Of a stretch of 64,000 bases of DNA, positions 1 through 64,000 are shown in pieces. The position numbers and the translations under genes were made by a program. This DNA comes from Schoenoplectus triqueter (lineage: Eukaryota > Streptophyta > Magnoliopsida > Poales > Cyperaceae), in the NCBI GenBank assembly GCA_964058805.1, contig CAXKVV010000058.1:124001-188000 (forward strand), given 5' to 3'. Each line of letters opens with the position of its first letter. Within the stretch, counting starts at the first letter, position 1. The notes beneath the pieces are model-generated. The model was not told where the DNA came from, did no database searches, and was given only the letters and a program-made list of their open reading frames with translations.

Positions 1-1559
1 AGCTGGCCGTTGGCGGCTGCTGAGGAGGAGCTGGAAAAGGGTACCCACTGCGGGGCCTGTTAAACAACGCAGCAAACGAGTTTGGCCGATGGTCAGATGC
101 CGTCGGGGGTGCAGCAGAAGTGGAGGCAGCATTTGATGCAGCACCGACAACTGATGATGACGAGGTGGCAGCGGAGGCGACACGCTCACACGAAGGGCAC
201 ATTGACAGAGTCGTTGCAGGCAGATGCATGTAAAATGGATGTGCGGTTTTCAATGCACGCAGCTCCGCCAACTCCTTTTGCAAGCGCCGATTCTCCTCCG
301 TCAGAGTCTCACAGCATCGTTTCAAGTACTCGCAATCCACCTCCGTTTGTTTCAACTTTGTCCTGTAAAAAATACACCGAATTATAACAGTTTTTTATTT
401 CCATGGTTAATTTACAAAAAAAAAAGAAAAGGAAAGGAAATGATTGAGCCTCAGAGAGAGGATTGTAGTGTAAACATGTGACCAACACACACAAAGGTCC
501 CCCACATAAGAGGAAGATATATTTTGGATGGGGACAAACTGCAGCAGTGGTTGTTATCCCTTTCCAAAGACAACACCAGAACTAAATAAGCTGGGAACAC
601 TGCAACTGTATCTAGCAAAATTAATTATTTAATAAATTAAATAATTAAAGCAGATTAATCAACACGTTTAATTATTAATTATTCTTCGAATTAATAAATA
701 AATTAATTAAACAACTGCAATACCTGGCCCTCCTGTTCTGGAACCAGACCTCCACTTGCCTCGGCCGAAGATTCAGTTGCTTGGCCAGCGCCAGCTTCTG
801 CTTCTATTGTTTTAAACAAATAAAAAGCAAAACCAAATCAATATGTATTTCACTTTCATATATTTCACTTTCATAATTAAAAAAATAGGGAAGAAAAAAA
901 TACATGTAAACAACGTACAGGATTGAGTGTATTGTGCTCCTTGAAGCTTTCTTCAAGAAACGCCGACTGCTCCTTGGAAAGCCGGAGCTTTTTCCTCGAA
1001 GAACCGGTCTCGTCCTCATCACTTGCCCGAGAATGTGACCCGTCAGCAGCCTTCCTCTCGGGATCTCCGTTTCCAGCGGACGCCCCACCACTGGTCGTCT
1101 CGGCGGCGCCACGGCGTGCTGAGAAGTCCATCTGGAAGGAGGACACGGCGCTGTTGGGGGAAGAAGACAGCGCCGCGCCTTCCTCCATTTCGTCAGCTGA
1201 AGGCACCTGGTTCACATCAAAACCTCTGATGGAAACCTCTAGATTCCCTACATCATATCAGTTAAAACGATTGATTATTTTTCTGTTTGAATTTTTACAA
1301 TATGGGCATGCGATTTGGGAGAGAAATTTTCGGAGAGGGTTTTACTGTTTTGGTTGTTGGAAGGCCAGGCGAAGCTGAGCGGGAGGAGGCTAAGATGCAC
1401 CGGCGGCTCACATGACCGAGGCGTTGCCTCCGGTTCAATTTCTCTCACTCGGGTAGGCTCTCCTCTTTTACCAGATCCCACTCCGAGACTCAGAACTAGC
1501 TCTTTACCCGCATCCGGTAGCCCCTGTTGAGACTCGCCTAAGCTTAAACCTAACTCCAT
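1..1559 (-). CDS. HD-Zip class II homeodomain-leucine zipper transcription factor (3' end beyond window)
   Basis: Four exons read on the minus strand: 1559-1346, 1247-919, 803-724 and 362 to beyond base 1, all with GT..AG junctions and consistent phases (1, 0, 2). The start ATG at 1559 gives [10 protein letters not shown], holding an LxLxL EAR-type repressor motif (LGLSL); a second similar motif (LVLSL) follows about 20 residues later. Exon 2 holds an [13 protein letters not shown] block, a Ser-rich stretch and the first half of the homeodomain ([20 protein letters not shown]). Exon 3 completes recognition helix 3 (WFQNRRAR). Exon 4 holds the leucine zipper (starting [17 protein letters not shown]) and the CPSCE motif that defines class II. 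By family knowledge this is a nuclear repressor of shade, auxin and development genes that binds CAATNATTG sites. The MELxLSLG start and SSFQMDF segment resemble the HAT14/HOX11 branch; I do not assign a symbol. The C-terminus is cut by the window edge. Confidence 0.93.
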
Positions 1560-1860
1560 TAGAGACAGAAAGTGAAGCAGGAAGGGGGGTAGATTAGTAG
1601 AGGGGAAGACAAAAAAAGCGGGTCTGAAGGGGTCTTATAGAGAAAGAGGATTGAGAGAGGATCCGTATGAACTGGGTCTTTGACCGACAAAAGGTTGACT
1701 AGGTGCACGTGAGTTGGATTTTTAATTTCCTTCTTATTATTGTTATTATTATATGAAGCAGAATGGGCGTGAGAGAGAGGAAAGGAACCAATAATTCAAA
1801 CTATCATTGGAATCCTGTATCTTTTCTTTTTTTCCCCTTTTATAAATATCACCTCCAATC
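1560..1860 (-). promoter_or_regulatory. Promoter and 5' UTR of the HD-Zip II gene
   Basis: Reading away from the ATG at 1559, there is a pyrimidine-rich leader and a TATA-like TATAAGA on the minus strand at 1633-1639, about 75 bp upstream of the ATG. Two W-box cores (TTGACC 1680-1685, TTGACT 1695-1700) and a G-box CACGTG (1706-1711) lie just upstream. CCAAT and ATTGG occur as an inverted pair near 1788-1812. The spacing suggests a real promoter; binding is inferred only. Confidence 0.5.
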
Positions 1861-1985
1861 TTTGTTAGAAAGCACAAGCTGAATTTTCCCCGTATAATTT
1901 GGGATACGCTCCTGAGGGTCTGTTCGGCTGCTACAAATTGGTGGGAGTGGGTTGTGGGTTCTAATGGCGAACCACCTTGTTCTTA

Positions 1986-2430
1986 GGGTGTGTTTGGATA
2001 TGATAGAATAGTATTAATTTCGAAATAGCGGTATTATTTTTGGGTTAGCAATCATTCAAACATAAAATTTAAATCGAGAATAAAAACAGAACAGTGTTAA
2101 TTCGTTAACCCACAAAAAACGTTGGGTTAGCAGATTAGTATCCATGAGGGTAGTGAAAATAATAAAAAAATATTTTTTCTTTTATTTTAGTATGAAGTAG
2201 TATTAAATAAATAATATTATTAAATAAAATACTAAAAAATAATTAATTATTTTAACAATTCTCTTCACTGTTCTCGAGTTTCTATCCAAACAATATTTTA
2301 CTAACCCGAAATAGTAAAAATTAACACTATTTTCATTTTTTCCGAGATATCACTAACCTCACAGTATTTTAAACTACAAACTCAAACAGTGTTATTCTTA
2401 CACTAAATCTTTCACCATCCAAACACACCC
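1986..2430. mobile_element. Tourist-like MITE with GGGTGTGTTTGGAT termini
   Basis: The 445-bp segment starts GGGTGTGTTTGGAT and ends with its exact inverse ATCCAAACACACCC. It is AT-rich and has no coding capacity. The left flank is TTA and the right flank TTG, an imperfect match to the 3-bp TWA target duplication of PIF/Harbinger-type MITEs. A second copy of the same terminus sits at 22919. Confidence 0.7.
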
Positions 2431-5400
2431 TTGATGAATATTAGTTTTTGTGACAAATATTAGAATGGTCTCTTTTTTTAAAAAAAAAAGTTTAGTTTTT
2501 TCTGAATATGTGACAATCGATATTTCAAAATTCTGTACTTTTTTCAAGTTGTTATCTTTATTTGCAATTTTCATTCACAGAAACATTGAAGTCCGTCAAA
2601 TTTAAAATTGATAAGGATGCACTTATTTTTCTTCCTATTTCGGCAAAACTAATAAATCTACTAACCCTTAGTTAATTTCTTTCGGAATTATCATCACTTG
2701 TTATTTATTTAATCTGATTATTATCTTTAAAAGTAAACAATAACAATTTCTTTTATTGAAAAGAAATATATTAAAAATATTAATCGTTTTCTGTGATGCT
2801 TTCTTGCCTTTCGATGTTGTAGTTCTCCCTCGAATTCAGAAAGAATCGCCGAAATGTCACAATATATGTAAACTTATTACTTATATTTATTATCTATTTT
2901 CTTATTTATAGGTAGCATATATTTATATTGTCTTTAATTTTTTTTACAGTGCTCCAACTGTTGAATCGTTACTACCATTTAACCTCTTATTTTTTTATGT
3001 TAAAATCTAGCAGACGGTGGAAATGAGCTTTAGATTTATTTCAAAATAAAAGTTCAAGATTTAGATATGCTTGTCGAATTTAAAAGTTATTACAGTAGTT
3101 TGGAAAAATATGGCATAAATCAATGAGACGGATACTCTTGAGGCCAAATCATTGTCCAATATTCAATAATTCAAATGTTAACTTTGAAATTACTCTTGAG
3201 GCCACTTGAGTTCCCAGATATTATGATGAATCTTTGAACCTTGTCACATTGTACCTGATGCTAATATTTATTGCCCCTTACCAACTTCTATTGATTCCTG
3301 AATTTAATTGCAGAAATACGACAGGAGTATTGGAAAGAACATTCTGAAGAACACGAGCTGCTTCCTTGCACACCAACAAATTAATTAAGCGACAAGTTTT
3401 TCTTCAAAGGAAAATCAACTAAGAGCTCTAAATTGTTTACATTAATTTACTTCACAACGACTAATAGTTTATCTCCATTTTATAATCTATTTTAGAGAAT
3501 ATGAAATAAATATTTATTAAGCTCAAAACAATACAAAAAATTGTACCCTACGAAACATTTTTATAAAAAAAAATTATGGAACGATATAAATTGAAATATG
3601 AAAATAATTAATGTATGTCTTAAGTTAGCTCCTCAGGAATCTCTGCAGCGCACAGTATAATTATCTAATTATCTAATAATAATAATAATGGCATTGAAGG
3701 TCTTTGACAACTCATGTTGTATTAATTTAAATTGATCTGGTTCCATTAACTTGTACGAAAAAACCCATAATAACATATAAATGTGTAGTAAATAAACATT
3801 AAAAAGTTGGATTATTTCTGTGACAACCAATTACATTAACTCCCAATAAAAAGGAAACACAAACCTTTATGACTTTATCCCATTGCCATTGGTTAGGTGA
3901 CTGGTAACATCTCTGGGAGGAGAATTTATTGATAATGCTCTCCCACTCCGAGTGCCCCAGCAGAGCACCTCAGAGGAAATGATTTGTGGCTCGGTGGTAT
4001 GCACAGCACAGCAACTGATAATTGGGATCTTATCCTGAGCCGAGCCAGGCAATATCACGTTTACACGGTGGGCATGAGGCCATGAACGCATACATGATCC
4101 CCTGTCGATTTGCTGGGGGGCGTCGATGTGTACGATTGGGGACAAATCGGAGGGGTCGTTGGCATGGGGCAATCATAGGTGCTGATGGGCCGATGGCTAC
4201 TGTTTATTTTGTGTGTTGGCTTTGGCTCGTGTAGTCGGTGCCACCATCATGACTATTGTCGGGTCATTATTTTAGATGAACGCCACTCCTCGCTCTGTGT
4301 TAATCATAATCATCATTTCGTTGTTTTCTTCATTATTTATCCGGTGTCTGGTTTATTTCGGTTGGAATAGCAATTAGACGACTATAATAATGCTCAAAAT
4401 TGGTTGTACTCTGCACCCCTACGGTTTTTTCACCCGTCGCATCACTCTGATGTTTGCACCATTTTCTTTAGGGTGCAATGACAATAGCAGAATAATTATA
4501 ATTTTAAAAATAAAAAAATAATAGAGGAGCATTTAAATATAAATTTATTCTTTTTCAATTTTTCTGTTGTGGGAGATATAATAGTTATTGTTCTTCTCAA
4601 TTCTCCGTTATAATTTCAAATATATAATTTAAATAACATTTTTACCGTTCGAAATAACATCACTTTATCACTATGGTCATGATAACTTAGAAATCACTAT
4701 TTTTTTATTATTCTCAATTTCTTTATTCTTATAATATTTTTTGCATGATCCAATCCTATTAGTTTTTGTACATGCAATCCAGGTGGATGCCGGCTCAAAA
4801 GAGTTATCGAGCTTAATTCAAATATTTATTTCCATTTTTTCATATTTTAATTATATTATGCAGTAAAATTTTCACACCAAAATATCAATGGATATAAAAA
4901 ATACATTTTAGAACTTTTTAAATATTTGATCAGATTTGTTAAAATTATTTATTTTCATATCCAGATATATTATAATATTTTGAAATGATAAAGTATATTT
5001 TTGTGTTAAGCTCAGCAACTTCGTGGTTTTTAATAAATAAATTATATATTTATTGATGTAGGATCGAGCCAGCAGTAACAAACATTTTAAGGAGGTCATA
5101 ATTTTTTTTATTTAAGGATCTTTATAATATTAAAAAAATAAATTGAAATTGAAAATTTAATATTATAAATGTAATTTGTAATTATCAATACATGTCCATA
5201 ATATAATATTTAAAAACTGAAAGTAATGATATTTTTCATAATTAATCAATGATTATAAATCGTATGAAATTAAATTATCAACCGATCTATATGTTTGATG
5301 ACGTTCCTATAAATTTACTTTCTAAATTAATCATAATTTATTAAAGAATATATAGGTGTTGACTCAGAATATTTAATTACTTAATTAGTTGAAAACAATT

Positions 5401-6063
5401 TCTATAAGACTGTATGATTATGTAATTCTTAACCAGCAAGGTTTAATGATTAACAGTGTTTCAAAGATTGAAAGAAAACCAAATGTATTTTTACGGAAAA
5501 TTGAGTCACATATTTGACGATGATTTAGAAAATTAAAGTAGGTGTCATACCTATATTTCTTCCGTCAAAATATATGCTCAGATTAGAGTAAACCAACAAC
5601 CCTTGTGCATTGGTGTTGAAAGAATATTTGACCTCCGTCACCTTGCTAGACTACTAGAAGGGGGCAAAAAAGCTGACTGCAAAAATTCCAAATTAGTGTA
5701 ATTGCATGACAAACGGGAAATTCCAAACTAACAAACTGGCTTTCGTGTCATACCAGAAAAATGAGACCATATTTCCGATATTTCCAAAGTCCATAACAAT
5801 GAATCTAAAAGCAAAATACTTTCACACAAGCAAGCCAATAGTTATTTTATGTCGTATTAATGTTTGTTTAAACATTTATGTACTCGAGACAAACAAATGC
5901 TTATACCCCTTGAGAAAAAGAAAGAGTAAAATAAAAAGGCCGCAAAGAAACAATAAGGTCAGAATATATTTCACTGAAAATCACGTTTTAATAGAAATAT
6001 AATTTAATCTAGCCAATCAAAAATGTAAATTTTGTTTAATTATAGTTGTGCATCAGACTTCGT
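2431..6063. other. AT-rich intergenic DNA, no gene recognised
   Basis: Homopolymer and AT-rich sequence with many stops in all frames. A less AT-rich patch at about 3870-4350 has open frames of 63-101 codons, but none resembles a known protein and none has splice or codon signals that I trust. The open frame at 5706-6002 is AT-biased and looks like chance. Confidence 0.5.
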
Positions 6064-6660
6064 CCCAAAAAAATATAGCATAAATAATTAATTATATATT
6101 TAAAATTAAAACTTTTTCTATAAAATAATTTTTTTTAGAAAATTTTTAAACATAAATATATTTTTTTTAAATTCTAAAAATATAGTTGATGATCAATATC
6201 GTAATTAATTACATAATAATTAATTAAAATGAACATAAAAAAAAATATTACTTTAGTATATAATTGTATCTCAGAGTGACATCATATCATCTCTTTAAAT
6301 AAAGTAAGAAAGAAAATGATATGAGACATTTAATTAAGATAAAAGAAGAGAGAAAAAAAATTGCCCCAAAAAAATATTATATATAAATGATCAGATATTT
6401 AAATAAAAACTTTTTTTGTAAATGACTTTGTTAGGAAATTTTTAAACATAAATATATATATTAAAGTGCTAATAAATATATATAATCATAAATGTTAAAA
6501 TTAGCTATATAATAATAAATTAAATAGAATATAAAAAATTATATTACTTTAGTATTTAAATTATACTTTAGAGACATCATACCATCTCTATAAGTAAAAA
6601 AAAGAGATAAATGATATGCGTCATTTGACTAAGATAAACAAAAAGAAAGAAAGAAATCAG
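6064..6660. repeat. Diverged tandem duplication, about 300-bp unit, two copies
   Basis: Copy 1 (about 6064-6360) and copy 2 (about 6364-6660) share the same order of blocks: CCCAAAAAAATAT at the start, an ATATTTAAA..AAAACTTTTT block, TTTTTAAACATAAATATA, TATTACTTTAGTAT, a GACATCAT..ATCTCT block and AATGATATG near the end. Substitutions and small indels separate the copies, so the duplication is old. No coding content. Confidence 0.6.
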
Positions 6661-8027
6661 CGTGTATGATATGGCATAGCTAAAAAGCATAGAAAGCTAA
6701 CACTCTTTCTTGATACTAAAGTTATAACTCGGATTTTGCCTCAATAATATAGTTCTCAAATAAATAATTAAAAATATAAATTTTTAAATAATTAATATTA
6801 GAAATAATATAATTAAATACATGATAATCTATAAAGGATATTAAAAAAATTTAATTATTTTAAGAGTTAAGTTTGACCTTAAGTATATCGCATATAGTAC
6901 TTTAAATGAGGAGAGAGAAAAACTATATATGAATCATTAGATTCAAGTAGATAAAAATATTTAAATAAAATTAATGATAAAAAACTTTGATGATGTGATA
7001 TGTATGAGAGGATAGAAGACTTAACCCTCTTTATGAAGTATAATTGATATAGTACTCGGTTAATTTGGTCCGTGTGAAAAATATTTACATGCAGAAATAA
7101 TAAATTTCAAATTAAGATAGTTTTTAAAAATAATTTACTTGAGAAAATCATGGAAATATAGAATATGTATTTATAATTAAACCATTAAAACTATTAAAAT
7201 AAAAAAACGAAATTGATTTGCTCGCTTTCACGAAATGATTTTTGCCGGGACGATGTTAGCATATCCAAAAAAATTTAGTGCACCTCTACATAATTAATAC
7301 GTACAAAAAAAAATGTCCCGCTATTATTGTCTTTGAATACATGCATGCATATAATGATATATACTTATTGCACGCTTTAGGCTATCTTGTTAAAATATTC
7401 AACGGGATTTTATAAAAAAACAAAAATAACCGAAAGAAGATTTTCTCGACAGCGATCAATGGTTGGGATATGATTTTTTTTAAGTTCTTAATTTCTAGGT
7501 CGTGTTTCTTACGTCGTTGTAATTGCGTTGCTTAGCAGGAATTAGAATTGGTTCTTGGAAATTATTAAATTTCCGCAATTTATTCGTGCACAGGGGAAAT
7601 TTTGTCGCAATTGTTTTCTCTTCATGAGGACAATTTGCAACTAGCTGACACTTGCAATGTAGGAAGAAGCACAAAGAAATAAAACTTCAATTAGATCATG
7701 GATACGTGTTAATAACGATGTAATGCTTTTTTTATTTTTTAGAAACATCTAAGTAATTAGCTGGGAATCAACAACGTTCTAATTATATTTATACTATATA
7801 ATATATTATAAAGAGTGTATGAACTGAATTTGTTCATTAATATTATTAGATAATATGTAATGATCGGAATATCTATATTTCAATTTATGATTGAGATTGA
7901 TTGATTTTATAAAAGTGATGGTTTAGATCTCAGTCAAATTATTTTTTCTTTCCATTTTATATGCTATTTTCTTCTTCAACTATTATTAAGTTTTTCTAGA
8001 AGAAAGAAACGACATATTGTATATTGT
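6661..8027. other. AT-rich intergenic DNA, nothing recognised
   Basis: Low-complexity AT-rich sequence with no open frame of note, no RNA gene signature and no terminal repeats that I can pair. Confidence 0.4.
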
Positions 8028-8403
8028 TACTCAGAAAAATATTATATTTTATATATTATATTTTATTCAATAATAAATTAATTTTATTTAAAAATTTAAG
8101 AGCCTATATTATTTTTGATATAAATTTTATTTAAGTAAAATATTAGTTATTTATAATAAAAAGTAATGCTAAATATAATTATTTTATAAAAAATATATCA
8201 AATAAATTAAACATCTATTATTCAGTTTTATCGTAAAAAAGAAAATTGCATCATTGTACAATCAAACTCAAAGAAAATTATTATATTTTGTATATCATCT
8301 CTTCTTAAATAATAAATTAATTTATTTAAAAATTTAAGATTCTTCATAATTGATTTAGATATAAATTATATTTAAATAAAATATATTATTTATTTATAAT
8401 AAA
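8028..8403. repeat. Diverged tandem duplication, about 237-bp period, two copies
   Basis: Both copies (about 8028-8162 and 8265-8403) contain AATAATAAATTAATTT, TATTTAAAAATTTAAGA, GATATAAATT and TATTTATAATAAAA in the same order. Between them is an unrelated AT-rich spacer of about 100 bp. Confidence 0.5.
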
Positions 8404-9180
8404 ATTAGTTTTATATATAAAAATAAATAAGTTAAGAGAGTCCACACAATGAGCGGGTTCATACTAGTCACAATAAAATTGCCAAGCTATTTTCAGTAAC
8501 AACCGCCACCTTAATCAAAATCGCATTTAATTCTTTTTACCTCGTACTTTCAAAAAAAAAACACATCTACTGTCTTATTTTTAATTCAAGTAACCATTAT
8601 ACTGTTACTGTTTGTCATAATTATGATTCAGAATTGTATATTCTTTTTGGTTTAATTATAACACTCGGTGAAAAATATAGAGGAAATGATGTTCTGAATG
8701 TTTGTTCATCATGGTAGAGAAAAAAAAGGAGGAAAGGTAAAGGGTAATGGAGGGGTCAAGCCCTTTTGTTTGCTAAAATTTATATGTATTTCATATCCTC
8801 GCTCTTTCTACGTTCAATTAGTATAGTCTGAATTAATTAAAATGTATTCAAATCGTCATTAATGTTTTTTTGTTCAATATCAGACATTTTTAGCGTCACC
8901 GCTCTACACGTAAAAAAATAATATTCAGTTTAATCGGATTAAAAAATATAGAATTTTTTATTTAATAAATTGAATGGGTACGCGGTAAATTGATAATTTT
9001 TCGTCACCAATAGGAGGATAATGAAAAAATAACTGAATACAATTAAAAAGTTAAATCATGAAAATTTCATGTGTTGACGAAGAAATTAACAAATTTTAAA
9101 TTTTCACGGGCCAATGAGTAACTTCAAAGTTTAGATAATTGTTACATATAAAAAAATATTGTATTTCAATTTAAAAAAAA
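8404..9180. other. AT-rich intergenic DNA, nothing recognised
   Basis: No gene, RNA or element boundary visible; poly-A and poly-T tracts are frequent. Confidence 0.35.
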
Positions 9181-9440
9181 AAGAATTCCAACTCCCGAAT
9201 GAAAATGGACGCGACAATTAACTCCTATCAACCAAACCGTCAACCTTGTTCCCTGAGAAACCGTCTTTAATATCAATATCAACTTATCACGTGCCAACTT
9301 CACGTGCCCTGCCACAGGGACATGAACGGGCTTCCATTTGTGCGGTGCCTATTTATTGCTTGCACTCAGGATCCTGTGTTCCTTCTTTAATGCACTCACT
9401 GACGTTCCTCTTGGTCGCGTCAGATTCTAAGTGATCTACA
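9181..9440 (+). promoter_or_regulatory. Promoter-like patch with two G-boxes
   Basis: This patch has higher GC than its surroundings. Two CACGTG G-boxes (9288-9293 and 9301-9306) sit 13 bp apart, followed 44 bp later by TATTTAT (9350-9356) and CTGACG near 9400. No gene is seen downstream: the 62-codon frame at 9246-9434 has no recognisable product. It could be an orphan promoter or a promoter for an untranslated transcript. Confidence 0.3.
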
Positions 9441-9796
9441 TAAAAAAATTCCAGAGATCGCCGGTCTTATGTTGTTAAACTATTAACAGTCTGAAGTATA
9501 TCTCTGTGACATGCAGAGAGGAGAGACAATGGTTCTTAAAGAATAAAAGAAAAGAAACAGAGAGCGGTGATCAATGTGAAAAAAAATTAAAAAGTTAGCT
9601 GAACAGTACTCAATCAATACCTTCTTTGTATTCATGCAACAATGTTTGTTTGTCACATAAATAAACAATGGTGCAAAACATTAAATACATGTGCATTTTA
9701 TATTTGAGAGCATCCTTGAGAGTGGGTTATTTTGATAATTTTGACAATGGACTTTTAAATAAATATAAAATTTTTAAATGTATATATATATATATA

Positions 9797-10022
9797 GAGT
9801 GAGGCTATGGTGCTTCGCGAAGCATAAAACCTCCCGTGCTTCGCGTCCGTATCTCGAATTTGAAAGTTCATACGCTCGATCCAAACCGTTGAACATGATC
9901 TTCATATTGAAATATCTTTGAAGATCAAATTTTATATTTTTTTTGAATTTTTTTGCTATTTTTTAAATGAGTATAAAATTTGCTGATCTAACGATTTTTG
10001 CACCATCCAAAACTAGCGATTT

Positions 10023-10026
<4 letters not shown>
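9797..10026 (+). mobile_element. Half copy of palindromic MITE family 1 (one arm plus loop)
   Basis: It starts GAGTGAGGCTATGGTGCTTC, matching the arm of the full copy at 10926-11328, and runs through the loop. The second arm is missing; the sequence passes into a (TATATG)n tract at 10025-10050. The loop is inverted relative to the full copy. Confidence 0.7.
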
Positions 10027-10050
<24 letters not shown>

Positions 10051-10053
<3 letters not shown>

Positions 10054-10463
10054 AGAAAAAGTTAGGCTACGGTGTTACGCATAGCGCATATGACATATGT
10101 GCCATGAGTCATTTTTCCGTCTTCAAAGTTTAAATGATATATCCGACCGGTCATAATGTTTTGCATATGAAAATCTAGTTGGGACCAAATTTTATATTTT
10201 TTAGATTTTTTTACTATTTTTTAAGAAAGCTAGAAAATCACTTGATTTAATTATTATGAGTCATTCAAAACGAGAGATTTTCTAGCCACTTAAAAAATAA
10301 TAAAAAATTCTAAAAAATATATAAAATATAGTCTCTAACTAGATTTTGATATGAAAAATATTTTTACGGTCGGATCATTCATTAAACTTTAAAGATGAAA
10401 AACGGTCCGTAATACATGGACCATCCGTGCTAAGCGTAGCACTGTAACATAACTCTCTCTCTA
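10051..10463. mobile_element. Palindromic MITE family 2, full copy
   Basis: The two arms are long imperfect inverted repeats: GTTAGGCTACGGTGTTACGC near 10061 pairs with the inverse of GCGTAGCACTGTAACATAAC near 10433. The whole element can fold back on itself. It sits between TA-rich microsatellites, consistent with TA target preference. The same family recurs at 11361-11736. Confidence 0.7.
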
Positions 10464-10480
10464 TGTATATGTATATATAT

Positions 10481-10862
10481 AGAGTAAAAAAATCGTGAGC
10501 TTAACTCAAAAAATATATCAAATCATCTCCAAATTTTAATTTATCATGCTCATTAAATTCTTTATATGAAAATCTTATGGGAAGCAAAAATTTAGAGTAT
10601 TTTGAGCTTTTTAAATCATGATTTTTATTTTTTAAAAATCAACTCTAAAAATAATAATAATATATTCAATACTTGAACATCATTTTAAAAAAATTAAAAA
10701 CGATGACTTTAAAACCTCAAAACACTCCAAATTTTTGCATCCCACAAGATTTTCATATAAAGAATTTAATTAGTATGATAAATTAAAATTTACAAATGAT
10801 TTGATTTACTTTTTGAGTTAAACTCACAGAAGACCTCCGTGAGCTTAAGCTTACCGTATCTT

Positions 10863-10868
<6 letters not shown>
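10481..10868. mobile_element. Palindromic MITE family 3
   Basis: The arms begin AGAGTAAA and end TTTACTCT. Internal inverted blocks include TATATCAAATCAT against ATGATTTGATTTA, and TTATATGAAAATCTT against AAGATTTTCATATAA. No coding content. A related, diverged copy lies at 17688-18113. Confidence 0.65.

Positions 10869-10925
<57 letters not shown>
10865..10925. repeat. (CT)n then (AT)n microsatellite
   Basis: About 30 bp of pure CT dinucleotides run directly into about 30 bp of AT dinucleotides. It forms the junction between two MITEs. Confidence 0.95.
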
Positions 10926-10928
<3 letters not shown>

Positions 10929-11328
10929 TGAGGCTATGGTGCTTCGCGAAGCACAAAACCTCCCGTGCTTCGCGTTCGTATCTCGAATTTGAAAGTTCAT
11001 ACGCCCGATCCAAACCGTTGAACATGATCTTCATATTGAACTATCTTTGGAGATCAGAATTTATATTTTTTTGAATTTTTTTGCTATTTTTTAGATGGGT
11101 ACAAAATCGCTAGTTTTGGATGGTGCAGAAATCGTTAGATCAGCAAATTTTATACTCATTTAAAAAATAGCAAAAAAATTCAAAAAAATATAAATTTTGA
11201 TCTCCAAAGATATTTCAATATGAAGATCATGTTCAACGGTTTGGATCGAGCGTATGAACTTTCAAATTCAAGATACAGACGCGAAGCACGGGAGGTTTTG
11301 TGCTTCGCGAAGCACCATAGCCTCACTC
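10926..11328. mobile_element. Palindromic MITE family 1, full copy
   Basis: It starts GAGTGAGGCTATGGTGCTTC and ends with the exact inverse. The arms of about 170 bp are near perfect and flank a loop of about 65 bp. TA repeats stand on both sides, so the target was probably TA (Tc1/mariner-like MITE habit); the superfamily is inferred only. Confidence 0.8.
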
Positions 11329-11360
11329 TATATATATATATATATATATACAGAGAGAGA

Positions 11361-11736
11361 GTTTGGCTACGGTGCTACGCATAGCACAGATGGCTTGTGT
11401 GCTACAGAACGTTTCTCCGTCTTTAAATTTTAAATGGTCGATCCGACCAGTCAAAATATTTTTCATATGAAAATCTAGTTGGAGATCAAATTTTATATTT
11501 TTTATAATTTTTTTACTATATTTTAAGATAGCTAGAAAATGACTCCTTTTGAATAGCTCATAATAATTAAATCAAGTGATTTTTTTAGCTATCTTAAAAA
11601 ATAGTAAAAAAATTCTAAAAAAAATATAAAATTTGGTTCCCAATTATATTTTCATATGAAAAATATTTTGACCGGTCGGATCGACTATTTGAAAGCACAC
11701 GAGTCATCCGTGCTACGCATAGCACCGTAGCCAAAC
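11361..11736. mobile_element. Palindromic MITE family 2, second copy
   Basis: It starts GTTTGGCTACGGTGCTACGC and ends with GCACCGTAGCCAAAC; the terminal 26 bp pair with two mismatches. It is flanked by TA repeats on the left and by TA then (TG)n (about 11754-11777) on the right. Confidence 0.78.
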
Positions 11737-11777
<41 letters not shown>

Positions 11778-12640
11778 TCTTTTACTTATTGATTGATAGT
11801 TTTTTTTAAAATTCACGTAATTTCATTATCATTTGATAGTCCATCAAAGTTTATCACAATTTTGTACAATTTATAATAGATCTAATTTGACAGTCTTTTA
11901 ATGGACAATTAAACAATAATAAAATTCATAAAAGTTAAAATTAGATTGATAAAACAACATATCTATATTTTTTTCTATTTTTAAAATTTTTTTTGATATT
12001 TATTTGAAAATTTGTCGTTAAGATTGTCATAATAATTCGTTATCAAGCTGAATCACATAGTGGAAGGGAATAAAAAAACATAAGCCATCATTATTATTCC
12101 GGTGGAATGTTTGTCTAAATTGAGATTACGAATTGGAAGGGATGGAAAAAGAAATAATTGCATGCATTGAGGGGGCCGGAGTATATTAATTCTTGCAAAA
12201 TTTTAAAAATATTAAGATAAAATTGAAAAATTTAATTTACGGGGTGGAGGAAGTCCTACTTTCCTCTGACCTAAACCTAAAGTTACACTTGAACGTTTTA
12301 AATGAGATCTAGATAAAGTTGTGGGATACGATAATAATTATTAATCTGATATCTTTTTTGTGATGATAATAATTATTAGAGTGCTATATGCTTTGTTGTA
12401 TATAATTTGTATGCGGTTCAAGAGGATACTTTGTAAATTTTGCGACATCAACACAAAAACGTTTGGCCTAATTTGAGAATATCAAGTCCGAACCACAGTT
12501 CAATTCAATTCTCATAAATAAATATAACAATTAAAATATAGAAAAAAAATGAAACGATAATTTTAACGGAGTTCGGCCAACAAATAATACCTATGTTTTT
12601 GTAACCCACAATCATCATCAAATGAGCTACGTTGATTTAC
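11737..12640. other. Microsatellite and AT-rich spacer
   Basis: (TA)n and (TG)n open the stretch; AT-rich DNA follows. A segment near 12560-12640 (AACGGAGTTCGGCCAACAAA and around) resembles the end-proximal part of some plant Copia LTRs, but I cannot define borders. Confidence 0.3.
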
Positions 12641-12647
12641 TAACAAA
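12641..12647 (+). repeat. Target site duplication of the MULE (left copy)
   Basis: TAACAAA directly abuts the element start GCAGATTTTT. The matching TAACAAA is at 16112-16118. Seven bases match out of the usual 8-10 for Mutator-like elements. Confidence 0.65.
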
Positions 12648-15600
12648 GCAGATTTTTCTTTATTTTATTAAATAAAAAAAATAAATATAGGAAAGTGGTC
12701 AAATTGCCTCCAACTTTTGCACACATAGCCAGACCCGAGTTTCAAACTCGAGTCTAGTTCCCTTGCCCGAGTTTGAAACTTGGGTCCGGAAATTTTTTTT
12801 TTACGTTTTAAAAATTGAAGGTGTCTGAACACTTGTTCCGTTTGGAGATTGATCTAAAATATTACAACAAAAATTAAAATAAAATTTTATAAAACCAAAT
12901 ATTAGCACGATTAATACATTGTTCGAAAATAGAGTCAAATAAATTAAAATATCACAACAACAATGAAAATCCAATTGTTCTTGTAAATACAACAACAAAA
13001 AAATATAAACACACTGGTAATCTAAATCATGCTATGTTGGAACGAGCTCGACCTCGAGTTGGCAGCCTGTTGATACGACCCTCCATTTCATCCATAACCT
13101 TTGGAATGCGTATCTTTCTTCTCCTTCCTTTGTTGATTTTTGTTGGATCCGGCCTGATGAACAGACTGTTGTACATTGACCAATCTCGTTTATTGCCATA
13201 AATACGCCAATGACTAACGTACTGAGTGTAATCCAGCCTCCTGAATGAATAAACAACAAGCAAGTGATCTCATGGGATGCCGGTCAATTTTTGTTTCTAA
13301 CACCAAAAATTTCTATTTCCCCTTATCACTAATTCAACCTCATATTTTATTTCACTCCTTTTTCTCTATTATTTTAAATAGAAATTATAAATTATTGCTT
13401 AAATTTTAAAATTAAATAAAAAATTATATAAGTATAGAATATTACCGTCTCGATAAGTCTATTTCTATTGTAAACATCGAAGTTGTTGATACCCCAATCC
13501 AGTGGTATTACATCGTAAGTTCTTCTCTTATCACCGCGTGTTTTATCAGTTCGATGACCTTTTGGGAGAATACCAGACCTTGAGATTCCCAAGCTGCTGC
13601 AATTTGTCGACGCTGATAGAACCACTCAACACATTTGTGCCACATGTTCTCGACGATAGCACATACCGAAAATTATCTGGCAATCCTGAATACATTGTTC
13701 AGTGATTCTGAACTTTTACTTGTCATTATTCCCCACTGATTGAGACCCCCGTCTAGATGTTCCACCCATCTTTCTTGATGCAATGCAGTCACTTGCTCTG
13801 GGGTTAACTCCTCATAATGTAATTCCTCGGCTGATACTTCCTCAGCTGTGGTGGGTTGATTATTGTGATTTTTGTTATTTCGTGTCTTTGTGTTGGACAC
13901 TTGTTCCGTTGGGAGATTTCCTTGCATGATTTCTGTTTTTTTTTTATGAATTTACAGGATGCCAGTCTAATATTATTAATTTTTTTATATAGCCTCGCAT
14001 TTCCATGGCTTCTTATGTCTTGCAGCTTGTTTGAAAAGAGAATTTATTCTTTTTATATGGAAGTTCATATACACATTTTGCACAATGTGTTGAGTATAAT
14101 AATGGTGAACAGTCTCGCTTGCTGATTCCTGTCATCCAAAATTCGGTCTCTCAAATACTGCCCTTATACTTAGATGTTGATCTGAGATAATAATAATTTT
14201 ACCAGGACTGACAACCTATTTACGCAAACACTGCATGAACCAACCCCAGTTTGCCATACTTTCCTCGCCTACTACAACAACAAATGTAAGTTGTAGTAGT
14301 TGTTGCTCCACATCATAACCACATGCCATAAATAGTTTATCGGCATACCGACCCGATAAAAATCCTATATCGATAGTTAAGACTAGTCGTAGATAAGGAC
14401 ATGCTGCAATACACGGACCAAATGCCCATGTAATACGATCGAAAATTTCAACACCGAATTTTATTGTGGTCGCTGTCTCTATGATGTATTTAGTGTCATA
14501 TGTAGAATTTTATATGGCTGCTAGCAGAGACGGAAGAATTTCGTATGACCTCTCCCAACTATCAAATTGGTCTGCAATTGCCAATTCTGTTCATCTCCAT
14601 AATTTATTATAACTCGGTTGTACTGTGGTAAACTTTTATTTAACCAAACCCCTTGCTTCTTTAACTCTCTCAACCAATTCTTAACAATATCTGCTATCAT
14701 TCTGGAAGTCATCTGATTGTGGTCCGCTCTAGTAGTACTATCAAAACAAGAGTGCTCGAGCGGATTTGTTATGATCTCCCAAATACCCGTTATATTGGGT
14801 GTGGCATACATCCTCCATGAACAGTTTGAATCTTTACATTTCATCACTAATTTTGATTTGATGCTATTTATTACCTCCAATTCTATATTTCGTTGAAAAT
14901 GAAAATCAGCGATTTTCACTTCCAACTCTGATTTCGTACTGAACTGCTGACTGACACTAAATTCTTCATCAATTCTAGGTGGTTTGCGAAAATAAGGCTC
15001 GTCTGCATACGAAATTGACGTATTATCAGCAAATTGTGCAAAATGTGCCTCTCTTTAACTATTTCTTCAACATCTACCGCATCATCAGTTTCATCCATAT
15101 TTATATATGTTGCATCCTGGATGTCATCCTCCTCGACATCCAGGTGCCACTCTTCCACTTCGTCATCATCATCCACATCCACATCCACATTTTGTACTGA
15201 AACACGGCATGGTCGCTACTCCCGATTTCGGGAGTGGGTTCTTTCCTCAGTCATTACTGGATTACTACTTCCAGAAATATTAGTCAGATCATAGTTATCA
15301 GAACTAGATATTGGTTCGGATTCAACTACTAGCTCTAGTGTTTTATACCCGGGTAATTGGTACAGAGCTGTTGTTTTAATCATTCCCCAAATTTCATCAG
15401 AATCAACGCCAAATAAGCTATAAAAAAACCACTCAAACCTGCTGGGACAGTGTTGATCCGTGCACTAATGCTGATGTTGAATTGGCGAGGGAGCAGCTCC
15501 AAACCAGTATGAATTTGCCTCTTCAAGTCACGAAGATTGATTGCCTCGTCAGCAGAAAATATACACGCGGCATGAATATCGTAATCCGTGCCGATTGAAA

Positions 15601-16111
15601 TTTTCAAGATTTGACCTCCGTGATACACATTGATCAGCAACATTTTCGTCTCTACAGTATGAACGATAAACCCTACTGTTAGTGTATTTTAATTTTACAG
15701 TAAAAATTAATAGTCCAAATAGAAAAAAAACTTACAACGTTGATGAGATGAGAGTGGTGAATACAGATCGGCTTTGTATCTATCGAAAAATAAATTTTCT
15801 GTTGGAAGCTCTTACAATAGTAACAATGGCGATTTTGAAGAAATGGTTAACTGAAGGAATATTAAGAAGAAATGTACTGGGTGTGCTATATAATAGCAGG
15901 ATGCTGGGACTGAGTTTAAAACTCGGTTTCAGGTGTACCGGGCTGAGTCTAAAACTCGGTTCAGACACCTGCAATTTTCAAAACGTAAAAAAAAAATTCT
16001 CGGACCCGAGTTTGAAACTCGGGTCTGACTATGTGCGCAAAAGTTGGAGTCGATTTGATCAATTTCCTATATATATATATATATATATATATATTGCTAA
16101 AAAAAATCTGC
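12648..16111 (-). mobile_element. Decayed Mutator-like element (MULE) with long terminal inverted repeats
   Basis: The termini GCAGATTTTT and AAAAATCTGC open inverted repeats of about 185 bp (12648-12832) and 152 bp (15960-16111). They share blocks such as CTCCAACTTTTGC, CAGACCCGAGTTTCAAACTC and GGTGTCTGAAC. TAACAAA stands outside both ends. Inside, a minus-strand transposase remnant fills most of the space. The repeats themselves carry small palindromes of the form CCCGAGTTTGAAACTCGGG, two in the left end and three in or beside the right end. Internal stops and frameshifts make it non-autonomous. Confidence 0.8.
13027..15643 (-). pseudogene. MuDR-type transposase pseudogene
   Basis: Reading minus from an ATG at 15643: an N-terminal block (MLLINVYHGGQI); an acidic linker (15188-14916); a Mutator DNA-binding-like region at 14925-14521 with CKDSNCSWRMYA, IWEI and an H-S-C ending; and a catalytic core at about 14410-13950. 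In the core a first Asp sits in LTIDIGFL and a second in ISDQH, followed by the HHYYTQHI and ARHKKPWK segments. Next come WGIMTSKSSESLNNVFRIAR (ending 13673) and a C-terminal block ending RSNIA at 13027. Known MULE transposases show this domain order with a DDE nuclease core. At least one in-frame stop (after the core CLRK) and several frame changes separate the blocks, so it is dead. Confidence 0.8.
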
Positions 16112-16582
16112 TAACAAAGAGTCAATATAATACAACCATGATCCCGTACGCCAATAGAAATGGACAGCCGCGATATATGAAAACAAAGCTAAGATATCGG
16201 TCATTTACACAAGAGAGGACTATCAAGATTCTATGTAAAACAAGCACAAAGACTTCTTGAAAAGAGAGATGATCAGAAAAGATCTATATATTAAGAGATT
16301 TGAAGAAGCAAGTTTTCAAGGTTATACTTTAAGGTATAATTTGGGCTAGACTTTGGTTGGGTAATGCTCAGTTGATTCACTTCTAGGATGATGTTTGGTC
16401 GTGCCACTCTCGTTAGAGATGCATGCCATAATATATCAATTCATAAGGTTCTCCTGACCTCAAAGTCTCTCATGTCTTGGTTGCTTTCTAATAAGGATTT
16501 CAGAGCAGTAAGGCGAGCTATTGCTGTAAAGAAGAAAGTTTCTTCAAAAATTGTTTCTTGCAGAGTCCATGACTCAAACGCC
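16112..16582 (+). other. Spacer with a short gene-like remnant
   Basis: TAACAAA (16112-16118) closes the MULE. From 16388 an open frame (MMFGRATLVRDACHN...) runs about 65 codons until the next MITE interrupts it at 16583. I do not recognise the product. It may be a fragment of a broken gene or retroelement. Confidence 0.25.
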
Positions 16583-16903
16583 CAGTTTTTAGTAATAATA
16601 AGTTTTATTAAATTAATATTATTAAAATTAAGAGTGAGAAACGTAAAATTTCAAATATACGAATGGCAGCGCGTCACTGCCAGTGGCGCGTTTGCTTCTT
16701 ATATATACAAAACACGCAGCGTCTCTCCATCTCACTTGCGCGGGTTTGGACGAAACGCTCCAATGGCAGTGGCACGTTTCATAAAAATAATGAAACGCGC
16801 CACTGGCAGTGGCGCGCTGCCATTCGTATATTTGAAATTTTACGGTTCTCACTCTTATTTTTAATAATATTAATTTAATAATAATTAATAATAATAAAAA
16901 CTG
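16583..16903. mobile_element. Short Mutator-type MITE with perfect 10-bp target duplication
   Basis: The 321-bp element starts CAGTTTTTA and ends AAAAACTG. Its inverted repeats extend more than 100 bp on each side (for example ATACGAATGGCAGCGCG against CGCGCTGCCATTCGTAT). CTCAAACGCC stands immediately outside both ends (16573-16582 and 16904-16913). A 10-bp duplication with long terminal repeats fits Mutator-like elements. The GC-rich centre repeats GCCAGTGGCGCG-like units. Confidence 0.85.
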
Positions 16904-16913
16904 CTCAAACGCC

Positions 16914-17687
16914 ATAGTCTATAAAGAGGGGTTCAAATGTCCTTCTTCTTTAAAGTTATATCAACTTATTTCGTTTCTTCTAATATTTTTTTACTCAAAT
17001 TGCTTCGTCTATTTACTTCATCAGCATCAAACACTATCACTTTAAAGTGATTTAATATTTACTCTCCTTGTCAAATAAGAGGTTTGTCATTAAATCAGTA
17101 CGATGTGTACATCGACAATTATAAATTACATAAAAATGAATATTAATTAAATTAATTGATGTCAGCAATAATATTTGTCTCGTCATAAATCAGTTAAACT
17201 ATTATATATGGATTACGGTGATTTACAAAATAAAATGAGTGTGTTATTTCAGCATCAAATATTATATACCAACGGTTCAAATAGTAAATCTAAATTGCTC
17301 CAAATTTTATTTATGTTAAAATCTTGTGGAATGTCAATTTTCGTTATTGTTTGAACTTTCTAGCTAATTTTAAATTTTCATGAAAAATGAACAAGAAGGA
17401 CCATTTTTTATATTAAACCAGACTAATTTAAAAAATTAAAAATAACTAGAAAGGTCAAAAAAATGATGAAATTTGATATTCCAATTTCTCTCAATTCTAT
17501 ATTTATTTATATTAATTTCTTATTCATTATTGAAATTTATATTAATTCCTAAATTATCTTCGTTTCTTATTTCATTTTTTCTTATGAAAAACTGAATTTT
17601 TGTATTTAAAAATCATCACATATAGCAATGCATGAGGAAGATACTAGTTTATATATATATATATAGCTAAACACACATATATTTACA
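16914..17687. other. AT-rich spacer, nothing recognised
   Basis: No gene or RNA signature. A TA microsatellite (about 17650-17665) leads to the next MITE. Confidence 0.35.
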
Positions 17688-18113
17688 TAGTAAAACTAGC
17701 GTGCTCCTAGAAGCACGAAGTCCCTCCATGATTCTAGCTTAAAAATATATCAAATTATCTCTATTTGTTTATTTATCACTCTCATTAAATTCTTCATATT
17801 GAAATCTTATAGGGTACAAAAATTTAGAATGTTTCGAGTTTTCTAAATCGTTGTTTTTAATTTTGAAAATAATATACGAACATTAAATATTTTATTATTA
17901 TTTTAGAGCAGATTTTGAACAATTAAAAAGAGTGACTTAGAAAACTTGAAACACTCTAAATTTTTGCATCCTGCAAAATTTTCATGTAAAAATTTAATGA
18001 GAGTGATAAATTAAAATTTAGATATTATTTAATATACTTTTTATTTAATATACTTTTTGAACTATAATCACTGAGGGGATTCGTGCTCCTAGGAACATGC
18101 TAACTTTACTCTA
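17688..18113. mobile_element. Palindromic MITE related to family 3
   Basis: The left arm TAGTAAAACTAGCGTGCTCC pairs with the inverse of the right end near 18082-18113 with several mismatches. Interior blocks (ATTAAATTCTTCATATTGAAA, CTCTAAATTTTTGCATCC) match the family 3 copy at 10481-10868. It is flanked by TA repeats. Confidence 0.65.
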
Positions 18114-18882
18114 TATATAGTATCAATAATTTTAACGTGTTGGTCCTAATTTATATGATGATAAACAAACAGTATTTTAAGAACCAATATGATATTATTA
18201 AAACTCTAATCGCTAAAATAATAAACAAATAACATTTCAAGATCCAAAGATATTTTTTCTCATTATTAAGGACTAGAATGAAAACGGAGTACTCATATAA
18301 TTTTATTATGAAAATAATACCAAGAAAAGAGAAGTATTATTTTGAAAAGAAGATGAACAAGACGGACGAACTTGGTGATAATAATATATACTCTGAATAG
18401 CGGGTCTGGTATAGATAATGATTTTATCTTTCTACAAAGATGTAAATTTGAATCTCGAAAGATATATAAAAAATAATATATATCGGATTTTATGAGAATT
18501 TTATTTTATTTCAAAGAAAATCATGTATCCGGTGTTTGGCACTCTCGCTAGTTCACACGGCAGGGGGCAGCGAAGATATGCAACATTGAAATAAAATTCA
18601 TTATACAAATCTTTATTATCCTTTGTTGTTCTCTTTGATAACAGCCCCACTTGATTTAGAGAGAGAATAATAATAATATAGGATAAAAGAGATTTGGATC
18701 CATGTAACATCTGTGGGAGGCCATACCGAGATTCACTTACATACTACACAACACACACAACACACTTGGTATTTGGTAATTAATACGGTCGGTGAATGGC
18801 GATACATGGTACAGAAGTCACTCGAAAGTCGAAACAGAGTGAACGGCATTTATTTAGGTTGAAGTGAAGGGAACTCAGAGTA
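18114..18882. other. AT-rich spacer, nothing certain
   Basis: Largely AT-rich. From about 18720 the sequence becomes more balanced and may be the upstream region of the candidate exon at 18883. Confidence 0.3.
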
Positions 18883-18927
18883 ATGGCGTCCAAAGAACAT
18901 CAAGGCGCAGATTCTGCGTTCAAACAG
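18883..18927 (+). CDS. Candidate isolated first exon (15 codons)
   Basis: An ATG in good context (GTAATGGCG) opens 15 codons, MASKEHQGADSAFKQ, ending CAG followed by GTTTGA, a usable plant 5' splice site. No downstream exon is seen before the retrotransposon block. It may be the stranded start of a gene broken by insertions, or chance. I do not recognise the peptide. Confidence 0.25.
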
Positions 18928-19479
18928 GTTTGAACATTTGATTCTAGATAACGAATGAAAAAAAGAGAGAACCAAAATTTCCAAGAGCGACAAAAGATAA
19001 CCGGCGTGGAACGTGGGAATTGTATTCTCTGTAGTACTGTATTCTATACAGTGATCAGTTTATTTGATCTGAATCATTCAAAATATTCCGCACGAATCTT
19101 AATGCTGTTCGATTACTGTAGTAACTATAGAAAAATTGTTCACTATATATTCTAAAGTATAAAGTGACCGTCCACTCTAGAGGAAGTGAAATCGTGTATA
19201 AATATTTTTAAATGCAGATTTCTTCATACATAGGAAAGGCCATCGCATATCGTATATATGCGGATTTTTTTATGCATGCGAAAAGCCATGGTATATACGA
19301 TATGCGGCTGTATAGAGAATAATTAAAAATATTCAATTATAACATTATAAACCGTATAAATTCTCATATAAACCGTATAGATCCGTATATAAAAATCGTA
19401 TATTTTAGACTGCATGACTTTGATTACATAACTTTTCTGACAACTGCCGCATTTAAAAACACTGTCGTGGACTGTTCAG
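18928..19479. other. Spacer with CGTATA-rich repeats
   Basis: The stretch holds several ATACGATATGCG, CCGTATA and CGTATAT motifs (19240-19400), partly inverted, and no gene. It is possibly an eroded transposon. Confidence 0.3.
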
Positions 19480-19990
19480 AAGGAAAACAAACCGAACCAA
19501 GGGGCAAGGTCAAGTACGCAAGCGCGAGAGTGCGAGCGAAACCATCAACCCGGGTCACGTGATACGCCCGTGGGGAGGCACGTGAATCCTCCACCCGTCA
19601 AGCTGCGACTGGAGGGAACCGGGCAAGGCGGGCCCCGCGGAGATTGAATATGAATGCACGCTCCCTGCGGCGGGGCGGGGTCAGAGTTGTTCGAACTGGA
19701 GGCGACAGCGCGCCAGGCGCAATCATTAGTACGGTCGAATGGTCCATCATTCATCCGTCGCTCGCTTCGTCTTCTCTCCCTCTGTTTTCTTTAACATAAC
19801 GTGGGCCCGCCTGTTAATTATTTCCAGCTGATTGACGTGGGCCCCACGGTCACTGCTTGTCTCGTGCGGTGCAGCGTCTACCATTCACCTCTCGGTGACT
19901 CGACACGTCACATCAGATCTGGTCTTGTACGGTAGATCAACGTAGACGGCTACGGGACACCTACGCTTTCGTCTACTTTTTCTCTGTTCA
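19480..19990. promoter_or_regulatory. GC-rich promoter-like island with G-boxes and GTGGGCCC motifs
   Basis: This is a sharp GC-rich island in AT-rich surroundings. It has two CACGTG boxes (19556-19561, 19579-19584), GTGGGCCC at 19801-19808, GTGGGCCCCAC at 19837-19847, a TGACGTGG core and ACACGTCAC near 19902. GTGGGCCC is a TCP-type element common near plant gene starts. Open frames here (minus 19545-19754) match nothing that I know. It is probably a promoter or 5' gene end whose coding part is missing. Confidence 0.35.
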
Positions 19991-21335
19991 AAATTTATTA
20001 TCTTGCTCCTGGTTTATGTTATTTATTTTTTATTTTTCTGTGCCGTCAATTATATCGTTTCCTTAATTTGACGGATCTTCTTAAATTCTTATAGTGAAAA
20101 ATTGAGGAATTAAGAAATAAGAATAATAAATAAAATAGTGATTTTTCACTTAATGTGAGGTGAGTAAAAAGATAATTCTTTTCGAATGATAAAATTATTT
20201 GTTTGAAATATTAATGGAGAGTTAAGAAAATAACAACTATTTCATTTCCCACTTGAAATAGCAGAATAATAGTTATTCTTATCATTTCAGAATTATGGAT
20301 TTGCATTTGATTACATCGTTATTATTTCTATTTCGAGAAGAGTAACTATTACGTTGTTCTCCTGTCATCCAAATGTATAATATGAACAGAATAATTATTA
20401 CGCTTTGTATCATCCAAATGTATAATGTGAACTAACAATTCGCATGCCGTCTATTCTTCGAATTTTTAAATTTATTTTTGAGAATACATATTAAAAAAAT
20501 GCAATTTCAATGCATCACGGTCACCACACAACAACAGATCAATCATCCGACATTATCTACAAGTGGACTTTTATTCATATAAATGAAAAAAATCTACTAC
20601 ATATCTTTAACATTGAGCAGTCCAGATTAAAATAATAATAATAAATGTCACATTTTGAACAGTCTAAATTAAACAGAAATAATAAAAAAAATTCCACCTT
20701 TTTAAAAAAATAATAATACGAAATGCAAACGCACAAGCAAGAAAGACAAGGGTACTTTTATGGGAATTGGTTAATTAAATATTTTTGTTATCTAAAAGGT
20801 TGAATAGCCTATTAAAACATTTTCAATAAACACAAATAGAAAAAAAAACTTTAGACGAGAGTGCATCAGTACATGGGGCAAAAAGAAATGCAATTCAGAA
20901 TAAATATAGCTAGAAATTTCCATGATCCAATGATAATACAAATATGAACTAGCCTATACATGCCATAAGCCCATAACATAGTGTGATTCCCACAAATGCT
21001 CTAATAAGTTAATGATTTGGAAAGTACAATATGTCACGCACTGGTCTTGACTCCTGACTATATGGTTTGATTTAGCATCAGTCTTCCAGTATTTTTCATA
21101 TTTTTGTCATGAAGTAAAGGTAGCAGCCAATGTTTTCCATGTTTTTTTTCTTTAGAAGTAAAGATAGCCAATATTTTATGTTTTTTGAAGTAATATAGTC
21201 AATCTTTCCCATCTTCAGTACGAAATACATTTGAAAATTCAAAATTATGTAGTCACTGTTGATCCGAAATATTGAAAAGTGCAAAATGAAAATGAAGTCA
21301 CTCGCTGCTATGAAGAATTTGCAACTCTTTATTCA
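19991..21335. other. Intergenic DNA, possible eroded MITEs
   Basis: Repeated CATCCAAATGTATAAT(A/G)TGAAC units at about 20370-20430 and inverted AATAGTTATT/AACTATT blocks suggest MITE debris. No gene is seen. Confidence 0.3.
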
Positions 21336-22303
21336 AGGTATGTTTGGCACTCAATGGAATAGTAAAAATTTAGAATAGAATTACACTTTCGACGAATTAA
21401 TTTGTCAAACGAATTTTAGACTAAGTAGAAGAATGTAGAAGAGTGCTAATCTGGTATATCAAGTTATAGGTGGTATAGTGGATTAGCTCTCATCGGAATA
21501 ATAATTTATTTTTTTAATTATGTTGTATTATATTATTATATTATGATTATGATTATGATTATCTTTATGATTTATTTGTGTTATTATATTATATTATGAT
21601 TTATTATATTATTAATATTATGATTATTATTATTTATCGTCACTGATAGTATTATAATATTATTTATTTTCCTATTATTTATTATCATTATATTATGAGA
21701 ATATAACTTTAGTATTATATTATTATATTAATAATATAAATATGATTAGTTTATTATTATATTATTATAATTATTTATTATCATGATATTATTGTTATTA
21801 TTATTATTTTATTATATTATTATAATTATGATTATTTATTATATTATTATTTATTATTATGGTTATATTATCATTATATTATTATGATTATGACAATGAT
21901 TATTATTGCCTATTATTATTATTATTATTATTATATTATATTATATTGATTACAACTATGATTATGATTATTATTTAATTATATTATATTATATTATTAT
22001 ATTATGATTATATTTATATTTATATTATATTATTATGATTATAACTATGAATATTATTATCTATTATGATCATGATTATTTATTATTATTATACTATTAT
22101 TATTATTTTACTATTATTTTTATTATCATTATTGTTAGTATCATAATTATTTAAATTTTAATTATTCTGATTAATAACTGTCAAATAATATTTTTACTCT
22201 TTCGAATAGTCAAGAATAACACTCTTTTAAAAAAATATTATTTTATAACTCTTTTAAAATTACCACTCTTTTAAAATTATTATTTAATTTGTCAAACCAA
22301 CCT
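21336..22303. repeat. TTA/TAT-expanded low-complexity region, possibly an expanded MITE
   Basis: Between AGGTATGTTTGGCA (21336) and the near-inverse TGTCAAACCAACCT (ending 22303; 11 of 14 paired) lies about 650 bp of irregular TTA, ATTATATT and GATTAT repeats (about 21500-22160). The ends hint at a MITE whose core grew by microsatellite expansion. Confidence 0.45.
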
Positions 22304-22918
22304 AGAGAATTGTACAATCTTCCGACTTGTGATCAGAATTGAATTTAGTTTGTCATATGCTAAATGAAATACACCTCTCATAGCATCTTTTTTTATTATT
22401 TATTTATGCATGCTTTAGATAGAACTTTAGTTGGTTGGTTACTGATTGCAATGAAACCTAAAATAGTCAAACTACCATAAATTAAATCGTTCAACATGAG
22501 CATTCATTTATTAATAAATAACAAGGTGGGCCCCGCCTAAGAAATCTCAGTGATGATAACAACTCTCGTCATCCCGTGGGCCAGGCGGAAGAAAAAGGCT
22601 ATGTAATCCACGCCTTAAATTTTAATATTTTATATATCCGATCAATCATGACCGTCGGTTTTAATTCTCTGGGATACGGATACGGTGCTCTGATCGGAGA
22701 TACGCGATGTGACCGGACGGAGGATTCGTCGCCGCCTGTGTGTCGTAGACCTGAGAAGGTTAGAGTTCAGGCTATTTGGAGGGTTCGGTTAGGCCTGTGA
22801 TTGGACGGCGTCTGCTGGGGTAGGCGGCTTGGTTCCGCTGCTCGGCGATTGCATGTTAACGGCGTCTGAGAAACGGCCGGATTTCTGAAGTGCTAAAATT
22901 GCTAACCTAGGAGACTAT
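22304..22918. other. Spacer with a GC-richer, promoter-like patch
   Basis: At 22530-22900 the GC content rises and GTGGGCCC recurs (about 22527). The 74-codon frame at 22576-22800 is not recognisable. No gene is called. Confidence 0.3.
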
Positions 22919-22986
22919 TTGGGTGTGTTTGGATGATGAAAGTATTAATGACAGAATAACATTATCTGAGAAAATATGAGAGTAAT
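22919..22986 (+). mobile_element. Left end of a Tourist-like MITE interrupted by the outer retrotransposon
   Basis: GGGTGTGTTTGGATGATGAAAG followed by AGAATAACA matches the inverted right end of the MITE at 1986-2430. The match stops at 22986 where the LTR begins, so the chromovirus landed inside this MITE. Its other end should lie beyond the window. Confidence 0.55.
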
Positions 22987-23696
22987 TGTCACACCCCAAA
23001 ATAAATGAATCGGGTTAGGGGTGTTTAATCCCGCCACGTGCGCACGACGAGACGTGCGTACGAAAGGCTATGTGAATAATAATAGAGTAAATCCCAGAAT
23101 AAACAAAACAATAATAATAATAATAATACAAAACAAAACAGTCCAGAATATACAGATAAATACAACGCCAGTCACCGGCGGGGCTAACACCATCGGAATG
23201 GGTAGCAAAATCTCTCAAATAAAGCCCAAAGAAAGAAACCAAAAACCCGATACCCGATAAGCCCTAATCAACTACCCGCCTCACTGTGCTGATGCGGCGA
23301 AGCACCTCTGATATCGCGCAGGACTGTTGCACCTAGCACTCTCATCAAACTCGAGCCCATGCCTGTAAACCTGGATCCCACAACCACCGTGGAAACGTGA
23401 GTAATTTTTAAAAATTACTCAGTACGGATTTAGATCCAGCCTTAAGATTTGATCTTCTTTCCTAGACTGGATCCAAAACACCGATACCGAATTGAAATGC
23501 ATTGAATTATTTAAATATATGTTAATGTATCATTATTCTATACAATCCGAGAATACCTCTACATGAATGACATGAAATGTCAATTAACCCTGAAATAGAA
23601 AATCTGAGGAAATAGTAATATAATAGTAAATATAAAGTACGAGTAAACAAACACCCGAAATAAATATCCCAATTTGCAAATCACCAGATCTATCCC

Positions 23697-24114
23697 AAGC
23701 GGGCGCCACCAGCGTCCCAACTTACGAACTTGGGCCTTGCCTAAGCGGGCGCCACCAGCGACCCAACTTACGAACTTAGGACTTTATGTTTATGCGGCGC
23801 CAATGCCGCATAAACGGCAATTCGGGCTCCCGAGGCGATAACGCCCTAGGAGAGTGAGCGTGCATGAGCACGTACTCTGGTCTGCTAAATCTGGTAATTT
23901 ACCTTACAAAATAAAAGCAAGTGGATAGTTATGTCTTCAGTTGCCATATCGCCAAAGGAGATAACTACTCGTGAATTAACAAATCGAAATCAAATGGGAG
24001 CCTACACTGTACCAACCAAGGGTCAGAGGACCGCATCCCGTAAAAGTATCAAAACGAGATATAACAAATGGGAGCCTACACTGTACCCACTAAGGCCAGT
24101 GGACCGCATCCCGA
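23697..24114. repeat. Short tandem and near-tandem repeats within the chromovirus LTR
   Basis: AAGCGGGCGCCACCAGCG recurs with a 46-bp period (23697 and 23743), each copy followed by CCCAACTTACGAACTT. Further on, AAATGGGAGCCTACACTGTA recurs with a spacing of about 74 bp (about 23992 and 24066), each time ending in GGACCGCATCCCG. The same arrays are in the right LTR. Confidence 0.8.
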
Positions 24115-24887
24115 CTTTCTCTGTACCAACTACGGGCCAAAGGAGAAAGCCCTTCGGACAATATTAGGATCCTAAATACGCCGGATAAATATAATAATAT
24201 AATATCACGAACTAGATTCCAGTCTCGGATATGGCCGCCCACACTAAACACTGAAGTACACGATATCCTAAAACGCTCAAATTTGGATTAAAAATTTAAT
24301 CATATTAAGAATAATAAAAATATAATATTGATCAAAGAAAAACACTCCGACACAGCCGAACCCGCCAAATGACGGGATCGGTGGATAATCCGACAGGCAC
24401 AGATGCGCAGTACATATACAGACCGGTGGGTCCCACGGGCCTATGGGTCACCGTACGTAACCACAACGGTCTGGTTATGCAAGGCAACTTAGACTGGGAA
24501 TTACCCGGTCCGCCTCTCAGCACTCCCATGCATTTAATGCATGATTAACTACCTAGCTTGATTAATAATTAGTAATAGTAATAATATTTTCCTAATAAAT
24601 ATAATCTACAACTTGAATTATTTAATTCTATCTGATCCTATCTCGGGACTATTTCCCGAATACTACTCCTATCCTGTCTACGTGCAATATGACATGATAT
24701 GACATGCGAATGCGGGTATGTCTCGAATATGCTGGTCAATTTACCGGATGCAGATGACAAGTCAATTTTGGTCTCTAATCAAAGTTTGGTCGAAAGTACC
24801 GCAATTCAGATTTATTTTAAAAACAGTTTTAATTTCGGTTTGGATACCTAATTCTAAAGAAAGAAGATGAATCCCAGGAAACCGTAC

Positions 24888-25024
24888 CTGGGAGTGCTGG
24901 TGAGGATCGTGGAGTCGCTCTACTCCGGAGGTAGAACACCGGCCTCGGGGTCGGTGTCCGCGTACATCGGGTCGGGAACGACCTCGTACTCCGCGAGAGG
25001 ATCCGAGTCGACTGTATCACCTAA
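24888..25024 (-). other. Exon-like segment in the chromovirus LTR
   Basis: On the minus strand a GC-rich open stretch (DTVDSDPLAEYEVVPDP..., stop at 24920-24922) is bounded upstream by AATTAG and ATACAG acceptor-like sites and downstream by CCCAG/GTACGG, a strong donor (last exon base 24888). It may be a leader exon spliced to an acceptor just before gag. Function is inferred. Confidence 0.35.
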
Positions 25025-25048
25025 TTAATTTAAATTAGATGTTTATTA

Positions 25049-25053
25049 GTTTT
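25049..25053 (+). repeat. Target site duplication GTTTT (left) of the giant Tat element
   Basis: GTTTT stands immediately before TGTTTACCC at 25054. The same five bases follow the 3' LTR end at 52266-52270. Confidence 0.93.
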
Positions 25054-25242
25054 TGTTTACCCTTAAAAAATTTTTCAAGGATAAGTAGATGAATAAATGA
25101 AATAAATTGATGATAAATCATAAGAAAGGGGGAGAAGAGAGAGAGCAGTGGAAAGGTGGCCCACTGATCAGGAAAAGTCGCTGCATAACCCCGGAACAAA
25201 TCCATTAGTCCCACAATGGAATGCTGAGCGCAAAGTGAAGAG

Positions 25243-25327
25243 TATAAATACCCCGCTATTCTCTATCCACTCAGCATGTGTGACACCCAAGAAGATCGAG
25301 GGAGAGAGGAGACCTCTTGGGTGTCAC
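25243..25327 (+). promoter_or_regulatory. LTR TATA box 1 with downstream 13-bp inverted repeat
   Basis: TATAAATA (25243-25250) is followed 30 bp later by a perfect inverted repeat, GTGACACCCAAGA (25280-25292) and TCTTGGGTGTCAC (25315-25327). If transcription starts here, the RNA 5' end would carry a 13-bp stem. The copy in the 3' LTR is at 46169-46253. Confidence 0.4.
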
Positions 25328-25630
25328 CATGTGATTTTATCTTTTCTGACAAGTGGGACCCACCTGGCAGCCCCTTGCAGATGAACCTAATAGCATAGCC
25401 TATCTGATGAGTCACCCATGTGACCATTTTCACTGACAGGTGGACCCCACACCTCAGTGACCTATTGAGGGAGTCAGAATTGAACCCTAAAAATCTGCCT
25501 TTGGAGCTAACCCTAGAAAGGAGCTGAAGCAGTATAATCCCTATGCTACATGAAATGATGTCAATGCCAAGCTAGCATTTTGATGCAGCTAGTTATAAGA
25601 AATTCCAAATGTGATTTTGCTTTCAAGGCT

Positions 25631-25857
25631 GACCTGGTGCCAAAGCTGCGAGCAACCACCTAACCATGCTTTGATTTGTGTCAATTACTGATAAGTAGTC
25701 AGTTCTTTGACCAAGTCACCCTCATGTTAAGGGATTGAAAGTCAATTTCACAAGATTGATCAGGTGCCAAAGCTGGGAGCAACCACCTGATCAAGTCTAG
25801 ATTTGTATTAATTGCTGATAAGTAGTCAGCATTTGATCAAATCAAGCCCTAATGAAT
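25631..25857 (+). repeat. 127-bp-period duplication with covarying small hairpins (array D)
   Basis: GGTGCCAAAGCTG..AGCAACCACCT recurs at 25636 and about 25763. Each unit later carries the loop TAAGTAG between ACTGA/TCAGT (25687-25703) or GCTGA/TCAGC (25814-25830). The A-T to G-C change is on both sides of the stem. In unit 2, GATCAGGTG also pairs perfectly with CACCTGATC. The copy is at 46557-46783. Confidence 0.75.
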
Positions 25858-27021
25858 ATCAATATAAGTCTAATTGGTATTTAGTTAGGGTGGTTTCTGC
25901 AAGAGAGAGGTAATTGGCAGAGACATTGAGCTACAATTGAGATTAGGGATTAATTAATAAGGAATAATAGGGTTTTATGAATAAAAGAATTTTTAATCCA
26001 GAGAAGGAGGGTTAAAAATGGAATTAAAAATTACAGGGATGATCATCATGAATTTAGGGATTTTTGGTGAAATTTTCATGATTTTTGGATGAAGGGAGCT
26101 ATTAAAATTAATTGGAGAAAAGAAATCAGATAAATCCAAGGGTCAGGATTTGATCAAGGGCTTTTATGGGTGTAACTTGGAGCTGAAGAGCTATCTGTGT
26201 GCAAATGGGAGACGCTAAACACATAAGGGGTAAGTTGGCGCTGGAGATGTTTTAAAAAGAGAGCAAACATTTGCATGAGCCCGGCGCATCTTATTTGTGT
26301 CTCATTAAACCTGACAAGTGGGGCCTGTCCATGTGCGCCGAGTTCACCCGAAAGCGGTCGCTTCCTATCTCTTGTTCTTTCGCTGCTGCTGGGTCCCACA
26401 AGGGCAGAACCTTCCTCTTCTCTTCCCTGCTGCGATTTATTCCTTTAAACCCGATTTTTCCGACAGAAAACCAATTGAAAATGGAAAAGGGCTCAATTGG
26501 TTATGGAATTTTACAAATGATACACCATTGGAAAGCTTTCGATGAGAAGAATTCGGCGAAGCAATCACCACTCAATTTAATGCACTGTGCATCACTCGCA
26601 CTCAAGGGGTAAGAAGTCGGGTGTAAAGTTCAATTGTGCAATTTGAAGGATGATCAAGTAAATTGGCGGTTGGGATAGCATTTAATGGGTCCCACGATGC
26701 GGTTAAGACCGTTGCTGGCATAAATTGAACCCCTTTCTACACAATTTACACAATGAGATTGGAGTACCGAATTGAGCACAGTGAAGTAGGCCAATTTACT
26801 CGGTGTTTGAAGGAATGGGAGCAGGGAGGAGCTGAGTTGAGATTGCAATGCCACGTTGGCAATCCAGATGATCAATTTAGTTGCAAAGAAAACACAATTG
26901 ACATCAATCTATACCATTGAACTATTGGATCAAGAGCTATGATCATGCCACCTCATCGATCTGTGGGATCAAGAAAACACAATTGGTGCATAAAGAAACA
27001 CAATTGAGATGTAATTGAGCC

Positions 27022-27028
27022 TATATAA
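27022..27028 (+). promoter_or_regulatory. Main candidate LTR promoter, TATA box 2
   Basis: TATATAA followed by GCCC has the look of a plant retrotransposon TATA box. A start near 27050-27060 would make a leader of about 4.4 kb before gag. The copy in the 3' LTR is at 47948-47954. Confidence 0.55.
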
Positions 27029-27104
27029 GCCCTGGAGAAGCAATTGATCAACCCCCCCGATTCATACTCATACATTCGGCTAAAAATTGAATACACTTCA
27101 TCTT

Positions 27105-27663
27105 TGACTGATTGATCTCGGTTTTAACTTGAGAACTCAGTCACACCCTAGCTTAGATCCAAAGAGAGAAAGAGAAGGAAAGCATAGAAACATAATTGGG
27201 AAGGAGGCTAGTTAAAGGAAGTCAAGAAGAGCAAGAACCCGATTGATCTCACCTTCTACATTTGAGAATTCAGTTGTAGTATCACCAATAGTCTATACCA
27301 GGTAATCTTCTGATCTAATTGGAAGTGTTGATATGTACTTGTGTTTGAATTTTGAATATAATAGAGATATATCATTCAAATTTTAGTCTTTTGCATTTCT
27401 TGATTCATTCATTGACTGTTCTTTATAATCAATCAAATTCAATTCATATTTCTTTCAATTCTTTGATTGCATATTGGTTGTAGGATAGGAATCGCATTCT
27501 CTCTTTCTTTTGTCGATTGATCTCGGCCAAATAGCTTGAGAACTCGACATATACAGGGTCAATTTTCCATTTTCAAAGATGTAATGCATTAGTCATGATC
27601 TATATTAGATATATTTGCAGTAATGACGCTGATTGATCTCAGCCAGAGGCTTGAGAACTCAGC
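27105..27663 (+). repeat. Hairpin array B (four units) at the start of the predicted RNA
   Basis: Each unit has TTGATCTC, an 11-17 base loop, then GAGAA. The outer stems differ but still pair: TGACTGA/TCAGTCA (27105-27143), TGTCGA/TCGACA (27511-27549), GCTGA/TCAGC (27628-27663). The unit at about 27238-27276 pairs only weakly. All share an inner CTC/GAG step. The copy is at 48031-48589. Confidence 0.65.
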
Positions 27664-28299
27664 AAAGGGTCTTCGATTGAAATTGAATTGTAAACTGAAA
27701 AAGAACAGTGAAATTCATCAGTATTGCACGATCATTAGCTGATATCTAGCATAAGCATACAAGGATAATGAATCGTCAATCTCGAATTGTCCAAAATGTT
27801 GATGAAATCGATTGCAATTAGTGGCAATATTCTTCGGTACCGAACTGTACCGGTAGTTCACAAGTGACATTGGTACGCATCATAGACTACCGCATCGATC
27901 TCCAATCAGAGCCGATGATCAGATTCTACAGAACAAGGCGATGCTATTTGTGTATCCTGATCTTTCATCGGAGACAGGGATCACCGGAGTAAGTCGTCGG
28001 AGAAGGCGGTATCGTTTGATTCAATAACACGGATTTTGATGTATCTGCACAGATCTAATGACGATCGGACGAAGATTGTAAGCAAAGGTGTAATGGAATG
28101 ATCCCAGTCTTTGATCTTAGTTAGCACTAATCTCAGAGCAGATCCAGTGGCATGCATTATTTGAGAGATGGTAATAGAGAGGCCGGCCCAGTAACGTATT
28201 GAGCCCAACAGGAACAAAAAGGAGAATAATAATAAAAAGGGATATGGTCCGGTTATAAATTGGGCCCATTCGTAGGGAAATAAAAATAAAATAAAACTG

Positions 28300-29587
28300 G
28301 CCCAATTAATAAGCCCATTAAGTTAATAACAGAATATTAAGATTAAATAGTAAATAAATCATTTGAAAATGTTCCTGAACTCCAAATTGACTCAAATTTG
28401 TTTCTAAAATTTTCTTATTTTTCATACTATTTTTCTATACAATAATATTCCAGTTTTAGAGATATAATCATGATAAAACAATTTAAAAGCAAAATACATT
28501 ACATATATTGATATAGTTGACCTAGCTTTGACTTGTCATTTTAAATACTATAAAAATTCCAAAAATACAAATAAAAATCACAAGTAATAATTAGATATAT
28601 TTTACTGATTTTCAAGTGATTTTCCATGAAATAATAATGGTGATAATAATATACCATAATAAATAATGAGATTAGCTATATTCTTTGATAAATAAAAATA
28701 TATATATAAAAAAAATATGAATAACAATAGATATTATATTGATATTTTTCTGTAAAAAGAATAATAGAAATAAATAACACAAAATATACAAAAATATACT
28801 ACTATAGTAATAAATAGTAAAATACATTTTCTTTTATAATAAAAAAAAATGATAATATAGTTTTATAATATGAATTGTATTTCTTTTGTTATTCCCATAC
28901 AAATATACAATAAAAATACTTTTGATAAAATGTTATAAAAATAATAGTTGTAATAAAAACATAATGAATTTCATCTCTTATGGTTATTTTCAACTAATAA
29001 TAAAAATCTTATACTTTTCTATAGATAATAAATAGAAATAATAAAAATAGATATAATGAATAGTATAATAAATAGGATAGAATATTAGTAATGATTTCTT
29101 TTTAGCTATTATAGATATTAAAAATAAAAAAAAAATAATAAATAATAATAGTAAAATAGTATAAATATTAAAAATAAAAAAAAAATAATAATAAATAATA
29201 ATAGTAAAATAGTATAACTAACCCTCTTTTTAATTTTGTAAAATGATTCTTACATAATGAATAGTATTTCAATATAATAGAATATAATAACAAAATTCTA
29301 TTACTTTAGCTATTATAAGCAGTTTGAAAATATAAATAAAAAACATAGCTATCTTACTTTCTATTATTTTTGTAAGTGATTTTCTACAGAATAAATAGAG
29401 TTTAGAAATAATAAAAATAGAATTTTACTACTTTAGCTATTATAAAAAAAATAAAAAAATATATAAATGAAACTCTAGTTAAATAGCTAACCCCTTTTCT
29501 ATTATTTTTGTAAATAATTTTCTACATAGATAAATAGAGTTTAAGAAATAAAAATAATAGTAATAAAAAATAATAATAGTAATAAGA

Positions 29588-29631
<44 letters not shown>

Positions 29632-29660
29632 GCATCTTCATAATAAAAATAATAATGAAA
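28300..29660 (+). repeat. AT-rich block with (AAT)n microsatellite inside the LTR
   Basis: About 1.36 kb of AT-rich DNA with many AATAAA-like poly(A) signals and repeated TTTAGCTATTATA segments, ending in an (ATA)n run at about 29587-29631. It is a likely site of RNA 3' ends, though this is not demonstrated. The copy is at 49226-50586. Confidence 0.7.
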
Positions 29661-29752
29661 GATATTATATAATAGACTTTGTGCATTTTAGAAATGAATA
29701 AATATGCTCACATAAGGAGTGTAGAGCCACATGAGAATATTTGCACACATTA

Positions 29753-30280
29753 GTCAAGACGTGAACACCTTGACGTAGGATGATTAAGGTTTCAATAGCA
29801 ATATAAAGAAGGTGCGTTGAGACAAGAATATCTTGATGTGATAAGATTAAGGCTTTGATAGCAACGTGAGAAGATATGTCGAGACAAGAACATCTTGACA
29901 CTTGATGAAGAATAATAAGATACGTCGAGACAAGAACATCTCGACACTTGATGAAGAATAATAAGATACGTTGAGACAAGAACATCTTAACGTGAGGTGA
30001 TTAAGGCTTCGATAGCAGCATGAAGAGACACGTCGAGACAGGAACATCTTGATGTTTGATGAAGAGTAACCAGAGCTGCGATATTAACATGGAGATGTAC
30101 GTTGACTCTGAAGAAGAAGAACATTATGATGTCCTAGATAGGTGACATCTTAATGACTCGCTGCCATGAGCAAGTGACTCATGATTGAATACGCTCACAC
30201 AAGGGGTGTAGGGCAACATAGTAATTTTGCACAAGTAATGCAATACGTAGAATGATTAGTCGAGACAAGAACATCTTGGC
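29753..30280 (+). repeat. Hairpin array A (seven units, loop CAAGAACA)
   Basis: Units lie at 29753-29774, 29815-29838, 29878-29899, 29924-29945, 29969-29992, 30031-30054 and 30259-30280. The reference stem is GTCGAGA/TCTCGAC. Variants include CGTTGAGA/TCTTAACG (paired changes), GTCAAG/CTTGAC, and versions with G-U pairs. The loop stays near CAAGAACA. GATGTC/GACATC hairpins (30128-30149, 30355-30376) are interspersed. The copy is at 50679-51206. Confidence 0.75.
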
Positions 30281-30431
30281 GTTCGTTGAAGATTGACCAA
30301 AGCTACGACATCAGCATGGAGAGATATGTCGACTTTGAAGATGAAGAACATTACGATGTCCTAGCGAAGTGACATCTTAATGACTCGGTGTCATGAACAA
30401 GTAATTCATGACCATTTGAGCTGGCAAGACT

Positions 30432-31018
30432 GAACTCGTCCGTCGATGAGTTTATCTCCTGGCTCATTTCCCGAGAATGTGAGATTGAATCGGTCTGTTG
30501 GTAGATTCATCCACAAAACAGTGAATGTGAACCGTTCTGTAGGTAGGTTCCTTCACTAACACATGCCTCAATGTTGAACTGGCCCAGCGCTTCAGGTTTG
30601 ACATTGTGTGCAATTGTGTTTCCTAGGTTTATGAATCGGCTTAGTGCTTCGAATTCATGATCTAGAAGATCGGTGAGAAGAAATACGTGGGCCATAGCCA
30701 CCCTTCTCCTGATTCACCAACCTCAAGATCAACCGGCTCAGTGCTTCGAGTTGTATTTTGTGTGATTGGTTGTTGACTAGTTAAGATTGAACCGGTCTGT
30801 TTGTAGGTTTATCTTCTAGATCAACGGAGGTCGAGTCGGTCTGTATGTAGACTCACCTCAAGCCCCCTATGAAGAGATTAACCTGGTCTGTTGGTAAGGT
30901 TACATCTCGAGGTGGCATGGACTGAACCGGTCTGTTTGTAGGTTCGTCCCCCATAAGACAAAACCGATCTGTTTGTAGGTTTGTCTTCCATAGATTGAAC
31001 CGGTCTGTTGGTAGGTTC
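30432..31018 (+). repeat. Hairpin array C (nine units, loop GGTCTGTTGGTA)
   Basis: Units start at 30432, 30487, 30529, 30789, 30833, 30879, 30924, 30961 and 30997. The loop is close to GGTCTGTTGGTA in all. Stems are GAACC/GGTTC (three units, plus one with a terminal G-U), GAATC/GATTC, GAGTC/GACTC, TAACCT/AGGTTA, AAACC/GGTTT and AACTC/GAGTT. Every stem change is matched by its partner. A sister motif with loop GGCTCAGTGCTTC is interleaved (about 30566-30760). The copy is at 51358-51944. Confidence 0.82.
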
Positions 31019-31344
31019 ATCTTCCGTAGATCCATTTTTATAAACTTAGACGACCACTTGCCCATCTCTTAACTATACTATTTGCTTCTCTCTTTCAAAG
31101 ATCCAGAGGTGCCTCGAGGTTCGTAGCCCAGGGTAATTAACGGTGGGGGCTTGCGCCCACCGGAATCTACAAGAACTCACAATCACTAAAAACCCCCTGA
31201 ATGTGCATCCAAATAATCTCTAAACGGCAGAATCGGCCGACACCCATCAGATGCACGCTCGGGAGGGATCTCCGTGTCCTTCTTCCGCAGAACCCATCGC
31301 CCGGCGGCGGTGCGGCGGCGCGCGAAAAAGGGTCGCACAGGATC

Positions 31345-31363
31345 TGGCACGCCCGGTGGGACC
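31345..31363 (+). promoter_or_regulatory. Primer binding site of the giant Tat element
   Basis: TGGCACGCCCGGTGGGACC begins five bases after the LTR end. It opens TGG, as expected for pairing with a tRNA CCA end. I do not assign the tRNA. Confidence 0.75.
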
Positions 31364-31479
31364 TAGATTCTCCTCTTATCTCTGAAAGAGAGAGGCAAAT
31401 AGAATACTTAAGAGATACAAGTGATCTTCTATGTGCTAAAATGACTAATAATTTTCAAGTGTTTTTGTTTTTGCAGGAA

Positions 31480-34400
31480 ATGGCATTCTTCGGAAACTTC
31501 AACCTTGCTCCCTACACCGTCACTCCTGCTCAGAGCCCAGAGGGCAAACTATTCATGTTCTTCGGGACCATCCCGCAAGAACTTACTATCTACGGCCCAG
31601 CTCCAGTGGCCACGATTACTCCTGCGACCGTCCGGATCTCCATTCCGGACGAGGAGGAAGAATCGATCACCCTAACTCCCAAGGAGATCTCCAACAACGT
31701 AATGGCCTCTCCTACTGCCTCCCCAAAGAGGAGAAGGCGACCGTCCAAGAGGACAGCTCCAAAGGTCGCAGCCCAAACTGCCCGTAACTCTCAAGCATCC
31801 AGGAAGAGGGCCCTGGATGCATACCAGAACCAGCTGGTGGCTAGGCCAGCTATCCCAGTCTCCAACAAATTTACAGCTCTCCGAATAGTGGCCAAGAACT
31901 CGGCCACGGGCCAGCTCCGCCAGGCATGGGAGGTGCCTAAGCCCACACCTCGCCCAACTCAAAGGCCTCAGCGCCGCCAGGACAAACCCCAAACCCCTGC
32001 AGAAGCCATCTACAAGGCTCACAGGGCCCTCAAACAGAGGAGAAGCGTTAAAAACGCTAGGTCGAGACAGTACGTCTCCCGCCCTAACCAATCTCAAGGC
32101 TTGGCTCAGCCGCGAGTCATTGCCTCCACTCCGAACACAAGGAGGTCTATACCAAAGGCAACACCTAGCATCCAGCAGGTGTGGGTCCCGAAGGGTTCCC
32201 AGCCAACAAAGCCCCAATCTCAAACCCAGCCCAGTAAGGCCGGCAGGTCCAACGCTCCGTCCGAGAGCGTGTTCAGCCGCTTGGGTCAGAAGAGTGTATT
32301 CAGCCGATTAGGCTCGAGAATACCACTCAATAGTCTAAAAATAACTGCCCCTGATCAAGCAAAGAAGAAGAGAAGAACCGCTCGTTACGAAGAGCACTTC
32401 TCGGTCAACACCATCAGTATAAGCTACGATACTGATCCAGACACTGATGGTGAGGTGAATATGGTCCAGGATGACCAGTCCCCGCCTAATCAAGCTCACG
32501 TCACCAATACCAATAAGAATAATGGTAGAAAAGGGAGACCACCCAAGAGAGTCAACCCCGAAGGCAACAGCAGGGAAGGGGAAGACCACAACGAAAACCC
32601 TGACTTCTTTGATAATGAAGATGACGTTGAAACACGTCCCGAAGTGCCTATCGATGAAATTGAAATACTAAAAGGCCACATCGAGGCACGGGATGAAGAG
32701 CTGATTAGGCAACGGGAGCTAATCGCTACCATGCTGAAGCAGAATGAAGAATTGATTAAGACGGTCAAATCGTTACAAGAATCACAAGACGCCAATTTCA
32801 AAGCTGGTAGCTCCCGTCAAGAAGGGGTCCACAGTACCAAAAGCAATCATAAGGGAAAACAACCTGTCGATTCTAAACCCCATCCACATAGAACCATAGA
32901 AGTGGAGGCTGAACCAACGGGAATATCCCGGAAGGAGATTCAAGCCATGATTGCCCAGCAAATGCAAATAGCTGGAGGTGGATACGCTATCCCTCCTGTC
33001 AAAAACTGTGGACATCCATACCCTGCCATATATGATTTAGAAGAATATCCTAAAGGGTATGTGATCCCCCGTTTCAGGACCTTCTCCGGGGAAGGCAATA
33101 AAGACCTAAACCCCGAACAACACCTGGCCCACTTTGTAGCCTCGTGCGGCAACACGGGCGGCAATGATGCACTGTTGTTAAGACAATTCCCTCAGAGCTT
33201 GGTGGGAACCGCCTTTCAATGGTACTATTCGCTGGAAAACAACAGCATCAGGACCTGGGACGAGATGGCGGACTCGTTCAGGGCACGTTTTGTCATGGTG
33301 TCTGACAAGATAAACATAGCCGATCTGGCAAGCACTAAACCCAAGAAAGGGGAGTCAATGACAGATTTTATCAATAGATGGCGGAACCTCAGCATCAAAT
33401 GCGACCGCACATTAACCGAAGATGAGGCCGTCAACCTAATCATGAAGAACATTGACGGGTGGATGGGCATGCTTCTTGGTGTGACAAAGGTCAACACGTT
33501 TAAAGACTTGCTCAGATCGGTATCCAATATGGAAAGGATGTCACCACACACCGTGCCGAACTTCATGAATAATAGACCGCAACGAGGAGCCCGAGCTGAA
33601 ACCAAAGTGGCATTCACCTCGTTAAAGGATAAGATGGTTGCCAATGCAGACACCCAAGGCGACAGTAGTAGCATAAATGGCAACAATTATAATAAGGGAC
33701 CCAGGCCCAACCCAGGAGGGAGTTCACGGAGTTTTGAATCCCTTAAACAAAAGAAATCTAGACCATACTCCTTCAGAAAAGATAAAGTTGCCCAAATCTT
33801 CAGAGGGGCACTGAAGAACGGCCTAACCCTGCCGGCCAGTAAACGCCCGGAAGATGCCGATAAATCGGACGAACCCAACTTCTGCCCATACCACAGAATA
33901 ATAGGGCACTCAATTGAAGATTGCTGGGTCTTCAAAGATTGGGTCGAGAAGGCGTATAAAAATGGTGAAATTACTTTACCTAAAGGGTTCTTGCAAAGCC
34001 CATCAGCCCATGAGCAGGCCAACACGATCTCTCATGAGGAAGAGAAAGTCCCGGGCCAGTCATGCGAAGACCAGGAAGAACAATGGACTACGCACCTATC
34101 GAAGAAATCAATTAAAATGCTTAAAGCCCTTAAGAAAGAACCTGGCATGAAATGGAAAGACGATATCACACCAGTGGTCCCACCAAAACCCAGGGTATAC
34201 TATAAGGTGGACCAGAGCCAAGACCAGGTTCTTAAGAAGAAAAAGAAGCATAGAAACAACAATTCCAGAAAGAATAAAATTGAAGAGTACGAGCAGGGCA
34301 GTCCCGAGGCGATCACCCTTCAACATTTCATCTCCAAAGAGGACTGGGAGAAGCTAACCCTAGGTCAAAAGAAAGAAAATGCAGATGGAGAAATAAATAA

Positions 34401-37400
34401 AGAAGAAAGCGAAGAGATCTGGGGTGCTTCGTGCAATATGGTATATTCTTCTCACGACGAAGATATGCCAACATTAGAGGAGATGTTCTTCCCGAATGAT
34501 GAAGGAGAAGCAAGCACCTCTGGGACCAAAAATGAAGAATGTAAAGCCGTGCTCCGGTCCGGGACTTATATACCCGAGAGACAGGCTCCCAAGGATTCCG
34601 ATAAAGGGAAGGACAAGGTCCAGAATAAAGGTAAAGAGGTCGAGAATCCAAGCAAGAACCCAGAAAGGACCCGGTCGACGGGCGAAGAATATAATGTGTT
34701 GGCACATCTGCGTAAGATTCCAGCGCTATTAAGCATATTTGACGCGTTGATGATGTCACAAGACCTAAGGGAGGTACTAATCCAGGCCTTGCAAGATCCC
34801 GAGAAGTACAAGTCATACTTTGTCGAGCAAAATATGCAAGAAGCCCTATTCACCGCCAAACGGGCCGCCTGTATAAATTTCACAGACGACGACCTCCTAA
34901 TAGGCACCGTCGACCACAATCGCCCGTTGTACATCACTGGAAATTGTGGAGGGCAAAAGATTGGCCGCATCTTGGTCGACGCAGGGTCTTCGATCAATAT
35001 TATGCCGCTCAAAACCCTAAAGACCATCACCTTAGATGTGAAGAACCTATCTGATGAAAAGGTGATTATTCATGGCTTCAACCAAAACTCCCAAAAGGCC
35101 CTGGGAGCTATAACTCTGAACCTGCAATGCGGAAGCCTAAGAGCGCCTACTAAATTCTATGTTATTGACGCTGAAACCTCTTACCGGGCGTTGCTGGGTC
35201 GCCCGTGGCTTCACAGCAATCAGGTCATACCCTCTACTCTGCACCAATGCCTGAAATATATCGAGAATGGTAAGCAAAAGAGAATTGACGGAGATGTCAG
35301 ACCATTCGGGGTGCATGAGATTAAGTTCAATGACGCCCAATATTTTCTGCCTAAATCCGCTGTGGCGCCGAGCCAGCCAATGACAAAAGCAGGTCAGAAA
35401 CCCTTCAATAAAGGCCCTAAATTTGATACCTCATCCGGAGAAGAAGAAGAGGTCAAATTTAATATTAAACCCCGAGGTGCACGAGCCCAAAGACCCGGAA
35501 GAAAGTCGGGTGAAGAAGCAACCTTCCGCTTCAAACAGGTGGCTACGTATAAGGCCCAAATAAAACCGAGCGAAATCAATGCAAGTGATTCTGAAGAGGA
35601 GGTCATTTTCAATTTTAGGCCTGCCAACACCCCTCAAATTCAGATCATAGAGGCAACTTCAGGAGAAGACTCCGAAGATTCTAACAACTCGGGCGATACC
35701 ACCTCGGGAGAAGAATCTGGCCATGATCGTCAACCCTGGGAAGAGGAGTCTGACGAAGAGATCATTTATCACATCCTCAAGAAGCCATATAAAGGGCCCG
35801 AAACAGACAATGAAAGTGAGGAGTCATATATGATCAACACGGGACCCAGTAGCGGAAGGGATAACCCGGTTAGGCCAAGGCCTATAAATGAAGAACGCTC
35901 ATGGCGGGAAAATTTTGAAGGTCGCATCTGGAATGCGATCGACGAAATAAGACACCAAGTTGAAAATAATAGAAGAGAGGTGTCTGAACAATGGGAAGTG
36001 ATGCAGGATATCAAGACGCAATACAATGAAATCATGATAATGATTGAAAACCTGCAAACCGCGATTTATAATTCCGAGCTGCTCAAAGAAATGACGAGCG
36101 AACCCCGTTCCGGGACCCCCGAAAGACAAACACCCGATAGCGGCAAACGGGTAATCGTCATAGTAGATGAATCAAAGGGGGAAGAAACAAGAGCTAAGCA
36201 ACCGACCGTCATGCAAACTCTCAAGGTCAAGAAGAGTAAACCATACTCTTTTCTGAGAAATAAGACAGCTCGGATATTTGAACAAGCCCTAAAGAATGGG
36301 TTAACACTTCCCGTTTGCAAAAGACCCGCTGACATAGAAAGAGCCGGCGAAGGCGAATTCTGCCCTTATCATCGCATATTGGGCCATACAATTGAAGAAT
36401 GCTGGGTATTCAAAGACCTAATAGAAGAAGGGCATAGAAACGGGACAATACAACTCCCGAAGAGCTTTCAACAAGACCCAGCTCCGCATAACCTGAATAA
36501 CAAGGGCAAAGGGGTTGCTTATACGATCTCGCATACTCCCGTACCTAGTAAACCTAAGGTGGCGAGACGTAAGCCGATCAAGGAAATCTACCGCTCCAAC
36601 TCAGTCATGAATATTGAAATAGAAGAAGAGATGGCAGCGCTAGAGATTACTGTAGTCCCCGAAAGGCATTTCAAAGACCTCATACCAAGGGAGGTGAACC
36701 ACATTCAAACCCTAAAGACCTTTGTTGTGCCGGCAAAGGTAGAGCGCATTAAAGGGAAAACTATCATCCACAAGGCTATAATTTTCTATCAGAGTGATTC
36801 AACCCAATCTCTGAAGAATCCTGATCACAACACTTGGAAGAAGTGGGTGATAGAACAAGAGTCAGAGAATGCAACGAGCGATGACGCTGCATCTCATCCC
36901 TTTGGAAAGGAGCTGTATAAACTGGCAAAAAGGGCGAAATGTCTGAGAGACATATCCAAGGCCGAGGCCAAGCGCTTCGATGAACTCTGGAATGGCGGCC
37001 AGAATAAAGTCCTGGGCCTGGATGGCAAAATAAAATACACCCGGGGATTAGGGTATAATTGCGATGACGCAGCATGTTTTGAAGGGTCTCTCAACGAGTA
37101 CCGTATGAAAGAGAGCTGCTGTATGACTTCTGTTGAAATGCCAGATGATAAAACAGAAGAGGACAATACCCCGGTTCTGAAAAATGCTTTGAAACAGCTA
37201 GAAAAGGAGCCTAATACGGTCGATGAGTTAGCAGAAATCAATCTGGGGACGGAAGAAGACCCACGACCAACTTTCATAAGCGCGTCATTGCCAGAAGAGG
37301 TGGCTGACAGGTTGAAGACATTCCTTAGAAGTTACATGGACTGCTTCGCTTGGAGTTATAAAGAGATGCCTGGATTAGATCCCAACGTGGCGGTCCATTA

Positions 37401-40400
37401 CTTAAAAATTGATCCAACCTTCAAGCCGATTAAACAAGCGCCGAGGCGGATGAGAATAGAGCTCGAAGAGAAGGTCGTGGAAGAGACAAAGAAACTCATC
37501 GACGCCGGCTTCATACGGGAAGAAGAGACGCCAGAATGGGTGGCTAGCATTGTCCCGGTTAAGAAGAAAAATGGGCAAATCCGCATTTGCGTGGACTTTC
37601 GGGACTTGAATAAGGCGTGCCCTAAAGATGATTTCCCGCTCCCAGTAACTGAAATTATAATTGACCATACATCCTCCTATGAAGTCTTCTCCTTCATGGA
37701 CGGTTATGCGGGATATAATCAAATTAAAATGGCGCCAGAAGATGAGAGGCATACGGCATTCCGCACGCCGATTGGCATATATTGCTACAAAGTCATGCCG
37801 TTTGGGCTCAAAAATGCGGGAGCCACCTACCAACGGGCGATGACGAAAATATTCGATGATCTAATCCACAAGATAGTAGAATGCTATGTGGATGACCTAG
37901 TCATCAAGGCCATGTCATATGAAGAACACCTCCAATATCTTGAGGTCGTTTTCAACCGCCTAAGAGAACATGCGCTCAAATTAAACCCGTTGAAATGCGC
38001 ATTCATGGTATCATCTGGTAAATTTCTGGGGTTTGTGGTACGCCACAGGGGCATTGAGATAGACCCGGGCAAGATCAAAGCAATAACTGAACTATCCCCG
38101 CCAAGGAATTTAAAACAGTTGCGATCTTTGCAAGGGCAATTGGCGTACATTAGGCGATTCATAGCCAATCTATCGGGTAAAATCCAACCCTTCACCCGGC
38201 TGACTAAGAAGAATATCCCGTTTAAGTGGGATGGCGAGTGCCAGCGAGCCTTTGAAGAGATCAAGGCATATCTACTCAACCCTCCAGTGTTGGCGGCACC
38301 CATACCCGGGAAGGAGCTCATCCTATATACAACCGCCCTGGATGGATCCTTGGGAGCTTTGCTGGCACAAGAAAACCAGGATGGTAATCAAAATGCGCTA
38401 TATTACTTAAGTCGCATGATGGTAGGGGCAGAACACGGGTATTCACCGATCGAGAAGCATTGTTTAGCCCTAATTTTCGCGGTGAAGAAATTGAGGCATT
38501 ACATGCTAGCCCACAAAATTATATTAATATCCAAGGTGGACCCTCTCAAATATCTGATGACTCGGCCAATGCTGACGGGGAGGCTGGCCAAGTGGGCTAT
38601 CATCCTCACTGAATTCGACATCACCTATACACCGCAAAAGGCGATCAAGGGGCAGGCGCTAGCAGATTTCTTGGCTGCACACCCGATTCAAGATGACTCC
38701 CCATTAAAATGTGACTTTCCTGACGAGGAAACTCTACATGTTGAAGAAGGAGACCCTATATGGGAGATGTACTTTGATGGTGCTTCTTCAATCAAGCCAA
38801 TCGCGGGCCCGGGAGTCCCAACTGTGCGAGCTGGCGCAGGACTAGTCTTCGTAACCCCGGAGGGCGGGATAATACGACATTCTCTAGCTTTAACTGAACC
38901 ATGTACAAATAACGAAGCAGAGTATGAGGCACTCATCGCCGGACTAGAGCTTTCATTGGAGCTGGAAATCAAGGCTATGCGTATCTTTGGGGATTCACAG
39001 CTGATAATAAATCAGATAATTGGCGAATACAAGGTCTTAAAGCCGGAACTAATACAATATCACCAGAAGGCCATGGAACTAATGAAGAAAATCCCGTACG
39101 TGTCCATCGAGAAGGTCACAAGGGCCGTGAATGGTGAAGCAGATGCGCTGGCCAAACTCGCCAAGGAGCTGGGTGAACCAACAGAACCGGAAATCCACAT
39201 CATCGTCCGCAATAGGAGACCATTATCATTGTGTCAAATAACAGATGATGCGATTAATGAAAATGCCGGGCTAGAAAAGATGGAATGCCAAGAAGCAATG
39301 ATAACTGAAGACGATGATTGGAGACAGCCATTCATTGAATATTTCCGGCATGGCACCCTCCCTAAAGATAAAAGGATAGCTGATCAACTAAGAAAGCGGG
39401 TACTACGGTATGCATATGTGGGCAATACGCTATACCGTAGATCTTATGATCAGTTATGGCTAAGATGTGTATCAGGGCCTGAAGCCGGACAGGTTATGAA
39501 AGAAGTTCATTCCGGGCTATGCGGAGCACATCAGTCTGGGCCAAAAATGAAGTTGAAAATCAAGCGAATGGGATATTATTGGCCCACGATGGTGGCTGAT
39601 TGTGAAGAACATGCAAAGAAGTGCCGCATGTGCCAGATACACGGCCCTTTTATACATCAAGCGCCAAACCCGTTGCACCCCACGGTAGCATCTTGGCCAT
39701 TTAATATGTGGGGCACAGACATAGTGGGGCCCATAGACCCTCCGACGTCGAGAGGTCACCGGTTCATCCTGGCGGCGACAGATTACTTTACAAAATGGGC
39801 CGAAGCCGTTCCGCTTAAAGAAGTTAAAGCATCCGATGTGGTTAAGTTCTTCAAGACGCACATCCTCTACCGATTTGGTACCCCACAACGGATAATATCC
39901 GATAACGGGACAGCCTTCAAGAGCTCCAAAGTCTATGCCCTGGCGGAGCAATTCAATATTGACTGGAGATTCTCGTCCATTTATAACCCGAGAGCCAATG
40001 GCCTGGCCGAAGCCTTTAACAAAACCCTAATCAATATCATGAAGAAGACTGTGGACGGCAACCAACGAGACTGGGATAATCGTCTACAGGAGGCATTATG
40101 GGCTTATCGGACCACGTACCGAACACCTACGCAAGCTACCCCGTATTCTCTGGCTTTTGGGGTTGAAGCCGTCCTCCCTCTTGAGGTAGAATTACCGTCA
40201 TTGCGGGTGGCTATGCAAAACGATATGACCATGGACGAATGCCAACAACTTAGACTGGACGAATTGGATGCCATGGACGAGAAGAGGCTAATAGCCCAGC
40301 AGAACCTTGAGATATATCAGGCAAAAATGGTGAGGGCATATGACAAAATGGCGCGAGTTAGGGCATTTCAACAAGGGGAGCTTGTTCTTGTCCTTAAAAG

Positions 40401-40566
40401 GCCGATCATTGGCCGGCACATCGGCCCAAAGTTCTCTCCGAACTGGGAAGGGCCATATGTAATTGAGAAGGTATACGAAGGCGGCGCATACCAACTCATA
40501 GACCATGAAGGTGAAAGGCCCATGCCACCGATTAATGGGCGATATCTGAAGAAGTACTACACATAG
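31480..40566 (+). CDS. Gag-Pol polyprotein of the giant Tat element
   Basis: One uninterrupted frame of 3,028 codons from the ATG at 31480 (MAFFGNFN). An in-frame ATG at 31441 is possible, but a strong acceptor (TTTTTGCAG, ending 31476) lies between, which favours 31480. Order: Gag core (about 536-647), CHHC knuckle CPYHRIIGHSIEDC (802-815), aspartic protease with DAGSS (1167), an acidic low-complexity region, a second CHHC block (1628-1641), reverse transcriptase with YVDD (2136), a first RNase H that has lost its usual acidic residues, a second archaeal-type RNase H with YFDGAS (D2433), NEAEYEAL, GDSQL and ADALAK, then integrase with an HHCC finger and D2747, D2808, E2844 (DD35E). The dual RNase H marks the Tat lineage. 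It makes the virus-like particle, cDNA and integration machinery. No frameshift or stop is seen, so it is probably functional. Confidence 0.93.
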   Translation: MAFFGNFNLAPYTVTPAQSPEGKLFMFFGTIPQELTIYGPAPVATITPATVRISIPDEEEESITLTPKEISNNVMASPTASPKRRRRPSKRTAPKVAAQTARNSQASRKRALDAYQNQLVARPAIPVSNKFTALRIVAKNSATGQLRQAWEVPKPTPRPTQRPQRRQDKPQTPAEAIYKAHRALKQRRSVKNARSRQYVSRPNQSQGLAQPRVIASTPNTRRSIPKATPSIQQVWVPKGSQPTKPQSQTQPSKAGRSNAPSESVFSRLGQKSVFSRLGSRIPLNSLKITAPDQAKKKRRTARYEEHFSVNTISISYDTDPDTDGEVNMVQDDQSPPNQAHVTNTNKNNGRKGRPPKRVNPEGNSREGEDHNENPDFFDNEDDVETRPEVPIDEIEILKGHIEARDEELIRQRELIATMLKQNEELIKTVKSLQESQDANFKAGSSRQEGVHSTKSNHKGKQPVDSKPHPHRTIEVEAEPTGISRKEIQAMIAQQMQIAGGGYAIPPVKNCGHPYPAIYDLEEYPKGYVIPRFRTFSGEGNKDLNPEQHLAHFVASCGNTGGNDALLLRQFPQSLVGTAFQWYYSLENNSIRTWDEMADSFRARFVMVSDKINIADLASTKPKKGESMTDFINRWRNLSIKCDRTLTEDEAVNLIMKNIDGWMGMLLGVTKVNTFKDLLRSVSNMERMSPHTVPNFMNNRPQRGARAETKVAFTSLKDKMVANADTQGDSSSINGNNYNKGPRPNPGGSSRSFESLKQKKSRPYSFRKDKVAQIFRGALKNGLTLPASKRPEDADKSDEPNFCPYHRIIGHSIEDCWVFKDWVEKAYKNGEITLPKGFLQSPSAHEQANTISHEEEKVPGQSCEDQEEQWTTHLSKKSIKMLKALKKEPGMKWKDDITPVVPPKPRVYYKVDQSQDQVLKKKKKHRNNNSRKNKIEEYEQGSPEAITLQHFISKEDWEKLTLGQKKENADGEINKEESEEIWGASCNMVYSSHDEDMPTLEEMFFPNDEGEASTSGTKNEECKAVLRSGTYIPERQAPKDSDKGKDKVQNKGKEVENPSKNPERTRSTGEEYNVLAHLRKIPALLSIFDALMMSQDLREVLIQALQDPEKYKSYFVEQNMQEALFTAKRAACINFTDDDLLIGTVDHNRPLYITGNCGGQKIGRILVDAGSSINIMPLKTLKTITLDVKNLSDEKVIIHGFNQNSQKALGAITLNLQCGSLRAPTKFYVIDAETSYRALLGRPWLHSNQVIPSTLHQCLKYIENGKQKRIDGDVRPFGVHEIKFNDAQYFLPKSAVAPSQPMTKAGQKPFNKGPKFDTSSGEEEEVKFNIKPRGARAQRPGRKSGEEATFRFKQVATYKAQIKPSEINASDSEEEVIFNFRPANTPQIQIIEATSGEDSEDSNNSGDTTSGEESGHDRQPWEEESDEEIIYHILKKPYKGPETDNESEESYMINTGPSSGRDNPVRPRPINEERSWRENFEGRIWNAIDEIRHQVENNRREVSEQWEVMQDIKTQYNEIMIMIENLQTAIYNSELLKEMTSEPRSGTPERQTPDSGKRVIVIVDESKGEETRAKQPTVMQTLKVKKSKPYSFLRNKTARIFEQALKNGLTLPVCKRPADIERAGEGEFCPYHRILGHTIEECWVFKDLIEEGHRNGTIQLPKSFQQDPAPHNLNNKGKGVAYTISHTPVPSKPKVARRKPIKEIYRSNSVMNIEIEEEMAALEITVVPERHFKDLIPREVNHIQTLKTFVVPAKVERIKGKTIIHKAIIFYQSDSTQSLKNPDHNTWKKWVIEQESENATSDDAASHPFGKELYKLAKRAKCLRDISKAEAKRFDELWNGGQNKVLGLDGKIKYTRGLGYNCDDAACFEGSLNEYRMKESCCMTSVEMPDDKTEEDNTPVLKNALKQLEKEPNTVDELAEINLGTEEDPRPTFISASLPEEVADRLKTFLRSYMDCFAWSYKEMPGLDPNVAVHYLKIDPTFKPIKQAPRRMRIELEEKVVEETKKLIDAGFIREEETPEWVASIVPVKKKNGQIRICVDFRDLNKACPKDDFPLPVTEIIIDHTSSYEVFSFMDGYAGYNQIKMAPEDERHTAFRTPIGIYCYKVMPFGLKNAGATYQRAMTKIFDDLIHKIVECYVDDLVIKAMSYEEHLQYLEVVFNRLREHALKLNPLKCAFMVSSGKFLGFVVRHRGIEIDPGKIKAITELSPPRNLKQLRSLQGQLAYIRRFIANLSGKIQPFTRLTKKNIPFKWDGECQRAFEEIKAYLLNPPVLAAPIPGKELILYTTALDGSLGALLAQENQDGNQNALYYLSRMMVGAEHGYSPIEKHCLALIFAVKKLRHYMLAHKIILISKVDPLKYLMTRPMLTGRLAKWAIILTEFDITYTPQKAIKGQALADFLAAHPIQDDSPLKCDFPDEETLHVEEGDPIWEMYFDGASSIKPIAGPGVPTVRAGAGLVFVTPEGGIIRHSLALTEPCTNNEAEYEALIAGLELSLELEIKAMRIFGDSQLIINQIIGEYKVLKPELIQYHQKAMELMKKIPYVSIEKVTRAVNGEADALAKLAKELGEPTEPEIHIIVRNRRPLSLCQITDDAINENAGLEKMECQEAMITEDDDWRQPFIEYFRHGTLPKDKRIADQLRKRVLRYAYVGNTLYRRSYDQLWLRCVSGPEAGQVMKEVHSGLCGAHQSGPKMKLKIKRMGYYWPTMVADCEEHAKKCRMCQIHGPFIHQAPNPLHPTVASWPFNMWGTDIVGPIDPPTSRGHRFILAATDYFTKWAEAVPLKEVKASDVVKFFKTHILYRFGTPQRIISDNGTAFKSSKVYALAEQFNIDWRFSSIYNPRANGLAEAFNKTLINIMKKTVDGNQRDWDNRLQEALWAYRTTYRTPTQATPYSLAFGVEAVLPLEVELPSLRVAMQNDMTMDECQQLRLDELDAMDEKRLIAQQNLEIYQAKMVRAYDKMARVRAFQQGELVLVLKRPIIGRHIGPKFSPNWEGPYVIEKVYEGGAYQLIDHEGERPMPPINGRYLKKYYT

Positions 40567-41942
40567 CCCGGAGCGGGGCTGATCGAGTAGTATCTATTGT
40601 AAATAAATAAGAAGGGAATAAGTGTTCGTTTACACACACGTGCACGAAACACAAACCTATGTCTAACCTCCACTTTTGCATAAAAATCCCAAAAACCCTA
40701 CTTGTGCATCTGTAAATAGAATGCATCCAAAAATCCAAAACCACACAAACACATTTAGCCCTATAAAAATAAAAATATAGAATAAGAGAAATCAACGCCA
40801 AAACCACGCGAGAATGCAAGGCGAGAGCTTTGGTGTTTGGGCTCACAATACAAATACCACTGGGTTTGTCCATTTGATACAGAATAAACACAAAAATGGG
40901 CAGGGTTTGCAGTTTGTCCCTCAAACTATCTGTTGCCCAATGACGAAAGTTGCTCATATTGGTCGCCCGCGGCGCAAACCAAGGGATAGGTCGAGCAAAT
41001 TGGTGGCTAGTAAATAGTCGCTTCTGAGGGCATGTAAATAAATAACTCTCGTATTATTAGTAACATGTATCACTAATAACAAAAATTTGCCCTCTTCTAA
41101 TAAAATAAAAGGATATATATGTAAAACAATAAAAACCTATTTTCATACTCATAAAAAAAAAATGATAATAAAAAATAATAAAATCTTTTCAATAAGGGGT
41201 TGCCACCTTTGTCCCCGACACCATGAGTGTTATACAAAGCTAGGTTGGGTGCATTCATCCGTAAAAGCACCACACGCCCGAAGAAATGGTGTGTCATAAT
41301 CCCACGACATATCATGGAGGGGTCAGACTAAGGGTTTACGCTTGTACCCGACATTTCATGTTAAACAAAGCGGTTCGCTTAAAGAAGTGACTCAGGTCAT
41401 GGAGAGCGAATCTACCCGATGAAAGCCTGTCTCGCAGGGATGCGTGATGGATGTTTGAGGGTAGCTAAAATATAAAAAACCAGGTTGGGTACATTCATCC
41501 GCAAAAGTACCACACGCCCAAGGAGGTGATCTGTTTCTAATCCCAAAATAGATCATGGAGGGGTCAGATTAAGGGTTTATGCTTTTGCCCGACATTCAGT
41601 GTCAAATAAAGTAATTCGCTTAAAGAAGTGACTCAGGTCATGGAGAGCGGACTTACCCGATGAAAGCCTGTCTCGCAGGGATGCGTGATGGATGTTTGAG
41701 GGTAGTACCCCCACAAAACAAATTGAGTGGAGATGAGTGAATGTGAGTTTCCACTTTAGCACGCAAAGGTGCATAAATGAGGGGAGAGTGGGTGAGCTTC
41801 CACAAAATAAATGTCAATTAAATATACAAGGAGCATCCACAAAATGGTGTTATCAATTGCATCCATAATCCAATTGATACTGGTAAGTTTATCCATCAGT
41901 AATAAAGGGATAAACGGGTTTATTCTGTACCCGGCCTAGAGG
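40567..41942 (+). other. Non-coding spacer between pol and the antisense gene
   Basis: No open frame of note. It contains the tandem duplication at 41242-41705 and would serve as 3' untranslated sequence for pol and possibly for the antisense gene. Confidence 0.6.
41242..41705 (+). repeat. Tandem duplication, 240-bp period
   Basis: Copy 1 (41242-41464) and copy 2 (41482-41705) both begin AGGTTGGGT and end GATGTTTGAGGGTAG. They share GAAGTGACTCAGGTCATGG and TCTCGCAGGGATGCGTGATG. Divergence of several per cent shows that the duplication predates this insertion. Confidence 0.85.
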
Positions 41943-44900
41943 TCAATACAGACAGGTTCGGTATCCATAAAATACCACGGTTACTTGAGTTTTGTATTGC
42001 CATAAATAAAGAGAAATGATGTATAGAATGAATGTAATAGGATGTTGTAAGATTTTCCTTTTATTATGATTAGACGCTGCGAAAGAATGAAGCAGTTGTA
42101 ATAGGGCGCTTTTGCAAATAAGATTGGAGGTGCACAGCATGAATGGATGAAATATTTCCTCGCGCTGCAGAGGAAGCGATGAAGGGATAATAATAATAAA
42201 GGCAAGCATCATCCACAACAAGAGATCAAAATGATAAATGTCAATACATCCTATATCAAGTATGGCAAAAAGAAAAGGAGAAAAGAAGAAATAAAAAGTG
42301 CAATCTATGGGCCCAAAAAAGCGGGACTCCAACTCTAATAGCACGATGCTGATGGTCTCTAAATGAGTATGGAGAGAGTGCCTATCCTCCTCCGAAGCTG
42401 CCTCGAAGTCCAAGAACTGAGTGAAGGCACTATCCCGGGCACTCGTGTGAATCTGCAACTCCGGGAGACGTCCCGCCAGATGTCGAGAGAAGCCCTCCAC
42501 CGATAATCTGTGGTCCTCTAGCTCCTGCACGAGCAGTCGAGCGGGCCCACCACTGACTCCCATAGAGCGGAGAGTGGCACAAGAAGAGAGCCGCTGGAGA
42601 TAATGGAGTCGAGCAGTCTCCAAATGCCTGCGCAGCTCATGAATCTCCAACTCGTGCTGATATACGAGAGAGCTCGCATCCTGGTAAGCCCTGAGTAGCT
42701 CCTCACACCTCCTGGAAATGAAAGTGCTCTCGAGACGAGGTGCAATGAGTAGAGCTGGCGCGATAGTATCCCGCATCAGCCTATACCAATCGAAGGAGAA
42801 GCCGCCGGGCAGAGAACCCAGAATCTCAAAATCTAGCGGGTAACCTCCGAAGAAGGTGTCTCGGAGTGCATCCCCTAGCGTGGCCAAGGCAAGCTGCACA
42901 TCCCTAGATGAAACATCTGCAAGTAAAATAAATGGGTTAGACAAATTGTTATAACCAAAGAAGAAATAGAAGGAAGAGAAGATCTAACCTATCGCCTCGT
43001 CGCCTGAGACAGGCGGGACTGAGTCAGGGATAGGGATGTCGGTCGCCTCAGGAGGACCCGTAGGTGTACCAGACCCGGCTACAAAATAAAATAAAAGCAT
43101 AAGTACATGAAAAGTAAAATACGGGCAAATGATAAAGGAAATATAAGGTACCGGAAGAAGCATGAGGCTCGGCGAGACCCTCGCTAACCGGAACCTCTGT
43201 CTCTGGGCTGTGGAATAGCTGCTCTACCAGCCAGCTCTCATCCAACTCTGAGTCGTAATCGACTGCAACCCGCTCAGTCGAGACTCTGCCATCTGTGGCC
43301 ATGAGAGGCTGCCCGTCGGGAGATGAAGAAGCATGAGATGGCCCTCCCTCGATCAATAATGGCTCGTCGCCTGCGGGCTCGACAGCCAATGGACTCCCCT
43401 GCTCTAAAGAAGCCTCCTCTGATCGTACAAGAGTGAGCACTGGTCCCAGAACCACATCAAATGAGTCACCGTCTCCAGTGGGTACCAGCAAGATCGACGG
43501 AGAAGCGGGGCCGTCATGAAAGAAAGGCTCCGAGCGGTGTGGAAATGCCATGTCATCTGCCTCAGGGTCTGTAAAATTTACATGTAAGAATGAAAATACT
43601 AGTGCATGCTGGCAACTAGGTATTAAATGAAGCACACGAACCTGCAACGGCAAGGTCGGTGCAAAACCCTGGAATAGCAGTGCTCGCAGGCGCCGATAAA
43701 TCTGCTATGATGTCATCTTGGGTAGCCTCCACAGGAGATGGCCCATGAGCTGAAAAACAAACCCTAATCAGAGATGTAAATGAAGTGCGCCCGAATAAGG
43801 ATAGGCGAGTCAATAAAGAAAATCACCCGGAGTGGGAGAAGGAAAAGAAGATGGAGAAGACGGCTGAGAGGCGCCGTCTCGATCTCTCCCCATGGTAGCT
43901 GGAGCCGGTGGCTCGACATGTGGCTGAGAATGAACGCCAACTACTCGTGGACGAGGGACCGAGAACCCAGGCTCCGCGTGGTCATACTCATAAGCCAGCT
44001 CTGAATCAAAGGAGAATTGGTCGAAATGAGATGAGGCTTATCGAAAAGAAATAACCTAAAGGGTAATGAAGCATACCTGTGAGAACGGTCCTAACAGGAG
44101 CGTGAGAAAACCGGCTGTCTAGACCCTGAAAGTCGACAGGCTCTGCAGCAACGGCAGGGAAAGGGCTGCGATCACGCGAAACAGTGCCATCTAATAGAGG
44201 CTGACCATCTCGCGGACATGTACTCCGGACGACCACCGGAGGAGTATACGACTGGTAAGAGTGAATGGTCTCATAATACCACTGCTGATAACGCCTCGTA
44301 AAGGTGGAAATCCTAGATGTGGATACCATCTGATAGCGAGTGCCTGTGCCTAGTCGGAAGAGGTGAGTGTAGCACCATCCGATACCCTCCAAATCGGCCG
44401 CCAGTGATGTAGGGCGGAGAAGAGGCGCTGGAATATCCTGATCCAAGCCAAACTGATGTGCGCATCGATGTGGCGAATAGGGCTCGATGAACATATAATC
44501 GCCCAATCTGAGAGGAAGAAAGCCCTGACGAATACTGATCAGGTGCTCCAAGTCGATAGGTCTGGCTCGAATGCTAGAAGAGTCAGAAGAGGGGACCCTG
44601 CTGTCAATCACCATCCTGTCAGCAATCCTAGCTGCCCCACGGGCCACTGATCTGTCTCGAGAGAAGCGCAGATGGTCTCGACTCCTGAAGAATCTATACC
44701 GGGCAGCCTCCGGAGTCAATGAAGCTGGCTGCACCCCAGCTAAGTCACTCAATATGGGTAGGCGATCTCGTAGCGTGACCGCCATGCCGGGATCATATGA
44801 ACCAGACCAATGTAAATGGAGCCATCCGCTAATCAGATGCCACGGGATCAGCTCCTGGCACTGTGAAGGACTACGAGATGAAGTCAGACCGCGGAGGCAC

Positions 44901-45955
44901 CTATAAATGTTGGCCAGTACAGGCACGGCCAAAGAAATCCTGTCGCCACGCGCGATCAGGCTCGCCATAATGAACACCGAAGGCCGAATGGTGTATGCGG
45001 GGGAGCTAGGCAATAAGAAATAGCAAATCCACCAAGAGATGAAAGCTGTCAAATAAGTCTCCCGATCCACGTCATGTGAACACAGGGTATCCTGAGATGG
45101 GATAGGGCCGTCATAATGAATCTCGAGCCGACCTGTACCAAATGGATCTCTGGTGGAAGCCAAACCCGTAGGGCGAGTGTGGACCCGATCGGTGAAATAG
45201 GCGATCCAATGTCTGAACGGAACTCCGGGATGCCCTCTCCGTAGATGATGGTAAATCTCATAAATCCTACGCAAAGAAGGCGGGAATCGAGTGAAGTCCC
45301 CCGAGTCAGCGGGCGAGACCATGAACTCGTCATAGAAATGACCGAAAATCGGCAGCCCGGTCAACTGCTGTATCTCTAGGAGGGTCGGAGTCAGCTCCCG
45401 ATCGTCGATGAATAGAGTGTTGGTGGAATAGTTCCACCTCTCACAAAAGGCCCGTAGCCAGGGTGTGTCGATATGATAATGAAACATCGACAAGAAAACC
45501 GAGTCATATATCCCGGCTCGCCTGAGCAGAGTCCCCTCCCGCATGAGCACGTACCGGGTCCACTCTAGCTGATATCCATGGCACTCCAAGGGAGTGATGA
45601 AGGGAGCAGTAGTCCACCTGTAAGCCTCCCCGTCAATAATCTCCTTGCCCAGGAGATGTGTCAAAGGAGCTGTGGAAGCAACGCCTAAGGGCTGAAGGGG
45701 CATGGTGTCATGAGGCTGATCATCCCTAAAGAATAAACCGCCGCCTCGCGGGTAGACAGGAGTCGCTCGGATGGCTGAGATGAGAGGAGTCCAATCGCTA
45801 GGATCCTCGTAGAAAGAATGATAATGACTCAAGGGGCGACGCGGAATGGCGTCATGAGATAAAACTACAATACCCGAAGAAGAGAAGACGTCATGAGAAA
45901 TGAAGTGATGAATAATAAGGAATAATGCACCAAGACAAGCCTTTCGAGCGTTCAA
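41943..45955 (-). CDS. Antisense plant-mobile-domain gene with six exons inside the retrotransposon
   Basis: The minus-strand exons are about 45955-44077, 44000-43827, 43749-43642, 43568-43152, 43078-42989 and 42916-41943. All junctions are GT..AG; the five introns are 72-77 bp and all phase 1. The joined frame of about 1,213 codons stays open. Exon 1 carries a plant mobile domain: LRAFCERWNYSTNTLF, then ELTPTLLEIQQLTGLPIFG, an arrangement typical of that family. Exons 2-5 are Pro/Ser-rich and acidic. Exon 6 has a Leu/Glu/Arg-rich, coiled-coil-like stretch (EIHELRRHLETARLHYLQRL). The start is uncertain: the frame is open to 45955 (TTG there) but the first in-frame ATG is at 45703. The last roughly 110 codons of exon 6 look non-coding, so the true end may be earlier. 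Extra antisense frames between pol and the 3' LTR are known in Tat elements; their role is unknown. Confidence 0.78.
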
Positions 45956-45979
45956 GGCTCGTCTTGGTGGGTGGCTCTT

Positions 45980-48900
45980 TGTTTACCCTTAAAAAATTTT
46001 TCAAGGATAAGTAGATGAATAAATGAAATAAATTGATGATAAATCATAAGAAAGGGGGAGAAGAGAGAGAGCAGTGGAAAGGTGGCCCACTGATCAGGAA
46101 AAGTCGCTGCATAACCCCGGAACAAATCCATTAGTCCCACAATGGAATGCTGAGCGCAAAGTGAAGAGTATAAATACCCCGCTATTCTCTATCCACTCAG
46201 CATGTGTGACACCCAAGAAGATCGAGGGAGAGAGGAGACCTCTTGGGTGTCACCATGTGATTTTATCTTTTCTGACAAGTGGGACCCACCTGGCAGCCCC
46301 TTGCAGATGAACCTAATAGCATAGCCTATCTGATGAGTCACCCATGTGACCATTTTCACTGACAGGTGGACCCCACACCTCAGTGACCTATTGAGGGAGT
46401 CAGAATTGAACCCTAAAAATCTGCCTTTGGAGCTAACCCTAGAAAGGAGCTGAAGCAGTATAATCCCTATGCTACATGAAATGATGTCAATGCCAAGCTA
46501 GCATTTTGATGCAGCTAGTTATAAGAAATTCCAAATGTGATTTTGCTTTCAAGGCTGACCTGGTGCCAAAGCTGCGAGCAACCACCTAACCATGCTTTGA
46601 TTTGTGTCAATTACTGATAAGTAGTCAGTTCTTTGACCAAGTCACCCTCATGTTAAGGGATTGAAAGTCAATTTCACAAGATTGATCAGGTGCCAAAGCT
46701 GGGAGCAACCACCTGATCAAGTCTAGATTTGTATTAATTGCTGATAAGTAGTCAGCATTTGATCAAATCAAGCCCTAATGAATATCAATATAAGTCTAAT
46801 TGGTATTTAGTTAGGGTGGTTTCTGCAAGAGAGAGGTAATTGGCAGAGACATTGAGCTACAATTGAGATTAGGGATTAATTAATAAGGAATAATAGGGTT
46901 TTATGAATAAAAGAATTTTTAATCCAGAGAAGGAGGGTTAAAAATGGAATTAAAAATTACAGGGATGATCATCATGAATTTAGGGATTTTTGGTGAAATT
47001 TTCATGATTTTTGGATGAAGGGAGCTATTAAAATTAATTGGAGAAAAGAAATCAGATAAATCCAAGGGTCAGGATTTGATCAAGGGCTTTTATGGGTGTA
47101 ACTTGGAGCTGAAGAGCTATCTGTGTGCAAATGGGAGACGCTAAACACATAAGGGGTAAGTTGGCGCTGGAGATGTTTTAAAAAGAGAGCAAACATTTGC
47201 ATGAGCCCGGCGCATCTTATTTGTGTCTCATTAAACCTGACAAGTGGGGCCTGTCCATGTGCGCCGAGTTCACCCGAAAGCGGTCGCTTCCTATCTCTTG
47301 TTCTTTCGCTGCTGCTGGGTCCCACAAGGGCAGAACCTTCCTCTTCTCTTCCCTGCTGCGATTTATTCCTTTAAACCCGATTTTTCCGACAGAAAACCAA
47401 TTGAAAATGGAAAAGGGCTCAATTGGTTATGGAATTTTACAAATGATACACCATTGGAAAGCTTTCGATGAGAAGAATTCGGCGAAGCAATCACCACTCA
47501 ATTTAATGCACTGTGCATCACTCGCACTCAAGGGGTAAGAAGTCGGGTGTAAAGTTCAATTGTGCAATTTGAAGGATGATCAAGTAAATTGGCGGTTGGG
47601 ATAGCATTTAATGGGTCCCACGATGCGGTTAAGACCGTTGCTGGCATAAATTGAACCCCTTTCTACACAATTTACACAATGAGATTGGAGTACCGAATTG
47701 AGCACAGTGAAGTAGGCCAATTTACTCGGTGTTTGAAGGAATGGGAGCAGGGAGGAGCTGAGTTGAGATTGCAATGCCACGTTGGCAATCCAGATGATCA
47801 ATTTAGTTGCAAAGAAAACACAATTGACATCAATCTATACCATTGAACTATTGGATCAAGAGCTATGATCATGCCACCTCATCGATCTGTGGGATCAAGA
47901 AAACACAATTGGTGCATAAAGAAACACAATTGAGATGTAATTGAGCCTATATAAGCCCTGGAGAAGCAATTGATCAACCCCCCCGATTCATACTCATACA
48001 TTCGGCTAAAAATTGAATACACTTCATCTTTGACTGATTGATCTCGGTTTTAACTTGAGAACTCAGTCACACCCTAGCTTAGATCCAAAGAGAGAAAGAG
48101 AAGGAAAGCATAGAAACATAATTGGGAAGGAGGCTAGTTAAAGGAAGTCAAGAAGAGCAAGAACCCGATTGATCTCACCTTCTACATTTGAGAATTCAGT
48201 TGTAGTATCACCAATAGTCTATACCAGGTAATCTTCTGATCTAATTGGAAGTGTTGATATGTACTTGTGTTTGAATTTTGAATATAATAGAGATATATCA
48301 TTCAAATTTTAGTCTTTTGCATTTCTTGATTCATTCATTGACTGTTCTTTATAATCAATCAAATTCAATTCATATTTCTTTCAATTCTTTGATTGCATAT
48401 TGGTTGTAGGATAGGAATCGCATTCTCTCTTTCTTTTGTCGATTGATCTCGGCCAAATAGCTTGAGAACTCGACATATACAGGGTCAATTTTCCATTTTC
48501 AAAGATGTAATGCATTAGTCATGATCTATATTAGATATATTTGCAGTAATGACGCTGATTGATCTCAGCCAGAGGCTTGAGAACTCAGCAAAGGGTCTTC
48601 GATTGAAATTGAATTGTAAACTGAAAAAGAACAGTGAAATTCATCAGTATTGCACGATCATTAGCTGATATCTAGCATAAGCATACAAGGATAATGAATC
48701 GTCAATCTCGAATTGTCCAAAATGTTGATGAAATCGATTGCAATTAGTGGCAATATTCTTCGGTACCGAACTGTACCGGTAGTTCACAAGTGACATTGGT
48801 ACGCATCATAGACTACCGCATCGATCTCCAATCAGAGCCGATGATCAGATTCTACAGAACAAGGCGATGCTATTTGTGTATCCTGATCTTTCATCGGAGA

Positions 48901-50513
48901 CAGGGATCACCGGAGTAAGTCGTCGGAGAAGGCGGTATCGTTTGATTCAATAACACGGATTTTGATGTATCTGCACAGATCTAATGACGATCGGACGAAG
49001 ATTGTAAGCAAAGGTGTAATGGAATGATCCCAGTCTTTGATCTTAGTTAGCACTAATCTCAGAGCAGATCCAGTGGCATGCATTATTTGAGAGATGGTAA
49101 TAGAGAGGCCGGCCCAGTAACGTATTGAGCCCAACAGGAACAAAAAGGAGAATAATAATAAAAAGGGATATGGTCCGGTTATAAATTGGGCCCATTCGTA
49201 GGGAAATAAAAATAAAATAAAACTGGCCCAATTAATAAGCCCATTAAGTTAATAACAGAATATTAAGATTAAATAGTAAATAAATCATTTGAAAATGTTC
49301 CTGAACTCCAAATTGACTCAAATTTGTTTCTAAAATTTTCTTATTTTTCATACTATTTTTCTATACAATAATATTCCAGTTTTAGAGATATAATCATGAT
49401 AAAACAATTTAAAAGCAAAATACATTACATATATTGATATAGTTGACCTAGCTTTGACTTGTCATTTTAAATACTATAAAAATTCCAAAAATACAAATAA
49501 AAATCACAAGTAATAATTAGATATATTTTACTGATTTTCAAGTGATTTTCCATGAAATAATAATGGTGATAATAATATACCATAATAAATAATGAGATTA
49601 GCTATATTCTTTGATAAATAAAAATATATATATAAAAAAAATATGAATAACAATAGATATTATATTGATATTTTTCTGTAAAAAGAATAATAGAAATAAA
49701 TAACACAAAATATACAAAAATATACTACTATAGTAATAAATAGTAAAATACATTTTCTTTTATAATAAAAAAAAATGATAATATAGTTTTATAATATGAA
49801 TTGTATTTCTTTTGTTATTCCCATACAAATATACAATAAAAATACTTTTGATAAAATGTTATAAAAATAATAGTTGTAATAAAAACATAATGAATTTCAT
49901 CTCTTATGGTTATTTTCAACTAATAATAAAAATCTTATACTTTTCTATAGATAATAAATAGAAATAATAAAAATAGATATAATGAATAGTATAATAAATA
50001 GGATAGAATATTAGTAATGATTTCTTTTTAGCTATTATAGATATTAAAAATAAAAAAAAAATAATAAATAATAATAGTAAAATAGTATAAATATTAAAAA
50101 TAAAAAAAAAATAATAATAAATAATAATAGTAAAATAGTATAACTAACCCTCTTTTTAATTTTGTAAAATGATTCTTACATAATGAATAGTATTTCAATA
50201 TAATAGAATATAATAACAAAATTCTATTACTTTAGCTATTATAAGCAGTTTGAAAATATAAATAAAAAACATAGCTATCTTACTTTCTATTATTTTTGTA
50301 AGTGATTTTCTACAGAATAAATAGAGTTTAGAAATAATAAAAATAGAATTTTACTACTTTAGCTATTATAAAAAAAATAAAAAAATATATAAATGAAACT
50401 CTAGTTAAATAGCTAACCCCTTTTCTATTATTTTTGTAAATAATTTTCTACATAGATAAATAGAGTTTAAGAAATAAAAATAATAGTAATAAAAAATAAT
50501 AATAGTAATAAGA

Positions 50514-50557
<44 letters not shown>

Positions 50558-52265
50558 GCATCTTCATAATAAAAATAATAATGAAAGATATTATATAATA
50601 GACTTTGTGCATTTTAGAAATGAATAAATATGCTCACATAAGGAGTGTAGAGCCACATGAGAATATTTGCACACATTAGTCAAGACGTGAACACCTTGAC
50701 GTAGGATGATTAAGGTTTCAATAGCAATATAAAGAAGGTGCGTTGAGACAAGAATATCTTGATGTGATAAGATTAAGGCTTTGATAGCAACGTGAGAAGA
50801 TATGTCGAGACAAGAACATCTTGACACTTGATGAAGAATAATAAGATACGTCGAGACAAGAACATCTCGACACTTGATGAAGAATAATAAGATACGTTGA
50901 GACAAGAACATCTTAACGTGAGGTGATTAAGGCTTCGATAGCAGCATGAAGAGACACGTCGAGACAGGAACATCTTGATGTTTGATGAAGAGTAACCAGA
51001 GCTGCGATATTAACATGGAGATGTACGTTGACTCTGAAGAAGAAGAACATTATGATGTCCTAGATAGGTGACATCTTAATGACTCGCTGCCATGAGCAAG
51101 TGACTCATGATTGAATACGCTCACACAAGGGGTGTAGGGCAACATAGTAATTTTGCACAAGTAATGCAATACGTAGAATGATTAGTCGAGACAAGAACAT
51201 CTTGGCGTTCGTTGAAGATTGACCAAAGCTACGACATCAGCATGGAGAGATATGTCGACTTTGAAGATGAAGAACATTACGATGTCCTAGCGAAGTGACA
51301 TCTTAATGACTCGGTGTCATGAACAAGTAATTCATGACCATTTGAGCTGGCAAGACTGAACTCGTCCGTCGATGAGTTTATCTCCTGGCTCATTTCCCGA
51401 GAATGTGAGATTGAATCGGTCTGTTGGTAGATTCATCCACAAAACAGTGAATGTGAACCGTTCTGTAGGTAGGTTCCTTCACTAACACATGCCTCAATGT
51501 TGAACTGGCCCAGCGCTTCAGGTTTGACATTGTGTGCAATTGTGTTTCCTAGGTTTATGAATCGGCTTAGTGCTTCGAATTCATGATCTAGAAGATCGGT
51601 GAGAAGAAATACGTGGGCCATAGCCACCCTTCTCCTGATTCACCAACCTCAAGATCAACCGGCTCAGTGCTTCGAGTTGTATTTTGTGTGATTGGTTGTT
51701 GACTAGTTAAGATTGAACCGGTCTGTTTGTAGGTTTATCTTCTAGATCAACGGAGGTCGAGTCGGTCTGTATGTAGACTCACCTCAAGCCCCCTATGAAG
51801 AGATTAACCTGGTCTGTTGGTAAGGTTACATCTCGAGGTGGCATGGACTGAACCGGTCTGTTTGTAGGTTCGTCCCCCATAAGACAAAACCGATCTGTTT
51901 GTAGGTTTGTCTTCCATAGATTGAACCGGTCTGTTGGTAGGTTCATCTTCCGTAGATCCATTTTTATAAACTTAGACGACCACTTGCCCATCTCTTAACT
52001 ATACTATTTGCTTCTCTCTTTCAAAGATCCAGAGGTGCCTCGAGGTTCGTAGCCCAGGGTAATTAACGGTGGGGGCTTGCGCCCACCGGAATCTACAAGA
52101 ACTCACAATCACTAAAAACCCCCTGAATGTGCATCCAAATAATCTCTAAACGGCAGAATCGGCCGACACCCATCAGATGCACGCTCGGGAGGGATCTCCG
52201 TGTCCTTCTTCCGCAGAACCCATCGCCCGGCGGCGGTGCGGCGGCGCGCGAAAAAGGGTCGCACA
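45980..52265 (+). repeat. 3' LTR of the giant Tat element
   Basis: A full second copy of 25054-31339, shifted by 20,926 bases, with no difference noticed on reading. It ends GTCGCACA before the target duplication. Its antisense side faces the plant-mobile-domain gene and could supply that gene's promoter. Confidence 0.93.
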
Positions 52266-52270
52266 GTTTT
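52266..52270 (+). repeat. Target site duplication GTTTT (right) of the giant Tat element
   Basis: An exact match to 25049-25053. After it the interrupted chromovirus LTR resumes. Confidence 0.93.
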
Positions 52271-54568
52271 ACTTGATTTACTCAACAATTACCAACTAAA
52301 TTAGATCGATAATTAATTTCACGGTTGTTCAGGTTTTGTCGTCTTTTCTTGTAAATTTCGACAGTATTCCTGCTGCATCTGTGCGGTGCCGGGAATTTTC
52401 GTTGTTCGCATACTGATTTTGTTAATTTATGTTTATCGTTCTAGATCATTTTTATACATTTAATCTTCATTTTAGTTTTCAAGTTTACGGATTTAATTTC
52501 TAACCCAATTAATTTAAAATAGAGAAATTAATTAATATATATATAGTTAAGAATCTAATTTATTATTATAATTTAAGTTATTATTTTATAACTCTTAATT
52601 ATTTATAATCTATTAATTGATTATGTTTTATTTTAGTTATACTAGTATTATTTTTTTATAATTTAGAGATTATTTTTATTTGAGTAGCGTAACTAATTCA
52701 ATTTACTTAATTTAAATAAATTAACTTAATGTTATCCTTAATTCACTTGATTATAATTAGGATAATTAATTTGTTAGAAATAGAGAAATTGATTAATATA
52801 TAGTATTATATAATTAATATTGTTCTTGTTTTTAGTAGATAAATTGATTATTAGGTTTTATAAGTTAGAAAAATAATTTTAAAATTAAAAGTAAAATAGA
52901 AAGGGTTAAAAAGAAATAAATAAAATAAACTAAAGGAAAAAATGAATAAACAAAAACAAAATAAAGAAAGTTATTATATTAATATGTGTTGGTGTTTTAA
53001 TGTTCGGGATCATACGCTGACTACCAAATCATTGGTGCCAATGCACCGATATCCCGAATCGGGGGCAGTCAGGGAATATAATCATTTCTCGATCTTTAAG
53101 TTTACGTGATTAGTCTATGGATACCGCCGAACCTTTCGGGGCGGCTTCCAATTTAATTAATCAAATTTTTAATTTTATCACTTTTATTTTCTTAGGACTT
53201 TTAAATTTCTGGGCCTTATTTACCTACTAATAGTACTAATTTATTTGAGTTGATTAAAGCAGATTTGTCGGCCCAAGAACAATTTGTTTAGCCTTCTAGT
53301 CTAAATTAATGTAAATGGGTCAAATTCCTTCTCCTATCAATAATCCTAGCCCCATGTTCTTTAGTTATATTCCTTGCCCAAATCATACTCAAATCAGCCC
53401 ATAACTCTAAGTTCAATCAATTTTCCAAGTTGTATTTATTTTTCTGCCACATAGTCCAACCCCCAACAAATTTGCAAGGAACAACCAACAAGCACAGAAG
53501 TGAATCAGCACAACGACTCAGTACAGGAGATAGGGTCAGATAGGCCAACACAAGTCAAATCTCAGCATCACACATAAACCAACTAACAAGCAGTACCCTC
53601 ATCCAAACAACACAGATAGAAAAAAAATCCAACACTCATCATAGACTACTAAATAACAGAACAAACCAAATCAGACAAGGAAATTTAGGGAACGGTCTGA
53701 GCAAGCTTAGTATTAGGATCCCCAAAATAGATATCAATAAACCAGGCAACAGGAAGGGTACATCAACACAAGCAAAAATAATCAGATAAGGGCACACCAG
53801 CTACATTACAAACAGCCACAGAATTCCAGTTTAAAAGGGACAACAATTTTACCAGCATTCACAATAATATTATTAGGAACCAAAGTAGGGCCAGCACCAG
53901 CAGGACTCAAATAGGCAAACATTTCAAACCAGTACACCCAACTCAAACAGGAGGGAGGTACCTTGTTTCACTGGTACCCAAATAGTAATAGGATATGAAG
54001 GATCAGTTAAGGCCCAGTTAAACCAACAACACAGCACACAAGAGAACCAACACAATAACAGAACCCGGTACCAGAAACCACTGCCAACAAAGAGGGGCAC
54101 CATCTAATAAGTGTCAAAACCCCATAAATTCTCACCATACTAACAGATCAAGAGCATCATCCAGTATAAACAAGGCGCAATAGCAAGGCTCGAAGGCCAA
54201 ACAATCAAACAAGCAAGCATCACAAAGCAATCAAAACATCTCGGGTGCAAGCCCAGCTCTGGACCACACCCAAACATAGGGTGGATCACAAAACCAGATG
54301 GCACCTCCCATGAAATCAACCACAACAGGGGTTCTAGTATTTACCAGAAGATATAATGAGCCAGAGGACAGAAGTGAAACAGGGTCAATAGAGGTGTGTA
54401 GAGCTCCCACTCGAAATAGCCCGGCCACCACCACTCTTCCCCCTTTGAAATTTTCTTCCCTTAACTATCTGTTCTTATCAAATTCAGAATTTTCTTTTTG
54501 GATTTCAGATTCTCAGCACATGAGAGCAGCGGAAAAATAAGGGGGAAGAGCGGCGCACGCACAGGCGG

Positions 54569-54582
54569 TATATATATATAAA
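54569..54582 (-). promoter_or_regulatory. Chromovirus LTR TATA region
   Basis: On the minus strand TTTATATATATATACC lies about 0.9 kb into the LTR, the expected place for the promoter of the minus-strand element. The simple TA run makes the exact box uncertain. Confidence 0.45.
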
Positions 54583-54815
54583 GGGGGTTAGGTCAGGGCA
54601 GCAAGTGGCCAAGTGGGCTAACAAAGGTCATTAGGAAGTGACAGGGTTCACGGCTGACGGGACAGCCAGCGCAGGCTCAACAAGGAGCAAGAGGACGGAA
54701 GAACCTAGGGTTGCAGAAAACCCCTCGTCCGAGGGAGAGAAACCAAATTAGAGTCGGTAAAGCAAAGAACGCAAGAGAGAAAAAGGGCGAAACAAGAGGG
54801 AGAGAGAGAGAGAGC

Positions 54816-54912
54816 GGCGCCATAATGGCGAAGAGACAGGAAAGGGATGGGGAAAAGAAAAACTCGGCGGGGTAATAAATGAGAGAGGGAGAGGGGCGCC
54901 ATAATGGCGAAG
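54816..54912 (-). repeat. Direct repeat of a palindromic motif in U3
   Basis: GGCGCCATAATGGCGAAG occurs at 54816-54833 and 54895-54912 (79-bp period). Each copy contains the palindrome CGCCATAATGGCG. GGGGTAATAAATG also recurs nearby. The position upstream of the TATA region suggests enhancer-like repeats. Confidence 0.55.
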
Positions 54913-55468
54913 GGACCGAAGGGACGGGGGAGAGCGGGAGAGAAGGAAGAGAGAGAAGAGGGGTAATAAATGCGGTGTTTATTGAAGAGAGAGAGTGAAC
55001 GGAATGGATTTTCTGTGACCGAGGCTTGCGGCCATTTGTGTGGCAAAGTTTTAAGTTTTGAATTAACGGTAAATTAATTATTACAAAGGGTATCTAAATA
55101 GGCATTCATAATGCGGCTCACGAACTTTAAAATTTTGTGCTAAATTATGTTATCTAACTTGGTTGATTTATTACTTATTTCAAACTTAATGTTTATTCGT
55201 ATTAAATTTTTATTTTCAGTTCCTTTAGTCAAATTTAAAATTTTAGTTTGCATCATCTAAATTTCGTGGGTCAATGATAATTAAACGGTTTATTTACCTA
55301 ATTGGTATATATTATATTTACCCATATATATATATAAAATTTTATTTTCTTCCTTGTTGAGTTAAGAAATTTATTTATTTATGTTAAGTTAATTTTGATC
55401 ATTGTCAGAATTTAATAAATTTTAACTTTTTTGACCATTAATGCCAAATTAAAATCTACAGTTTGACA

Positions 55469-55488
55469 ATTCTCCCCCCCTTAAAATA
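55469..55488 (-). promoter_or_regulatory. Polypurine tract of the chromovirus
   Basis: On the minus strand AAGGGGGGGAGAAT directly precedes the LTR start TGTCAAACTG. It is the normal primer for plus-strand DNA synthesis. Confidence 0.85.
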
Positions 55489-55511
55489 AGTTTCGTCCTC
55501 GAAACAAGAAC

Positions 55512-58500
55512 TCACGTCATGAAAAGCTCAGGGTGGCTCTCGCGCATCTCGCTCTCTAGCTCCCAGGTAGCCTCTCGTGGCGAATGATGCTCCCACTGCA
55601 CGAGAACTCGAGGAATGGATCGTCTCCGGAGCTGGGTCACCTGTGTGTCTAGTATGCGAATCGGTCGCTCCCTGTAAGATAAATTCGGCTCCACATGAAG
55701 AGGCTCGACCTCCAAGATGTGGGAAGGGTCGGATACGTAACGTCTCAACTGTGATACATGGAAAACATTGTGCACGCCAGCGAGCGAAGGCGGCAGAGCG
55801 AGCCGATATGCCGAAGGTCCAACTCGCTCGAGGATCAGGAACGGTCCAATGTATCGTGGTGCGAGCTTCCCCTTGACTCCGAACCTCATAACGCCCTTGG
55901 TGGGCGAGACTCTCAACAAAGCGTGCTCGCCCACGGTCAGCTGGAAATCGCGTCTCTTGGGGTCCGCGTAACGTCTCTGTCGGTCCTGTGCTGCGCGTAA
56001 ACGCTCGTGGATCAACCTAACGGTGGCATGACTCTCGTTGATCATCTCGGATGTCGTAGGCTCGTATGTGCCGGCGGGTCCCCAACATACGGGAGTACGT
56101 ACTGGCTGTCCGTAAAGCGCCTCAAAAGGGGACATGCCGATCGAAGCGTGATAGCTGCTGTTATACGCGAACTCCGATAAACTGAGGTGCAACTCCCAAT
56201 CTCCACTCATCGTGAGTGCGCAGGCGCGTAGCATATCCTCAAGAGTCTGGATCGTACGCTCGGACTGTCCGTCGGTCTGTGGATGGAAAGCGGTGCTGAA
56301 ACTGAGCGTCATCCCGAGGGCCTCCTGGAATCTGCCCCAAAATCGAGACGTAAAGCGTGGGTCACGATCAGAGACGATCCGCGTCGGCACTCCGTGATGT
56401 CGGTACTGCCATGCTAAGTACAATCTCCCCATGTCCTCGGCCGATGTCCCTAATCGAAAGGGAATGAAGTGTGCGACCTTGGTAAGCGTGTCGACTATAA
56501 CCCAAACTGCGTTGTGCCCCAGTCGCGTCCGGGGTAGTCCCGTCACAAAATCCATCGTGATGATGTCGAACTTGCGCTGTGACTTAGGTAGGGGCTGTAT
56601 CAGGCCAGCCGGCCTCTTGCGGTCGGCCTTAACCTTCTGACATACGAGACACCTAGCCACGTACTGGGCTATCTCCCGGTGCATCTTCTTCCACCAGAAA
56701 TGTCTCTTGAGGGTCTGATACATCTTGGTCTCACCTGGATGGATAGCGTATCCTGAATCGTGGGCCTCTGTCAAGATCTTGCCCTTGAGATCCGGGTCCT
56801 TGGGTACGCACAAGCGATCGTCAAATAGAAGAGCTCCATCGTCAGCTATGTGGAAACGCGGCGCGGCGCCCTGAGGTACACTAGCGATGTACTTCGCCAA
56901 AAGTGGATCGGAAGGCTGTGCGAGTCGTATCTCATCTCGTAACGTGGGCCGGATGGACAATGGCGCTGCCGTGGCGACCTCGATCGGGGTAGAGGTGGAT
57001 GGTGCATCCGCGACAGTCATGACGAGATCCAGTCGTCGCATGTCCTCAATCAACTGGTGCTGCTCGGTGATCAGAGTCGCAAGGTTCGCGCTACTCTTGC
57101 GACTCAAGGCGTCAGCCACTACATTGGCCTTGCCGGGGTGATAAAGGATCTCCAGCTCGTAATCCTTCATCAACTCCAGCCACCGCCTCTGCCTCAAGTT
57201 GAGCTCCTTCTGCGTGAAAACATACTTGAGGCTCTTATGATCTGTGAAGATCTTGCACTTCGCTCCATAGAGGTAATGACGCCAGATCTTCAATGCGAAG
57301 ATCACGGCGGCCAACTCCAAATCGTGAGTCGGATAGTTCCTCTCATGGGTCTTAAGCTGTCGTGATGCGTAGGCAATGACGTGCCCCTCCTGCATCAAGA
57401 CACACCCAAGTCCAAGCCGGGATGCATCGGTATAGACCGAATACTCCGTGTCGGGCACCGGCATGGCTAGAATGGGTGCAGAGACGAGACGTCTCTTGAG
57501 CTCCTCGAAGCTCTGCTGTCGCTCGGGAGTCCACTCAAACTTGACTCCCTTCTGCAACAGCTGGGTCAATGGTGCGGCGAGTACGGAGAATCCCTCTACG
57601 AATCGCCGATAGTACCCAGCGAGTCCTAAGAAACTACGTACCTCAGTCTGAGTCGTAGGGGGTCTCCACTCTGTGATCGCCGAAATCTTCTGCGGGTCCA
57701 CCGCAAGTCCATCCCTAGATATAATGTGTCCAAGGAATCCGACCTGCTCGAGCCAAAACTCGCACTTCGAGAGCTTGGCATATAGCTTATGCTCTCTCAA
57801 CCGCTGCAGAGTCAGTCTCAGATGGTGCGCGTGCTCGTCCCGGCTACGCGAATAGATGAGTATATCGTCAATAAAGACTACTACGAACTGGTCTAGATAG
57901 TCTGAGAACACCCTATGCATAAGGCTCATGAAATACGCGGGGGCGTTCGTCAAACCAAATGACATAACTAAAAACTCGTAGTGACCGTATCGCGTACGGA
58001 AAGCAGTCTTCGGGACGTCACCGGCCCTAATGGTCAGCTGATGGTATCCAGATCGTAGATCGATCTTGGAAAATACCTGTGAACCCTGTAGCTGATCAAA
58101 CAGGTCATCGATACGAGGTATCGGATACCTGTTGGGCACTGTGACCTTGTTGAGCTCCCTATAGTCTATGCACAGACGTAGGGTGCCGTCCTTCTTGCGG
58201 ACGAACAAGACCGGAGCACCCCAAGGGGAGGTACTCGGGCGTATAAATCCCTTCTCCAATAACTCCTCCAACTGAATCTTCAGCTCCCGTAGCTCTGCGG
58301 GTGCCATCCGGTATGGGGCGCGTGCGACGGGCGTCGTGCCCGGCTGAAGCTCGATGCAGAACTCCACGTCACGTGGCGGCGGTAAGCCGGGTAGCTCGTC
58401 CGGAAAGACGTCGGGATACTCTCTCGCAACGGGAACGGTCGATATATCCACCTCCTTGGCGTCCGTAACTGCAACAGACGCCAGGTAATACTCGCATCCC

Positions 58501-58548
58501 GCTGACATGAGATGCTTTGCCTGAAGGGCGGATATAATTGGCACTCTC
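55512..58548 (-). CDS. Chromovirus Pol: RT, RNase H, integrase, chromodomain (separated from gag by a solo LTR)
   Basis: The open frame read from 58577 has 1,021 codons, of which the first ten belong to the inserted LTR. Counting on that frame: reverse transcriptase with FIDD (235-238), RNase H with YTDAS (382-386) and FTDHKSL, integrase finger H606, H613, C643, C646, catalytic D676, D737, E773, a GPF motif (911), and a C-terminal chromodomain (about 970-1018) with [14 protein letters not shown]. The chromodomain places it in the Del/Tekay chromoviruses, in which it is thought to steer integration to modified chromatin. All catalytic residues are present. Subtracting the 2,105 bp of insert plus duplicated target brings it in frame with gag-protease, so this was one gene of about 1,605 codons (from 62434) before disruption. 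Confidence 0.92.
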
Positions 58549-60648
58549 TGTTGGGATTCTGAATGCCCAAATCCCATTAATGCTCAAGCTGCGGAAAGAC
58601 CGTAGAACAAAAATTTTACTTCTACTTAAGTTAGGGATTAAAGTATGTCGGATAATAACCGAGAGTTACAGACATTTAATCCTTTACAAAAGACGGTAAA
58701 ATATTATTTTACTTCTAACTTAAGCTTAGGGTTAAAGTGATGTGTCGGATGATTACTGAGAGATACACACCTCTTTAAACCTTTATTGATCTACTCCATG
58801 ATTGATTTCTAAAATATTAATCTACTTAACAATTAAATAGATTAATATAAGATGTTATACCTCGCTTCCAAATTTTAATTGGAATGAAAATCGGCTTGTC
58901 TCGGAGCACCAAACGTCTGATGCCTCTGTAGGTTATCCACCAGGACTGACCAGAGAGCGGTTTATTTCTTTTGCCAGAAATACTGTAAACCGCGGTTTTT
59001 CGCAAAAACACTATTCACCCGAGAAAAAGACGAAATAGTACTATTCACGACTCGCAGTAATTCTGTTTCACAAATGTGCAGAAATACCGCAACTTTCGTA
59101 AAAACACTATTCACCGATCCCGTGAATTCTGAAACAACCGTATACCGGGAGAGAGAAAGTAGAACTGATTTGGTGGAACTTTTTCTCTCACCCTACCCCT
59201 CTATTTATAGAAAAAATGGAATTGACAAATTACCAAAATGTCCTCGTGAATAGTAAGGAGGTTTCAAAGTGAAAAGACCAAAATACCCTTAAAGTTCATC
59301 CAATTTACCAAAACGCCATTGGGCTTTTTGGCCAAATTACCGAAATACCCTTGGGCTTTTGGACAAATTACCAAAATACCCTTGGAGGTCATCATGGGCC
59401 TTTTTGGGCTTTTCGGATTTTGGGCTTTTTTGGGCTTTTCTGATTTTGGGCTTTTAATTATTAATTAAGACTTTAATTATAAATGGGCTTTGGCCCATAA
59501 TTCAAATCCATAATTAACATTTTAAAATCCAAATCAAATATATATAATTATCATCTACAATTATATTTTTCTCGGTTGTTGTTTCGGCGAATTTATACGA
59601 CGTGTCCAACACGTTATAAATTCAATCTGATTTTTGCTTTTTGTCATCTCTATGACAAATATAATTATATCATATATAATTAATTATAACCATCTTATTA
59701 TTAATTATAAACAATTCATAATTAATCAATAAGATTCTCCGATTAACTCCTATACGGTGTGACCCGACAGGATCCGTGTTATGTTGGTAAATAGAGTTAA
59801 AACCGTTTTAACTTCTATAATCATAGGAGGCATCTGGCAGAATGCACTATGACCATCCAATTACACAGATGATGATGTACTGTACAATATCATGATCCAG
59901 TAAACTATTTACTTGTGTTTAATTCTTTTGTCTCATAGCTATCAGATCAGTTTCAAGGTAGGTATGTGTCATCCTTGCAAACTTAATCTTTTCTTGATCC
60001 TGAGTAAATTATCAAATATAATTACTCTTGTACTTATACTGCTAGCAGATAATCTTACTCTATCAAGGGGCCCAGTGATGCTATAACTCATATAGAAATA
60101 TGAGGGACAATAGTACTTTTGGCAAACCATCTCTTCCTCCGCATAAGTTATGTATACCGAAGAGCTACCTTTATAGCCACCTTTTACGGATAACGTTTGG
60201 TAGAAATCACACACATACATATCTTATGTAGGAAAAATGAATACCTCATACTTTAGAATTTAATACTGAACGAAAACATTAATGACACGAACACAATTCC
60301 ATTTAATGTTTCATTCGGGGTCTATCAAATACGATGTTCCTAGAACATCTATTTATGTGATTAAAATGACAACTCTTTGTCTATGGTCTGTAAAACTTGA
60401 CCATCATTTAATCCACATACTAACCTGATAACGGTTAATTAGTGTTCCTGCTAATTACCTTGGTTAGTGACTTTTAAGAGTATATTCTATATTATGAAGT
60501 TTCACAATTCCAGTCATGAACTCGGAATGATTCATAAATTCAATAATACTCAAGGAAACAAAATATCGTTTAAATATCCAATTCATGAACAAAGCTTTAT
60601 ATAACAAATTTATCGTATTATTGACTTCAAGATTATTACAAACTAACA
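58549..60648 (-). mobile_element. Solo LTR inserted between protease and RT of the chromovirus
   Basis: A 2,100-bp insert begins TGTTGGG and ends CTAACA on the plus strand. CTCTC stands outside both ends (58544-58548 and 60649-60653). It has no coding frames above 83 codons. TG..CA ends with a 5-bp duplication and no internal domain fit a solo LTR left by recombination. A clear TATA box on the minus strand (59201-59210) suggests minus orientation. It contains short GGGCTTTT-rich repeats (about 59320-59460). Family (Copia or gypsy) not assigned. Confidence 0.85.
59201..59210 (-). promoter_or_regulatory. TATA box of the solo LTR
   Basis: On the minus strand CTATAAATAG followed by AGGGG, about 1.4 kb into the LTR. 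A typical retrotransposon promoter layout. Confidence 0.55.
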
Positions 60649-62398
60649 CTCTCGTACCTGGCTTCTTCCCTCGGAAATAAAAAGGCTCTGACGTCTCGTC
60701 ACCGAACCTCACACTACGTCGCTCGCAGTCAACTACGGCGCGGTGTCGCGTCAACCAATCGAGTCCTAGAAGTACGTCGAAGTCTCGCATGTCGAGGACG
60801 GTAAGGTCTACTACTAGGTCCCTACCCGCAATCCTAACCAAACGTCCGCGACAGACCCGGTCGACGATAACGGTCCTCCCGAGTGGCGTCTGTACCTCCA
60901 TGGCTCGCGTCCTAATCTCGGTAGGCCACTCGCGTGACGCGATGAATAGTGATGAAACGAATGAATGACTAGCCCCCGTATCTATAAGTACAAAAGCAGG
61001 GCTGTCAGAGATGTACACCATACCTGCAATGAGCTCGGCATCGACGGGATCCTCATAGCACGGCTGCTCCACATCCATCTCTGGTGCGGTCTCGTCGGCA
61101 ACAACCGCATGAACCCGAGCAATAGGGCGAGCCGTCTGTCCTCGTCCTCCGCCTCGAGGCGGGGTAGATGATCCACGTCCTCCTGCTGGTCGAGAAGGCC
61201 CCGGTGTGGCTCCCGGGGTCGGTCGGGAACCTCTGAATGGGCAGTCGGGTGCCCAGTGTCCCGGCTGCTGGCACGAATGGCATAGTCCGGGACGAGGCCT
61301 CGGCGGAGCATGCTGGGGTCTTGGCGGGTACTGCTGGGACCTCTGCGGGTACGACTGATATCTCTGTGGATGTAGCGGGGGCCTGCGGGGTGGTACGGGT
61401 GCAGGGGGTCGTGGCGGAGGGAGCGAGGTGGAGGCTCCCTCGAAACGGGGTCGGATGTTGCGGGCCGCGGCCCGCGCTCCAATAAGGCTCTCCTGGTACT
61501 CGGCCTTATCCATCAGAAACTCCACCGAAGTACCAGGGTAAATGTCGAGGACACTAGCCAAAGCCGGCTGAAGTCCTCGAATAAATCGGGCTCGGCGTCG
61601 CGCTGGATCCGCGACTAGCTCGGGTGCGTAACGAGAGAGTCTAATGAATAACTCTCCATACTGCCGAGCTGTCCGAGAACCCTGTGTCAGCGTCTCGAAC
61701 CTGTATCGGAGCACAGATAGCTGGTGCTCTCCCATGAAGCGAGCCCTAAATATGTCGGAGAAACGCTCCCACGACATGGCTCGAACTCCACCCTCAAACT
61801 GAGGCTCCTGGGAGGTCCACCAGTGGCGAGCGTCGCGATCCAATAGGGTGGTCGCTAGCTCGGCCATGTAGGCCTCGGGAGTACGCGAGAGACGAAAAGT
61901 GACCTGCACTGCTGCAAGCCACTCCTCAGCAGCGCCGTATCCGCCGCTACCATCATACCGGGGTGTATGATGGCGCTCAAACTCCCGTAACGCAGAGACA
62001 AACGGATCCTGTGTCGTCTGTCCCGCAGCGCTCGCCTGAGTGGTAAACTGCGCCAGCCCAGAAAAGAAAGCCTGCATGAGCTGGGCCGGGTCAGTCCCGG
62101 GGGTGAACACAATAGGCTGCGGCGGGGCCGCAGGCTGTGGCGGATCCACAGGTGACGGGGTACTGCGAGCCGCTCTGCGTGTGTGGGTCCCGGGGGAAGT
62201 GATCGGGGGAGACAATGGAGACGGGGTACCACGCTCATCAGAGGCGTGCGGACGGTGCGTGGAACTGGCGGTATCGTGGGCCACATGGCCCTCACTCGTA
62301 CGTAGGCGTGAGGGCTGTGGGTCTGGTGGAGGTAGCCCTAAACGGGCCTGAGCACGGGTGCGAGGGGGATCGCGTCCCCCGGTGAAGGAACGGGTCAT
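60649..62398 (-). CDS. Chromovirus Gag and protease (3' end cut by the solo LTR)
   Basis: The start is taken as the ATG at 62398 (MTRSFTGGRD); an in-frame ATG at 62434 lies before two acceptor-like sites (TGTGCAG, TCTACAG) and is less likely. Counting from 62398: a Pro-rich N-terminus, Gag core (about 140-310), a Pro/Arg-rich linker, CCHC zinc knuckle (C373, C376, H381, C386), then aspartic protease with IDTGASH (D473). The genuine sequence stops at about residue 584, where the solo LTR begins; the frame reads on into the insert and ends at 60464. Gag forms the particle; protease would cleave the polyprotein. With pol separated, this copy should be defective. Confidence 0.9.
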
Positions 62399-62719
62399 GA
62401 CTGTAGAAAGGAATGTCTGCACAGAAAATAACATAAGGACAGTAAGTAAATCGCGCTAACACTATCATTCTTTTTATTCTAAATGATGCATAAACTTGGT
62501 TCATTTATTTAGTTCATGTGTCACGTTCGGGTGATGGGATCCATGGGACAGCGAAATTTCGCCCCTTAGTGCGTATCGCGTGCCCCATCTTTTCTAGACC
62601 TACCCCTCACAAACCTATGTCAAGTACATATTATTATTATCTGTTTATTTATTCGTCTTCACGGGATTTTTGGATGTTACCATAGCATGATTTATATGAA
62701 ATTGGATTATAAAATTCAT
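62399..62719 (-). other. Chromovirus untranslated leader
   Basis: No gene. Two acceptor-like sites (exon side 62416 and 62400) lie just before the gag ATG and may join to a donor in the LTR (equivalent of 24888). Confidence 0.5.
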
Positions 62720-62731
62720 GCTCTGATACCA
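62720..62731 (-). promoter_or_regulatory. Primer binding site, initiator methionine tRNA type
   Basis: On the minus strand TGGTATCAGAGC lies eight bases from the LTR end. This is the standard complement of plant initiator Met tRNA. Confidence 0.93.
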
Positions 62732-62739
62732 CCAAAGGA

Positions 62740-64000
62740 TGTCACACCCCAAAATAAATGAATCGGGTTAGGGGTGTTTAATCCCGCCACGTGCGCACGA
62801 CGAGACGTGCGTACGAAAGGCTATGTGAATAATAATAGAGTAAATCCCAGAATAAACAAAACAATAATAATAATAATACAAAACAAAACAGTCCAGAATA
62901 TACAGATAAATACAACGCCAGTCACCGGCGGGGCTAACACCATCGGAATGGGTAGCAAAATCTCTCAAATAAAGCCCAAAGAAAGAAACCAAAAACCCGA
63001 TACCCGATAAGCCCTAATCAACTACCCGCCTCACTGTGCTGATGCGGCGAAGCACCTCTGATATCGCGCAGGACTGTTGCACCTAGCACTCTCATCAAAC
63101 TCGAGCCCATGCCTGTAAACCTGGATCCCACAACCACCGTGGAAACGTGAGTAATTTTTAAAAATTACTCAGTACGGATTTAGATCCAGCCTTAAGATTT
63201 GATCTTCTTTCCTAGACTGGATCCAAAACACCGATACCGAATTGAAATGCATTGAATTATTTAAATATATGTTAATGTATCATTATTCTATACAATCCGA
63301 GAATACCTCTACATGAATGACATGAAATGTCAATTAACCCTGAAATAGAAAATCTGAGGAAATAGTAATATAATAGTAAATATAAAGTACGAGTAAACAA
63401 ACACCCGAAATAAATATCCCAATTTGCAAATCACCAGATCTATCCCAAGCGGGCGCCACCAGCGTCCCAACTTACGAACTTGGGCCTTGCCTAAGCGGGC
63501 GCCACCAGCGACCCAACTTACGAACTTAGGACTTTATGTTTATGCGGCGCCAATGCCGCATAAACGGCAATTCGGGCTCCCGAGGCGATAACGCCCTAGG
63601 AGAGTGAGCGTGCATGAGCACGTACTCTGGTCTGCTAAATCTGGTAATTTACCTTACAAAATAAAAGCAAGTGGATAGTTATGTCTTCAGTTGCCATATC
63701 GCCAAAGGAGATAACTACTCGTGAATTAACAAATCGAAATCAAATGGGAGCCTACACTGTACCAACCAAGGGTCAGAGGACCGCATCCCGTAAAAGTATC
63801 AAAACGAGATATAACAAATGGGAGCCTACACTGTACCCACTAAGGCCAGTGGACCGCATCCCGACTTTCTCTGTACCAACTACGGGCCAAAGGAGAAAGC
63901 CCTTCGGACAATATTAGGATCCTAAATACGCCGGATAAATATAATAATATAATATCACGAACTAGATTCCAGTCTCGGATATGGCCGCCCACACTAAACA
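62740..64000 (-). repeat. Chromovirus 5' LTR, partial (continues beyond window)
   Basis: It begins TGTCACACCCC like 22987 and follows it to the window end, differing by one ATA unit. If intact it should run about 4 kb further right. Confidence 0.92.

Follow-up and report, generated by a model that had tools for sequence, protein, structure and literature searches.

Introduction

Retroviral packaging signals (psi) and the TIPIRT region of Ty1 comprise, in the available part of the source, several 5′ stem-loops near the primer-binding site that are proposed to be recognized by Gag (PMC5454406). Dispersed packaging signals are built from many stem-loops that share one recognition motif, and the MS2 signal carries a bulge on its 5′ side (PMC6281560, available sections). 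Other cis-acting RNA elements, namely RTE, MTE and CAR, recruit cellular export factors, and the accessible text on them states that the presence of CAR-like motifs in plant LTR elements is unclear (PMC12786077); long structured leaders with ribosome shunting are described for plant pararetroviruses (PMC5902531). Little is known of the cis-acting signals through which plant LTR retrotransposons select their RNA, and such elements form much of many plant genomes.

Within these elements, Ogre and Retand have a second RNase H between RNase H and integrase, 57% of Ogre elements have an ORF with a plant mobile domain, and the Ogre polyprotein is split over two ORFs (PMC6317226); Retand has an antisense ORF with Transposase_28 in 97% of clusters (PMC11963269), both sources being taken from the parts available. 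Here we describe an array of bulged hairpins with a repeated loop in the long terminal repeats (LTRs) of a related element, located in a window of 64,000 nucleotides, by which we mean the whole stretch of DNA analysed.

Results

The array lies in the LTRs of a Tat-type retrotransposon

A Tat-type Ty3/gypsy LTR element of about 27 kb occupies positions 25054-52265 of the window. Its LTRs are 6.3 kb long and 100% identical to each other, and lie on the plus strand at 25054-31339 (5′ LTR, TG...CA) and 45980-52265 (3′ LTR); the identity covers 25052-31340 and 45978-52266, the ends being set from the flanks, where GTTTT on both sides of the element forms a target-site duplication. Because the array sits inside the LTR, it occurs twice in the window, with the second copy at +20926, and its repeat was found again at 51842-51956. 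The motif TGGCACGCCCGGTGGGA (31345-31361, plus strand), directly 3′ of the LTR, is by this location the putative primer-binding site; the genome holds 275 matches to it at no more than one mismatch, and 0 to the reversed pattern. The array ends 323 nt and begins 918 nt upstream of this motif, as the earlier note had placed it, with the correction that it is part of an LTR and is thus present in two copies.

Open reading frame and Pfam matches assign gag, protease, RT, RNase H, a second RNase H and integrase to a single gag-pol frame on the plus strand (31480-40566; 3121 codons from stop to stop, 31201-40566), of which the gag and protease matches fall under Pfam's cut-off; the piece 38101-40566 has the domain order RT_RNaseH (69-172), RVT_3 (242-354), rve (533-630). 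On the minus strand, upstream of the 3′ LTR, an ORF with a plant mobile domain extends over 44006-45982 (PF10536, E 5.1e-27). The protein families of the window are those of plant retrotransposons. The second RNase H between RNase H and integrase marks the element as Tat-type by the criterion given in the available part of PMC6317226. The antisense ORF with PF10536 is an Ogre trait; gag-pol lies in one frame, not in the two ORFs given for Ogre in the same part of that source; and the three longer antisense ORFs scanned have no match to PF04195, the Transposase_28 of Retand, at E up to 0.001. As Ogre and Retand each have one trait that is absent here, we class the element as Tat only.

Two stretches around the element, 22987-24250 and 62740-64000, are 99.8% alike and enclose the gag, pol and chromodomain of a chromovirus on the minus strand (55512-62455); they appear to be the LTRs of an older chromovirus into which the Tat element was inserted on the other strand. 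About 6.2 kb beyond the window end (194175-194785 of contig C56) the array region recurs a third time, with 100% identity where compared; as this copy follows the second by 18.8 kb, it may belong to a tandem element with common LTRs. On contigs C13, C22, C291, C463, C672, C738, C951 and C1004 the TGGCACGCCCGGTGGGA motif forms tandem sets of two or three at intervals of 144-146 bp, which to judge from the sequence is a duplication of the LTR end with its primer site.

The array is predicted to lie in a long RNA leader

A TATA box (29666-29672, plus strand) stands 38 nt before the first leader hairpin, and TATAWA is found 33-39 nt upstream of that hairpin in 14 of the 18 distinct copy variants listed; the listing draws on the 23 of 70 loci that gave context (47 gave none) and took in only copies with a TATA motif or GACTTTGTG close to the first hairpin, and is therefore biased towards them. 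Transcription would accordingly begin at about 29695, just before the first leader hairpin, and the leader would be about 1.8 kb long. That the array belongs to the RNA leader, as the earlier note had it, is supported by this near-fixed TATA spacing in the copies where it is readable. Between 29700 and 31480 there are 40 ATGs, where about 33 are expected from base composition.

Just before the gag ATG, at 31441-31480, the DNA has a branch-point-like CTAAT, a pyrimidine tract and TGCAG/G, resembling a 3′ splice site; by eye, the related families B and C described below have TTTTGTAG/G or TTTTTGYAG/G at the same place, and a 5′ splice-like CCCAGGGTAATTAAC (31127-31141) is also common to these families. 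Near the LTR end (31100-31165), a GGTTC...GCCC stretch and a GGTGGGGGCTTGCGCCCACC hairpin look conserved, again by eye, in families A, B and C.

Nine bulged hairpins share a loop on variable stems

Nine units with a 12-nt loop, which we call class I, lie at 30432-31018 within the 5′ LTR, all on the plus strand; their upper stems start at 30432, 30487, 30529, 30789, 30833, 30880, 30924, 30961 and 30997. The ninefold repetition of the loop recorded in the earlier note is thus present, and its single conserved loop holds for eight units: 8/9 loops match G[GAT]TCTGT[TA][GT]GTA, and that of U1, CGTCCGTCGATG, has clearly diverged. Copies and unit alignment together give the consensus GNUCUGUWKGUA. 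The flanking arms listed there, which vary among units and stay complementary, are all found: 45/45 upper-stem pairs are standard, including two G-U, for a score of 44/45 with G-U counted at half, which was reached in 12 of 100000 trials in which 3′ arms were shuffled among units. Counted separately over six pairs, the array has 94.4% of its 54 cells paired and a covariation score of 0.579; shuffling gave 0.309 (sd 0.057), and 0/500 shuffles were as high. By two coarser measures of this count, pairs changed on both sides (40/500 shuffles as high) and further pair types (278/500), the array was unexceptional.

The units are larger than the upper stem and loop first noted, being bipartite: the 5-bp upper stem with its 12-nt loop stands on a lower stem, from which a single unpaired nucleotide separates it on the 5′ side. 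Lower stems, such as AGAT/ATCT, GGAC/GTCC, AGAC/GTCT and AGGT/ACCT, score 30/36, with 156/100000 shuffles as high. Of 16 bulge combinations compared, the one-nucleotide 5′ bulge has the highest mean lower-stem score (3.33 of 4), and the base left unpaired is T in seven units and C and A in one each. The full units extend over 30427-30457 (U1, whose predicted fold closes on to a 4-nt loop), 30482-30512 (U2), 30524-30554 (U3), 30784-30814 (U4), 30828-30858 (U5), 30875-30907 (U6, whose 3′ side has two more nucleotides ahead of the lower stem), 30919-30949 (U7), 30956-30986 (U8) and 30992-31022 (U9). U3 and U6 fit the common lower-stem frame poorly; their outer stems are predicted to form around somewhat larger bulges. 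The distance from one unit start to the next is irregular (55, 42, 260, 44, 47, 44, 37 and 36 nt; 6/8 are not multiples of three), and Tandem Repeats Finder reports part of the array as a 36-37 bp repeat.

The minimum free energy fold of 30425-31035 has a hairpin at all nine class I units and at the three class II sites described below. Its energy is -196.6 kcal/mol against a mean of -171.9 (sd 5.75) for 20 shuffles (z -4.30); with z -4.34 for the antisense strand, neither strand folds better than the other relative to shuffles. A search of 25000-31500 against Rfam at E up to 5 returned a single match, on the minus strand, of 19.8 bits against a cut-off of 31, and hence no family. A resemblance of the class I loop to a tRNA D-arm was set aside, as ARAGORN finds no tRNA in the window. 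Two exact patterns for the complement of the class I loop core have no match on the plus strand of the element, and by eye the loop contains no self-complementary hexamer except the all-wobble GUUGGU.

Further hairpins interrupt and precede the array

The array is not made up of the nine units alone, as it had seemed in the earlier note: three hairpins with a 16-nt loop related to class I, here class II, are interleaved between units 3 and 4. All are on the plus strand, at 30574-30601 (IIa, with inner GGC/GCY), 30631-30658 (IIb) and 30728-30756 (IIc). IIb is the first half of a module common to other families, whose second hairpin (module hairpin 2, 30669-30713, plus strand) has a lower stem ATCGG/CTGAT, one unpaired T and an upper stem GAGAAG/CTTCTC. 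Among the 33 distinct class II loops, chosen by loop rule, 27 contain, with G-U allowed, the self-complementary hexamer looked for in a kissing-loop dimer initiation site, but 32 fit an alternative inner stem GGC/GCY.

Upstream of the array, at 29752-30281 on the plus strand, a second hairpin array has a loop near CAAGAACA on a 7-bp stem GTCGAGA/TCTCGAC and its variants, with seven pairing units and two more loop matches without pairing. It is rich in G-U: the 308 pairs of 44 distinct units include 48 G-U and 11 A-C, and tree events number 11 to G-U and 8 to A-C. Its helix score was reached in 12/200 null trials, and its share of standard pairs, 0.935, exceeds the null maximum of 0.890; the fold of 29690-30425 has z -3.33 in sense and -2.51 in antisense. 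Patterns with a purine-pyrimidine closing pair gave 9 matches against 4 in the reversed control, a second pattern gave 0 against 7, and neither search revealed a further loop family. A 16-base pattern matched 47 viral-contig loci and 2 genome-contig loci, once each, and was set aside as chance.

Genomic copies show constraint on arms and loop core

The genome has 430 matches to the pattern CCGGTCTGTTNGTAGGTT and 0 to its reversal. Our copy set comprises 70 loci (L009-L058 and L117-L136), 60 of them with the whole array region; the other 10, partial or from other families, were left out. It amounts to 40 distinct sequences, including the window's own, some of the 60 loci being one place fetched twice. 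Across these 40 sequences, the arms of U2-U9 changed least, at 0.12 substitutions per column, compared with 0.30 for the loops of these units and 0.42 for the rest of the array region; loop positions 3, 5, 6 and 12 have zero substitutions, and positions 2 and 9 are the most variable. At 204 predicted pairs, 98.9% of cells are standard, compared with a null mean of 96.0% and a maximum of 97.4% in 300 trials. Median identity is 97.7% among 31 distinct sequences, and with relatives this close the copies are better evidence of constraint than of covariation. Changes from Watson-Crick pairs lead to G-U in 38 cases and to A-C in 26 (one-sided p 0.084).

A related family has another loop in the same stem frame

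The primer-site motif is common to several element families. Twenty loci were fetched at it: 15 have the family A leader or a diverged form of it, and L122, L126, L128, L130 and L132 resemble it chiefly around the primer site, with AT-rich sequence, by eye, where the hairpins would be in L122 and L126. In L132, representing family B (86-100% identity among the 40 of 175 candidates scored), hairpins TGAGC/GCTCA, TGAGT/ACTCA and TGAAC/GTTCA enclose TGCCATTAATYGAG in place of the class I loop and stand about as far from the primer site as the class I array does; the L132 leader folds with z -2.52. Two more B leaders, L137 and L138, have three hairpins each with some pairs broken, and the three leaders together provide nine hairpins in the class I stem frame with the other loop, 41/45 of whose inner pairs are standard. 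The class I loop with pairing arms was found, among the loci fetched, only in family A and its diverged forms.

Family C (L128 and L130; 45 matches) contains several class II modules, and a profile search gave 64 module matches in the 31 sequences examined. Module hairpin 2 keeps one frame: a lower stem near ATCAG/CTGAT and, one nucleotide on, an upper stem reading GAGAAG/CTTCTC in family A, AAAGAC/GTCTTT in two B modules, and AAAACA/TGTTTT or AAAATG/CATTTT in several C modules. A homologous hairpin module is present in two other families of elements. Locus L045 has, at 3905-4497, another diverged set of class II modules, about 0.8-1.4 kb past the LTR end of that copy.

Covariation is significant at the level of helices

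We used an R-scape-like test, in which trees are built with FastTree, substitutions are placed by parsimony, the same substitutions are randomly relocated on the same tree, and pairs are scored by a G-test with APC. Units were selected by loop, not by arms, and as unit trees were built from the short units themselves, the null is rough. Dropped rows numbered 2 of 73 distinct units in class I; 19 of 64 in class II, by a loop rule that lost some real loops and kept a few chance matches; and 13 of 22, by loop, in class III (the family B loop), leaving 9 units.

Helix scores were matched by the tree-aware null in 0/300 trials for the class I upper helix, 3/300 for its lower helix (shifted lower-stem frames gave 42/100 and 64/100), 0/200 for class II and 1/200 for class III. 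The share of standard pairs exceeds the null maximum in the class I upper helix (0.986 against 0.921) and in class II (0.807 against 0.767), and falls within the null range in the class I lower helix (0.856; maximum 0.933) and in the 9 units of class III (0.911; maximum 0.978). For module hairpin 2, 59 of the 64 module matches were usable (37 distinct): its upper helix reached 2/300 by score with a standard share of 0.748 inside the null range (maximum 0.824), and its lower helix was not significant by score (47/300) with a share of 0.881, just above the null maximum of 0.876. Single base pairs were not significant in class I (best E about 1.3), class II (best E 1.28, outside the stem), class III or module hairpin 2 (best E 5.2), nor in a sequence-only alignment of 53 modules in which the second hairpin is misaligned (best E 1.65). 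Covariation support is consequently at helix level only, and the refuting condition named in the earlier note has a mixed outcome, with both class I helices significant and none of their pairs individually.

Tree events from Watson-Crick pairs in classes I, II and III together lead to G-U 25 times and to A-C about 14 times; class III alone has 0 G-U against 4 A-C, and module hairpin 2 has 32 G-U against 29 A-C cells. The sense-strand signal is weak and mixed across tests: because class III and module hairpin 2 lack a G-U excess, the sense strand is suggested, not proven.

Discussion

Our results give the hairpin structure good support: the arms pair in spite of their differences among units, helices covary, arms change slowly in copies, and a homologous module occurs in other families. 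We infer the function from these features, and propose, at a probability of roughly 0.45, that the array is a set of multivalent sites where protein docks on the genomic RNA, the likeliest purpose being packaging by the Gag of the element itself. The array would be part of the long structured RNA leader of a Tat-type LTR retrotransposon, transcribed from about 29695, and each unit would fold as a bulged hairpin of lower stem, unpaired 5′ nucleotide, upper stem and loop. What selection keeps would be the fold together with the core of the loop (near UCUGU and GUA), and the stem sequence would be left free; a loop repeated on freely changing stems suggests a single reader, which would recognize the loop and perhaps the bulge as well. 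Most likely the repeated loops serve one protein as multivalent docking sites on full-length genomic RNA, and nine or so weak sites would jointly mark that RNA for packaging, as has been proposed for the dispersed packaging signals of some RNA viruses. Gag is the likeliest candidate for that protein, as the turnover of the loop between families with a constant stem frame fits a fast-changing reader of its kind. The gag-pol frame has no match to a CCHC zinc knuckle (C-x2-C-x3,4-H-x3,5-C), so that Gag would need to bind through another part of the protein; arginine- and lysine-rich stretches seen by eye near the start of the frame (31720-32080), where a coarse scan for basic stretches reported none, are a possible RNA-binding part.

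The hairpins could instead be bound by a host factor that exports the unspliced RNA from the nucleus or stabilizes it, a role comparable to that of RTE/MTE of mouse elements or of CAR elements. Multi-copy loops bound by a cellular protein would give the same picture, most loop positions are nearly fixed in copies, and with a 3′ splice-like site before the gag ATG the unspliced RNA may need help; however, family B sets another loop in the same frame, which fits a fast-changing element protein over a conserved host factor. We regard this as a real rival with a modest chance of being right. A real rival as well, to which we give a small chance, is that the array controls translation of the approximately 1.8-kb leader, for example through ribosome shunting or internal entry: the 40 upstream ATGs make plain scanning to gag implausible, but a shunt has, in general terms, no obvious need for nine copies of one loop, and splicing to the site before gag could bypass the ATGs too.

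Matched changes in the arms can also arise without function, by template switching in quasi-palindromes or by cruciform repair. If reverse transcriptase switching templates, or repair of DNA cruciforms, had kept the arms matched in place of selection, the weak and mixed strand signal and the equal folding of both strands would be in keeping with it; copying alone leaves unexplained why arms change more slowly (0.12) than the rest of the array region (0.42), and several unpaired loop positions are nearly fixed as well. We consider such an artefact unlikely. Least credible, and very unlikely, is an ordinary tandem-repeat expansion with palindromes by chance: part of the array is called as a 36-37 bp repeat, but the arms differ between units and yet pair (12/100000 shuffles), the spacing is irregular, and the arms are constrained in copies. 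The preference of the earlier note for selected RNA structure over a minisatellite is supported by the helix-level covariation, the slow arms and the module seen in other families.

The docking reading can be widened to a proposal that we find doubtful, if worth stating: Tat elements may possess a multivalent array of bulged hairpins whose loop motif is exchanged between families, so providing family-specific addresses for a Gag that lacks the knuckle. If true, this would be a phage-like packaging code of many weak sites in an LTR retrotransposon, co-evolving with its reader. The array is a concrete, repeated and structure-conserved candidate with a defined loop core; its natural stem variants are built-in compensatory tests, the sister family presents another loop in the same frame, and such stem and loop variants make recognition specificity testable in vitro.

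Among the titles and opening lines of abstracts covered, mostly from outside subscription journals, none describes a comparable array of hairpins in plant LTR elements; in PMC12218528 the words retrotransposon, transposable, LTR, tandem, Ogre and repeat occur 0 times. The resemblance to Ogre and Retand lies in the proteins: the second RNase H between RNase H and integrase (PMC6317226 and PMC11963269), the plant mobile domain ORF of Ogre, and the antisense ORFs between pol and the 3′ LTR of Retand. Leader hairpins are absent from the descriptions of both in the parts available, where the word "hairpin" occurs 0 times in PMC11963269, and the tandem repeats of Retand lie between pol and the 3′ LTR, unlike the leader array here. 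To RTE, MTE and CAR the array may be likened by role. With MS2-type signals it shares a recurrent loop motif and a stem bulged 5′ by a single nucleotide (PMC6281560, available sections); it differs in that the unpaired base is T, C or A (7/1/1), not A throughout, in its 12-nt loop, in belonging to a retrotransposon and not a phage, and in that its docking role is a proposal. Like retroviral psi and Ty1 TIPIRT, the leader has several stem-loops near a primer-binding site, as prediction and covariation indicate; unlike them, it presents one loop about nine times on variable bulged stems over some 590 nt of a leader of about 1.8 kb, its polyprotein is without a zinc knuckle, and its class I loops offer no demonstrated kissing interaction. 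A structured retroelement leader is a known kind of thing, and a multi-copy array of bulged hairpins with loop turnover between families would be a new form of it.
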